Assembly (NCBI GenBank): GCA_021904315.1
Contig: CM038908.1
Span: 36,198,001 to 36,262,000 of the forward strand
From: Sphagnum magellanicum
Lineage: Eukaryota; Streptophyta; Sphagnopsida; Sphagnales; Sphagnaceae
Length of the DNA stretch: 64,000 nucleotides
Reading direction: 5' to 3'
The first letter of the stretch is position 1; every line of letters begins with the position of its first letter. A program made the translations under genes and the position numbers. The notes under the pieces are model-generated. The model made no database searches and had not been told where the DNA came from. It saw nothing but the letters and a program-made list of their open reading frames with translations. Below, piece by piece: positions 1 to 64,000 of the stretch.

Positions 1-3000
1 CATGCCCTCTAATCGATGTTTTTTTTTTTTTGCCAATTTTGTCGTCTTCAAACTTTAGCCGGCCATATTTTCCATTTTGTGGGCAAAATTTTCTCGAATT
101 TACGTTAGAAAAACGACAATCTCCCGTTTTTTCTAATTTTTTTGGTTGCGAAATCTAACCACAAAAAAATAAATCAATGCCTGTAATGCCCATGTTTGTC
201 TGTTTTGAGGTGAAGGCCCCAACTTGTGTGACGTACCAGCCTTCAACAACTCCCTTCCGTTAACCCCTAAGAGCCTAAGCTCATTTCATAACCACTAGTG
301 TGGCCTGTGTGGCTGGCCCAAATGTGAATAGACTCTGAAATCCAGATTTTCTTTCATGTTTTGAATTTTTGCGGAATTTTCAGTGACAAAAATCACTTAA
401 AATCCTATATTTTCCAACATTTTAGGTCCAAAACTTATGAAATAAATTCAGCTTGTCAAGATCTCTCCAACAATATTGAAAGCACATTCCAATTGCTTTG
501 AAAATTATAGTTTTGATCCAATTTCTTTTTCAGTGAAAAGTTCTTTCAAAATTATTAACTTTTGCATTGCCTCAATCGTCTATGAAACCAAGTTGATGCA
601 TCCTTACTTGTAGAGACTGTTGTACCCAGATCTGCCTTGGCGTTTTCATGCTTTCACCTCTGTTTTCATTCATGTCTTCGTTAAACATCTACACTATCTG
701 CACATCGCAAACCATGCACTGGTGAGCTTTGACATTCAGATTTTGTCTCACGTTCAAGGGTTAATTCTGACCTCATATTCAAGGGTTAGTTCTAAGGGTG
801 GAACTAAACCCGCTGCAAACTTTGCAAGTGATCGAAGACCTAATCATTCAGAATTATCATCTTTGGCCTAATCACAAACTTGTGTTTAGTTAGAAAATTT
901 AGTATGCGGAGGACATCTTCTCAAGCCCCTTTCCTCAAACCCTCACTCCTACATTTGTTGTCAAATTGAGAATCAAACCCAATTCAACACTTCGACTCGT
1001 AACCTAAACCACCGCATAGGCCTCTCACAGGGTTCCACACTTGAGACCCAACTAAGTGAATCCTCTCACTTGAGGGTTCACCCAAAAGGGAATGTCAGAG
1101 ACCTTTGAAAGATACCAAGAACATGGTCCAAAGCACCACAGTTTGGGAGATCTCAATGTGACAAAACGAAACAAGAGAAAACAAATTACCAAGTACTTAA
1201 TAGCAGGAACTTTCATTCTGAAATGGCGTGCAGATTATTGGGCAGAAATTATTTAGAGGAGGCCACATTACTGTACGACTTGATCGGACTCAGCAACTGA
1301 CTGTCCAAGTTTTAATTAATTTTTTAATTTGAACTTTGGCAGGTGGTTTTTAATTTTGAAATTTTCAGCATGTAATGTCCGTCCGGTCGTCCTCCTTGGG
1401 GGTAAGGGGGTTAGGGTTAGCACGCCCTTCATAATGAATATTTTTGGGCTTATGATATAGTTAACCTTATGCTTTACAATTGGGTGGGGGAGTAAGGCCC
1501 ATGGGTGGCCTTACCTTATACTTAAGTAATTTTTAGTTTTTACAGCATGTAAAGACTTGCAATAAAACTAAATTTTGCCAAGTTGAGAATTGGGATCAGG
1601 TTTTTTTTGTTATAATTTTTTTTAATAATTTTTTTAAAAATAAATTTATTTATAAATCTGTGATATCGAAAATTTGGCGAAAATACTAGGAAAATTAGTT
1701 GACTTTACACTAGGGAAACAAAAAAATTCCCTATTTACACTAGAACTTGGGATGCCTTTTGTTTCCCTGTTTACCTTTTCCATGGAAGGGATCTCTTCGC
1801 CTATCTCCCCCCTTCAACACAACAACCCTCATGAAACCAATGAATGAAGAAGAGGCCCCTTTGGAGGACCCGTGTGTCCACTGGAACCATCTTGCCCAAG
1901 AGAGGCACGCTCTCAATTTTTAAAAAAAAAATACAGTTTGAAGAAACCGGGGGACTTCACAGTGTCCGAAGGTCACGGGTACCCACTAGTACTTAATAAT
2001 ACACATGCATTTGTCCAGTGTCTCTAGACTGTGTCGTGATTAAGATTTTGTCCTGCAAGGAACACAGTTAAAACTGACAGTCAGCAACTTGTAGATTTTA
2101 AACTTTAATATAATTATAAAAATTTCGGCACAACTGATTTATTTTGTAGTTGGACAAAATTTATGCCAAAACCATTCATGTACTACGGGTAGTACCTGGG
2201 CGACTTCGCCACCTCTGTGCCAAATAATTATTGTAATTTGATATTTCTAATTCGGCAGTTGATTTTTAAAATTTTAAACTTTTTGACATAAAGGATCATA
2301 ATCCATAAAATTAGTGTAACTTTTTAAAGTTGTGTCCTTGTCCATGTGGTTAGACAAATCAAGATCAGTACTGTCTAGACAAGACCCAAGTTCAAATTGG
2401 CTGCATGCAACTGTTTTTATTGCTCTTATTGAATTTTTGAAAATTTTGGCATAAAGTGCTATTTTTCAAATTTTTGAATTTTTTAAAATAATTTAATTTA
2501 TGCCGAAGCTACCAAGGTACTAACATATACACTCCCTGGAGCTCTTTGGGATAACCACACCTCAGTAAGGCTTACATGCAAATCCCTTAGAGACATGGTT
2601 TTAACAGAGTGATATATCATATGCACAAGGCTATAGCCCAAGTTCCAATTGGTTGAGACGCAATTCATCATTAAGCCCTGTCATTGAGATCCCAACAAGC
2701 AGTCCATATTCATACCAACAAATAACAGAAATTTTTTTAAAAAAAATACAGTACCATTAACAACCACACTCAAACATAAGCAAACAAAGAAAAACCAATA
2801 CTGCAAGCATAGAAAGACTCAGTAAGATGACTTATAAAATTAAAAAAATCCCCATACTGCCAAAAGAAAAAATCTTGAGCATTTTGAACTCATATTGAGT
2901 CCAGTGTATTTTATTTTTTAAAAATTGTGATGTAGCCACATTGGCCATCCATCTTGAGTATTTAGCCAGGATTGGTTGTAGGACAGACAGGAACCTAAGT

Positions 3001-4087
3001 CTTTCTTAGAATCCTGTTACTTTTTAAGTACCTCTAGGTACACACAGTCTAAATGCAGCGAACAGCACCTTTTTCCCTTAAATTTTTGGCGAATTTTTGA
3101 ATTTAAAAAAAAAGCCTTTGAGCTTGTCGCAGGTCATTTTTAGATTTCGCAACAGTGCGAAATTGTGCACCAAATAAAAGTCTGATTGAGTCGCTCATTG
3201 GCAAAGGAGACTTTATTTTTCTCACTTTGTTCAACACCATTATTGGCCTTGCAAAAGGACAAGGGCAAAAACTTTGGGACATATCAGTTCAAGAGGCCCA
3301 TTATTTTGCTACATATATTCAAGTGTAGTCCAGTCCTGCAGTTTGGTACGTTAAAGCATAAGACTCCTGGTTCTGGTTAGTGGAGGTAGGGTTCAAAGGC
3401 CAAATTCAGGCTTATCAATTAAGGCACCACATGGCATTATACAACATTGCCACATATACCACATGCATGTTATAGTTAAAAGACATTTTTTCTGGTTTTG
3501 ACAAAGTTTTAAGAAAGAGTTTTAAAAAGACTAATTTGCTCACTAAACAAATTGTCAACTCAAGGATTGAAGTTGTAAAGTTTATCAGTGATTTGTATTT
3601 TTGGCAAAAAAATCACCAAAAGGTGACACTGCCTCAAAAATCTGGTTAAAATTCTTTTTTTTTTGGCAAAAGATTTGCCAAAACTTTTGACCAGTTTTAT
3701 TTTTGAGGGCGTGGGGGATAGTGTCGCCACAGGGCCTATGGTGACAGTTTTAATGGTCCTTTATTGCACAATCTGACTTCGGATTCTCGTTGCTCCTAGT
3801 ACACTATTAACTACAAATTTGCAAAAACAAAACCATTGGTTTGAATTACCCAAAATAATTATCAATTTCAAAGAGTGAGGGAAAATGTTAATTAGTAATG
3901 GGTTCTTATTGCAGGTAGTACAAAAGTATTGCATATTTTTGTTTTCCCTAACTACCCATTTACATGACCAAGATGAGCAAATCATTATCACAAAAATTAT
4001 GTTTTGCAACTTTTAGCAAATGTTACAATGTTGGATTCATTTTTTGTGAAACAAAAATCAAGGTGGAAGTCAAGGTTGAAAAGGAAT
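1..4087. other. AT-rich intergenic stretch
   Basis: No gene is recognisable. The sequence is AT-rich, with T and A homopolymers and short interrupted reading frames lacking family motifs. Two places have a faint tRNA-like layout. One is about 950-1020 on the minus strand, with GTGGTTTAGG followed by GGTTTGATTCT. The other is about 2335-2420 on the plus strand, with TGGTTAGAC followed by AGTTCAAATTGG. These could be old tRNA-derived SINE heads, but neither box is canonical. Confidence 0.5.
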
Positions 4088-4318
4088 ATGAAGGAAGAAT
4101 TATATCCACAATTTGAAATGTACATATTATAGGTGTACATGTATTATTTTGCAATAATAGCTCATGTGAAGGAAGAATTATTTCCACATTTTGAAATTTG
4201 CATATTATTGGTGTACATGTATTATTTGGCAATAATAGCTAATGTGAAGGAAGAATTATATCCACATTTTGAAATTTGCTTATTATTGATGTACATGTAT
4301 TATTTTTACAATAACTGC
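4088..4318. repeat. 78-bp tandem repeat, three copies
   Basis: The phrase GAAGGAAGAATTAT recurs at 4090, 4168 and 4246, exactly 78 bp apart each time. Each unit continues with a TCCACA..TTTGAAAT block and a GTACATGTATTATTT block. Because 78 is a multiple of three, short repetitive reading frames arise on both strands; I do not regard them as genes. Confidence 0.9.
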
Positions 4319-5192
4319 ATCACAATATTGATCTGAAATTTCATTTCTTGCTTTTTAAATTGGTGAAAAAGAATTCTTGAGAAGATTATTTGTCATTTGG
4401 TAGTTCTTATAAATGTGGCCACACTAAATGTGATAGGATGTCTCGTCCTTTGACTCCTATAGTTTGCAATTATTTCCAAATTGATTCAAATGCAGAAAGT
4501 TTTTTGATCTAACATAATTTACACTAATTAATATGAACCCTTAGTCAAATTAAAGTATGATAGTTTTAAAGCTTTTATATTACATTAGCTTTTTAACCTT
4601 TTTTTTTCATTTTGTTGACAATGCATTAGTGGCAATTCCATCCTAAAAAAATTTAGCATTGATGGTGACAAGGTTTGAAAAAACTATCAAAACCATGAAA
4701 AAAACTGGCAAGAAAACTTTCTTGAAATGGTCCTTTAACATGCAAAATGTCTAGTAATTTGTGACCAAATTTGATGAAAGTTTAGCAAAAAATTTATTTG
4801 GCAAAAAAATAAACCCAAAAAAGAGCTTTTATGTGATCCTTTTAATCAACAAGTATTACATAAAAACCTCTAAACATTTGAAAAAATGTGAAATGAATGT
4901 GGTAATAGCTTTAATGACACCGTATGCAAATGAGTGTGAATAATAACAATAACCACAAATTTTCATGGCTCAAATATTCTTTAGACTAATCTTTCAAAGG
5001 CATAATTTAAACCCAATTTGTCACATTACTTAAAGTTTTTTTGGTTATTTTATATATTCATTAGATTTACTTCAAATTTATGCAAATAATACAATAGTTC
5101 AAATCCTTCAATGTGTAGCAATATCTGGTCACAGTGTTACCTTTTATAAAAAGTCAATAAAAGGATTTCATATTGGACATTGTAATTGCTAA
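4319..5192. other. AT-rich intergenic, nothing recognised
   Basis: I see no gene, RNA or well-defined repeat here. The sequence is very AT-rich with A and T runs. Confidence 0.5.
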
Positions 5193-5534
5193 ATGAAATG
5201 TGATTTTCTATGGATTGCATTGCAAAGTTCAAGTCTCAATAACACCCACATGCACGTCGTCGATACAGACGCAGAAGAAGCAAAAGCAAACACCCATCAT
5301 AAGCTCGATCTTCACAACATGTTGCATCCTGAGCTTGCTCGTCTCCTCACTCACTCGGACATTCCTGCACAGAGAGCGAGCGATGAACTTCTTATAGCTG
5401 AAAGCTTAAACAAAAACTTAAACGAAAGATGCACCAAGATGCAGCTGGATCACGAGAGAACAAACAAATTCTTCTTCTTCTTCATGACGATAAATGTGTG
5501 CTTTGCATTTGCATTTCTTTTGCACAACTCATGA
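5193..5534 (+). CDS. Unassigned 113-residue open frame in a gene-like island
   Basis: An open frame starting at ATG 5193 encodes a mixed-composition, fairly hydrophilic middle (a DTDAEEAK segment, then a His/Leu-rich helix-like part) and a Phe-rich hydrophobic end. I do not recognise the family. The local composition from about 5240 to 5640 is less AT-rich than its surroundings, which is the main reason to list it. A 105-residue frame on the minus strand (5482-5799) ends in a Ser-rich then Lys/Leu-rich segment and could instead be the remnant. This may be a fragment of a host gene or chance. Confidence 0.15.
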   Translation: MKCDFLWIALQSSSLNNTHMHVVDTDAEEAKANTHHKLDLHNMLHPELARLLTHSDIPAQRASDELLIAESLNKNLNERCTKMQLDHERTNKFFFFFMTINVCFAFAFLLHNS

Positions 5535-5927
5535 GCTTTGAGATGATCTTCCTCAAAAACTTGACGTAATCCGGGCTCTTCACGAGTGTTTCAAGAACGT
5601 TGGAAGATGATGATGCTGATGAAAACATGCGTTGCAAGCGGCGGGGAGCATCATCGCCAATGGGGTTTTTTTTTTCCTTTTTTTTTGTGGCGAATTTTGG
5701 CCACTTGGCGACCAAAAATAAGGGTGGGAGGAGGGGTGCTGCAAACTGTCCAAAGGATTTTTTTTCGGTGAAAAAGGGCCCACAGTCGCCATATTTCAAG
5801 GAAAAACAAAAAAAGTGGAACTCGCCATATTTAGAGCATTGGTAGTTGTATTAGGTTCTTGTATGTTGCCATTTCTATAGGGGAGTTTGAAAAAAATTCT
5901 ACTTTGTCTCTTAGCTCTACTAGCCAA

Positions 5928-5985
5928 ACTTGGCTAAGTCCTCTTGTGGATGATCGCCATTCCACCTACATCACAAAATTGAAAA
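5928..5985 (+). repeat. Dispersed AGCCAAATTTGGCTAAAT-type repeat, copy 1
   Basis: This copy reads AGCCAAACTTGGCTAAGTC followed by CTTGTGGATGATCGCC and a near CTACATCACAAAA tail. It matches the 7960-8032 copy in the same orientation, and copies at about 59915 and 61920 in the opposite orientation. The core AGCCAAATTTGGCT is close to palindromic. Confidence 0.6.
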
Positions 5986-7959
5986 AACAAAAAAAACAAA
6001 AAAAAGAATAAAAAACACTGAAAGTATAGGTACCTATATACCTATTTGCCATTAATTTGTGAAATTTACAACACCATCAAGAGATTGGGATGTTCTCCAA
6101 CAAGCAAAATGCATGATTTGCTTCAAGAACAAGCAAGCAACCAACCAACAAACAAACAAACAGCAGCAAAAATTAAATGCATACATACACTTAAGTATGG
6201 GTGTGCATATTAAGCTTCTTGAGAATTGAATTTGCAATTAATTTGTGATATTTCAAACACTCCATCAAGAGATTCTTTATTACACTTCCCCTTTTCCCCC
6301 ACCCACTTCTCGATTTGCATGTGAGGAACACAATTGGGTGTGTGGGTGTGTGTGTGTGTGTGTGTGGGGTCTTACGGATTGAAGAGACTACGATTGGGTT
6401 TGTGTGGGGTCTTTCGAATCAAAGAGAACGAACTCATTAGGCATATTATTGTGTGGTAGATTTCTCTAGTCCTTTACAAAACCATAATCTACTTGATGAT
6501 TGCAGCAACAATCTGCTTTGTCTCCCCTGGTTTGGAACTTTCTGTGGCTTCTTGTTGAAGAGGTGTTAACCTTACTCTCGTGGTTTGGAATGTTCTATCA
6601 CTTTTTGTTGAATAAATACTAACCTTCTAATGTTTTTTTTGTATCGCGAGAATGGAGATTTCGTCATTCTTATGAAATATATATATATAGGATTGCCCTT
6701 CGAGTTGAAAGGCTCTTGTAAACCTTGCTTTGCTTGCCCTCTACTCGATTTTTTGGGAAGGGGGAGGTGATGGGATGATATGATCTATTGAGGAAAGAGC
6801 TCCTCTCCTCTCCTCCAAGCCTTGAATTTGATGGATTGGAATCTCAGTGAATTTTTTTTAACGGTGAAATTCTGTTATTTAGTGAAAACAAATTGGAGAA
6901 AAACTTGAAATGAAAACTATGTGAAATGTGTTTTTCCCCTTGAGCTATACAAACAGCTACAAAGTCCAATCACATTCATCCAACACAAGGTAACCTTCCA
7001 AGGGGTTCTCTCCATAATTGGCAAAAGGAAGCTTGAGTACTATGGAACAGTCCTGGTAATGCATATTCCACTAAGGAACACAGTGAATCCAATGGGGACA
7101 ATCCACCATTTTGTTAGGTGATAACAAGTTAGGGTCTATTTCACAAGGCAATGTATTTTTTAATCAACAATTCAAATTTCAGTTGTGTATCTAAGAGCAT
7201 CCTCATCGGAATCAGAATTTTTTAAAAATATTAATTAATGATGAATATCATCCTACTCCCACTCATAAACCTCTAAACAAAACTTTTTAATTATTGTATC
7301 ATTTATCATTTTGCACTTGAATCAATAAAAAATTTCAAGGAATTCAAAGCAATGTATTTGTTTACAAGGATTGAATATCACTGAGCCATAAATGGCAAAT
7401 TTGTAGAGCAAGAGGGGTTTTTTACACCACCTTGCTAGGGAGATTTAATATGAAAATGCTAAATGTGTGGAAATCACCCCAATTTACACACATTTATAGT
7501 TTACATTTTGAAAGCACCTTTGTCTTTTCTTTTTTCAAGTGCTTGATTGAAGAATACATTGGATTATTGCCCTTTGGTTTGAAGGACTGCTAATTTTTTG
7601 TCATGAATCTCAAGTACTAAACTGCTGCCCCCACCCACCGCCCTTCAGTTCAATCAGAAAACTCCTTTGAAGGACAATAAGTGATGAAACCATGGCAAAC
7701 ACCATTAAACAAAGCACCCCCCACAAAGGGGAATTAGATGGAACAAAGAGAGAGGACCCAAGTTGAAGCCTGAAGGACCAAACCCAAAGTGAGTCACTAA
7801 TGGTTTTGCAGTTTTAAACTGGAAAATGTAATTTCGACACAATAAAATGATTTTTATGAAAAAATGGCCCTAAGTCACCAGATTTCCAAAAAAATGAAAT
7901 CACATGAGTTTCACACAACCTAACAAGTAGCCAAAATATTTACAAGGTTCTTAAAATTT

Positions 7960-8032
7960 CCTGCTTTCATATCTGGTCTACAGCCAAATTTGGCTAAATC
8001 TTCTTGTGAATGATTGTCAGTTTGGCTACATC
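7960..8032 (+). repeat. Dispersed AGCCAAATTTGGCTAAAT-type repeat, copy 2
   Basis: Contains CTTTCATATCTGG, then AGCCAAATTTGGCTAAATC, then CTTGTGAATGATTGTCAG and GGCTACATCAAAA. The same word order is seen at 5928-5985, and in reverse complement at about 59915-59975 and 61920-61975. No coding capacity was seen, and element ends cannot be set by eye. Confidence 0.65.
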
Positions 8033-10140
8033 AAAAAAAAGGGGGTGGGGGGTTGGGCCAAAAAAGAAAGACAAGAATAAACCTTGCACACCCTCCTAAG
8101 AAAATGCCTGGGAAAATATAATTTTCTAAATAATTCTAACAATTTTTCTTACAATTTAATTGTTTCCAAATTTTCTCTTTTCCCACTCTTCCATTTCTGC
8201 CAGAATTAGAAGATGCTTTGACCCTTTTGTGGATACTTGGTGCAGAGGATAAAGTGAACTCATATATAGGGTGCAACATGGGTATATGATACTCGTATGA
8301 AATTATTGGTATTGAAGAACATACCACATACCAGTGGGGTATGACCTTAGATCATCTACGCCAACACTCAGTATAGGACCCGCAAAAATAATTCTGACAT
8401 CCACGTTTTAGTTACCAACTTTTTTCCAACCCCACCCATAAAACTGGAACAGGGAGAGTGTAATAAGTAGATGGTAAACTACTAATAGCAAACTCACTTG
8501 AACCAATCAAACTATCTAGCCAAGCAGAAACAGGGAACAGTCAATGAATACGATTAGACTCTGGTTATTTAGACTCTTCCAGGGCTCCTCCGGGGCTCTC
8601 TGAAAGCTGTAGTTGTTTTCAAGTTCCCATCAGTCTTCCACTGGATGTACTGATGAAACCTCAGCTAAAATTTCCAGTGCAGGGTCACATACTGAGTATT
8701 GGTGGAGATGCTCATGGGCAGTACTAGCGTTATAACAGTACCAGTCTGTCATGGAACGTGATCAGGTAATACCAGGTATATACTTGCCTTATAGCAATAT
8801 CAATATCAGTTTTATACCTGTTTAGACCAGGCAAAAAATCAGTCTTTCGACCTAATATCAGTACTAGATTGGTATGAAAGTTCTTTAGAAATACCCAATA
8901 TCAATATGTGTCAGGTATGGGGAAAATACCAGCACAGAAAAGGCCCCACAACAGACCAGTCTGGTATGTTCAAAAGTCAATAACCAGTCCAACATTGGTG
9001 ACTATCACCCTTCTCACCAGACCTCTGGCAAATTTTATTCTCGAGGTTGAACATGACAACAAAGAGGAAAATGAGAGAGAAATGCAAAGGACACAAGTCT
9101 TCTTTGAGAATTCTGCCCTGTTAGAGATGCTAAAGCGCTAGTTCTGCTACCAGCGGTTGTCTAGGTCCATTGTATACAGACAACTAGAGCATCCAGAGTT
9201 GTGCTCAGTAGACAACCCTGCAAAAGTATTTTTCACATCCAAGTTTAGTTATTTACTTTTCTTGCAAACCACACCCATTAAACTGAATCTGGGACAGCAA
9301 ATAGGTGGGGTTTAGCGAACCACATGGACCAATCATTATGATAGGCCAATCAGAAACAATGAGTACCAGTCAGATCATATTCATTACACTCTTTTGCGCA
9401 GGTGCACATAGTGTTTCGGCGCCTTTTACCAGCGACCGCAAACTTTGCAATTATTCTGAGCCAAACCAGCAACTTTTGACTTTTCTTCATCCAATTTTAC
9501 TATGCAGTATCACATACAGATCACCCCTGGAGACGCTCTTAGAGCTCTAAACAACACAAACATACATAGTCTCAACTAGTGGACAAACAAGTTGAAACCT
9601 TTTTTTTCCAACTTTTGAAACAACCCCCAGGTCCTTCACTTTTCATAGGAATTAGATTTTATCTCTCTCTCTACACAGCCAGTGTTTTTATATGGTGTCT
9701 ATTGGGTCATTTAAATTATAATGTAGAGGTCATTATATTGTTGCAATTGGGATTTTTATTTCTCATCTAAATTATAATTTAGAGGTCATTATATTAATCC
9801 TACAACTTCATGGACCAATAGTTTCCCAATTTTCATTTAATATTTTCAATTGCCATTTTCAATTTTTTTAACACTTAAAAAAAAATCACACTCAAAAGCT
9901 TGAACAATATTCATATGTCAATCATTTTTTATTTGGCACAATCCAATATAATATTATCAGAATGTCCAAGATTATTTTCTATGCAAATTATGCTGATGTG
10001 CATACCTTTACATGGATATTGTTCTTGTACAAGTACCAATCATTATTGACAACAACTTTTGATTACACATGGCTAGATATGACATTCCAAGTAACATGAT
10101 GAAATTTGTTTGAACACTAATATATTGTTCTACCTCCTTC

Positions 10141-12110
10141 CATTGTAACATTAACCTATAGTATGTTAGTTAATAACATATAGTTAATTATTTAATTATT
10201 AATTAGATGATAAATGAATTGTTAATAGGTAGTTATATTTAATATTTAATTAATTAGTGAGTATTAATGACCATTAAATAATAGTTAATGCTATTATTGG
10301 AGCTAATATAAGTAGGAGGGAATAGTAAATGTATAGTAGGTATGTAAGTAAATGGATAGGTGGTTAGTTAATTAATTAATTAAGTAGGTTAACTTAAGTA
10401 GCTTAGATAAATATTAAGTCTAGGCTAGGTAGTTAAGTAGGTCATGTGTAGCTAGGTAAGTAAGTAAGTAGATTAAGCTAATGTGTAGATAGGTAGTTAA
10501 TTAAATTAAGTACATATGTTAAGTAGATATATATAAGCCATGCTAGATTGAACAAAGTTAAATATATAGCTAGCTTCCTAGTTACCTAGGTAATTAGTCT
10601 AGGCTAGTAGGTAAGTTATGGTAGATTAAGCATTAGCTAGTTAGTAATATAATTAAGAAGTAGTTAGTGGTTGTTAATGGTTGTGACTAGGTTACAACTC
10701 AAATGTTTATCCCATATTTTTTATCTTCTCTTTCAACTTTGCAAATTATATAAATAGCACACTAAAAACATTAAAAACACAAAAAAACATTTGGGATGAG
10801 TCAATCAAAGAGGCTTCACCCTAAAGGTTAAACCCAAATAAAAAAAATTATTTTCAAAAGATTAAAAACCCAATTTATCTCATAGTTTAAGCCAATTTAC
10901 CTACCTATCTAGCATGTGCCTAAATACCTACCTACCTAAGTGGGTAGTCCTAAGTAGCCTAGGCCTACCTAGGTTTAAGTAACTTATGCCTACCTACTTA
11001 CCTAGGTTAGCTAGGACTAAGTAGTTTAGGCTTGCTTACCTACCTACCTATTTACTTGGGTTAAATTTAAACTTTCAAAATCAAGTGATGAATCTAAAAT
11101 TGACATGTGGTGATTAATGGTTGGATGGAAAAATGAAAACTTAACCCTAAAACCCAATTTCAAATAATATTGACATGTGGCATATTTGAAATGATGGCAA
11201 CACATGTCAAAGATGTAACCCTAATTTAAATTCAATTACATTTTTTATTTAATAGGCCTTAAAGCTTAAATGTGCCATGTGTCATAATATGATTTGCCTA
11301 AGATTTTAATTTCATTTTCAAGGGGAAACCATTTTAATTTCAATGTTAGTCACAAATCATCAAGGTATCATACATGTCAAACATGGATGAAACTATATTT
11401 GTCGACTGGTCAATTCACTCAACTTTAAAAACTATTGTCTTGTGCAACTTTTCTAACGCAACTAAACTCATTTTAGTTGCAATTGGACTTTGCAATTGAA
11501 AAATAGTTGCAAATGGTAGTTGTTGTTTTGCATTTTTTTTTCTAATTTGCCTATTTACCTAGCCTAGCTTTCTTATGCACATACCTATTCAACTACCACT
11601 GTTTACCTATTTAGCATGAACAACCTGGTGGCCTACATATGTAACTATCTACCTACGTATGTACCTTCTTACTTTTCCACCTATGCACTTGCCTACTTAT
11701 AACATACTAATAAATGCTTCTTAACCTAGAGGCACCAATAGCTTACTTGACTCAACCTAGCCTAGCTCAACCTAACATAACCCACCTACCTACCCATCTA
11801 ATTATTTATTTATAATTATAACTACGTAGCCTAACTACCTACCTGCTTACGTGCCCACCTATGTTTGATTGAACTACTTACATGCCTACCCAGAACAAGG
11901 TAGTTGGATAGCTAGCTAGTTAGTTAAACTAGGTGCATAGGTATCTATGTACATGGAGGTGCATATTATAAATGGGTACATATGTATGGATATACACTAA
12001 TTACCTAGGTAGGTTGGTAGTTGTTATTTGTTTGGTTGTTTAGCCGTAGGCAAAATAGGTACATGTAGGTAGGCAAGTAAGTAGGTGGGTCCAAGCACAG
12101 TCAAGTAGAC
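10141..12110. repeat. TAGG/CCTA-rich degenerate low-complexity block
   Basis: From about 10150 to 10680 the plus strand is dominated by TAGGTAAGTAAGTAG and TTAATTAATT words. From about 10880 to 11060 and 11540 to 11890 it changes to the complementary ACCTACCTACC style. It then flips back to TAGGTAGGTAAG style at about 11900-12110. The complementary blocks could in principle pair. I see no gene; a degenerate tetranucleotide microsatellite or satellite is the simplest reading. Confidence 0.8.
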
Positions 12111-12506
12111 TGACGATTATACCTTTTTGGGGTTGAACGACAAGTAGTAGAAAACGTATCACAAAATTGTGAAAGATGTAATTTCATTAAACTTAAAAAT
12201 TGAAATCAGTAATTTTTTGCTCCTACACATATAAGAATAATATTAAAAAAACATTAATTCAATAGTCATTCAAGTGCGTTATTATGAAATGCAAGAAGGT
12301 TTAGATCCTAATTGTATAATGTCATTTTTTATGAAAGTAGGTGCGAATAAATTAAAATATATATATTTCAAAAATTTAAACTAAGAGACATTAAGTATAT
12401 GCCACAGACTTTTGGACATTTACTAGCGTGCCTTTATTTGCAAGCATACTATTTGGCACACTTGGTCCATGCTCACTATCATTATTGTCTTCCCGGGAAT
12501 TTGCAG
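12111..12506. other. Intergenic upstream of the thioesterase pseudogene
   Basis: AT-rich sequence with no recognisable first exon of the downstream palmitoyl-protein thioesterase remnant, so that gene appears truncated at its 5' side. Nothing else was identified. Confidence 0.4.
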
Positions 12507-14865
12507 GTCAGTAGGAAATGGGTGGTGGGATTCATATTTTACACAACTTGAGAAGCAGGTACAATGCATGACTTGATGTTGTTACCGAGAGTTCTTGTGT
12601 TTACATGTATTTTCCTCCAAGACAAAGTCTGACTGGGTTATCATGGTTGCACAAAAATGTGAATGCAAAAGGTCAAATTCAGCATCCATTTCTTGCAATG
12701 TGTATTTTCTTTCACATGCTCAAGGTGCACATTGAGGGTGGGTGAAGTAGATTCCTACAAGATAGATCTTAAACCCCAATCTGTTGGATAGTTGTTGTCA
12801 CTCCATTTGAAAATTCAGACACTGGGTGAATTCTACTTAACTGCCTATCTTCATCTTTGACCTAATTTTTTTGGCTGCTGGTTGGTGTAGGCTGCCGTTA
12901 TTTGTCAAAAAGTGAGTCACGGATCTTAAGACAGGTCTCCTCTTTAGATTTTTCAGCAATCATAGAGCTACACAAAATATTTTCTATTTTCATAGCTTGT
13001 GTATTTGTTTGAAGCTTTCAGGTCATGAATGATAACTTCTCGTGGCCTGAGACCTTTGCTTATGTACAAGTAGCTCCTTGCAAACAATTTTATATCTGTC
13101 TCCCTTGCACACTGATAGTCCAGGGCTTGAGTGACTTGTTGCAACATTTGAAGAAATTGAGGTAGTGTTGACTACTTGGGCACACATGTATCATCCAACT
13201 TCATGTCACTGGGAGGGCCTCATGTAGGGATTGCTGCAGTTCCTTTATGTGCTGTCAGTTTGCACACTGGACTTTTCAAGAATTGTAAACTTGATATATG
13301 CAAGTGTTGTGCATGGACCACATCCTAAATTTCTCCTGTTGATACTTACACACGTTAATTTACTGCTCCTTTCAATGCACAAGGAACTATATGGGTTACT
13401 TAGGTCTTTATTTGTTTGTGTACCACCACCACTTTGATCTCTTTGTGAAACAACTTGTTAACATTTACTTCAGGTTATGTCCCTTTGCAGGTTGATCAAG
13501 TGATTGGACACTGTGTACACATCAATGGTTCAGGTCTATAATCCTTATTACTGTTGCAAAAGAGCTTTGGATTTTCTTGTCGATTTATGTCTTGACCAGA
13601 TGTGACTCATTTTTGCATTATTTTGTAGCATATTAGCCACCTTCTGTTTTGAAACAGAAACAATGATGGGTCATTCAGATTGGAAAGTTGGCAACTTTTA
13701 GCATTGAACGGTTAGTTGACAATTAGGATTCTGCTTAGCTATCCTTTAGTATGGCCATTTAAGTATGTTTTGACACACCACTGTTGACTTTTTGTCATTT
13801 CAATGTAGTTATTCCAGGGTGACAATGGCTTTAACAAAGTGATCTAGTGGATGCAGAATCAGCTTGCACCAACTGGATACATAATAATCTCTACTGTGAG
13901 TTCAAATTTGCAACCATTGAAGTTGCCACTCTTGTTTGATCAGTTTTTTTTGTGTTCCTTGGTCCACAAATGTTATTGACAAATTGTTCCAGGGTTCTAA
14001 ATTTATGTGACAAGTCTGGGAATGGCTTGGCAAATACATGTTAGTTTGAAGAGAGCCAGCTTATGTGGAAGACCTTGAATTGTGAAATAGGGATGTTGAG
14101 CTTGCAGGAGTTGTCCAGATATTACAAAGGTGCTTCATTTTTGCCAAAACTCAACAATGAAATTGCTAAAAGCCACAATGAAAATACATAAGAAGTGGTT
14201 ATGTAGCCTCAACCATCTGACATTTATCATGGTAGGTCATGAAAGTGGGCACCATCTGGTCCTCATTGCTAATACACTAACTAGACTGTAGACAGGTCTT
14301 GTTGAACTTGAGTTGGGTTTTAAGAGTCTCATCTTAAGTGCCATATGATAAATCACTCAGGAATACTACATAAATACCTAGTTGCTCACTCATTGTGCTT
14401 ATTTGCAGTTTACAGAGGCTGTCATCTTGATGCCTCCTCAAACAGTTTGGTTTGGGCACTATGCAAACAATGATTTTGGTGGTGAATAATTTACCTGCAA
14501 ACAAGGTACTCAAATCCTCAATGTTAGGAAATTCATTTTTCAGGTTTTGATTTGTCTGGTGCTTTACTGTTATTTCTCTCCCAAAGTTTGCCAATCTGAT
14601 CTCCGACTAGCTTTCGGCCCTACCAAAATTATATACCCGATATGTTGTCCAATTAATCACTATCAACTTGTTTCTTTTGCAGACTCATCTGTACAAGGAA
14701 GATTGGATTAGATTGCAAAGCTTGGACAAGGCAGGGAAGATTTGGTTCATTGCTTTCCTAGGTAATCACCTTAGCATATCTGAAACAAAGATGGAAGACA
14801 ATATTGTGCCATTTCTAGTAGCCCCATCTGAAAGCTCTAGAATCACTTGGATGGATACCTTTTGA
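12507..14865 (+). pseudogene. Palmitoyl-protein thioesterase (PPT) pseudogene with introns
   Basis: Exon-like pieces in the normal family order match plant PPT proteins, lysosomal/vacuolar enzymes that remove palmitate from cysteines. About 12511-12558 encodes VGNGWWDSYFTQLEKQ. About 13206-13257 encodes SLGGPHVGIAAVPLC. 13818-13895 encodes WMQNQLAPTGY. About 14138-14231 begins FLPKLNNEIAK. 14409-14505 encodes VILMPPQTVWFGHY. 14683-14865 encodes the C-terminus beginning THLYKEDWIRLQSLDKAGK. Most pieces are bounded by AG acceptors or GT donors. Damage is plain: TAG at 13845-13847, frame loss near 14190 and 14490, a scrambled catalytic-serine exon near 13020-13060, and no N-terminal exon. The retained introns point to a decayed segmental copy, not a retrocopy. 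The family call is confident; exon edges are approximate. Confidence 0.8.
14683..14865 (+). pseudogene. Last exon of the PPT pseudogene (best-preserved part)
   Basis: An intact 60-codon stretch after the acceptor TTTCTTTTGCAG ends in TGA at 14863-14865. It encodes the conserved THLYKEDWIRLQSLDKAGK segment and then GNHLSIS, where the family carries the C-terminal catalytic histidine region (the GNH or GDH step is conserved in plant homologues I know). This is the strongest single piece of evidence for the PPT assignment and marks the 3' end of the locus. Confidence 0.75.
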
Positions 14866-15295
14866 CTTGAATCCTCAGATGGATTTTTGGTGTTCTACTG
14901 TTGGAGATTTGACCAGAGAAAAGTCTGATTTCAACACACCATGCACAATCGCAAAGGTAGTTAGCTTCATCATTAGATCCCCTTTGTAAGAAGAGTATCT
15001 TTTGTCTATCTCCAAAAATGAATCTTGAGTCATTTGTATTTCTTCAATGTAGAACTTTATGGTACCATGCACTTCACAACTATACAACCAATCAAAATAT
15101 TTGATCTTTGTGAGCTCTTTAACTTTTTTTATGTCATACGTTTTAGATTTTAACGATAGTGAAAAAATTATGGTTGATGGCCAATATCATCAGTTTTACA
15201 ATATTGTTGTCAAATAATATTGTTATACTAAAGTTATCCATAAAGTCAGGAAAAGATGGCACCAGAACCCCCAATTTGGTCACATAGGGCTTCAA
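14866..15295. other. Intergenic, nothing recognised
   Basis: Follows the thioesterase remnant and may include its former 3' UTR. No domain-bearing frame is visible on either strand. Confidence 0.35.
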
Positions 15296-15350
15296 CAGGG
15301 CATGAAACTCAGTTTAGCAGCAAATTCAGTGCTAAACTGAGTTTGCCCTG
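15296..15350. repeat. Strong perfect inverted repeat / hairpin
   Basis: AAACTCAGTTTAGCA (15305-15319) is followed by a 10-base loop and its exact reverse complement TGCTAAACTGAGTTT (15330-15344). The stem extends with CAGGGC (15296-15301) pairing GCCCTG (15345-15350) across a 3-base bulge. That gives 21 paired bases in 55 nt. It could be a small foldback element or a precursor-like hairpin. Nothing in the flanks shows which. Confidence 0.85.
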
Positions 15351-16301
15351 TCCTTTTGTTCCTGAACTCCTTGAACCAATCACTGCTGCTGCTATGTGTA
15401 CTGTAGCTATAAATGTTCTTGAGCCTTGTGCATTTCATCCTGAGTCTCAGTGTTTCATACCCTTAATTTTAAAAAATTCATGACTTTGTGGACAACAGCC
15501 AGGAGGGGATGAAGCATCAAACGAGGGCTGCAACTCAGGCCCAACAGGGCATGACTTTCCGGATAACTCTACTAAGTGGAAAATTTTGGAAAAAACAGGG
15601 GTTACAGTTTAAGATCTCCCAACCAGTGTTCTCCCAACTGATGAAATTGATATTAAGAAATATAGCTCTCTCACATACATATAAATGACATTAGAATTGC
15701 AAAAAATTTGGACAAACTAAAACATCACTTCAATTGGAATGCACAAGTTTGTTTTAAGTGCACATCAATTTCAAAAAGTGTATGTCAAAAAAGAAAATAT
15801 AAAAATAAAAATTGAAATTGCAATCTTTGTTAAACATAGTTTGCACATGTAGCTGTGTTTCCTTAACACACTCACCCTGCCCTACAACTGGAGTCAGACA
15901 TCAAGCAACTAAATCACAACTATCTAAGAATAATATTGAACATTGGAATGATAATGCCCTTCTCACAGCCTGTCAAATCTTTCCACATGCATGCAAACTG
16001 CTAAAAAGTCCTACATAACTTAGCATATGAACATGTTCCGATTCCATCACTTGTGGCAGGTAATTGGCAACCCCTGAGACAACAATATTTACTTTTATCT
16101 GGACTTGTGCTCAACAACATGAAGTTATTAACACAAAGATCAAAGGAAAATCCTTCACCTTACCATCTTTCCTATGTACACACAGTCTTCACAGCAGGCG
16201 CACCCTGAACAGGTGTACAACTACTGCAGTGCAATCATGCCAATAAACATGCTACAAACAAAAAGAACCTAATCTAGTTATTGGGTGATAGACCACTGGC
16301 A
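15351..16301. other. Intergenic 3' of the PPR gene
   Basis: Mostly AT-rich. The phrase CAACAGGGCATGA occurs both at 15292 and at about 15541, suggesting a small local duplication around the hairpin. The part nearest 16301 probably includes the 3' UTR of the minus-strand PPR gene, but I could not place a polyadenylation signal with confidence. Confidence 0.35.
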
Positions 16302-18755
16302 TCACCAATAGTCCCTGCAAGAACAAACACCATTCTCAAAGTGATGAAATCGATTGGCATCCCTCACAATGATTTTTCTCCTGACTATTTTTGAAATGAA
16401 CTTCGTAGAAGTGTGGCAGTCTTCACATACCCGCAGATTCTTGACAATACGAAGTGGAGTACCAGGATCAGTGCTCATGAGCCCAAATGCAATGGCTAGT
16501 TTTTCACTATGGTGACACAAATGAATCACCTTTTCTTCTTCCTCCACATCATGCAGCACAGATTTCGTATTGGGCACATATCCTGCATCATGCATCAGGA
16601 CTGACAATCTCTTCAGTTCTGCATGGATTTTGATCATCTCAGGGTGGATTTGATCATCTACTACAAATGTATGCACCGCATCATTCACTTCAATCCAGGT
16701 ACGACCTGGCTGTTTCTTTGCATCTCTTTCCTTTCTCTGTCGTTCAACACTCTCACTGAGTTCCAAGTTGCCAGTGGCAGCATACAGGTTTGATAGCAGC
16801 ACAAAGGCCGCAGCATTTTTAGGTTCCAGTTCAAGAACTCGTTTCGCCATGCGTTCTCCCATCTCTACATTACCATGAATTCTGCAAGCACCGAGTAAAG
16901 CTCTCCATATAGCTGCATTTGGTTTACAGGGCATACCCTGGATCATATTCTCTGCCTCCTGCAGATGTCCAGCACGACCAAGAAGGTCGACCATGCAGGT
17001 ATAGTGTTCCAGTTTGGCAGGAATCCTGTAAACTGTGGTCATCAAAGCATTAAAGCGCAGGCCTTCATCCACAAAACCTGCATGGCTACAAGCTGAAAGA
17101 AGACAAACAAAAGTGATATCATCTGGATGAACACCTTCTTCACACATCCGTTCAAAATGTACCAGAGCTTCCTTACCCTGCCCATGCATGGCAAATCCTC
17201 CAAGTAGGGCATTCCAAGAGACCACATCATGTGAAGGCATAGTGTTGAACACTCTGCAAGCATCCTCCATGCTTCCACATTTTGCATACATGTCAACGAG
17301 GCTACTCTTCACAAAGACATTTGACTCGCACCTACTTTGAATGATCCTCTCATGAGTGCGCCTGCCCTCTTCAAGTGCAACTACATTGGCACATGCATTC
17401 AGCACCCCCACATAAGTGGCAGGGTCTGGCTGCACACCTTCATGTTGCATCTTTTGAAATAGTTGCAGTGCCTTGTGCCCTTCCCCACACTTCACATGTC
17501 CAAAAATCATAGCATTCCAACAGACCACCCGAGAGGGCAGCTTGTTAAACACTCTGGAAGCCTCCTCCATGCTCCCACATTTTGCATACATGTCAATGAG
17601 GCTACTCTTCACAAAGACATTTGACTCGCACCTACTTTGAATGATCCTCTCATGAGTGCGCCTGCCCTCTTCAAGTGCAACTACATTGGCACATGCATTC
17701 AGCACCCCCACATAAGTGGCAGGGTCTGGCTGCACACCTTCATGTTGCATCTTTTGAAATAGTTGCAGTGCCTTGTGCCCTTCCCCACACTTCACATGTC
17801 CAAAAATCATAGCATTCCAACAGACCGCAGCCCGAGAGGGCAACTTGTTAAACACTCTGGAAGCCTCCTCCATGCTCCCACATTTTGCATACATGTCAAT
17901 GAGGCTACTCCTCACAAAGACATTTGACTCGCACCTACTTTGAATGATCCTCTCATGAGTGCGCCTGCCCTCTTCAAGTGCAGATACACTAGCACATGCA
18001 TTCAAAACCACCACAAATGTGACAGCGTCTGGCTGCACACCTTCCTGTTGCATTCGTTTGTAAAGTTCCAATGCCTTCTGCCCTTGCCCACATCTCACAT
18101 ATCCCAATATCATGGCTGTCCAAGTGACCACATCTTGAGATGGCATCTTGCAGAACACTCTCCAAGCATCTTCCATGCTCCCACATTTCGCATACATGTC
18201 AACTACGCTACTCCCCACAAAAACGTCAGCCTCACAACCAGTTTGCATGATCAGCTGATGAGCCCGTCTGCCCTCTTCAAGTGCGCGTAAACCAGCACAT
18301 GCATTCAGCACTGGGACAAAAGTGAACCTATCAGGTCTCATGCCTCTTTTTTGCATTTGTTTGAAAAGCTCCATTGTCTTCTCATACTCCCCAGCCTTGA
18401 CATATTTTGCAAGCCTTCTCTTCCATGAAAAACTGTCCATCTGCACTGTCCCTGGTGCCATTGCGGCCACCCCTGCTGCCACCCACGGTGGGTTTCTTCG
18501 ATCCCCGAGCCATAGTGCATCCTGCGTCTTCTTATGCTTGAAATCTGGATACCTGGCATTTACCTTCCCCGGCCTGCAATCCCACCATTGTGAAGGGTCG
18601 GAAAAAAACTCCCTCCAAACTTTTTCTGTGTGGCCTGATGCTACTTTTCCATCATGTCCACTCCAAGAAGAGACTAGGGCTATGTGGCCGCAACTCGCTA
18701 TCGGTCCTGAGCAGCGCGACTCAAGGGCTAGTCGCTGGCGCATTGCCATCGCCAC
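16302..18755 (-). CDS. PLS-class pentatricopeptide repeat protein with DYW deaminase domain
   Basis: Single-exon 817-residue protein, the only clearly intact gene in the window. Family members bind organelle transcripts through tandem PPR motifs and carry out C-to-U editing. Residues about 46-90 hold a WREFFSDPSQWWD...PDFKHK block, a WWD-type motif also seen in organellar DNA-binding proteins. PPR motifs of P, L and S type run from about 105 to 580 (VDMYAKCGSMEDA, GYVRCGQGQKALELYKRMQ). E/E+ segments follow, then the PG box (KQPGRTWIEV). The DYW domain has HSE at 749-751, CEDC at 777-780 and the C-terminus CSCRDYW, so the zinc-binding deaminase residues are present. The N-terminus probably targets an organelle. 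The start at ATG 18755 is the first in frame; the internal MAM repeats make the exact start uncertain. The RNA target cannot be told from the sequence by eye. Confidence 0.95.
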   Translation of the reverse strand: MAMAMRQRLALESRCSGPIASCGHIALVSSWSGHDGKVASGHTEKVWREFFSDPSQWWDCRPGKVNARYPDFKHKKTQDALWLGDRRNPPWVAAGVAAMAPGTVQMDSFSWKRRLAKYVKAGEYEKTMELFKQMQKRGMRPDRFTFVPVLNACAGLRALEEGRRAHQLIMQTGCEADVFVGSSVVDMYAKCGSMEDAWRVFCKMPSQDVVTWTAMILGYVRCGQGQKALELYKRMQQEGVQPDAVTFVVVLNACASVSALEEGRRTHERIIQSRCESNVFVRSSLIDMYAKCGSMEEASRVFNKLPSRAAVCWNAMIFGHVKCGEGHKALQLFQKMQHEGVQPDPATYVGVLNACANVVALEEGRRTHERIIQSRCESNVFVKSSLIDMYAKCGSMEEASRVFNKLPSRVVCWNAMIFGHVKCGEGHKALQLFQKMQHEGVQPDPATYVGVLNACANVVALEEGRRTHERIIQSRCESNVFVKSSLVDMYAKCGSMEDACRVFNTMPSHDVVSWNALLGGFAMHGQGKEALVHFERMCEEGVHPDDITFVCLLSACSHAGFVDEGLRFNALMTTVYRIPAKLEHYTCMVDLLGRAGHLQEAENMIQGMPCKPNAAIWRALLGACRIHGNVEMGERMAKRVLELEPKNAAAFVLLSNLYAATGNLELSESVERQRKERDAKKQPGRTWIEVNDAVHTFVVDDQIHPEMIKIHAELKRLSVLMHDAGYVPNTKSVLHDVEEEEKVIHLCHHSEKLAIAFGLMSTDPGTPLRIVKNLRVCEDCHTSTKFISKIVRRKIIVRDANRFHHFENGVCSCRDYW
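17281..17883 (-). repeat. Near-identical 300/303-bp duplication inside the PPR gene
   Basis: The word CCTACTTTGA occurs at 17331, 17631 and (as CCTACTT) 17934, giving periods of 300 and 303 bp. Bases 17341-17520 and 17641-17820 are identical by eye. Each unit equals one P-L-S triplet of about 100 residues (IFGHVKCGEGHKALQLFQKM in both). The one-codon difference is RAAVCWNAM versus RVVCWNAM. This is a recent in-frame expansion by unequal exchange or gene conversion, and adds about three PPR motifs. Confidence 0.9.
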
Positions 18756-19013
18756 GAAGAACCGATGAAAGCGACCAAGTTGCGGATATGCGCCTGTGCC
18801 CCAATAGCACTATCAGCACCGCAACGAAAACAGCTTCACCCGACTGGTTCGAAGTACAGCTCGCCACAACTCCCAATGAGACGAAACAATTGAGAGTTAA
18901 GAATGAGAAAAATCCGCACGAAGTACGCCTCTACACCAAACTTACAGCGTAACAATGCAGTTTGCAAAGGGGAACAATTGTGAAGCGGAAGAAGCGATGG
19001 TGAAGGAGTGGGC
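18756..19013 (-). promoter_or_regulatory. Likely 5' UTR/promoter region of the PPR gene
   Basis: The 260 bases upstream of ATG 18755 are richer in GC than the general background and carry no other gene on the minus strand. Position is the only evidence; I do not see a convincing TATA box. Confidence 0.3.
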
Positions 19014-19035
19014 CTAAACCCTAAACCCTAAACCT
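19014..19035. repeat. Short telomere-like CCTAAA/CCCTAAA run
   Basis: Three consecutive copies of the plant telomere heptamer (CCTAAACCCTAAACCCTAAA) lie just upstream of the PPR gene. Such short telo-boxes are common in plant 5' regions and promoters. Alternatively it is an interstitial telomere remnant. Confidence 0.7.
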
Positions 19036-20529
19036 GCCATAAGGACTGACAAGGTCTGTCGACATTCTGGACTGTTTTAGGGCTACTACCGCTGAGTCTG
19101 GATTAGTGTTGGGCGGGTAAATATTAAATATCTCGATACTCCCCCATTTTTGGGTCCTGCCACGGGACGGGAGGGGACAGGGACTATCACATCGGGAAGA
19201 GATTTTTAACTTTTGCCAACGCTAGCCAGTTTCACACTGGCACAAGACGGGTTTTTTTGTTGGATGAACGTCGACGGATTAGGGTTACAGGGTTTTTTTT
19301 GTGGGATGAAGGTTGACGGACTAGGGTGAGGGGAGATTCAAAATGTTCAATTTAGTATGCTTGTCCCTCAGGCCCCCACCCTCGGGAGTGATGGAGTGAC
19401 TGCTATTTGTGATGAAGAAGGTGATGGTCTGACACTTCGTGAGCGACTCTCATAAGGTTATGATTGAAATCATTGTCATGTTACCGCCAAATTGTCATTG
19501 TGGAGATTTTTCTACAATTTCATAGATATGAGGCAGTTTGGAGTTTGTGTTCCATGTTGTGGTGACTCCAGCTGCCCCACTTGTAGGTGAGAGTTGGAAA
19601 CAACCATGCCACCTTTCTGAGGAGAGCCCGGGTGGGGGGGGGACTACTTCACTTGATTCCTGATGCAATAGAGAGATTATGGGTGAGTGCATCATCACTC
19701 CAGTGCTGCTGCATATTATCAGTCCAGTAGTCACGTAGCTGTGGATTTGTCTAGATGAGTCAAACATTAGCTGAGGATAATTATTGCTGACCAATTCTCC
19801 AAATTCTGGTGTACTACAGGTTCACCTGATGTAGGGGAAATCAAAGTGAGAACAATATGCAAAGTGTGCCTACATTTTCATGGCCTTTGAACTTCCTCTA
19901 TGAGGGAAGTTTCTTCATAGGTCATGTTCATTGGATGGAAACGAGGTAAATCTTCTACCTCATGACTAGGCACAACAGAGATCACACACCCATCATGGGA
20001 CGCTTCTTTAAGATGAGAAGATTTTGATGGTATGTGTTGCAGCAGCTTAAATGAGGATATTCTTGATTACCTCTATGTGTCTTGAGTGCTAGCCAACATA
20101 ATGATGGAGCCTTCTTGCTTTGGAAAATGCAATAGAAGCTTGGGAGGCAGATTTTTTAGATAATTGTTTGCCTGAAAATTGGAGCAAATTGTTGTGTACT
20201 CATCTACACCCACCAACCAGGGGGAGCTGATGGAATCAGAAGAAGAAATGGCAGCTAGTTACTGCCCTTCCTCCATTATGATGGTGGTCTGATACATTAT
20301 GTTAGTCACAAGGTGATGATCCACTTGCATTCTTGTCATGATTTTTTGGTTTGGCTACAACTGGCATAGTGTTTACAATCGAAATGTTATAATGGAGCTT
20401 TCTCTGTAATCTCATAAATATGTCAGCTATGGGGGGAGGAGGGGCTAATCAGTGAAGTAAAAGAAATATTTTAGATATGATGAGTTTTGTCAAGTGCTAA
20501 AAGAACATGACCTGTTTCCGCAAGGCATC
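19036..20529. other. Intergenic, mixed composition, nothing recognised
   Basis: More complex sequence than the flanking AT-rich blocks, but frames are interrupted and carry no motif I recognise on either strand. It ends at the left arm of the foldback element. Confidence 0.4.
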
Positions 20530-21871
20530 TGTTGCAACCCCACTTTGGCCAAGTGTGGGGGTGAAGCCCAACACTTGGAAAAGTTGAGGATTTGGAATCC
20601 TCCAGGACTCCCGAATGTTTAGAGCTCGACACCAAGGGGCAAAACACCTCGCATTATGGTGTTCTTGGTGTCATTAGAAAGGTCTTGAAACGTAGATATC
20701 GAAAATGCCCTCGCATTGGCAATTCGGACATCTGCAGCCCAAGTTATGGGCAAAAGAAGGGCCGGAAGTCATATTGGCAGTTTGACTCCCGACCACTAAA
20801 AGTCAGGAATCGACCTCCTCCCGACGTCCGATTTGAGTGTGCGACATGGCGTTGGAAAGATCTCGACGAGGGCTACAACTTTGGTTTAGACCTCGTTGCG
20901 ATCCAACTCTGCAGTCGGGAGTTATGGCGGTTCAAAGTTCCAAAAGTCCCGCCGAGACAATTTTGGGACTCCATTTCGCGAGTCCTGGGAATTTGTGCCA
21001 TTCGGATGTAGCCTCCGCGACCAGCCGCAAAGAATACTATATGGGGGAAGGTGGTGGCTTCCCCCAAGTCCAGGCCGTGGTGAGTCTTGTGTGTCCAAGT
21101 GCCCGTGGCAGGTCCCAACACCAAAGGGTGTCCCGAATGCTAAACTAACCCGATTTGGTTGGTTTTTGGATGCAGATTCACACGAGCTAATCTAGTCCCT
21201 CTTCCTAGTCTAATCCCGAGGCTCCCAACTCGACCCTCTACCCCTTTCTAGAGTTGGAAGCCAAGAGCGTGCTACCAAGTTCAATTTTCCGTAACTTGAC
21301 TTTGTGAAACCCTCAAGTGGGTTTTACCCCGTGACTTGAGGGAAGCCACCACCTTCCCCCATATAGTATTCTCTGCGGCTGGTCGCGGAGGCTACATCCG
21401 AATGGCACAAATTCCCGGGACTCCCGAAATGGAGTCCCGAAATTGTCCGGCGGGACTCTCGGAACTTTGAACCACCATAACTCCCGACTACAGAGTTGGA
21501 TCGCGACGAGGTCTAAACCAAAGTTGTAGCCCTCGTCAAGATCTTTCAAACGCCATGTCGCACACTCAAATCGGACGTCGGGAAGAGGTCGATTCCCGAC
21601 TTTTAGTGTCGAGAGTCAAACTGCCAGTTTGACTCCCGGCCCTTCTTTTGCCCATAACTTGGGCTGTAGATGTCCGAATTGCCAATGCGAGGGCATTTTC
21701 GATATCTACGTTTCAAGACCTTTCCAATGACACCAAGAACACCCCAATGCGAGGTGTTTTACCCCTTTCTGTCGAGCTCTAAACATTCGGGAGTCCCGAA
21801 AGACTCCCAACCTCCCACTTTTCCAAGTGTTGGGCTTCACCCCCACACTTGGCCAAAGTGGGGTTGCAACA
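20530..21871. mobile_element. Foldback element with about 530-bp inverted terminal arms
   Basis: The left arm (about 20530-21068) begins TGTTGCAACCCCACTTTGG. The right arm (about 21340-21871) is its reverse complement, ending CCAAAGTGGGGTTGCAACA. The arms stay alignable end to end with scattered substitutions and small indels, around a spacer of about 270 bp. There is no transposase frame; the open frames inside are the same non-coding arm read in several frames. The outermost 8-mer GTTGCAAC is itself palindromic. It may therefore be either the arm tip or an 8-bp target duplication, and no other flanking duplication is visible. The long arms resemble non-autonomous Mutator-like or foldback elements; the superfamily is unresolved. 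Confidence 0.85.
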
Positions 21872-22756
21872 TGAAAGGTATTAATATTTTTACTGTCGAT
21901 GTAATTAAGGATTTTTCATGTACTTATGACAAAATAATTTAAGTGTTGTGAAAAAAAGGTGACCAAAAAAACAAATCTTTACTTTGAAAGTGTTTGAAAT
22001 GATGCCACATGGCACTCTGATAAACAAGTCAGCAGCAGTTGCAAAATCACTGGCATACATAAGTCTTCTTTAGCACCTGGACGCCTTCTACAGCTGATGT
22101 CCACAGACATGTCTCTAATGGATTCAACTATACAAATGAGATTGAAGGGTATTTTCATAAGAGCCCTGTGAATTATATGGTCTTGGACTTATTGCGCAAC
22201 TCTAACTCACCTTTTTTTTTTTCCAAAAGAAATATTGCTGCTAGTGAGAACCGGCACGTAGGTTGAAATAGCCTGTCATTGTGCCCTTTATTAGTACCCA
22301 ACATATTTATTTTAAAAAATTCCCCAATAACAGGGCAACACTAGTTTCAATGCCTTGATTGTTTAGATAAAAGAATTGTGGACTTTAAGAAACTTTTTCA
22401 AATTCCCATCTAGCAATTAAGTGGTTTCAATTATATTCAATCAGCCAACAAGCACACAGTGACTTGAGAGCCTTTGGGTGAACCTAAGCTAGTCCATTTA
22501 AATTATTTCTAAACATTACAAGTATCCCATGCTTAGACTAAATCAGGGTGTCCGAGTTCAGATTTAACATTTTTTGGGCTTAATATGGCCATTAAGAGGG
22601 CTCATTGAAAAAGATCAAGGTACCAACATGGGTGCTAGGTTCACCCTGGCCAACTTGTGGCCTACACTGATGACCGGTTGATCACCTTCAGCTTCTTGAG
22701 TGAGGCAGGTTAGTGGCCAAATTAAAACCCAAGAGATGTTAGATTTGGAATCAGAG
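21872..22756. other. Intergenic with a small dispersed repeat
   Basis: No gene recognised. About 21985-22020 (GAAAGTGTTTGAAATGATGC and following) is the inverse of a sequence at about 62285-62325 next to a GTAGGCCTGAGG motif. A related copy lies at about 61465-61530. The stretch is otherwise AT-rich. Confidence 0.45.
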
Positions 22757-23790
22757 CCTATACATATGATCTACGCACTACGCTCGCAGTGCGCGAAGCT
22801 AGGGGCTGTTTGACCACCAAAAAGGGAGCGTGGTGCGGGGCTTTTTTTGTTGACCTTTTTCACTTTTTGTTACTTTTTGTTACTTTTTTTACTGCTCGTA
22901 AATTTTATAAGTTATTTTTTACTACTGAAACAGGGGTAAAGTTTGTTACTTTTTGTTACTTTTTTTACTGCTCGTAAATTTTATAAGTTATTTTTTACTA
23001 CTGAAACAGGGGTAAAGTTTGTTACTTTTTGTTACTTTTTTTACTGCTCGTAAATTTTATAAGTTATTTTTTACTACTGAAACAGGGGTAAAGTTTGTTA
23101 CTTTTTGTTACTTTTTTTACTGTTTATGACTTTCTTAAATTACTTTTTACTGTTGAGAAGGGCCAGGGTTTATATTGTATTCATTGTGCGAGGGGCGAAA
23201 GGGTGCGCCTTGATTTTTTTCCTTTTTTTCATAGTTATGACATTCTTGGTGCGAGAATGTTATGGAAGCCCAAAGAAGCAAGAATTTTAAAGAATTTTAT
23301 AGATCAACCAGTGTAATTTGGTAAACATTTGCGGGTAAAGAATGTTATGACAAGGTGCTAAATGAAGAATTTTAAAGAATTTTAATGTGCAAAATGAAGA
23401 ATGTCATCACTAGGCTTTTTTTCTTTTTTCTGTTGAGGGGGAGGGGGGTGGAGGTTAATGTTTTTTTTTGCTTTCATTTGACATGTGGAAGGAGGAAGGG
23501 AAAGGGATGATTATTTTTTCTTAAAATTTTTTTTTTCATTGTTGAGTGGGTAGGAGGGTCAGGGTTTTTTTTAAAAAATATGTTGAAGGGGGATGGGAGG
23601 GGGAAGGGGTTTATTTTATTTTAAAATATTTTTTTAGGGTGTTGAATGATTAAGGAAGGGGAGAGGGTTGATTTTTTTTTACAAATTCATAATGGGAGAA
23701 AGGGGGGTTAGTGGTTAAAAGTAACCATTTTCAAAATACTAAGCACTCATGGGCCTTGATTTTTTTAATTTTTAATTTTTCGTACCAGAT
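22757..23790 (+). repeat. Composite T-rich/G-rich repeat, copy 1
   Basis: Starts with the family head CCTATACATATGATCT, then GCACTACGCTC and the later partner GAGCGTGGTGC, then GTTTGACCACCAAAAA. The body is TTTTTGTTACTTTTTGTTAC, followed by purine-rich GAGGGGGAGGGGGGTGGAGG units alternating with T runs. The same order of blocks recurs in six other copies in this window. There is no coding capacity; open frames here are poly-Phe/Leu artefacts. Confidence 0.85.
22868..23106 (+). repeat. 76-bp tandem triplication within copy 1
   Basis: The word ACTACTGAAACAGGGGTAAA starts at 22921, 22997 and 23073, exactly 76 bp apart, with nearly identical units. It is a local expansion of the T-rich body and is absent from the other copies, which have one unit. 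Confidence 0.9.
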
Positions 23791-23870
23791 GTCATCATTA
23801 CCATCTACCTAATAGGCCGTGAAGTCCTCTTAGAAGGGCATTTTTCCCCCTTATTTCCATCCTATACATA

Positions 23871-24310
23871 TGATCTGGCCACTACGCCCGTAAGGACGTA
23901 GGCTGGAGGCTGTTTGACCACAAAAAAGGGTGCGTAGTGGCAGGCTGTTCTCCCGTAGTGGCAGGTTTTTTTTGTTGACCTTTTTCACTTTTTGTTACTT
24001 TTTGTTACTTTTTTTACTGCTCGTAAATTTTGGAAGTTACTTTTTACTGTCGAAAGGGGTGAGGTTTGTTACTTTTTGTACCTTTTTTTACTGCTGGTAA
24101 CTATGATAAATTATTTTTTACTGGGCCAGGGGAATTACTGGGTTTCATTATGCAAGGGGGGAACTTGAAAAGGTGCACCTTGATTTTTATTTTTTTTATT
24201 GTTGAGGGGGAGGGGGGTGGAGGTATGGAGTTTTTTTTATGGTCCCTTCATTGGAAATGTGGAAGGAGGAGGGGGGAAAGGGGTTTTCTACAAAAAATTT
24301 TTTTGTAGAA
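23871..24310 (+). repeat. Composite T-rich/G-rich repeat, copy 2
   Basis: Head CCTATACATATGATCTGG, then CCACTACGCCCG with downstream GCGTAGTGG and CGTAGTGG words. The body is again GTTGACC-T-rich and then GAGGGGGAGGGGGGTGGAGG. A detached piece of the G-rich body recurs at about 24620-24778. Confidence 0.85.
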
Positions 24311-24784
24311 AACATGAAACATTCTTAATGTAATCTCACCTCACATGGATCGGAAAAAACAATATTGTAACATTGTAGTTCACATAGGTAGAGAAAGGGG
24401 TTTAGGGTTAAACCCGGATTTTTTTTTATAAGCAATAAGAGCAGGAGGCAAACACGGAGTGGACGAATACAAACAACAAAATAGGTCGTCTAGAATTTGT
24501 AATTGACTTAGTAAACCATGGCACAATCATTGGAAGGAAAACAAAGCATGGTACATAGGCAAATTGAACATTAATTATATTATTTTGAAAAATGTTGAAA
24601 TTTTCCCAAACTTAATCTCCTTCCTTTGGCATGTGCAAGGAGGAGGGGAAGGGGTTTGATTTTTTTCGTAAAACTTTTTTTTTCATTATTGAATGGCTAA
24701 GGAAGGGGGCCAGGGTTATATATATATATATACACGTTGAAGGGGCATGGGAGGGGGAGGGGGTTTTAGGGCGAACCGATTTTT
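24311..24784. other. AT-rich intergenic with a partial composite-repeat body
   Basis: No gene. The part from about 24620 repeats the GCAAGGAGGAGGGGAAGGGG style of the composite family and contains a short TA microsatellite near 24720. It runs into the 396-bp array through the shared words GTTTTAGGGCGAACC. Confidence 0.6.
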
Positions 24785-25753
24785 GCTCTCAACAATGACA
24801 CGAGGGGATCTTGCACAATCAGCAAATTGGGGGTGGACGCCTCGAGAATGCTAATCCGGCTCGTATAGACCAATCGATCGGGATACATCGATTGGTCTGT
24901 ACTGCCATAAAGCTCAGCTCGTCCCGAGGCATCCACCAATGCTCCAAACAAGACATAAGAAGATTGTCGCAGATGAAAGATTACTCCATCTTTCGAGATA
25001 ATAGAATTCGTCATGAGGAGTCCGCCGAGGCCCGAAACAAAACAGCACAAGAACATTACGGACGAAAGATGACGATGGTTTTAGGGCGAACCACAAAATT
25101 GTCCGACCCCAAAAACCCAACGAGTAGCTTACAAGAACTTGAAGGAATCAACATCTGCTTCTCACACAAAACCAATTGATGCTCTCAACAATGACGCGAG
25201 GGGATCTTGCACAATCAACAAATTGGGGGTGGATGCCTCAAGAATGCTAATCCGGCTCGTACAGACCAATCGATTGGGATCGATCGATTAGTCTGTAATG
25301 CCATTAAGCTCAACTCGTCGCGAGGCATCCACCAATGCTCCAAACAAGACATAAGAAGATTGTCACAAACGGAAGAATGCTACGTCTTTCGACAGAATAA
25401 AATTCATCATGAGGAGTCCACCGAGGCCCAAAACAAAACAGCACAAGAACATTACGGATGAAAGATGACGATGGTTTTAGGGCGAACCACAAAATTGTCC
25501 GACCCCAAAAACCTAACGAGTAGATTACAAGAACTTGAAGGATTGAACATCTGTTTCTCACACAGAACCAATTAGTGTTCTCAACAATGACACGAGGGAA
25601 TCTTGCACAATCAGCAGATTGGGGGTGGACACCTCGAGAATGCTAATCTGGCTCGTACAGACCAATGGATTGGGATCGATCGATTCGTCTATAGTGCCAT
25701 AAAGCTCAGCTTGTCGCGAGGCATCCACCAATGCTCCAAACAAGACATAAGAG
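24785..25753. repeat. 396-bp tandem repeat, about 2.45 copies
   Basis: Equivalent positions fall at 24785, 25181 and 25577, exactly 396 bp apart, and the third copy stops at about 25753. Every unit carries an AGACCAATCGAT stem, perfectly matched by ATCGATTGGTCT in the first copy. The stem is followed by GTCTGTA(A/C)TGCCAT and an AAGCTCA word. Open frames recur in several phases only because 396 is divisible by three. The array abuts the SBP-box fragment. Confidence 0.9.
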
Positions 25754-25829
25754 TGAGTGAGTGAATCTATTTGTCAGTCAATCGACTGCTTCTGGAGCTA
25801 TACTACAGTAATTGCTGCTATTGATATTG

Positions 25830-26371
25830 CTACAGTTGATGTATGGGTATGGGTGGGGTATGGGAAGCTAATCGGGAGCATTGTTGACAGAAGCGTTGTT
25901 CACATCCGGCAGCTATGGCTTTGGAAGCTTTAGAATGCATCTCACAAACTTTGTGTCTTCGGTGATAGTCTTTGGCAGAGCTTAGGTTAGTTGTGCATCC
26001 TTCCACTTGACAATGACAAGGAGGAGCAGGGTTTTGGTAACCTCTTCCTCCTCCTGCTATTGAAGAGGGAGATGTCACTCGCTGCTTCTTGGTGGAAGGA
26101 GGTGAAGAAAAAGATGAACCTGCTGCTATTGCTACTATTGCCGAAGGGGGAGCAATGACAACAGTAGGAGTTGTTGTTGAACAAGATCCTTGCGAAACTT
26201 CTTTCTCCTTTTTGTTCTTCTCCGTGCTGTTGTTGCTGCTGCTACGTCTGCCGAATTTAAGCCCAAGCTTGAGAGGAGCTGCTGCTGCTGTTGCTTCAGG
26301 AGCTTGACGAACCACCTCCTCTTCCTCCTCCTCACTTTCCTCCACTTCTGCTTGTGGCTCCGACTTCAGCA
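25830..26371 (-). pseudogene. SBP-box (SQUAMOSA promoter-binding-like) transcription factor exon, truncated
   Basis: SBP proteins are plant nuclear factors that bind GTAC cores. The frame encodes an acidic region, a KLGLKFGRR stretch typical of SPL N-termini, a low-complexity Ser/Ala linker, and then the SBP domain from CQVEGC to QRFCQQCSR. The first zinc site (residues 121, 126, 143, 146) is complete. The second has only its first cysteines. After CSR, where SBP genes have their conserved intron, the frame reads LASHTPPIP and stops at 25830, with no GT donor there. No in-frame ATG exists; the only start is GTG, but CTACTGTAG just upstream is a fair acceptor. This looks like an internal exon cut off at its 3' side. 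The missing half of the domain was not found nearby. It lies 40 bp from the seryl-tRNA synthetase fragment on the same strand. Confidence 0.75.
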
Positions 26372-26411
26372 CTACAGTAGAAATTGGGGGCTAGGGCAGT
26401 GATGAAGACGA

Positions 26412-27880
26412 CCGATATGCTGGAGCACCAAGATCCTCTGAGGACATGTCCAATGTCCTGCAACAACTCAACACCAAACTCTCACTGCTATAAGAGAGTA
26501 TATGACCAACTGCAATGTTCTAGAAGATGTATCCAGCAGCATAAGATTTTCACCCAAAAGTATTTAGCCTGCATTTAGAAAAGCATCTCACAAATGAAAG
26601 AGAAATGTTCAAGGAAGTGAGAATTGGACTAGAGACTTTGATGGAGAATGGTCTTACTTATAATGTAGACCCAGGGAGGAGTAGAGCTCCTCTTCAATTG
26701 AAATAAGCTTCTCATGGAGGATATCACTATCCTCGGGTCAGTTTATCACAGTCATCTCCAGTTTGCTAAACTGATACATTCGGTACAAACCCCTGTCATC
26801 CCCACATTGACCCCACCGCAACAAATTCATGACATGAAAACGTGTTGTACAATAAGCAATGCATTTGCTTAAAGAATGCCAAAGGACATTCTAACTCTAG
26901 TGAATTGTGAAACAAGCAAGGACTAACCTGGTTGCAGCACCTGCAACACCAGCTTCTGTTCGAAAACAATGTGAAAAATGCAACAAGTTTCAATGGTAAT
27001 GATGCCTCTGGTAACATACTGTCCATATACATCCCACCGAGAGGAATCTCTGCAGTGCCTGCCAGACAAAGATTGGTTCCGTCTACTGAATATACCTACA
27101 AAGAACAGCACCTGCACCTGTGTTTTGATAAGCCAGATTATACTCGAGACCTAGCAATTTGCAGAGTATGAAAGCACACAGGTTTGTAATGGTAAATGAA
27201 ACCTGGGTGTTTTGGCCACGGGGTTGGAATACACATTTCTCAACAACTGTGGAGGGCACAAGGTCCGGAGTACTCAAAGGCACAAAACCCTTGGACAGGA
27301 GCTGAGAAAGTGTCCAGTTTATGAGCGCCAACTCCAACAGCACCGCCTCATTCTCGAGATAATAAAACTTCGTTCCACTGACCTGTTACATCTTGGCTGT
27401 ACTGATCAGAGGTCGCTGAAAACAACTTGACAGACTGCTGAATCCCAAAATAAAAGTCTCTAGGCTTGATGTACCACTGTGGCATTCAGCTGGATTCAAA
27501 AGGGTATGGCCATGCAGAACAAACCTCAGATGCAGCTTCAAAGTCAAAGAGATCAAGAGCAAGCCCCAACTCCACATGGTTCTTCACAGGAAACGTGAAC
27601 TCTCGTCGCCTGCCAACCTGTCCCCTTTGCTTCAACTTCACTTTTATAGCCCCTCTCTTGAAGACCATAAGAACCACTCCTACTGGAACATACAGAGACA
27701 TTAAAGATGCGTGACATTGATAAAGTTACCTCTTTACGAATGGAAGCAACATCCTCAGAGCCAATAGGAACAGAAGGATGTGTCATGTTAGGAATTCGTT
27801 GCCCCTCCTGTTGCAACGTTTCTGACAGCACTGCTAGCTTTCCCTCTAACTCTGCCACTTGCTCCTTCAGGCACTTCTTC
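26412..27880 (-). pseudogene. Organellar-type seryl-tRNA synthetase gene fragment, six exon pieces
   Basis: Reading down the minus strand, exon pieces match plant organellar/bacterial-type SerRS in the right order. About 27730-27870 encodes LKEQVAELEGKL...IPNMTHPSVPIGSED. 27525-27617 encodes VGRRREFTFP. 27203-27382 encodes [20 protein letters not shown]...[13 protein letters not shown]. 26928-27095 encodes [21 protein letters not shown]. 26658-26792 encodes GLYRMYQFSKLEM. 26412-26457 encodes TLDMSSEDLGAPAYR. Introns have GT/AG ends. The gene is dead: one extra T in a homopolymer (26974-26978) shifts frame before the motif-2 region, TGA occurs at 26738-26740, the N-terminal arm exons are missing, and the sequence breaks off after APAYR without motif 3. 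It normally charges tRNA-Ser in plastids and mitochondria. Confidence 0.9.
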
Positions 27881-28859
27881 TTCAGGCTTCACATTATCAG
27901 TTCCTGCTCCTGTCATTCCTGAAACCCATCAGTAGCACAGCAGAAGCAAGTATGCCAAGCATATTCTCGAACTCAGAAACCCTGTATCTAGAAAACTTCT
28001 GAACCGCCCCCTCTCGCACCCTAAACGCTATTCGGCACAAATCGCCGTCCGGGCCCTACGGCCGGGGATTCGAGCACAGAGACTCACTGCCAGACAGGAC
28101 CCTAGGTCGAAACGTACCAACAGAATGGATGTTCATATCGGCGGAGCATTATGTCAGAACATGGACCCCATACACAACAAGCAAGGTAATAAAATCACAA
28201 AATTCCTTTGTTCGGCCAAAAACATGGAACGAGAAAAAATAGGGGTCTTGCAGCAGAAAACCAGTAACAACAGGAGGTTTATGTCATACGGAGTACGATC
28301 GTAAAGTCCGGCCACAAACAATAACGGCGGAAGAACTCTATGCTCAATCCGAGGTATTATTTCTTCTTTAGGGACTGCCACAAAAAGCATCGAGATCATT
28401 CACGCTCTTGCCAGTTCAAACCTCAAATTGAAAGAAACGGGAAAAAAATAATCCTGGGGAATGCCGGGTGCATGATGGTCAGGAAGTAAGATTTATCGGA
28501 CCCGTCGAGATGGACCCCATCGCAAATGCTAGCAGGATGACCAGCACAAACCGAGTCTTACACACAGATTACGAGCAGGAAAAGCAAGGCAACCCCTCAG
28601 GAACCCTAATGCTAGCAAGGAGCGGGATGCTGCCCCGGGAGGTATGGAACAAAACGTTGAAAAAGGGGAAAAAAAACATAAGGTTACAATAGGGGGTTGA
28701 ATTGCTCGGAACACCCTTACCAGCGGTAACAGTTTCGTCTAGGGTCGTAGATTTACCGAAGGTGCAAAGGCAAATGTCGCAATAAATCATGTGCAAATCA
28801 ATACCCTTATTGTAAAGCGGGTTAATAATTTGTGATTCAGAATAATCGGTGTGTGGGTG
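27881..28859. other. Intergenic, moderate GC, nothing recognised
   Basis: Upstream of the synthetase fragment. The sequence is mixed and less AT-rich (28010-28140 is GC-rich), so it may belong to the same captured or duplicated block. However, I could not find the missing SerRS N-terminal exons or any other domain on either strand. Confidence 0.35.
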
Positions 28860-30240
28860 CATCGACAAATATATATTTCAAGGAGCCATATCGATGGGCC
28901 CATCATCAAATTTTTGGGAACATGGGGCATGCCCCCAATAGAAGCACCTGTTTGGAACCCAATTGCAAAATGGAAACAATCATGCTCACCTGAATTTGAG
29001 TTTATATACAAGGCAGCTGAATTTTGGTCAAACCATATCCATAAAACCGAGGTGCCATTGGGAACATCTCGGGGAACCCATGGGGGTTTACGGTTTAAAA
29101 AAGAAAAGTCAAGGTCCATGACGATGGAATGAAATGTTCTCTTCTGAAAACTGGGATTTTCCGTCCGGGGCTAATACAGACCAGGCAAAAAACAATGACA
29201 AACAGTTTTGGAAAGAGGGATTTCATGCAGCCAAAGGGAAGGGTGAACATGCACTCAGGGGGGGGGGGGGGGGGGCCGGGGCCGTGATTTGATGGTTTTT
29301 TTCCTTGTTTAATCTCTGCCCCTGCAATTAGCCCAGGCGAGAAACAGTGTTGGAAACGAAAAATACATGCGGGCAATGGGTAGGGTGAATCATGCACTAC
29401 AAGTGGCTGGATTTTTGTTTCTTTTGAATTTGGGGGTGGGAGAAAGGATTTCTTTTCATCTTTCTTTTTGTTCGGAAGATGTTCTTTCTATGTTATTTTC
29501 AAGTTCCCAATGGGTTCCCATTATGTTCACAATGTGTTCCCCAAAGGTGTTCCCAATAGGAACTCACTATAATCCCTTATATTCTGGCCAAAGTCATCCT
29601 CTTCTCACCTATAGGACGGGGCGAAAGGGGAGGCATTCCATCTTCAGATAGAATGTTGTAATGGGGGGAGGCTCCATAGTTTGAACTTTTTTTTTTTGTG
29701 ATGGGCCAATCAAAAGAACTCACGACAAAAAAAAAAAAGGTCAGACACGTGAGGCACCCCCCAAGTAACAAATATCAATCACACTATACTATATTATTGT
29801 TATTTGCGATTCATATATTAGTTCATGGGCATGGTGATTTGATTTTTTTTTGAAAGAGCCATATTGATTGGGCCAATAGCAAAGTTTTGGGGAACATGGA
29901 GCACCTCTTTACAGCGCCAGTTTCAAAATAAAAATAGATGTGCACCCTGGGATTATAGTTCATATTAAAGGGAGTTGAAGTTTGGGCAAAGCAGAGGGGA
30001 TAAAACGTAGGTGTCGTTGGGAACATGTTGGGAAGCTTTTGGGAACTTGAGGGGAACAAATCAGGAAGAAGGGGGGAAAACACAGAAAATCCCTCCCAGC
30101 CCATCCCCACACCAAAAGGTAAAAAAGAAGCCCATCACGAGGGCATGCTAAGCCTTCCCGCGGACTGCAGGGAATTTCCGTTTCCAAAACCTTAGCCTCA
30201 GGTCTTGAATCTCGATGCATCGATGGCTTCATGTCACAGT
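28860..30240. repeat. Two diverged direct repeats with a poly-G tract
   Basis: About 28870-29075 and 29845-30035 share the order AGCCATAT(C/T)GAT.GGGCC, TTTT(T)GGG(G)AACATGG, ATAAAAC, GGTG(C/T)C.TTGGGAACAT. A run of about 17 G residues sits near 29260. Around 29500-29560 there is a local GTTCCCAAT microrepeat. No credible gene was seen, and the open frames in this stretch are not domain-bearing. Confidence 0.6.
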
Positions 30241-32555
30241 GTTTTCAATTTCTGGCTAAATGTAGCAAAGTCGGCTAAAAATATTTTCCAAATGGCAAAC
30301 ATGTGTGTATGTGTGTTTCTTTTCGGTGTTTTTTAGTTTCGTAGCCACAAAATTTACACTTTTTTTGGCTGAAAAAAAAGCCAGATTTCAATTACCAAAA
30401 TGGAAATAATAATAATTATTTATTTATTTATTTTTGGTTTAACGATATCATGATCTTATGAGGCAGTCAGCATATCTTTCATGGTATCATAATAATTCCT
30501 TCTGTTGACAATTCTGAAATGTTTAAAAACTTAATTCATCAGGGCACTGTTTACAGGGAGAGGTACAAAAAGTAGGGGGTAGAGAGAATGTCCACCAAAA
30601 GCAAATTTTGTGGATTCCAAAGTCTACAACAAAGCACAATCCCAAAGAAAAGCTTATTAAAAAAAACACTGGAATTTTTGACATCACCATGATCTTCAAG
30701 AATGAATAGCAGTAACCAGAAAGAACTTTTTCCAATGCATTTCGATTCTCAATTTGGGTCCCAGTTATTTCGCTTTATAAGAACGTTGTCCCGAGATATA
30801 GTACGTCTCATCTCCCCCCCCTCCCATCCCATTATGACGAAATAGTTCGATTTCGCCCCAAAAATATGTGCAGCAGCAGTGGAACGGAGGCGCTCAGGAA
30901 AAAGGACAGACAGGATGAATCTCAGTTTACCACCAAAATTGGTGGGCAAACTAGTGGGGTTCCCAGTTATTTCGTTTTGTATAATTTTCATTTCCAGTTA
31001 CACATTTGATGCCCTATTATGGCAAAACTGGCCGTTTTCAACCCCTAATTGCGCGACTTTACAGATAACTATATTGTGTACCCTCCATAATGTGCATTAA
31101 GAAAAATGTTCCTTATTACCTAATACAAAAAGCATGCAACAGTAAAGGCTTCTTCCTTTGAATAAGCACATCGTATATTTTGGGAACAACGAGTCATGCA
31201 TGAACAAGTGGATGTTGATTATTTTTGTCAAAAATTCAAAATTAAACCTTCCGTTTATTTGATATTCTCCATATATGGGTAAAAAGTTGTACAATCCTAG
31301 GTCTCTAAGTTGAAATGTCAAAATTAGCCTCATTTTTACATATAAAAATTAAAAATTATAGAGGGTTGAGGCACATTTTGGTGTCGTTCCAAAGCCCTCA
31401 ACAAATAGGGTCGCATAGATACAATTTTGTAATTTTTAGATGTAAGATGCAAGAGATATGGAATTTTGAGAATTTTTTTGTGGTTATAAATTTAGTTTTT
31501 CTTGGGTAAAAAATGAAAATTGGATTTGAGACTTAAGTTAAAGGAGGTTTATGATTTGCTCTTTCAAAAATGCATAGAACCATGTAAGATGCAAAAAGGG
31601 TGGCAAAAAACGAACTTGAAAATGTGTTGGATAGAGTTTGTGGGGGGCCATTTAATGTCTCCCACAGGCATTAGAGACTACCAAAACCAATGGTTGGTTG
31701 TAGTCTTTTCTTTGAGAATTTTTTGACAAGTGGCATGGGTGGGAGCTAAATACCTAAGTTAAAAAACACTTGTATATTTAGTTGTACGCACAAATGATAG
31801 AGTTATAATGTTCCAATACATGGTGAGTCGGTTGAGGGAAGAGGCTCGTTCCTGAGCTAAATTTATAAGGAAAAGGTTAAGCATGCAGTAGTAGTGCATC
31901 GAATTATAGATTTTCACGGGAGAAAGAGAAGGACGAATCTGGGAATATGCAAGCAGAATGCCAGTAATCCTCAAATCCGGAGTTCCTGTCGTCGGATCCT
32001 GACACGGCCTGCAGAGTTTGATACGTCCAGAAGGAATCATTGACGCTGCTTGCGCAGATTAAGCTCCACCCATTTGTGTTGGAACTGCTTGGGAGCCGGT
32101 TGTCGTGGGAATGTTTTGTTTCTCTCTACAGGTTTGCAGCAGCAGTCAGTAGTCCAATGCAGTATTTGACACTAGGTGCAAATGGCAAGAAGTAATTACA
32201 GTAGGAGAGGTCTGCGAACAGTTATGGTTCGGCAATTTTGAGTTGCATGAGTTCATCTTTAGGAACGATTGCAGCAGAGATTGCAGCAGGAGCATTCGCT
32301 TACTTTTATGTTACATGATCTTGAAGCACGTTGGAGACGATCGACAAGCGAGCGGAAGAAGGCTGATCAGTGAGGATGCAAGGAGGATTTACATGACTTG
32401 CGAGAAGCCGGTTTGAAGCATATTTACACTAGGAGGAGCAGGAAGAAGGAGAAGAAGCTGCACAAACAGGAACCGGCAACGAAAGACAGACACAGACAGG
32501 TCGAGGTAACGCACACTAGATCAGAAGGGAGAAACAAAAGAAGAGCCGAAAGTGT
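30241..32555. other. Intergenic / possible 5' leader of the LRR pseudogene
   Basis: 30241-31750 is AT-rich without recognisable features. From about 31920 the composition becomes more GC-rich, and 32040-32555 could be the former 5' UTR or promoter of the LRR receptor remnant. This rests only on composition and position. Confidence 0.4.
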
Positions 32556-33503
32556 TTGGCTGCTACGGAGGCGGCGAGCAGCAATCTCCCGGGGCCGATA
32601 ATACTAGTAGTGTTTGTTCTAGGGAGCAGCTCGGTAGTCTTCCCGAGCGTGGGAGGAGCACAAAAAGCACAGCAACAGAATACACAGACAGACATTGCAG
32701 CTTTGTCGGAGATTCGTGCTGCATGGAACGATTCTCAGGGCGTATCGAACAGTTCGAGGACGACGACGACGACGGCAGCGGTGGCGAATGCGAGTAGTTT
32801 TTGCAGCAGCTGGAGAGGTGTCACATGCACCGATGTCGATTAAGAGCCGTGCGTGTGAGCAATTCATCTGCACGGAGCTGAATTGCGAGGATACCCTTCA
32901 GAGGCAGCGGGGAATCTGGGACAGCTTCAGATCCTAAGACTTGGAGGAAATCAGTTGAGGGGTACTATTCCGCCATCGTTCGCTAACTGCTCACAACTGC
33001 GAGCTCTCTACTGGTATCAGAATGATTTCTCCTGTCCCATTCCAGCAGAGATGGTCACCGGATCAGGAGCTCTGCAGCAGCCGGAGGTTCTACATCCGGC
33101 ATCCAACAGTCTCGTAGGAAGCGTACCAGTTCAGATCGGTAATCTCAAAAGACTGCGCATCCTGGATCTGTCGAGGAATGTCGTGACAGGTAGCATTCCA
33201 GCAGGTGTGGGGGAATGGTTCTCTTCTCACAACCCTAGCACTGGAACAAAACTTCCTCACCGGAGAGTTGCCATCAGAGCTAAGCGGCTCGTCGAATCTT
33301 CAGGACTTAACGTGGAACCAGGATCAGCTCTCCGGCACAGTTCCATGAAACCTCGGCAATTGCAGTAAGCTTCAAACCCTAGACCCGGGAGGCAACGGTT
33401 TCTGAGGTAGCATAAAATTGAACTTGAGCAATGTTGCGGAGCTTCATATTTCGATTGTACACCGGAAATCTACGGATGATCTCAATGAGCTTCAAATTTT
33501 CAG
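32556..33503 (+). pseudogene. LRR receptor-like kinase ectodomain pseudogene
   Basis: The frame from ATG 32556 starts with a hydrophobic signal-peptide-like stretch (GPIILVVFVLGSSSVVF). An LRRNT cap follows (IAALSEIRAAWNDS...SSFCSSWRGVTCTD) and then a stop. After a frameshift, 32883-33368 encodes plant-type repeats: NLGQLQILRLGGNQLRGTIP, NCSQLRALYWYQNDFSCPIP, NLKRLRILDLSRNVVTGSIP. A second shift continues as LEQNFLTGELPSEL with further in-frame stops, ending near a possible CAG/TAAG junction at about 33503. Intact relatives sit in the plasma membrane and sense peptides or partner receptors. No transmembrane segment or kinase motifs (HRD, DFG) were found downstream. It is a degraded ectodomain; the subfamily is not assigned. 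Confidence 0.8.
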
Positions 33504-36500
33504 TAAGTAATACAACCACAGCACAACATGGGAGGCTCCGATGCTTCTTTCCTCATGAATGTATCAACCTTATGAATGCACTGACAGCAACAATTTATGC
33601 ACTTGGATTTGGCTCTTTAAGGTGAAAGGGATGCTCCATACAAAACCACTAAAAATGTGAACCCGTGTTTGACAATGGTAATGATTTTTATCATACCCGG
33701 TAAATACGTCAGACCGTGAGGGGCTGTTCGGTGAATCGGTCTCAGTGCTGCCACGGCCTGCTGCTGATTACCTGACGTGAAATGCTCTGCGAATGTGACC
33801 TCCGCCTTCCCCATAAGTTGACTTATCTGCCATATCCAAGCAAATTGTACACTTTCAGAAGTCCACATTTTTTCCAGTTCATATATCATACAGGTTTCAA
33901 ATGTTCTTCCTAGCTGTCGACCAATTCAGACCAGTCCTTCCATCAGCTGTCTCAATAGTTGCAGAATTGACCTTGCAGATCAGGAACAAGAGTCGTCAAC
34001 CTTCTCGGAGGAATTGATGTCAGCACGATCCACATGATGCATACAGCTTTGAGCTATAAACAAACCGGTGACCTGCACCAACCCCCAGCAACCGTCATAT
34101 GAAAAGAGCACCCGACCACTCCAAAGTAGTTGAAACACTCGTAACCGAGAAACGAATCTAATTGCAACTATCGTGAGCAAAAGTTGTGAAAAATGCATCG
34201 TCCATTCCGAGAAACTCATCCTCCCAGGCTTGCAGCACAAGAAGAAAACTCCGAGAAAGACGAGCCGTCGGCTAAAATGTAGACACGGTGCATGCTCCGA
34301 ATACTCAAAATCTATCTCTGTTCGTGTTGCCAAAGCAAGGTGTCCAGAACTTTGGTCTAAGTGGGAGGAGGATAAACGGTGACTTTCCGAAACTGTTGTG
34401 CTTGGAATAGGATCATGATATCCAAGATATGAGATCAACAAGGCTGGAAGAAGTCAAACAACCCTCTCATATTTCTGTAATATTTTTGCAAAAGCAGCCA
34501 TGTTCAAGGAGCTGCCACAATATCCCCGCAATGATTGTCAGGGTTCTGGTCTCGGTTCATTCACAAGGGAGATGCACGTTAGGATGGCAGGATGAGCGAT
34601 CTCCTAGAAAGAGTGTAAGCAGGAGAGAAACAAGGAGTTAACAGCCAGTCGAGATGCATGCCTCCAGACACACGCAACAATCAAGTGAAGTAAATTTGAT
34701 TGCAGCAACAACTGGAAGTGACAATGGCCCAAAGAGTAGATCGCAACATATCAGGTCAGCATAAAAACAAAGATAGGACAAAGAAAACACGTGAACATCC
34801 GCTGGACAGGTCAGAGCACCGAAGAACTGTGAAATAGAAGAAGAAAATGACAAGCGGCTACAAATAGGAAGAGAAAAGATGAGAGTACCCAAGGCCAGAG
34901 TCTCGAGCACTTTGAGCCTCAAAGGTAGAAAATGTATGAAACCTGAAGCTCTTCAGCATACCAAGCCCTCGGTAGAAGTCGAGGAATGCCACCCGCAGCA
35001 TGTCTGCAGCACTTTGAACCTTCTTTTGGCGGAAGGCAAACGTCTTCTTGTCCTATACAGTCGGTCATCAATCTTTTTGACTGACAAAAACATCCTCCCA
35101 TAGCATCTCCGAGATCGCTGAGATCATTGCCACAGGGGCAGACCGAGGTATGCTCCATCTAATTTGGGATCCATACATAGAAGCTCTCGTGAGTGAGGAG
35201 AGTCCCTGCAGCAACTTCCGAAGGAATCAAACCTGCATCGGATCCAAAAGCAAGCTCCCAGGAATCCACGGTTCTTCTCCTCCAAGGCACACCGGTTACA
35301 GATGTTGCTGCAAGGGTTGCCTTCGCTATTGAATCAATCGGCTCATCATTCCTATCAAGGTAACCTGACTCCGGCATGCTTGCACAGAAGTTCCCTACAT
35401 CTGTACAATATGAGAGACGAGGTCAAAGTATGCTGGATTTATGAGGAGAATGTCTTAAAAGCTTATATGTGCCGTGCAATTTCCAGATCAGGGCGCTGTA
35501 CCCAAAGAAGTTGTACTCAGACATCCTCGTAAAATTAATTTCGATGCTACTAATTCATTCAGAACGTTGCATCACCAGGCACCGAAGCACTCCCGTGCAA
35601 CGTGAAAAGGGAGAGAGCATTCACCACAATCATCGAGTACCACACTTCAGCCTGCAACGGTAGATTCTCAAGCACCCGGTCCAGGCTCCGTAGCACCCAC
35701 CGAGTTCGCCGTACGATCACCACTACACGGGGAACCAACATCAGGAGCAGCCTAGAAAAAATTAGACTCACGGTATCCTTCCAGATACATCGTGAAACCT
35801 CGGACCGCACAAGGACACGCAAAAATGTACTCCTTCACATGGACATTTGCAGCGGAGGGACCGCAAACCTCTGGTGCATCACACCAACAGAGCCCAAAAG
35901 AAAAAACCGGCGAGCACTTTATGAACGCCCTCCTTCTACACGAAGCTCTTAAACATGATCTACATCTCTCCATATTATCGACCCAGGATCGCTCAGATAT
36001 TGCATGCCGGTGAGGGTTTGCAGGTTTCGAGAATCTGGCAGTCCGATGCATCAAAAGTATAACGCCAAGTCTACAGACGCGCGACAAAATTATGTTCGAG
36101 AATTGGCATCTGCGACCATCGACGGTTGCAATCCGGTCACGCATTCTCTGGATGGTGGAATTCACGTCCACAACTGATTGACATTTGAATAAAGATCAGA
36201 GGCTCGGAAGACTTAATATTGGATCCGAATTTATTCTCTTCGTGATGTAGCAGCCTGTTAGCATCCGACAGCTCCTAAAGGTCTTCAGAATATTGTTAAT
36301 GTTGCGAAAGTGAGCATCGAACCAGGTGCTGAGAGGATGTAACAAATTCCAAAGGACACTCGGTGAGTTTATTGCATTTCACTGGGTGTAAGTTCACTGT
36401 ATGGAGCACCCGTATCGGCTGCAGATTTGAGAGCAAGAGCTGCTCCAGTCCTTGCAGGTACGGCAGCCGAGGGGACCGCACACATCGAAGGAGTAAGTCA

Positions 36501-36640
36501 TGTTGACCGGGGCTACGAGAAACGAAATCACAAGTTGCATCTTCTGGGTGCATCAATTCAGAGATTGCCATGCCTACCATCCGACCGGACAATGTAGTGC
36601 TCTCACCTGGAACGAGAACTTTGATTCATTGCCGGCTCTT
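33504..36640. other. Gene-like but unassigned region
   Basis: Composition is close to the LRR remnant and unlike the AT-rich flanks, with several open stretches of 70-150 codons on both strands (for example 33980-34441, 35752-36171 and 36296-36592, all minus). The minus frame at 36296-36592 reads like weak leucine-rich repeats (YLQGLEQLLLSNLQ). A plus frame at about 35205-35364 ends at a plausible donor (SIGSSFLSR then GTAACC). None gives a confident family. It may be further decayed exons and introns of receptor genes. Confidence 0.3.
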
Positions 36641-37884
36641 TCCCAGCTGGGTAAAATGTGAACGTTTATGTGAGTCACTCCCTGAGAACGTCCAATTTCA
36701 ATAGAAAATGACGTGTTGAAGTCAATTTTAATCTTTTTGAATGAATGGGCTCCTTAGTAGTTACTAGTAAAAAAAGAATTCAAGGACAAAAATATAAGTT
36801 ACATGGAGTAACGTGGAGGGGATATAGGTTGCTTAGGAATATTAAAGGTAATATAGGTGAGTCGTTAATTGATACATAGTAAGAGGAATTCAATAAGAAA
36901 TTTGAGCTTTTAATTAAGAATAATAATTAAGGACTCACGAATCATACTCAATATATTACTTCATGTTTGTACTTGACATTCTTCATTTTTTTTCAAACAA
37001 TGTCATCGTGCATTTATCACATTATTTTGGAATTCAAAAAAAATAGAAGGTGAAAGCATAATCAATGGGACTAAATAGCGTATTTTTGTGGATGGAACGA
37101 AAACTAGCACAAATTGTATCATTGAATCGTGAAACATATAATTCGATCGGGTTAAAATATTGAAATGAATAGGATTCTTTATTCTACGTAATAACCGGAG
37201 GATGCAGTGTAGGGGGGATTGATTTGTCAAAGAACCAAAGTCCGTGTTTATGAAAAAAAAGGGTCAAATTTTGGAAATTGCACTAGTTTACATCGATTTG
37301 CTCCACATGTTTCGATATCATTGATGGCACACGTAGAATTTATATTTTTTTAAAGCAAGTAAACAAAAAAAATCATAAAATATTTTTTCATCGAATTTGA
37401 TATGGACTTATGAAAAAATGGTCATTATTAGGTTATTTAAAAGCCCATAAATATAGTTTTTAGATTGAATTCATTATTTATTTGACTGGCACATTTCTTT
37501 GATATGATATTTTAGTAATTGCAAGTCCCTAACACAGAGCCCATCAGTTAACGGAGCACAGCAAAGTCCACATAGAAATGGTAATGAGAAGCGCAATCCA
37601 TAAGTTTTGATTTGAAAAGCTGATGACTTTTACGATTTTTACAAATTGATAAAACGATTTTGTGCATGAGGTAGATATTCAAGTTAAGATGTTTAAACAA
37701 AGTCCATTTGAATAAATTTTGAAATCTATAAAGGGACGTGGGCATGGCAACGGCAATCACAAGGTAGAATGGGTGGGCGCGACACCCAAAGGGGTCCACG
37801 GAAGCATGTAGGAACCCGGATGTTTTAGAAAATATATATTTAAATATGCAATGAAATAAACGATTATGAAATGCAAATAAATTG
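36641..37884. other. AT-rich intergenic, nothing recognised
   Basis: No gene or clear repeat. The minus-strand 232-codon frame that enters from 38246 comes from the purine-rich and satellite sequence and is not treated as a gene. Confidence 0.5.
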
Positions 37885-38060
37885 AAATTTAGATTTGAAA
37901 AAAAGGTGCGAAAAAGGGCAAGGAAAGGGGTAAGACAAAAGGAGGCAGAAGGAGAGGCAAAAGGGGATAAGGAAGGGAGAAAAAGAAGAAAGAGGAGGAG
38001 GGAAAAGTGCGCGAGAGAGGGGGGGGGACGAGGGAGAAAAGGCACGAGGAAAGGCGAAAA
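37885..38060. repeat. Purine-rich tract
   Basis: Almost uninterrupted A/G on the plus strand (AAAAAGGGCAAGGAAAGGGG style, including a run of G). It leads directly into the GTAAAGCG satellite. Mirror-like purine tracts of this sort can adopt triplex structure, but that is inference. Confidence 0.75.
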
Positions 38061-39711
38061 TGAAAAGAATGATAATTTGGGCAAATGGGAGTTGAGGCGG
38101 GGTTTAGCGGGAGTGAAAGCGCGGTAAAGGGAGGCGAAGCAGGGATTATGTAGTTGAGGTAGGGTAAAGCCCAAGTTACAAAGTGCGAGGAAGCCGAGTA
38201 ATGGGAGTTTAAGCGGGTTAAAGCGTGGTAATTTGGGTGAAGGCAAGTTGAGGCGGGGTAAAGGGGGAGTTAAAGTGCAATAATTGGAGCGAAAGGGAGT
38301 TGACGCAGGGTAAAGTGCGAATTAAAGCGTGATAAAGCAGCGTAATGGGAGTTGAAGCGCGATAAAGTGGGAGTGAAAGCGGAGTAAAGCAGGGCGAAGC
38401 AAGGTTTAAGGAGTTGAGGCAGGGTAAATCGGAAGTGAAAGCATAACGAAGCAGGGTAATGGGAATTTAGGCGGGTTAAAGCGGGAGTTAAAGCGCGTTA
38501 ATTTGGGCGAACGGGAGTTGAGGCGAGGTAGAGGGGGAGTTAAAGTGCGGTAATTCGAGCAAATGGGAGTTGAAACAGAGTAAAGCGACGATTAAAGCAC
38601 GGTGAAACAACATAATGGGAGTGGAAGTGGCGTAAAACAAGGGTTAAAATGCGATAAGGCGACGTAAAGGGAGTTGAAGTGCAATAAAACGGGAGCGAAA
38701 GCGTGGTAAAGTGGGGCGAAACAGGGTTTAGGGAGTGGAGGAAACGTAAAGCGTGAGTGAAAGCGCAGCGAACGGGGTAACGGAAATTTAGGCGGATGAA
38801 AGCGGGGTAATTTTGGCGAACGGGAGTTGAGGCGGGGTAAAGGGGGAGTGAAAGTGCAGTAATTCGGGTAAACGGGAGTTGAAACAAGGTAAAGCGGGCG
38901 TTAAAGCAATGTAACGGGAGTGGAAACGGGGTAAAACAAGGGTTAAACCGCGGTAAAGCGACGTAAAGGGAGTAGCAGTGCGATAAAGGAGGAGGGAAAG
39001 CGCGGTAAAGCGAGGCGAAGCAGGGTTTAAAGAGTGGAGGCAGGGTAAAACGGCAATGAAAGCGCGACAAAGCAAGGTAAGGGGAATTTAAGCGGGTTAC
39101 AGCGGAAGTTAAAGCGCAGTAATTTGGGCGAACGGGAGTGGAGGCGGGGTAAAAGGGGAGTTAAAGTGCGGTAATTCAGGCAAACAAGAGTGGAAACAAG
39201 GTAAAACTGCAGTTGAAGTGGGGTAAAACGGGGTAACGTAGGAGTTTAGGCGGGATAAAGCGAGAGTGGAAGCGGGGTAAAGCGGTAATAAAATTAGGGT
39301 AAAGCGTAGTGACGCGGGGTAAAGTGGGGTGAAGCGGCAGTTAAGGCAGAGTAAAGGGAGGTAAAGCGCGGGGAAGTGGGGTAAAGTGGCGTGAAGGGAG
39401 GTAAAGCGGGAGTCAAAGGAAGTAAAGCGATAGTTAAGAAAGAGTTAAAGAAAGAGTTAAAGAGGGGTACAATGGAGCGACGCGAGGTAAAGAGGCGTAA
39501 AAGGGGAGTTAAAGTGGGGTAGAGTGGGGTAAAGCGGTAGTTAAAGCGGCGTAAAATGGGGTAAAGTGGGAGTTAAAGCGCGATAAAGCGAAAGTTAAAG
39601 CGAGATAAAGCGGGAGTTGAAGCGCGATAAAGCGAAAGTTGAAGTGGGATAAAGCGGGAGTTGAAGCGGGCAAAGCAAAAGTTAAAGAACGACACAACGA
39701 AGTGACGCGAG
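38061..39711. repeat. GTAAAGCG/AGTTAAAGCG satellite with about 310-bp higher-order units
   Basis: The whole block is built from short variants of GGGGTAAAGCGGGAGTTAAAG. Above that there is a longer period. The landmark TAATTT(T)GG(G)CG...GGGAGTTGAGGCG...AAAGTGC occurs at 38229, 38499, 38808 and 39120 (spacings 270, 309 and 312), followed each time by similar sub-blocks. Two long minus-strand open frames (232 and 176 codons, Phe/Pro/Leu-rich) are by-products of the repeat. The array ends at TTTAGGG telomere-like repeats. Confidence 0.9.
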
Positions 39712-39779
39712 GTTTAGGGTTTAGGGTTAGGCTTTAGGCTTTAGGCTTTAGGGTTTTAGGGGTTTAGGGTTTAGGGTTA
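39712..39779 (+). repeat. Interstitial telomere-like TTTAGGG array
   Basis: About nine units of GTTTAGG and close variants (GGCTTTA, GGGTTTTA) follow directly after the satellite. The plant-type repeat is degenerate, so it is not a functional chromosome end. Direct contact with a satellite suggests an old subtelomeric or healed-break junction. Confidence 0.85.
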
Positions 39780-40378
39780 CATGGGTGTTCCCACCAAAAT
39801 TGGGTTTTTTTTTTGGGGTTTTGATGTGACCTTACCCCCCATTTTCAAGTGTTCTGAAGCCAATGGTGTAGTAATATTTCCCTAATCTATCATCATTTGA
39901 AAGATATGGGGGGTATGAAATTTCAGGGGGGGCTGGATAGATGAGGGCATGAAGGGTTAATTATTAAACAATTTGAAACTTTCAAGGTAACCTACCCCCC
40001 CATTTTAAAGTGTTTTGAAGTTAATGGTGAAGTTAGTTTTGGCAAAATGTGTAGGGTTGGCAAGATATAGAAAATTTGGGGTTTTTGGGTTACATGGGCA
40101 TTTTGACCTAATTTTGGTTTTTTTTTAGGGATTTGGAGGTGATGTACCCCCCCATTTTCAAGTGTTTTAAACAAGATGGTGCAAAAAAATTTCCCTAGTT
40201 TATCACCATTTGGAAGATATAGGGGGGTTTGAGTTTTGGAGTTCCTGGTTGATTTTTCCTGTATGTGCACAGAATTTCAAGGTTTCCAGGGCTTGCCCCT
40301 TTATTTTGAAAGGTTGTGATGTTGATGTTGGCGTTTTTGTAAAACTAGTACACCACGTCATCACATTGTGTATTCTAC
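39780..40378. repeat. Three about 155-bp direct repeats
   Basis: The phrase TACCCCCC(C)ATTTT(C/A)AAGTGTT occurs at about 39832, 39995 and 40145. Each occurrence is followed by a GATGG/AATGGTG word and a GATATGGGG or GATATAGGGG word. TTACATGGG(T/C) precedes two of the units. There is no coding potential. Confidence 0.7.
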
Positions 40379-41214
40379 CCTATACATATGATCTGGCCAC
40401 TACGCCCGCAGGGACGGGGGCTGGGGGCTGTTTGACCACCAAAAAAGGTGCGTAGGGAAGGGCTGTTTTCGCGTAGTGGGGGGCTGTTTTTGTTGACTTT
40501 TTTCACTTTTTGTTACTTTTTGTTACTTTTTTTACTACTCATAACTTTTATAAGTTACTTTTTACTGCTGAAACAGAGGTAAGGTTTTTTACTGTTTGTA
40601 ACTTTCATAAATTATTTTTTATTGTTGAGAAGGGCCAGGGTTTATAGGGTTTTCATTGTGTGAGGGGGGGGGGGACTTAAAAGCGTGCAGGTTGATTTTT
40701 TTCCTTCTATTTTTTTTACTGTCGAGGGGGAGGGGGGTGGAGGTTAACGTTTTTTTTCCCCTAGATATATGAAAAGGTGGAAGGAGGAGGGGGGGGGAAG
40801 GGGTACATTTAGGGTTTCTAGAAATGTTTTTTTCATTGTGAAGTGGCTAGGGAGGGGTTCACCAGGGGTTATATTTTTTTTACAAATTCATCATGGGATG
40901 GGGGAAAAGGTGCAGGTTGATTTTTTTTTTCTTTTTTTGACTGTTGAGGGGGAGGGGGGTGGAGGTTAATATTTTTTTTTTCTTTCATTTGACATGTGGA
41001 AGGAGGAAGGGAAAGGGATGATTTTTTTTTTTAAATTTTATTTTTTCATTGTGGAGTGGCTAGGGACAGGGGGGAACATGAAAGGGGTTTTTTTTTTATA
41101 TGTTGAAGGGGGATGGGAGGGAGTTTTTTTTCTATGTTCAAAAGGGATGAGAGGGGTTTTTTTTTTTTACAAGTTCATAGGGGTTAAGGTTGGTTTAATT
41201 AATTAAATCCGAGC
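40379..41214 (+). repeat. Composite T-rich/G-rich repeat, copy 3
   Basis: Head CCTATACATATGATCTGG with CCACTACGC matched downstream by GCGTAGTGG. A T-rich body and several GAGGGGGAGGGGGGTGGAGG blocks follow, then an ATGTTGAAGGGGGATGGGAGG tail. Same layout as the other copies. Confidence 0.85.
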
Positions 41215-42078
41215 TAAAATAAAATAAACTTAATTAAGTAGGTAGTTGATTTTCATGTAATTGATCATAAAAATATAATTCTCCATAGATGAATGAAATG
41301 TGACCATGTCATATGAAACGTTTTTTTAAATGAATTTTTAAAAATATCTAAAATGAGTTGCACATGGGTAATGTCATGTCACGCGGAGCCCAAGTCAGGT
41401 ATTGACCCTCGGAAAAAAACACCAAAAAAAACTTCAGGCAGCAAGTAAATAAGTAATTGTTTTTGGGTTGAAAAATAAAGGGTTGTTTAGGGCAGCTGAC
41501 AAGAATTAAGCCCATTACTTAAGCAAGTTAATAAGTAATTGTTTTAGTTTTGAGTTAAAAATAAAGGGTTGTTTCGAGCAAATGACAAGAATTAAAAGAT
41601 TACTTCAGCAAGTTAATAAGTATGGTCGTGATAAAGAATAATTTCTTCGGGCAGAAAAAAAAAATTCAACTTTGGGTTAGTAAAATTTTGGAAAGGGGGG
41701 GCAAATTATTAAAATAAGTTGACCCCATCCAAAACAGTTGGCTGTTGGCCCCCAAAAAACTCATTTGGGCAGTGAATCAAATACTTTTTAGCAATTCTTT
41801 ACGCAGAAAATTAAATATTTTGGAGGAAACCAAAAAATTAGGCAACAAATCAAATCATTTTGAGCAGATATTGGGTAGAATTTATTTTTCTTTCGAGCTA
41901 TTATCGGGGCGGTGAATAATACACCGGTGAACAAAAAATTTGGGAAGCGAATAATTTCTTTTTAGCAGAAAAATGGGCAGAAATAGAAATACTTTTTGAG
42001 CTTTGAGGCCGGGGAAAAAAAAAGGTGGGGGCAGTTGTGGTAGGGGCATATGAAAACAACACTAATCAAACACTTCTT
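41215..42078. other. AT-rich intergenic, nothing recognised
   Basis: Contains a partial duplication (AAGCAAGTTAATAAGTAATTG and AATAAAGGGTTGTTT recur at about 41440-41620). No gene. Confidence 0.5.
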
Positions 42079-42746
42079 CGGAGGGGAACCATACAAACGG
42101 TGAGAAATTTAAGGTGACGGGTTCATGAGGTTCCATTTTTTAAGAATCGAAGGTGAACACCTCCTGCACACTAATTGGCCCTTACAGACCGCGAATGGTC
42201 TGCAATGCCATACAGCCCACGCCAATTGGCCCTCACAGACCGCGATCATCACTGTTCAAGCGGTCTGTAATGCCATACAGCCGGTCAGGAGGTGTGCATC
42301 CGCGATAACTAAAAAGCATGCCACCCAAAACCCAGAAAGGGACACATTAAAAAGGGGAGAGTTGGATGATGAAGCAAGCCCGACCTTCCGTCAAGAACAC
42401 AGGGTTGACAAATACGGAGGGGAACCATACAAACGGCAAGAAATTTAAGACGACGGGTTCGTGAGGTTTCATTTTTTAAGAATCGAAGGTGAACACCTCC
42501 TGCACGCTAATTGGCCCTTACAGACCGCGAACGGTCTGCAATGCCATACAGCCCATGCCAATTGGCCCTCACAGACCGCGATCATCACTGATCAAGCGGT
42601 CTGTAATGCCATACAACCGGTCAGTAGGTGTGCATCCGCGATAAATAAAAAACATGCCACACTTTGCCGAAAAGGACACTAAAAAGGGGAGAGTTGGATG
42701 ATCAAGCAAACCTGACCTTCCCTCAAGAACACAAGGTTGACAAATA
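42079..42746. repeat. 336/332-bp tandem duplication with a branched inverted-repeat core
   Basis: CGGAGG starts the units at 42079, 42415 and 42747. In each unit CACCTCCTG (42158-42166 in copy 1) pairs with CAGGAGGTG (42286-42294). Inside lie two hairpins: CAGACCG-CGAA-TGGTCTG (42185-42202) and ACAGACCGC...GCGGTCTGT (42235-42268). Both are followed by AATGCCATACAGCC. In copy 2 the first hairpin reads CAGACCG-CGAA-CGGTCTG, so the one difference keeps pairing. The short frames are repeat by-products. Confidence 0.85.
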
Positions 42747-43354
42747 CGGAGGTCACATACCAAGCACTGCCGGAGAAGCTTTGAGATCATCAAATGCCCA
42801 ACCCTACTTCTCCTCACGGGTTCGAATGGGTCCTTGGACAACAGAGGAGGAAGAAGAAGAGCAGGCCAGATTCACTCTTATAATAATACTTCAGTGTAGC
42901 TTCACCTCAGTTTCTGTTTTCACATAATCCTGGTGAGGCCACCTTCACCAGCGTCGCCAAAGACTTTCAACAAAGTTATAGGTAGTACTGAAGAAGTCCC
43001 CAAAAGAAGGAGGGCAGAAACAACTCACATTGCCCTTTTGGCTCTGCAGTAGATTCCACAATTGGCAATGCCAATTGCTCACAGTAGAAGTAACCACAAC
43101 CTGTCTGGAAATTGTGTTTCAAACTAACTTCACCAGACTCTGTGCATAAGATTCAACAGGGAAACCCAAGTTAGTATTCATTTCAACAAAGACTCCATAC
43201 TATTTTGGAGCTAAAAGGACTTGAAGAAGCAAACAAGACAGGGTTTAGAGTTTAACTTCAGGCTCAGCATCTAAGGATTCCAACACAGAACCCATGAGAG
43301 CATATACCTGAGCGGCAAGAGAGCTAGATGCAGTTCAAGAGCAACGAGACCACC
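42747..43354. other. Intergenic, nothing recognised
   Basis: Mixed composition, no motif-bearing frame. Ends at the head of composite repeat copy 4. Confidence 0.4.
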
Positions 43355-43952
43355 CCTATACATATGATCTGGGCATTACGCCCGTAAGGTCGCAGGCTGG
43401 AGGCTATTTGACCAGCAAAAACATACTATAATGCCAGGCTGTTTGAGCGTAATGCCAGGCTTTTTTTTTTTGACTTTTTTCACTTTTTGTTACTTTTTTT
43501 ACTGCTCGTAACTTTTATAAGTTACTTTTTATTGCTGAAACAAGGGTAAGGTTTGTTACTTTTTTACTGTTTGTAACTTTCATAAATTACTTTTTACTGT
43601 TGAGAAGGGCTAGGGTTTATGGGGTTTTCATTGTGCAAGGGGGGGGAACTTAAAAGCGTGCAGGTTGATTTTTTTCCTTCTATTTTTTTTACTGTCGAGG
43701 GTTTAGGGGGGTGGAAGTTAACGTTTTTTTTTCCCTAGATATATGAAGAGGTGGAAGGAGGAGGGGGGAAAGGGGTACATTTAGGGTTTTTAGAAATATT
43801 TTTTTCATTGTGGAGTGGCTAGGGAGGGGTTCACTAGGGGTTATTTTTTTTTACAAATTCATTATGGGACGGGGGAAAGGGTGCAAGTTTTTTTTTTAAT
43901 TTTTTTTTGTACTGTTGAGGGGGAGGGGGGTGGAGGTTAATGTTTTTTTTTG
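43355..43952 (+). repeat. Composite T-rich/G-rich repeat, copy 4 (variant head)
   Basis: The head reads GGCATTACGCCCG (from 43372) instead of CCACTACG. The downstream words change with it to CTATAATGCC and GCGTAATGCC (43448-43456), so pairing is retained. The body and G-rich tail are as in the other copies. Confidence 0.85.
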
Positions 43953-44070
43953 CCTATACATATGATCTAGCCACTACGCCCGTAAGGACGCAGGCTGGAG
44001 GCTGTTTGACCACAAAAAAGGGGGCGTAGTGGCAGGCTGTTCTCCCGTAGTGGCAGGCTTTTTTTGTTGA
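43953..44070 (+). repeat. Composite repeat head only, copy 5
   Basis: A 118-bp head with CCACTACGCCC (43971-43981) exactly complementary to GGGCGTAGTGG (44022-44032). It is cut off at GTTGA and immediately followed by the next head, so heads can be stacked in tandem. Confidence 0.85.
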
Positions 44071-45560
44071 CCTATACATATGATCTGCGCACTACGCTCG
44101 CAGTGCGCGGGGCTGGGGGCTGTTTGACCACCAAAAAGGGAGCGTGGTGCGGGGCTGTTTTAGCGCGGTGCGGGGCTTTTTTTGTTGACCTTTTTCACTT
44201 TTTGTTACTTTTTGTTACTTTTTTTACTGCTCGTAAATTTTATAAATTACTTTTTACTGCTAAAACAGGGGTAAAGTTTGTTACTTTTTGTTACTTTTTT
44301 TACTGTTTGTAACTTTCTTAAATTACTTTTTACTGTTGAGAAGGGCCAAGGTCTATATTGTATTCATTGTGCGAGGGGGGAAGGGGTGCACCTTGATTTT
44401 TTTTTTTTTTTTTTTTCTATTGAGGGGGAGGGGGGGGGTGGAGGTTAATGTTTTTTTTTCCCCTAGATATATGAAAAGGTGAAAGGAGGAGGGGGGAAAG
44501 GGGTACATTTTTATTTTGGAAATGTTTTTTTTCGTTGTGGAGAGGCTAGGGAGGGGAAGGGGTAATTTAGGGTTCCAAAATCATTATGGGACGGAGGAAA
44601 GGGTTTAGGGTTTAAAAGTGCATGTTAATTTTCTTTTTTCTTTTTTTTACTGTTGAGGGGGAGGGGGGTGGAGGTAAATTTTTTTTTGGCCTTCATTTGA
44701 CATGTGGAAGGAGGAAGGGAAAGGGATGATTTTAATTTTTTTTTTTTTTTTCATCATGGAGTGGCTAGGGACAGGGGGTCAAGGGCTTTTTTTTTAATAT
44801 GTTAAAGGGGGATGGGAGGGAGTTTTTTTTTTTCTATGTTGAAAAGGGATGAAAGGGTTTTTTTTTTTTTACAAGTTCATAAGGGGGGGGGGGGGTTAGG
44901 GTTGGTTTAATTAATTAAATCTAAGCTAAAATAATATAAACTTAATTAAACTAAGCTAAACTTTGATATCCAATACGTGGCAATGTACATGTTACTTTTT
45001 TTATTGCTTGTAACTTTCATAAATTACTTTTTACTATTGAGAAGGGCGAGAGGAATTGTTTTATTAGTTATATTCATTGTTCAGGGGGAAGGGGTGTGTC
45101 TTGATTTATTTATTTTTTAATTCTTTTACTGTTGAGGGGGAGGGGGGGGGGTTCAAGTTTATGTTTTATTTTTCTCCTTCATTTGACATGTGGAAGGAGG
45201 AAGGGAAAGGCCCATGTTTTTTTTCGAATTTTTTTTTTTCATTGTTGAGTGGGTAGGAGGGTCAGGATTTTTTTCAAAAAAATATGTTGAAGGGGGATGG
45301 GAGGGGGGGGGGTTTATTTTATTTTTAAATCTTTTTTTAGGGTGTTGAATGGTTAAGGAAGGGGAGGGGGTTGATTTTTTTTTACAAATTCATAATGGGA
45401 GAAGGGGGGGCCAGTGGTTAAAAGTAGCCATTTTCAAAATACTAACCACTCATGGGCCTTGATTTTTTTATTTTTTTATTTTTCCCACCAAATGTCATCA
45501 TTACCATATACCTAATAGGCCGTGAAGTCCTCTTAGATGGGCATTTTCCCCCCTTGTTTC
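44071..45560 (+). repeat. Composite T-rich/G-rich repeat, copy 6
   Basis: The head has GCGCACTACGCTCGCAGTGCGC, with downstream GAGCGTGGTGC and GCGCGGTGC. A long body of T-rich and GGGGGAGGGGGG blocks follows, extending to the GTGAAGTCCTCTTAGA tail that also ends copy 1 (near 23820). Poly-T and poly-G runs exceed 12 bases in places. Confidence 0.8.
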
Positions 45561-45910
45561 CATCCTCCATTCTTTTATTTTAATTTTAATTTTTCTATTT
45601 TTTTTTAATTGTTACTTTTCATATTATTCTTTTCTTCTTCTTACTCAATGTTTTTTATTTTGATCTTTATTATATTTCCTAGTTTTACATTTCTTTATTT
45701 CTTTATATTTTAAGGAGGGGGGGGGGGGGGGGTTTCCTTTTTCTCTCCTTTTTTATATTATTCTTTTCCTCTTCTTACTGGATTTTTTTTTTGGGCCATA
45801 TTTCCCAATTTTATCTCTTCTTTGCTTTTTTTTTTTTTTTTTTTATCATTTATATTTTTTCCCCTATTTTTTTCAATTTGTGCCAATGCATTTTCTTCTA
45901 TTCTTCTATC
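45561..45910. other. T-rich intergenic with a poly-G tract
   Basis: Low-complexity TTTTATTTT sequence with a run of about 16 G at 45717-45732. No gene. Confidence 0.7.
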
Positions 45911-46905
45911 CTATCCTCGGTTTCGTAAGAGGCATTGAACGACTAACAGTGAACAAGTACATGCAAGCTTGGAATTAATACGATTTCTGATGGTTGATTT
46001 CCTCTTCAATTTTACAACCAAGCTCTTCGACCCCAACCCTCCAAAACTATGGCTAATTAACACAATAGGATGATGCCATTTATACCCGCACAAAACATAT
46101 TCATTTGCTATACTGAACTTCGAGGAAATATCTAATCGACTTCTACGTTTCATATTAGTTAAGTCTATATTTATGTGTGACTGAAATATATCATCGAATG
46201 CACACCTCTGACATTGCTCAAAAGAATTGTTGCACATTCCTGCACTTTAGCTGTCCTCGTGACATTGTCAGATTTTAGAAAGTCAAGGCCCTTTCCACTT
46301 TCAAAACCAAGCTTTTTAACACCAATCTCTAAAAACATAGCATATTTCAGCAATAAGGATGATTCCATTCACCCTGCACCATACATTACTGTGATATGTT
46401 CAATTTCAGGAAGTGTTGAAACACCATCTATAGTTGGCCGATATTCTATCATTGATAAGTGTACAAATTTTCTATATAATTGAGAGATGACCCAATGATT
46501 GAGCAACAAAATCTTAAATCCACAAATTTTAGTTGCTTGATATATTTGTGAGTGAAACCACTATATTTGCCCAAACATGACATTGTGACAATCAAAGAAA
46601 GGTGACTTGTACTTAGGATTGATGAGAGTTTGGTATACATTATTCGCAACATGTGATACATGACCAGGAGGGGAGCTTTCTAGTACATGTGCATTGTATG
46701 AAACTGAGAAAATGCGCACAACTTCCCACAAATCAGTTGGTAGCCATTCTTCAAGCCAACATACATCATCATGACCTCGTTGTGTCCCTGTGCCCCTCCA
46801 GGCATCACCCCTCCAGGCATCACCATTGTCATTTGCAGTTAGTTGGAGCCCACGAAATAAGACCACATCCATTTCAACACTTCGCTTGTCTTCACAAGGT
46901 GGCCA
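45911..46905 (-). pseudogene. SERAC1/PGAP1-type alpha/beta-hydrolase pseudogene with duplicated exon
   Basis: The first exon piece (46607-46905) encodes VLFRGLQLTANDN, GHDDVCWLEEWLP and VRIFSVSYNAHV, matching the oxyanion/lid start of this lipase-like family. A 15-bp duplication gives DAWRGDAWRG. The exon with the catalytic elbow then appears twice. The copy at about 46200-46385 is heavily decayed but keeps its CAG acceptor and ends in a recognisable LLSNVRGV part. The copy at about 45930-46095 reads WHHPIVLISHSFGG...SLVVKLKRKSTIRN. The nucleophile elbow is SHSFGG rather than the usual GHSxGG, and the second copy has GCGG where an AG acceptor is expected. Relatives act on lipids or GPI anchors at internal membranes. 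It is not functional as read. Confidence 0.75.
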
Positions 46906-48324
46906 CAGCTAATGTACCGGCCAATGACTCTGCCATCAAAATTCCACATTCAAAATATTGCACAGTAACCAAAGTCTAGATCATAACACCAAAAAGTATT
47001 GGAGACTTGCTGAGAGGAGATGCCACCAATTGGTTTACAAATGTAATAGAATGGGCTATTTGAACCAAAACTCTTGGAAATAGATTAGTATCACAATGGT
47101 CCAGTCAGCAAGGTAGAAAGAACTCACAAAACTAGCAACCATGATCATCAAGATGGCTTCTTGTCGTTGTACATAAATCCATGATATGGTAACACTCAGT
47201 GATACCTAGAATCTTAGCAGTCTCATCTATTGGCAAATTACCATTTCGCTCTATTTTTAAGAGCTGAGAGGAATCCAAAAATCCTCGCTCCTTGAATAAG
47301 TGGCTCTCATGACATAGAAGAAGAGCGCTGTTGCTCTCAAGATCTAATAGCTTTGCACTCCTCTTCAAATATTGATAGGTGAAAAAACAGCATGGTGGGA
47401 GCTGCCATACAAATGGCGGTGTTGCTGTCACGCATGCATTTTCCGTTCATTCACACAAAGGGAAAAAATCCCTGACAAACTCGTGCAGTTACAAACATCA
47501 TACATTGTTGCACATTGTTGAGCTCTTCTCTGAATTCCCAATCAAACAATAGAGAGTCAATTTGTAGACTCTATCGCCTAGCCTTAGACACACATACAGT
47601 ACCACCCTAGAAGTCAGACTCTACACATTATTTGGGAAAAACATGAAGGGTGGTGAGAAAACAATACATAATATTCTATTCATCTGGTTTTTGCCCATTA
47701 AGTGATTGGATCTGCTAATATGATTAGTACACATTAGTCGACTCTTAAACAAAGAACTACTCTCATATGATCAAAATAACACAAATCTTTAGACCCTAGG
47801 CAAGACCCATGTTCAGACAATGGTACACAGAAAGAAAGGGAGGCCAACATCCAAAATCTTGCATCGTCAAGAACAATACTTGAAATTCCTGAGTCTGGAA
47901 GCACCATAAGAAAGAATAGCCAGCGACAAATGACATGCTGAAAAATTGCCATAGAATTTCAACAACACCGTTATCTCTTCGACAAGAAAATCTTATGCTT
48001 TGTACCTCATAAATTGGACGCATAAAGTTTGAATCCAGCTGATGCAAAGGCAATCTGCAAAAGACAAACCTTCAAACGGTTCAAGGTCCTTGAGCAACAA
48101 CAGGTAGGACTCCGTTTTAGAATGTGATTTCAAGAACTTTCAAAACTAAAACTTCAAGTGATACTGGAAAGCAGTTTGCTGAACTGATCCACCAGATTCC
48201 AATTGTTCAAGAAACAATCAATGCACAACCAACAAGAAAACATGAGGTTAGGAGTCCATGTAGCACAATACCACCAATTGTCGTTTTGTAGATGCCCTAG
48301 AAAATAAAGTTGCTTGCAAGCCGG
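46906..48324. other. Unassigned region upstream of the hydrolase pseudogene
   Basis: A minus frame at 47132-47431 (ending with an IERNGNLPIDETAKILGI segment) and another at 47796-48053 look protein-like and lie on the strand of the hydrolase remnant. They may be its upstream exons, but I could not assign a domain. Nothing else is recognised. Confidence 0.3.
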
Positions 48325-48753
48325 TCACATGCCAAGGAGATGGTTATCGGCTGCGAAAATGTAGACTCCACAGTAGTCATAGTCGAAAACCAATAGGAAA
48401 CCCTCAAACCGCCAGGAGTTGGGAGCCATCGACGCTGGAGCACAGCATTCATTTCTCATGGGAAACGGGAAAACCGTCGAAATTAACAATATACCTACTA
48501 TGTGACTTTTCCGTGGACGTCCCCCATTCCAAGAAACCACACAACACGAACATAGACATGACTGATCTTCAATACTCTCCGCACCGCATTGGACACCATA
48601 GTTCGGTGAAGCTCCTTCATGCTCGACCACTTGTTCTATTATTACCCCAGGGGGGAACATTGGTCGAAAACAACAAGACACACGGTCTTCAGATTCCAAC
48701 AAAACCCGAACCTGTACAAATCGTACACGGAACTTTACAATATGCGACGGCAA
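48325..48753 (-). CDS. Unassigned 142-residue open frame
   Basis: Open frame on the minus strand with two Cys-rich spots (CCFRPMF, CLCSCCVVSW) and no domain I recognise. It overlaps the plus frame at 48619-49233, so at most one of the two is real. It could be an exon remnant of the hydrolase locus downstream on this strand. Confidence 0.15.
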   Translation of the reverse strand: MPSHIVKFRVRFVQVRVLLESEDRVSCCFRPMFPPGVIIEQVVEHEGASPNYGVQCGAESIEDQSCLCSCCVVSWNGGRPRKSHIVGILLISTVFPFPMRNECCAPASMAPNSWRFEGFLLVFDYDYCGVYIFAADNHLLGM

Positions 48754-49233
48754 TCTTCACACCTCCGAAACAATCTTCACAATGTGTGTAAGGCAATGCA
48801 CCGCGAAAGAGGAATTGAGAGAGAGTGGATGGAGCAAAGAAAAATGTCAGTTCAGAAAACTGAATCCAAACAATCTACAACCTGCAGTAGACTTGGAAGT
48901 ATACCCACAAAAGGGGTACTAGCGGATGCAAGCCCTAGAACCAAAACTAGTAAGGAGTGGGAGGAGCTGCTATGGAATACAGCAGAGCAGGAGATGAAAA
49001 CGGAGCTAGGGAGGGGTAAAATACCAAGGAAACAAGCACAATATAGCTTTGAGCGACACGTACAAGTCTATGCGGAGGAGGATGAAGTCGTTAGTGACCC
49101 TTACTGTAGTGCGACTTCATCAAGCTTTAGTGATTCTGATGCCAGCCTTTCTTGCACACCGCCTTCCATTCGTTGCTGTTGCAGCCCTAAAAAACTTGCA
49201 CAAAGATGTCAACCACAACGAAAGGAGGCATAA
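48619..49233 (+). CDS. Unassigned 204-residue open frame
   Basis: The longest plus-strand frame near the helicase locus. It is basic and Arg/Lys-rich in the middle (KTSKEWEELLWNTAEQEMK), has a Ser-rich acidic patch (SSSFSDSDASLSC) and ends with CCCSPKKLAQRC. I do not recognise the family. The composition looks like a genuine plant exon rather than a repeat, but no splice or promoter support is visible. It ends 45 bp from the 3' end of the convergent OrsD-RecQ locus. Confidence 0.3.
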   Translation: MLDHLFYYYPRGEHWSKTTRHTVFRFQQNPNLYKSYTELYNMRRQSSHLRNNLHNVCKAMHRERGIEREWMEQRKMSVQKTESKQSTTCSRLGSIPTKGVLADASPRTKTSKEWEELLWNTAEQEMKTELGRGKIPRKQAQYSFERHVQVYAEEDEVVSDPYCSATSSSFSDSDASLSCTPPSIRCCCSPKKLAQRCQPQRKEA

Positions 49234-49277
49234 GTAATACAACACAGCCGACAGTCCTTGGACATATGGGTTTAATC

Positions 49278-49823
49278 CTAGAATTGTATTTTTCTATGAT
49301 TGTCTTGCTCCAGCATTCGAATGCACGCATCTACCAATCGTGTGAAGTTGGTGATAGATCGTCCCAAGGCCTTCAGTCCCATCCATCGAGCCAATTCTTC
49401 ATCGCGAGTGATGTCTTTCAATTCCGGCATGGCCTTGTGCATGTCTGACGGGTTGCGACGCCAAATGGCCCAAAGAAGAATGCGGTATCGTTCACCCCGA
49501 ATTTGACCCGGGCAATCAACACCGTACCTTCCTTCGTGCAACTGGACATTGCCTAACGCCTGCCCGTTGTGCAAAAGGTGGCACTTGGGACAACTGTCAG
49601 GTGACCGGGGAATGGAATTAGGGCAATCCGACCTAGGATGCGATCCCAGACATTTGAAGCATCGACAACCATCCAGCAACAACGGACAATTTTGACTGGG
49701 GTGACACAAGTTTCTAGCATCGCCGTAAACACTGCACATGAGACAATTGGGTTCATCAGGAGTCGCAAATCGACGAAAATTCTTCAAGGATGTACAATCC
49801 TCGTTCATGAAGGAGGTGAGCAT
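49278..49823 (-). other. Segment 4: C-terminal Cys/His-rich tail
   Basis: The last open piece of the frame, 181 codons. Cysteine pairs are spaced as in a multi-zinc tail: CLMC, HPSQNC, CRCFKCLGSH, CPNS, CPKCH, DCPGQ. A helical region ends it. The same order of Cys/His groups occurs at the C-terminus of fungal OrsD-RecQ relatives. It ends with TAA/TAG at 49278, giving the probable natural end of the ancestral protein. Confidence 0.7.
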
Positions 49824-50246
49824 TGTTGCTCACACCCTAAGCATCGGCAATGGTGGGGGGGGTTCTAGTGACACCGCCCTCGATTGTCGTACACAATTGT
49901 CGCACGATTGTGCTGCTGGAATTAGGTTGCACCGTTGTGATTAACCATCCACAGCCAAATGAAGGTTGTGTCATCGACAATTCTCCGTGTCCGTGATCCA
50001 AGCATTGGGTTCGACGAACGATGAATCGATGTGCAAAGCTTCAGCTCTAGATTTTGCACTAGAAATCACTCTGCTAATACCAGGTTTACCGTTGCGAGCA
50101 AGTCGGCCCGACTCTTGGTGCAGAGCAGCAAAAGACCTAAAAGATCCACGGTGAATGACCAGCCTAACCGAGGGGTAGTTGTACCCACACCCAATGACCC
50201 CGGTGGCCACCATAACCCGAGCTTCGCCCGAAAGCCATGATTGTAA

Positions 50247-51668
50247 TTACGCTTTCTTAGCGTCTTCATCCAGATGGGCATGAAGATGGGCGGTCCTGAC
50301 GCATGCCACGTTATTAGCGATCGATGCCACACGTTCGACAGACTGTCGTGTCAAGCAATATACGATTGCCCTATCCGTCTCGGAAGACACATCGCAATCC
50401 CATTCAATAAGTTGTCGAATGATTTCATCGTCGACATCAACCACTTCATCGACGACATATCCAATCAACGGGCGCACTGTGGACATCCGGATGACGGTGA
50501 GTGACGTGGACATCACGATCTTAAGGTCAGTCTCTTGAGAGGGGGACAAAGAGGCTGTCAATGCGACGAGTTGGCACCCCACGGCCCACAACGGCAATAG
50601 GCGCTCCATGACCGGTCTGAAATCGGACAAAAGCAAATGCGCTTCATCCACAACAACACAATGAAGCTTTTGCAAATGGTTCAATGTATGTGCGAGTTCC
50701 ACAAACCTGGGAGTTGCTGCTCGTTCCACTGATACGAACAAGATGGACGGAGGATCATCAAATGTAATCGTGTCCGTGCCATAGGTTGCGTATCGTAAGC
50801 TAGCTCGACTCGCATCAGCTTCGTGTTCGCTGACAAGGATGCTGAAAGGTACCACCACGATGATGGTGCGACCAGTGACCATGGGTGGAATCATGAACGC
50901 GGCTGATTTGCCATGTCCAGTGGGCATGACCACCAATAAGTCAAGTCTATTTTCCAACACTAATGTCACAGCCAGGCCTTGTTCCTTGCATGTCCATTGT
51001 TCATGGCCAAATCGACGAAGAGCTCGTAAAGCACGCACTTCGTGTGTTTGATCTCGAGGTGGAGGCGGGATGGCCGGTTGAGCGGGAGTCTGTGGGACCG
51101 AATACATGAGCAATGCGAGGAGAGACGCGCAATCAGATTGCAACGGACACTGGGTGTTGGGTCGGTCAATAATCATCGGAATCTCAACAGTCGAAGTACC
51201 TGAGGGAGGTGGATCGAGGGGGCTCCCATCGAGTTGTAACAAGCGATGCCATGCTTCGGCGGCCAATTTGTATGAGTACATTTGTTGGCTGTCCATGAAC
51301 CTGTGATCGTTCGAACAGTTGGCATAATGTCTTGCGGCCGTGGCGGAAGAGTGCCCTGGTGTTTCGTCAATGGGAAATTTCGTGCAATAACTTTGTTTAA
51401 TGGCGCCGCCGAAGTAAGCGGCGAGATGACAATAATCCGCAATCCCAAGATCAAGATTTGCATGCTCAAGGAACCCAGCGACCACCAAACGCGAAACATG
51501 TCCGCCCTCCATGGCCGCATCTCGTTGAATGGCCCAAACGTTCATGTATTGTTGGGCAGCGTCGATATTTCCACGCAAACCAGCCATGAACGACTGTACC
51601 GGCCTCACAAGCAACATATATTCAATGAACAACAAATTCAGTTTTGGAGGTAGGAAACGAGGTATCAA
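50247..51668 (-). other. Segment 3: recombinase C-terminal half and RecQ helicase core
   Basis: 473 open codons. Residues 71-81 read NLDLGIADYCH, where relatives have Tyr-Arg-His; here the codon is TGT. Residues 105-115 (GHSSATAARHY) fit the histidine/tyrosine box. Helicase motifs follow: I at 251-255 (GHGKS), II at 341-344 (DEAH), III at 371-373 (TAS), then AIVYCLTRQSVERVA. The TAA at 50247-50249 comes right after HLDEDAKKA, and the frame continues with LQSWLSGEARVMVATGV, so motifs V and VI lie beyond the stop. Confidence 0.8.
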
Positions 51669-51707
51669 TTTGACAGGCGGCCCTGCATTTGCGCCCTTAT
51701 GGTATCT

Positions 51708-52076
51708 CTAGAAAGTCATAATGGTGCCAAAGGACCAATAGAATGTCCTATCAGAATGTTCCGTGTTGCGAATGAGATAACTTTTATACTCCTCCCCTCG
51801 AGGAGGACCACCGGCAGTGAGATGCATGAGTAAAAATAACAACGCATGCATATGATCGGCTGCTCGTGCCCACATTGCCAAAGCATTTTCATTCCATATG
51901 ATGGATCGATCGTTGCTTGTGCCTTTGATAAAAAGTCCTTGAGTAAGTCGATCGGTAAAAAGGTGGATGGCCAGATCCTGTCCATGACGATGAAATTCGT
52001 TACGGGCATCCGACAAGAAAGAATATCCAATTTCGTCTTCATTCACCTTGTCGACGATGTTGCCTTCCGCTATCAC
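51708..52076 (-). other. Segment 2: recombinase-like box with Arg-Gly-Glu
   Basis: A 122-codon open piece, same frame as segment 1. It holds MHLTAGGPPRGEEYKSYL, which matches the first arginine box (R-x-x-E type) of tyrosine recombinases as found in Crypton and OrsD-RecQ proteins. After the TAG at 51708-51710 the frame goes straight on with RYHKG, a conserved follow-up in the fungal relatives. The stop therefore interrupts a conserved block and is not a natural end. Confidence 0.7.
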
Positions 52077-52112
52077 CCAACCGATCCAGGTCGTCTGGAG
52101 TCCCAGTAGTAA

Positions 52113-54077
52113 TTAGTTGCTCATGACTTTATTTGCCTCGCCGAACAGCTTGCCAACCAGGTTTCGTAATGTGTCGATTGTCATAGCTTGACCATCGATC
52201 GTGCAGGCCAAAGGACCGATTCGAACTAGTCTGGGGACGTTCGGGCCGTCGCCCAACACCGTGCAAGCAAGGCGCATGGTCTCCCGCAATCTGTTGAACG
52301 GTGTGTCCTTGGCGTTATCACGAATGCAGGCGAGCCACTCCTCAGCCTCGCACCAAGGGATGGTGGGGTGATCAAGCTGCCACATTGGACGCACAAGCTG
52401 CATGAGGATCGTGCATCTCCACCAATACTCAAGAATGGCTATGGGACCTGTCACATGTCGAACATGTTCAAAGGCAACGCTGGTTGATGAAGGGTTCGAC
52501 TTTAGGCTGTTCACAATCAGGAACCTCATTATTGGACAACCGGTTTGTAGCCCATGCGGAACGACCGGACACATCGGCGGTCGACAAATGTGCAGCAACA
52601 CCGTGTGGATGTGAATGACATCTTCATTGTCCATGTCTGCATCTTGCCGACCTCGAATATAAGAAATGAGACGGTCGAGTGCATTTGTGAGGTCCGAATG
52701 CAATTGGCCAAGAACATTGACGAATGGCTTATCATCCGTCGGGCTGCTATCTCTGGATCGGACCATCGCAATGAGAAGCTTGGTCATCAGCGTACAATAT
52801 TTGCTCACTGTGGATGGCACCCAAAGCTGGTTGAGCCCCACCGTGGCCACGGAGGAATCTTCGACAGAAACTACCAGCCGCTTGAGATGATATGGCACAC
52901 GACCAATCATGGTCTGTGCGTTCTCCAAATATGCTCGGACCATCGAGGGCAGGCAATCCAAATTGAATTCCCCATTCATCGGGGTCGGGAGCACGCTTGC
53001 TTGCTTGATATGGTCCAATGGCATACCCGCTGGAATGATGTGGTTGACAGCTAGTTCGTGCCAACGAGACACCCTGAGCCATGGACTCAACTCACGAATG
53101 GATGGATTTGGTGCCACATTCAATACCGAACATTCGTGGGCCTCTAACGAAGCACACACTTGCTCCTTAAGTTGGAGCCCCATCGGGTCACCCACAAGCT
53201 CCATATTTTGGTGGTCGACACCAAAATAGGCGGTGTGCCCAACCTTTCTAAAAAGGCGCTGCACTTGGCACGGTTGGCAACTAGCATTAGCTGGTAAGAA
53301 AAAATGGTTGGCCAGGCGATGATTGGCGATGGTCCTCTTGGAAGCGGAATAGTACACACATCCATCCGCCTTGCATCTATATCCATTGATGACCATGATA
53401 CCTGGGACCACAGGTAAAAGCTCCTGCGGTGGAGATGTGGTATACCTTTCAAGGCGAGGGTCTTGCAATTGGGTGAATTCAATCTCATCAAACAACGGTG
53501 CAAAATCTGTGAGAGGTGGGATCGTAATCACACGATGTTGGCCACCGTTGCGATGCCGTTTGGGAGCTCTATGATTGTCGTGCCCCAATAGGTGGTTATG
53601 CACTTGGCAAGGCTTCGGCTCCAAACATACATCACAAACCTTGCACAACAATAGATGAATGCCATCCACGATGTTGAGAACAACAAGGCCAACATCACGG
53701 AGCAACTCCGGTGTTTGTTCGACGGGTGGCTGAATTAACATGCCCATCGACATCGCCTTTTGCACATTGTCGTCATGGAGCTCATTAAGGGCTGAATTGT
53801 TTTGTTCCACATGTTGCACTTTGAAATGGCACTGGAGCTTATCGCTGCGTTCAAATGCCCTTGTGCAGCAATCAACGGGGCAAGGAAATTTGCCTTCAAT
53901 GGATCGGTGGACAGTAATTCGACCAGTGGCAGTGCGAACCTTACAAGTGGATTGATGCACCAATCGGCGATGTCCATCACGTTGATGAGAGGCGGGAAAA
54001 AAAATGTTGCACTCGGGGCATTCGAAGTTAGCCATGAATACCATATGCCAATATATAAGTGTTTGTGAACACAACAA
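52113..54077 (-). other. Segment 1 of the locus: C2H2 and OrsD-type zinc-binding region
   Basis: The longest uninterrupted piece, 654 codons. Near the N-terminus are two C2H2-like fingers (CPEC...HRRLVH and CPVDCCTRAF...HFKVQH). Next comes LLCKVCDVCLEP with trailing histidines, then VPGIMVINGYRCKADGC with NHRLANH. This paired arrangement is typical of the OrsD (DUF3505) family next to RecQ helicases. The rest is helical and resembles the linker preceding the recombinase core. It ends in TAA at 52113-52115, and the frame continues past it. Confidence 0.8.
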
Positions 54078-54789
54078 AGCTACAACTGATAATAGAAGGT
54101 CAATATATCAATAACTCGGGCTTTGTCAAACTGACCTTAACCCTGCAGACAAACGAAATTGAATTTTTGGTGTGAGCGATTTTCCCCAACACAACATCTA
54201 CGCAAAATGACAATGTTCAAATTCATGCATACAACAAAACAAATATGTTCGGTAGATGCGGTTACTTGGTCACATTGCTAGAATAGGTTTGCACATATAT
54301 GGAGTCAAATCTGCGATGTGATCTAACCATCGTGCTCCCTCCGCCTCGTAGCCCCTGCAAAACATGGGTGTGCTGGAGTTGAAAGATGAAAACAACACAG
54401 ATTCCATCCATGCGACAAACTCCCAATGCACACACTTCAAATGTTTGGAGCTATGTAAACCAATATATCATGAACTAATGTTTGCACATTACGTTAATTT
54501 GGTATTGCGTAGACAAACATTCGTTTCGCCAACACTAATAACGTCTTTGAACCATCAAAAAATACTGCAAAGATATCAGGGGCAGTCATACAAATTTTGT
54601 TGTGATCTCATAATTGTATCTATGAGAACAAGTTGAAATTTGCAACATGCTGCATGATTCACAAAAGAATTTTGTATTCCTAATGATTTTTCACTACACT
54701 TCAAAACCACGATGACAACGACAACAAATGAAATTTTGGGAGGGAAAGAAATGCAGATGCTGGTATAGGTTGAGGTTTTGATACCTGCA
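54078..54789. other. Upstream flank of the OrsD-RecQ locus
   Basis: AT-rich again. On the minus strand TTTGTCTGCAG near 54135-54150 could be an acceptor of a 5' UTR intron, but no upstream exon is seen. No inverted repeat or target duplication bounding the helicase locus could be recognised by eye. Confidence 0.35.
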
Positions 54790-57700
54790 CTCGCTCATTG
54801 TGCTCAAACAAGCTGGCATGTGTGTGGAGTTGAACTTAGGATGTTTGTGCTACAATGCCCCCTGCCAACATAACATACACAAAAAATGACAATTCAAAAC
54901 TTCACAATTTGAATGATAGGCCAACCTTGCGTAAGAGATTTCAAGATGCATCTCTGAATTTTACATGGAGCTATATGTTAGGTTGCTCACCTTAAGAACA
55001 AGAGTTTGGTGATGTACATCGCTATACTGCATAAACACAATAGCTTTTGGTTTTCCAAATCACAAGATTTCGCAATTCAAAAGTCTGTAATTTGAACGAT
55101 GGGCCAACCTTGCATAAAAGATTATAAGATGCATCTCTAAATTTTACGTGGAGCTACATGTTAGGTCGCTCACCTTAGGGATAAGAGTTCGGTGATGTGA
55201 AGCGCTATGCTACACACAACAGCTTCTGGTTTTCCAAATCACGAGATTTTGCAAAACAAACTCCTGCTGCACACACCAGAAAACTGGAAAAAATAAATCT
55301 CCATCCCCGTACATTTATTCTATGCCCTACTCCAATTTCATCATGTTTGAAGGAATTGATAAATGACGTGGTTAAATGTACTTTGGCCTTCGTAGCACGT
55401 TGCGCAGCCTTTTTATTGCCATCCATGCATATATGCTATTTATTTTTATAAATGGAATCCAATTTTTGTAAAAAGGTAAATTACTTTGTGTTGGATTTGA
55501 TGCGATTAGGTATTCATTACAATATGGGTGCCAACTCTTCGAATACAGTTAGGAAAATGTTGAACATAGTTTCAGGTATTTAATGCAGGCTGCACAAAAA
55601 TCTTGTGTACCATATATGTAGCATATTTTATAATTTTTGCATGTTGCATAAATTGACCCGTATAACATTTCCCCGTGGTGCTACCACATGTCATTTTTTT
55701 ATAATAGGGCATATCACACATTATGATTAAAACAAAAAAAATTTGATGGCAAACAGTGGGCAAATTTGGGCTTGAAGTCCCTTTGTCCTACCACTCCACT
55801 AAATTTTTCAAGAAATTTTCCAGGCGAGCCCATTCGGTGCCTTGTTGAGTGGTTCCGCTTTCCTTCTCTTTCACTCTACTCAATTATAGCAACGTGGTTT
55901 GCATCGTTTTGTGTTTTTTGTACATAGTCTAAATAGTTGTGTTTGCATTATATTTGGCTTTTGACCACTCGTCAAAATATCGCCATTGAAGTAATTTTGT
56001 AGAACTGTTTTTAAAATAAACATTGAAGTAAAGGGCTTACAAGGGCCATTCGGCGAGGTAGGGAAATTTAGGGGCGGGGGGGCGAATGTGGCGGCCCCGT
56101 GAACATTATTTTTAAAGGTTCAGGGAAAGTGTTGTAATAAGAGGATCCATCAAATATGCAATCACATAACATTTGCGGACATGTTTGATTCATGGCCAAT
56201 TTATCTTTTGTATATTTGGTGGGAAACAGATGATATTTTTGTTCCCGTCATTCAATAAACATTAATTCATCCTCCATCCCAACAAATCTTGCGTGCAGAG
56301 TTGAAAATGCGATGTTTGTGATGCAGTGCCCCCTCCCAACATAACATATGCAAAAAATAACAATTCAAACGTTCACGGTTTGGATGTTGGGCTAACCATG
56401 TGTAAAAGATTCCAAAATGGATCGGTGAATTTTACATGGAGATATATGTTGTGTTGTTCACCCGAAGAACAAGATCTTGGTGTTATACACTTCTATATTA
56501 CACATACAAAACAGCTTTTGGTTTTCCAAATCGTGGGATTTTATATGACATATTCCTCTTGCACACATAAGAAAATTGAGAAAAAATGAATGTCTAACCC
56601 CTGACCCCCCCCTTTGTTTGTTGCATGTCCTGTTCCAATTTCATTATGTTTGAGGAAATTGATCCATGATTCAATGAAGTGTACTTTGGCTTTTGCATGA
56701 TGTTGCACAACCTTTTTATTATTGTCCATGCACATATATGTTATTTATTTGGATAAATGGAATCTAATTTTGTAAAAAGGTAGATTACTTTGTGTTAGAT
56801 TTGATACGATTATGTATTCATTGCAATATGGGTGCCACCTCTTTGAATACGCTTGGGAAAATGTTGAACGTAATTTTAAGTATTTAATGTGGCCTGTACA
56901 AAAATCCTGTGCACCATATATGAAACATATTTTATAATTTTTACATGTTACATAGACTGACCCGTATAACGTTTTCCCCATGGTGTTATCACACGTCATT
57001 TTTCTGTATCATGTCATATCACACATTGTAATTAAAAAAGATTATTTACTTTTTACGGTAGAAAGTCACGAAATTTTTAGTCCAATTCGGGTCTTCCTAC
57101 CACTCCACTAAATTTGTAAAAAAACTCTCAATGCAAGCTCACTCGGTGGCTCGTTAATTAGCTTCATTTTCCTTTTTTTTCAACGTACTCAATTATAGTA
57201 TAACTTCTCCTAACATAGTTCGAATCATTTTACGTTTTTGTGTGTAGTTTAAATAGTTTCGTTGGCATTATATTTGGCTTTTGACTACCCATCAAAAAGT
57301 CACCATTGACACAATTTCGTAGAAAATTTTATAAAAAACAAATCGCGAACTCGAGGGCTTACAAGGGCCATTGGGAGAGGTTAGAGAAGCATATGGAAAT
57401 TGTTTTTGGGGGGGGCGGGTTCAAAATCGTGAGCCATCACATAACATTTATGGACATGTATGATTTATGGCCAATTTATCTTTTGTGTTTTTGGAGGGAA
57501 ATAAATCTGATTCTTGTTCTCATTGTTCAATAAACCTTTAATTCGTCCTCCATCCCAACAAAGCTTTGTTACAATTAATGCTTATAAATTAAAAGGATCT
57601 GTGATATATGAAACTTTGTGCAAGCGTGAAACTTTAATACAGTTTACCAAAAATGTCCCAAGATATTTACTAATTAAAATCAACCACGACTCAACACGAT

Positions 57701-58020
57701 CACATACTTTACATATGCCATACGCCATTGCCATAATGATCCTTTGGGCAAAACAACCCTAGCTATTAGTAGGTCGCCGTAAAAAATAATTCTTGATTTA
57801 TTTTGTGATATGGCTTAAGTCGTTCCATACAAATTCATATTAAATACCTCTTTGATGGTAAAGATTTTCAATTTGACAAGTATATTTTATCCATTTTCTC
57901 CAAGCTATTTTTTAATTTCCCCAGGAGAAAAGTTAATCCTAAACCCTGAACCCTAAAACGAGATTTGTGGTTGGTGCACCGGTGGGTGTTGGGTCATTTA
58001 AGCCCAGGAAAAAAAAAGGG
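54790..58020. repeat. Diverged direct repeats of about 1.3-1.5 kb
   Basis: Two long, similar segments follow each other. ATGTTTGTG...CCCC(T/C)(G/C)CCAACATAACATA starts near 54841 and 56312. AAATGGAATC(C/T)AATTTT...TTACTTTGTGTT recurs near 55450 and 56753. GGGCTTACAAGGGCCATT recurs near 56034 and 57354. Within 54890-55250 there is a further tandem duplication of about 180 bp (TTTGAATGATAGGCCAACCTT and its near-copy). No coding domain was found. Confidence 0.75.
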
Positions 58021-58570
58021 GAAATTTTATATGGCGGGAACTTTTTTTCTCCTTTAATCAAGCAATGAACATCCTTGGTGGGCGGGAGTCATACAATACT
58101 CTTGCTTTAAAAAAATGCAAATGATTACGATCCTAAAACAAAACACGTCCTTACAGAGCATTAAATATTTATACCCTATTAAATGTATTCACAAAACATG
58201 AAAAAACAAACAAAAATCCTTGGGTGGTCCACATGTATATACCAAACATTTGAGGGGTCCAATAAAGCAGACTGTAAAAAATAATTCTTGATTAATTTTG
58301 TGATACAACTTAAGTTGTTCCATACAAATCCATATTAAATACCTCTTTGATGGTAAAGACTTTCAATTTAATAAGTATGTTTTATCCATTTTCTCCGAGC
58401 TATTCTTTAATTTTCGCAGGAGAAAAGTTTGTCCACTTTGAACCTTAAAACGAGATTTGTGACTGGTGCACCAGTGGGCGTTGGGTCATTAAAGCCCAGG
58501 AAAAAAAAAGGGTAAATTTTATATGGCATGAATTTTTTTTCATGTTTAATCAAGCAATGAACATCCTTGG
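57780..58570. repeat. Two direct copies of an about 270-bp repeat; third copy at 61078
   Basis: The order ATTCTTGATT(T/A)ATTTTGTGAT, TTAAATACCTCTTTGATGG, GGAGAAAAGTT, ACGAGATTTGTG, GTTGGGTCATT(T/A)AAGCCC(A)GG begins near 57788 and 58285, and again near 61083. It forms part of the same dispersed family as the 54.8-57.6 kb repeats. Confidence 0.75.
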
Positions 58571-58919
58571 TGGGTAGGAGTCCTACAATACTCCTGCTCC
58601 AAAAAAAATGGAAATGGGGTATTTGATTTCTTCATGACCGCTCAAATAGAAATTTGACCGCAATCAACAGATGCACCAACAAGTCCACCAACAAGCAACA
58701 AACAAAATCTTTAATGAAAGGAAAGAATTCAACAAAGCGTTATTTAAAGCCTAACACGGAGTACGTGGATCCTCGATATTGTGCACTTATCTGAACATTC
58801 GCAAATCCAACATTCTGAGAGCCTACTCAAAAGGTAATTTGAGTCGGATTGCAATCTTGGTAACAATTCTAACATATGAATGGCGGACATCATGCACAAT
58901 CACTTTCCCAAAAAACATT
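58571..58919. other. Intergenic, nothing recognised
   Basis: AT-rich, no gene or clear repeat. Confidence 0.4.
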
Positions 58920-59170
58920 CATCATTTTTTAAAATCGTTTATGGATGGGGTAGATCATTTCGAAACATTCATGGATGTCGTGGATCATTTTCGATCACCC
59001 ATGGACGAAAGAGATGATTTATATTCATTCCATAGGGTGGTGGATCCTTTTTTGGTAAGGCATGGATGACGTGGATTATTTTTGGTCATCCATACATTAT
59101 TGAGATCATTTTTAACTGCCTAGAAAAACACCAATTGCGCAGATCATTTTCATTTTCCCAATGCCCTGGA
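58920..59170. repeat. Degenerate minisatellite of ATGGATG.(C/G)GTGGATCATTTT units
   Basis: At least five loosely matching units of about 30-45 bp occur: GATGGGGTAGATCATTT, GATGTCGTGGATCATTTTCG, GACGAAAGAGATGATTT, GGGTGGTGGATCCTTTTTTG and GATGACGTGGATTATTTTTG. They produce a repetitive short open frame (58779-59069) that I do not treat as a gene. Confidence 0.7.
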
Positions 59171-60399
59171 TCACGTCCATCGTCAATATATAACCCCAAT
59201 ATGGGGTAGATTATTTTTGGTCGCCGATACATGGCCTGTATTGGTATTATTTTCTATACCAGGCCTCGGTTGATTTGCTTGCAGTCGAAAGGGACTTGAA
59301 GTCAGAATGGGTGCCAAATATGATGGCGAAACCAATGCAATTTGTTGGAATGTTGACATCATTGCCAATGAAAAGTTGACACGTCACATCAACTTTTGCC
59401 CCCCATTGACTGGATAAGATTGTGCCCAGTTGAAAGTCTTATGGAAAATCAAAATCGCTTCATGGGCGGTTGGTAGGAACAAGTGTGTCGGGGATCGATA
59501 GGTCGAAGGCAAGTAGGTCGATGCTTGCAGATGGTTGGTGTTTGTGTAATGTGCACATATGGCACATTGGTTGGTGGGTGGGGGCAAAAAGGTGCTCAGT
59601 AGGCCGATGCAAAGCTCACCGAACTCACTTGATTATCATATATTGTAAAGGAAGAAAGTTCCTTCCCCTGAAGCTGTCCAAGGTACTAAAATAGTGTAAA
59701 TTAAAAGGACCCAATCAAATGTCACCTTATGGGTCAATCACTGACATTAGTGAATCAAAGGAACTTTTTTCATCAAAAAAAAAAAAAGATAAAATCCAAA
59801 AATAAAGGAAAATGTTTCTTTTCCATCTTTTTTGGTTTCTTTGATCCTTTTATTTTTATTTTTATGTAGGATAGTTTTTATTTCAATGGTGTGATTAGTG
59901 GTGCAGTTGAAGTGGTGATCCTCCATAACAAAGATTTAGCCAAATTGGGCTATAAACAAGATATGAAAGTGGAACAATTTAAGCACTCTTCTATATTGTT
60001 TCCTAACTATGGGCACCTAACATAGAATTCTTGGGATTTCTTTCTTTTTCCTTTTTCCCCCAAAATTTGGTGACAAAACCCGCAAATTTCACTTTTTCTC
60101 AGTTTAGATTTTCTTCATCAAATATATAGTTAGAACATCCCTATAAAAAGTTGTTCATAGAAGGATGGAGTCATTTTTATGAAATTGTTACATTAAAAAA
60201 AAACTATTAAAGGATGTTCATAAAAATATTGAGCTAGAAGTGATGATTCATAAATTATTTGTTTTCAACTTTTGTGATGTAGACTAAACCCTGAATCATA
60301 CATAAAAAAATGGAGACAACCACGATAACAATCGTCTCTTTTTGCCTGAGTGGCCAAAAAATCTCACAAAATTAATGTCCATGGATACTTCTGACAATA
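59171..60399. other. Intergenic with a dispersed repeat copy
   Basis: No gene. About 59915-59975 is an inverted copy of the AGCCAAATTTGGCTAAAT family, containing CAAAGATTTAGCCAAATTGG and AGATATGAAAG. Confidence 0.5.
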
Positions 60400-61460
60400 A
60401 AGAACCTCCCAATGGAAGCTCACTCCCTGGCTCGCTAATCGACTTCCTTTTCCTATTTTTTCAATGTACTCCATTGTAGTATAACTTCGCATGGCGTGGT
60501 TCGAATTATTTTACGTTTTTGTGTGCAGCTTCAATAGTTATGTTTGCATTCTATTTAGCTTTTTACTACCCATCAAAATGTCGCCATTGACACAAGTTTA
60601 TAAAACATTATATATAAAAATAACAAGAATCTAAAGGGCTTACAAGGGCCATTGGGAGAGGATGGAGGAGCATATGGAAATTGTGTTTTTGGGGGGCCAG
60701 AGAGGGGGGGGGGTGTCAAAATCGTGGGCCATCACATAACATTTAAGGACATGAATGATTCATGGCCAATTTATCTTTTGTATATTTGGAGGGAAATGGA
60801 TCTTATTCTTATTCTCATTGTTTAATAAACATTTAATTCGTCCTTCATCCCAACAAAGCTTTGTTATAATGAATGTTTATAGATTAAAAAGGATGTGCGA
60901 TATATTAAAGTTTGTGCAAGCGTGAAAACTCTAATACTGTTCACCAAAAATGTCCTAGGGTATTTACCAATTAAAATTAACCGCGATTCGCCACGGTGAC
61001 ATACTTTAGATATGCCCTGCAGCGTTGCCATAATGTTCCTTTTCCCAAAACAACCCTAATTCTTATTTGGTCGTCATAAAAAGCGATTCTTGATTTATTT
61101 TGTGATACGGCTTAGGTTATTCCAAACAAATTCATATCAAATACCTCTTTGATGGCATAGATTCTTAATTTGACAAATATGCTTTCTCCTTTTTTTCCGA
61201 GCTATTTATTAATTTCCCTGGGAGAAAAGTTTGTCAACCTTAAACCCTAAAACGAGATTTGTGGATGGCGCAGTGGTGGGTGTTGGGTCATTCAAGCCCG
61301 GGAACAAATAAAAACCGGGAAATTTCATAAGGCACGATTTTTTTTTCCCATTCAATCAAGCAATGAACATCCTTAGAGGGCACGAGTCGTATAATACTCC
61401 TGCTACAAAATGATGCAAATGATGGCGATCTTGAAACGAACTACCTCTTTAGACAACATT
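60400..61460. repeat. Third copy of the 54.8-58.5 kb repeat family
   Basis: GGGCTTACAAGGGCCATTGGG (about 60636), ATCACATAACATTTAAGGAC, TTGTATATTTGGAGGGAAA and the ATTCTTGATTTATTTTGTGAT block (61083) appear in the same order as in the copies at 57.3-58.0 kb. The repeat is dispersed, same orientation, diverged. Confidence 0.7.
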
Positions 61461-62743
61461 AAATATTTAGTGAAGGTAGGCCTGAGGCCTCAAAACACAA
61501 TCTAAATTTTCAGGGCGCCACATGGCATCATTTTTTTAGTATGGTGCCAGTGTAGGTGTTGGTTCACCCAAAGGGATTCATCAAATGATGAAGGTAGCAT
61601 AAATCTCAGAGACAACTTACATGTACATATTCACTTTTAATCTATCTCTTGACCGGTCTTTTTTTAGTTGGCCTTTGTGTGATGGGTTCAAGATTATTTC
61701 ATGCTTTCAATTCATGAGTTCAGGTTCTTTTTTCCTCTTTTATGATCCAACGGCTTTTCACAGGCTTATTTCATCTGAACGTAGTTCATTGATGAATTAT
61801 TTGAAGTAAGCTGCTCAATGCCTGTTTTGCATTAAAAAGTATCATCACTAGCAAGTTTACAAGGTAGCAATAGTTTTCTTTGGTTTTTTTTTCCCCCCAA
61901 TTTTGATGGACCTGAAGGGGCAATCATCTAAACAAAGATTTAGCCAAATTTGGTTTAAACAGGTAATAGATGGATTAGGTTGTTGAGCTTGTTGGCTCAT
62001 AATGGATTTCTCAAGCCACTTCTTGCCAATTTTGTGATATAGCCAAAGTCGAGACCAACCACATGTGGCTATATACCAGATATGAAAGTTACCGAAGAAA
62101 AACTCTATATGCTTGGTTACCCACTGGAATTTATTTATCATTAAAAAATGGCAATTTGGACATTTTCTCATTTTTGAAATTTGGTGAATTTGGCTGAAAT
62201 TTTCCTTGATTATCCTTCCTATCATGATTTTTTCCGCAATTTTTTAGTGGAGGTAGGCCTGAGGGCTCAAAACGCAATCTAAATTTTCAGAGTGCCACGT
62301 GGCATCATTTAAAACACTTTCAAAGGAAAGCTGAAGGTGACCAACCAGTCATCAGTTAAATAGTTGAATGTACACTCGAAAAGCACATTTTCCGAAAAGT
62401 TTCTAAATATTTTGATCACAAATGGCCAAAGAATAAAAGAAACCACTACTTTGTAAGGTAACAAACCATACTTTTCAGGCGGAACTTTGCTGAAAATTTG
62501 CCAATAAAACAAATCACTGCAACTGAGCTGATTTGCACTTTCACAAACAATTTTTCCTTTTCTTGCAAATCCCAGTGCCCACATATTTTAGATTAAATAG
62601 TGGACCAATATTGTTGCCCAATTTCATATCATATTTTGGTTTCTGGTCTAGGGGCGACTTTAGACGAGTGTCCAAGGTGCAGGGACCAATGAATTCAAGC
62701 AATCTTATTGGTCGAAAGCTTCAAATTGGTTCCAAGGCCTTAA
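61461..62743. other. Intergenic with paired GTAGGCCTGAGG repeats
   Basis: About 61465-61530 and 62250-62325 share GTAGGCCTGAGG(C/G)CTCAAAAC, CAATCTAAATTTTCAG and GCCAC(A/G)TGGCATCATTT. The second continues into ACACTTTCAAAGG, and its inverse is found at about 21985-22020. A copy of the AGCCAAATTTGG family lies at 61920-61975 (inverted). No gene recognised. Confidence 0.55.
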
Positions 62744-63357
62744 GGTATGATCCGGGCATTACAAGTGTAATGCCGCTGGCTGGTGGCTGTTTGACCAGGA
62801 AAATAAGGAAGCGGTGCCTCGCTGTTTTCACGCGATGCCTGGCTGTTTTTGTTGACCTTTTTGATTTTTTGTTACTTTTAGTTACTTTTCTTACTGGTCG
62901 TAAGTTTTGTAAGTTACTTTTTACTGGTGAAAGGGGTAAGTTTTGTTATTTTTTGTTACTTTTTTACTGGTTGTAACTTTGATAAATTACTTTTTACTGT
63001 TAAGAAGGGCCAGGGTGAAGGGTTCTGTTCATTGTGCGAGGGGGGAACTTGAAAGGGTGCAGGTTGATTTTTTTTTTATTTGTTTTACTGTTGAAGGGGA
63101 GGGGGTGGAAGTTAATTTTTTTTTTCCCCAGATGTATGAAAAGGTGGAAGGAGGAGGGGGGAAAGGGGTACATTTAGGTTTCTAGCAATGTTTTTATCAA
63201 GGGAAGGGTTCACCGGGGGTAATTTTTTTTTACAAATTCACTATGGGACGGGGTAAAGGGTGTACCGGGGAGAAAGGGTGCAGGTTGATTTTTTTTTTTT
63301 TTTTTTTTTTACTGTTGAGGGGGAGGGGGGTGGAGGTTAATGTTTTTTTTGCCTTCA
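62744..63357 (+). repeat. Composite T-rich/G-rich repeat, copy 7 (most diverged head)
   Basis: The head retains TATGATC, then GGCATTACAAGTGTAATGCC, a local perfect hairpin, then GGTGGCTGTTTGACCAGG and two related words (GCGGTGCC, GCGATGCC). The T-rich body and GAGGGGGAGGGGGGTGGAGG blocks follow as in the other copies. Confidence 0.8.
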
Positions 63358-64000
63358 TTTGCAATCCATCTAGAGCATCAATACCCACAATCAGATTTAA
63401 ATAAGCCTTATCCAGGAAAAACATTTGGACAAAAATATATATATGAAAGTGTTGTTGTTCCAATAAAAGACAACGCCTACTGTTCAAAGTTTTCATTGTT
63501 GTTGGCACGCTCTGCATGCGCTAGCAATATATGCATATATTTGCATTCTGGAGATCCCCATGAGGTGGGGTATTCATTAAACAATGGTGGCCACAATATT
63601 AGCTTTGAAAAATGCAATAGAGAGCTCACCATTCTTAACCCAAATTTCAGAAAATTCTGAGCCAATAGACTTGCAGTACAACCGGTGGCGGCTTGTACCA
63701 ACCACCAAGAACATTTCATTTCATTGTTCGGTAAGTGGTATGCATTGGTAGTCTACTGTAGTCAATGTTTAAAAACCCAGTCTTCAAGCCAGATGCAGAT
63801 CTTCTTCCCCTCCAGCTTTGCGAGTCTGCTGGCATCATATACAGCTTTGCTTATTTACAACCCAAGAATGCATCCTGTGGCTGTTCATCCTGCAATGGTG
63901 GTTAATGGTCTTCAACATTTTTCGGAAAAAAATTTGTTATGATTTTCCATTTAAGGGCATCTCCAGCGGTGCTCAGTTTGTGACCCTAAAAATATATTTA
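63358..64000. other. Unassigned end of the window, possible coding fragment
   Basis: A plus frame at 63340-63660 and one at 63685-63942 are protein-like (YIYESVVVPIKDNAYC, HNISFEKCNRELTILN). They could be parts of one gene running off the window, but no family is recognised, so this is only noted. Confidence 0.2.

Follow-up and report, generated by a model that had tools for sequence, protein, structure and literature searches.

Introduction

Reports of RecQ-like genes at fungal chromosome ends go back to 1998 (Sanchez-Alonso and Guzman, cited in PMC10532341), and the roles proposed for these genes are unsettled. The telomere-linked helicase (TLH) genes named in the available sections of PMC10532341, PMC12857005, and PMC5576322 are UTASa/UTASb of Ustilago, TLHcr of Fusarium, TLH of Magnaporthe, and the DHX_G198 group of Colletotrichum. 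According to the same sections, these genes encode RecQ-type helicases, several of them with an OrsD/DUF3505 domain, and are multicopy and subtelomeric; the Colletotrichum TLH elements measure 11.3-18.5 kb and have uniform orientation relative to the telomere.

The element described here was found in a peat moss (Sphagnum) window, that is, the whole stretch of 64,000 nucleotides that was analyzed. Like the fungal TLHs, it contains a RecQ-type SF2 helicase with OrsD/DUF3505 upstream, is multicopy and subtelomeric, and has one orientation near chromosome ends. Unlike them, it has a candidate tyrosine-recombinase (YR) domain between OrsD and the helicase, such a domain being nowhere mentioned for fungal TLHs in the available sections. 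It further differs from the fungal TLHs in belonging to land plants with TTTAGGG telomeres, and in its centromere-side end, which is a fixed terminus common to many short copies.

Telomere-type repeats also occur near the yeast Y' elements, in which we know of no OrsD or YR domain. Y' is a subtelomeric block coding for a helicase (PMC4522978, in the part available). The moss element is likewise a subtelomeric helicase block with telomere-type repeats nearby, and its distinctive feature compared to Y' is the fixed proximal terminus with differing flanks. The Drosophila elements HeT-A, TART, and TAHRE are reverse transcriptase (RT)-based retrotransposons that form head-to-tail arrays of the same orientation, with the 3' end toward the chromosome body and 5'-truncated copies toward the tip. 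The moss copies are also arranged head-to-tail in one orientation and truncated on the tip side, but they differ in that a recombinase-helicase is the one gene recognized in them and that telomere repeats of the TTTAGGG type occur as well. Finally, Cryptons and other eukaryotic YR elements carry a tyrosine recombinase but neither RT nor DDE transposase, and Cryptons are short and interspersed. By this description, the moss element would resemble them in having a candidate YR and no recognized RT or DDE transposase, whereas the fusion of YR to OrsD and RecQ and the 16-19 kb end-linked structure set it apart. Among the matches listed in the open-licence PMC literature, we found no paper on bryophyte telomere-linked helicases and none that combines a telomere-linked helicase with a tyrosine recombinase.

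Results

The gene and its product

The gene occupies the minus strand of the window as a 1600-codon frame (54077-49278) with six internal stops (three TAA, one TAG, and two TGA). Including the terminal one, it has seven stops, compared to 41-88 in each of the five other frames of the same stretch. The ATG at 54035 is the first plausible start, and the resulting OrsD-YR-RecQ gene of 1585 codons (49278..54035, defined by translation and Pfam) is a pseudogene copy. From the N to the C terminus, it encodes C2H2 fingers, the OrsD domain, the YR domain, the RecQ-type helicase, and a Cys/His tail. This is the order proposed in the first-pass annotation, and the sequence boxes and the tail lie where it had placed them.

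All domains are on the minus strand. Three of them were identified by Pfam with scores exceeding the Pfam cut-offs, namely OrsD (DUF3505; PF12013, 53304..53657, residues 127-244, E=3.1e-9), the RecQ-type DEAD/DEAH helicase domain 1 (PF00270, 50538..50981, residues 1019-1166, E=1.8e-15), and the Helicase_C domain 2 (PF00271, 50088..50408, residues 1210-1316, E=8.4e-14). The N-terminal C2H2-type finger (CPEC...H...H; 53955..54020) and the Cys/His-rich tail (49578..49745) are seen in the translation and have no Pfam match. The boxes found in the translation are HLTAGGPPRGEEY, RYHKG, GHSSATAARHY, GHGKS, DEAH, and HQESGRLARNG. As also noted initially, the gene is richer in GC (0.500) than its two sides (0.389 and 0.362) and the remaining window (0.404). 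Outside the gene, the element contains 18 stop-to-stop frames of at least 90 codons, none of which matches a Pfam model above the cut-off.

The window copy is damaged by the six stops and by the replacement of one conserved recombinase Arg with Cys, and damage is seen in all eight family copies examined. The stop counts listed for the C8 copy and for the N-terminal part of the C10 copy are partly alignment artefacts; C10 lacks the first ~510 codons, and thus two of its four listed stops fall outside homologous DNA. Pairs involving C10 were excluded from the dN/dS comparison, and pairs with C8 or C9 from its range.

The recombinase part (51201..52238) matches no Pfam model, and hence its assignment rests on aligned residues and the predicted fold. 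The order R...K...R...H...Y is represented in the window copy by R746, K780, H895, and Y904, with C in place of R869. In the seven other copies from the same genome, K780 and Y904 are always present (7/7 each), while R746 (deleted in C18), R869 (H in C8), and H895 (Q in C9) are each conserved in six. Among the rows of a wider alignment that are readable at the respective site, R746 is found in 13 of 16, R869 in 19 of 22, H895 in 21 of 23, and Y904 in 22 of 23. Box II of tyrosine recombinases usually has a His three residues ahead of the second Arg; the aligned protein has no His three residues before R869. In the AlphaFold2 (AF2) model, the domain has pLDDT 75.7 and pTM 0.80, and rows 1-14 of the VIA-align comparison with this model are all tyrosine recombinases. 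A Foldseek search of the PDB with the whole-protein model, whose N-terminal part is of low confidence, returned nothing useful. With this motif support and moderate fold support, we assign the middle domain to the tyrosine recombinases, in line with the recombinase core suggested at first, and Y904 is predicted to function in DNA cleavage and joining.

Relatives of the helicase

The best solved-structure relatives of the helicase are RecQ, RecQ5, and BLM. In a 21-row helicase tree, the protein falls outside the 12 RecQ proteins and groups with fungal-type OrsD helicases (support 100/100). The first-pass annotation had likewise compared the gene to the telomere-linked OrsD-RecQ genes of fungi. 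The bryophyte proteins form a single clade (100/99), which in this small tree adjoins three fungal-type proteins and is not nested within them. The tree therefore shows neither transfer nor shared descent, and the ancient horizontal transfer, one of two options initially put forward, is not borne out as stated.

The named close relatives come from four Sphagnum species, not from a fungus. Further relatives, one in a fungus and others in a liverwort, are among the matches listed in word-based protein searches, the second of which lists 120 of 237 matches. With respect to a viral origin, no relative could be confirmed in two scans of viral contigs; in the BFVD, Foldseek found no match at E<=0.001, and one Feldmannia virus protein had a probability of 0.99 but TM of 0.40. 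In a tblastn search of plasmids, the best 20 of 54 records are RecQ-like or unannotated, with identity below 60%.

Copies, ends, and arrays

The family comprises 26 loci spread over many contigs of one chromosome-scale assembly, and the contig end lies 12 kb beyond the window. Ten of the 26 loci are within 100 kb of contig ends, compared to 0.24 expected, and the 5' side of the gene faces the tip in all ten of these and in 11 of the 16 loci within 500 kb. Both ends could be read in two copies, the internal C18 copy (16.2 kb, 1.86 Mb inside its contig) and the window copy (18.7 kb); each has the OrsD/tyrosine-recombinase/RecQ-helicase gene as its single recognizable gene.

The window copy (~18.7 kb, minus strand, 44071..62732) has its fixed end at 44071, on the centromere side and downstream of the gene, and is bounded at 62733, where the next copy starts with a diverged terminus. 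The left end of C10 resembles the window from 44071 onward (98.3%), and C18 runs from the same terminus to a position matching window 60240. The terminus (44071..44108, plus strand), traced by exact 16-mer repeats, consists of CCTATACATATGATCT followed by the hairpin GCGCACT-ACGCTCGC-AGTGCGC, as folded on single sequences. The 16-mer occurs exactly at six places in the window (0.03 expected allowing up to two mismatches), and in other family loci six times exactly and once with one mismatch. In all, the fixed centromere-side end lies at 13 sites with differing outside flanks. The tip-side ends are variable: five of the 15 assessed adjoin telomere or subtelomeric repeats, five adjoin the fixed end of another copy (one diverged), and five, one internal copy among them, adjoin unclassified DNA.

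Several shorter copies, all read on the plus strand, accompany the large one. The 118-bp copy (43953..44070) extends from the fixed terminus up to that of the next copy; it is possibly a local tandem duplication instead, and a tandem repeat of period 118 lies at 43943-44191. Copies of 598 bp (43355..43952, adjoining the next terminus), 859 bp (40379..41237), and ~1.1 kb (22757..23860, delimited by likeness pieces to 23863 and the terminus at 23861) have the same orientation, as does a copy of at least 424 bp (23861..24284) that may extend to about 24755. Beyond the large copy is a diverged one with its own hairpin terminus (62733..63361). A TTTAGGG array with a subtelomeric repeat unit (39711..40285, plus strand), matching 14 of the 15 left chromosome ends compared (~80-83%), lies on the centromere side, 3.8 kb from the terminus, and is likely a relic of an earlier chromosome end. 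Telomere-type arrays were found on the tip side of C10, C11, and C13, and no single copy showed both sides. The minus-strand location, subtelomeric setting, uniform orientation, fixed end, and damage of the window copy were absent from the first-pass annotation.

Discussion

The fixed terminus, multiple copies, and linkage to ends agree with the initial suggestion that plants harbor a little-described family of helicase-recombinase mobile elements. We consider that the copies probably represent telomere-linked mobile elements of a family resident in peat moss, attaching by the fixed end. In our reading, this family is a plant branch of the fungal telomere-linked helicase elements, arrayed like the Drosophila telomere retrotransposons. 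The protein would recognize its own hairpin end, where the YR domain would cut or join, and the helicase would open or extend DNA; a new copy would thereby be joined through its fixed end to a site that is worn, broken, or internal. Its exposed end would then erode until telomere repeats or a further copy cap it, and larger blocks could spread later via exchange between subtelomeres. More tentatively, and with some doubt, the family might be a DNA-based counterpart of the Drosophila telomere retrotransposons in a land plant, that is, a recombinase-helicase element joining its hairpin end to worn or broken ends and forming one-way arrays beside telomerase-type repeats.

An unlikely alternative is a passive, Y'-like helicase block whose spread depends solely on exchange between chromosome ends, through ectopic recombination or break-induced replication, with the gene product uninvolved. 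Such recombination has been proposed by the Colletotrichum authors (PMC5576322, in the part available), and end-to-end exchange automatically yields uniform orientation. It would also fit the damage to all eight examined copies and the very long blocks common to subtelomeric copies, C2 right, C2 left, and C7 right being alike past the limits of other copies. However, exchange predicts varying centromere-side breakpoints, whereas one terminus with different flanks is observed at all 13 sites, including that deep inside C18. The ten short copies, which begin at the terminus and are cut off on the opposite side (alignments of 47 bp to ~1.3 kb), show the usual LINE pattern, and telomere-targeted LINEs, FoTeR/MoTeR, exist in fungi (PMC12857005, in the part available). 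The fixed end could accordingly belong to an unseen non-LTR retrotransposon (or SINE-like family) as its 3' tail; by target-primed reverse transcription, such an element would copy itself and sometimes the helicase block too. We find this improbable: none of the 18 frames outside the gene matches a Pfam model above the cut-off, though a decayed or trans-acting RT could escape; the terminus has no poly(A) or simple-repeat tail; and no clear target duplication was found. The flank repeats are 5 bases at C18 and 5-6 bases or none at the ten short copies, one of which has an 8-base T-run; some tip-side ends are imprecisely placed.

Contamination by a fungus, or a transfer from one in the very recent past, could be suspected from the telomere-linked OrsD-RecQ genes described in fungi (PMC10532341 and PMC5576322, in the parts available) and from a partial Cladobotryum protein, the one named fungal protein with such boxes among the matches listed, in which a GH...Y box is followed by the helicase. 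This origin is extremely improbable, given the TTTAGGG-type repeats at the junctions and the single bryophyte clade, and contamination is contradicted by the copies on many contigs and the relatives in Sphagnum and a liverwort.

With a resident mobile family as the preferred reading, what was a vague subtelomeric repeat becomes a mobile element open to testing, through the TLH architecture near moss chromosome ends, the YR domain within it, and the fixed terminus from which copies are truncated in one direction. The element also bears on the repair and rebuilding of plant chromosome ends. If the fungal TLHs share the YR domain, they could be recombinase-driven elements too, which would offer a mechanism for genes of unclear role. 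Two more OrsD-RecQ relatives have the same boxes as the moss protein.

Gene content and relatives

The element copy in the window (44071..62732, minus strand, about 18.7 kb) holds a gene (49278..54035, minus strand) whose product carries a tyrosine recombinase (YR) domain between an OrsD domain and a RecQ-type helicase. The gene occupies a single frame of 1600 codons (54077-49278) with six internal stops, whereas each of the remaining five frames has 41-88 stops across this interval, and the product comprises 1585 residues counted from the first good ATG at 54035. The Pfam search of the translation, proposed in the first-pass annotation, placed OrsD, DEAD, and Helicase_C each above its cut-off, and C2H2-like fingers N-terminal of OrsD and a Cys/His-rich tail C-terminal of the helicase were read from the sequence. 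The frame is thus as that annotation had described it, except that the strand, which is minus, had been left unstated; the higher GC content claimed for the locus also holds, at 0.500 in the gene versus 0.36-0.40 in the surroundings. The helicase part is RecQ-like, the closest solved structures being RecQ, RecQ5, and BLM.

The assembly holding the window consists of 439 Mb in 31 contigs. A search with a 486-residue middle piece of the protein returned 87 proteins, including high-identity relatives from Sphagnum jensenii, S. balticum, S. troendelagicum, and S. tenellum and many without a source name at 65-97% identity; these are followed by one fungal protein from Cladobotryum mycophilum (30%) and then by generic RecQ. 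Among the best 120 of 237 matches to the whole protein, the top one is from Calypogeia fissa (34% over 66% of the query, E=3.5e-141), and below it rank two OrsD-RecQ proteins without a source name and, after them, generic RecQ. The N-terminal alignment found 32 proteins, 31 of them at 66-91% identity; the outlier P0235, at 22%, has the same YR boxes. In the helicase tree of 21 proteins, a 100/100 branch separates six bryophyte and three fungal-type proteins (only one of the three from a named fungus) from 12 RecQ proteins, and the bryophyte proteins group together with support 100/99. The family is therefore resident in several bryophytes, which it may owe either to horizontal transfer or to shared descent.

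A weak Peptidase_S8 match (E=0.07) at residues 45-81 of the C. mycophilum protein (P0067), which adjoin or overlap its YR box, GHGTHVAG, could lead to misannotation. A Foldseek comparison of the YR domain model matched B5LWN9 (BFVD), an uncharacterised 620-aa protein of the brown-algal Feldmannia species virus, with probability 0.99, TM 0.40, and E=0.015.

Distribution at chromosome ends

At least 53 matches were found in the same genome. Merging same-strand matches within 6 kb gives 30 loci, of which 26 lie on contigs C1-C20. The latter are concentrated at contig ends, with 8 loci within 50 kb (0.12 expected), 10 within 100 kb (0.24 expected), and 16 within 500 kb (1.2 expected), counts in which the loci are non-independent because subtelomeres exchange DNA. 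The 5' side of the gene faces the tip in all ten loci within 100 kb and in 11 of the 16 within 500 kb. The right end of C2, the contig holding the window, is about 24 kb away from the window copy and has no TTTAGGG array at 10 or more per 500 bases; such arrays are present at 7 of 20 right ends, and 12 of the 20 left ends fetched start with telomere repeats (at least 5 CCCTAAA per 500 bases). The left ends of C2, C5, C19, and C20 start with N, and in each of them the first 10 kb contain exactly 2,500 N, which apparently reflects a convention of assembly or masking.

A fixed terminus and variable tip-side ends

The closest copies are alike at the DNA level far past the gene (98.4-98.9%). Toward the centromere, the window and C10 copies cease to be alike at 44071, at CCTATACATATGATCT followed by a short hairpin. 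The window contains this terminus six times (0.03 expected); the fetched loci contribute six further sites, and the C4 left end one more that has a single mismatch. The outside flanks differ among these 13 sites. Twelve lie in chromosome-end DNA, from which the counts mainly come, so that the frequency elsewhere may differ; 11 of the 12 extend tipward, the exception being C4 left, a contig end that lacks telomere repeats. The thirteenth belongs to the C18 copy, which is internal and lies 1.86 Mb into the chromosome. At 62733-62790 the terminus has diverged and its stem differs, reading GGCATTAC...GTAATGCC, which suggests that the terminal hairpin may be conserved in structure rather than in sequence.

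The tip-side limit varies among large copies. In window coordinates, it is 52499 in C10 (a copy that is therefore missing some 510 residues at the N terminus), 60240 in C18, 60342 in C13, 60501 in C11, and 62732 in the window copy; the C2 left and C7 right copies continue past 62100, their ends lying beyond the sequence read, and the C13 and C11 reads do not cross the centromere-side terminus. Likeness stops at TTTAGGG repeats in C11 and C13 and about 23 bases from them in C10, while the C18 copy adjoins non-telomeric DNA. Four of ten short copies starting at the terminus reach that of the next copy: 22757 to 23861, 43355 to 43953, and 43953 to 44071 in the window, and 6990 to 5728 in C5, which ends about 9 bases before it. 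The pair 43953/44071 could alternatively be a local tandem duplication. The C12 short copy adjoins a telomere array and that at C11 3870 subtelomeric repeat DNA; those at window 23861 and 40379, C5 5728, and C4 meet unclassified DNA, although the 23861 and C4 copies may run on past the first alignment. In total, the 15 tip-side ends assessed comprise five at telomere or subtelomeric repeats, five at another terminus (one of them the diverged one at 62733), and five in unclassified DNA.

Possible mode of spread

Passive exchange between chromosome ends could spread the element, and would account for its uniform orientation and for the large blocks common to C2 and C7, but it leaves unexplained how one constant centromere-side end meets 13 different flanks. 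Truncation opposite a fixed end is typical of target-primed retrotransposition; however, none of the 18 frames of at least 90 codons scanned outside the gene exceeds a Pfam cut-off, and the terminus has no poly(A) or simple tail. Nor was a clear target duplication, which the first-pass annotation had proposed to look for, found between the flanks: repeats of 5-6 bases or none were seen, the sole longer one being an 8-base T-run at one short copy.

After these two readings there remains recognition of the element's own end, an explanation that we favor at somewhat better than even odds. The only recognisable protein encoded by the element has plausible parts for this. The fingers and OrsD would bind DNA, the YR domain would cut and join, and the RecQ part would unwind. 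The fixed end would be attached to worn, broken, or internal sites, and the opposite, tip-side end would erode and be capped by telomere repeats or the next copy. The number of tip-side ends in unclassified DNA slightly reduces our confidence in this explanation.

Elements of this kind are already known from fungi. Three families of 11.3-18.5 kb, with a helicase and DUF3505, are described at all 24 subtelomeres of Colletotrichum higginsianum in a single orientation (PMC5576322), and in Fusarium, FoTeR retrotransposons are described alongside telomere-linked helicase (TLH) genes (PMC12857005). So far as open-licence papers tell, the novel features are the plant hosts, a YR domain, and a fixed terminus accompanied by arrays.

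Damage in the copies

The gene is interrupted by stops in every one of the eight copies examined. C7, C18, and C11 have a single stop, C2 left has three, the window copy has six, C10 has two where it is homologous, and C9 and C8 have many. In C18 (L005/L057) and C11 (L008/L054), the helicase gene also holds an insertion of about 830 bp, which is located differently in the two copies and flanked in each by alignments overlapping by 5 bases; both may represent one small transposon family. C18 has in addition lost about 220 bp. The dN/dS values are 0.35-0.73 among the copies in the window, C2 left, C7, C18, and C11. We read the family as one that probably spread recently and is now decaying.

Elsewhere in the window, an 835-codon open frame (16305-18809, minus strand) contains 3.5 copies of a 303-bp tandem repeat (89% match) and presumably resembles a repeat-protein gene of the PPR type.

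Telomere-type repeats

On the centromere side of the element, a TTTAGGG array and subtelomeric repeat at 39711-40285 resemble 14 of the 15 left contig ends compared (of 20), as if further DNA had been added to an older chromosome end. The region 37000-40000 is very strongly biased between strands (GC skew up to 0.56), in a degenerate G-rich, GGGGTAAAGCG-like repeat with periods of 10-62 that ends at the interstitial array at 39711. Repeated subtelomeric units with short CCCTAAA arrays are found at the left ends of C10, C11, C13, and C16 (L018, L019, L021, L024). A study of Sphagnum telomeres describes TTTAGGG repeats and, for S. fallax, a strong interstitial-like band at around 2.1 kb (PMC10856949), to which subtelomeric units with embedded telomere repeats might be linked.
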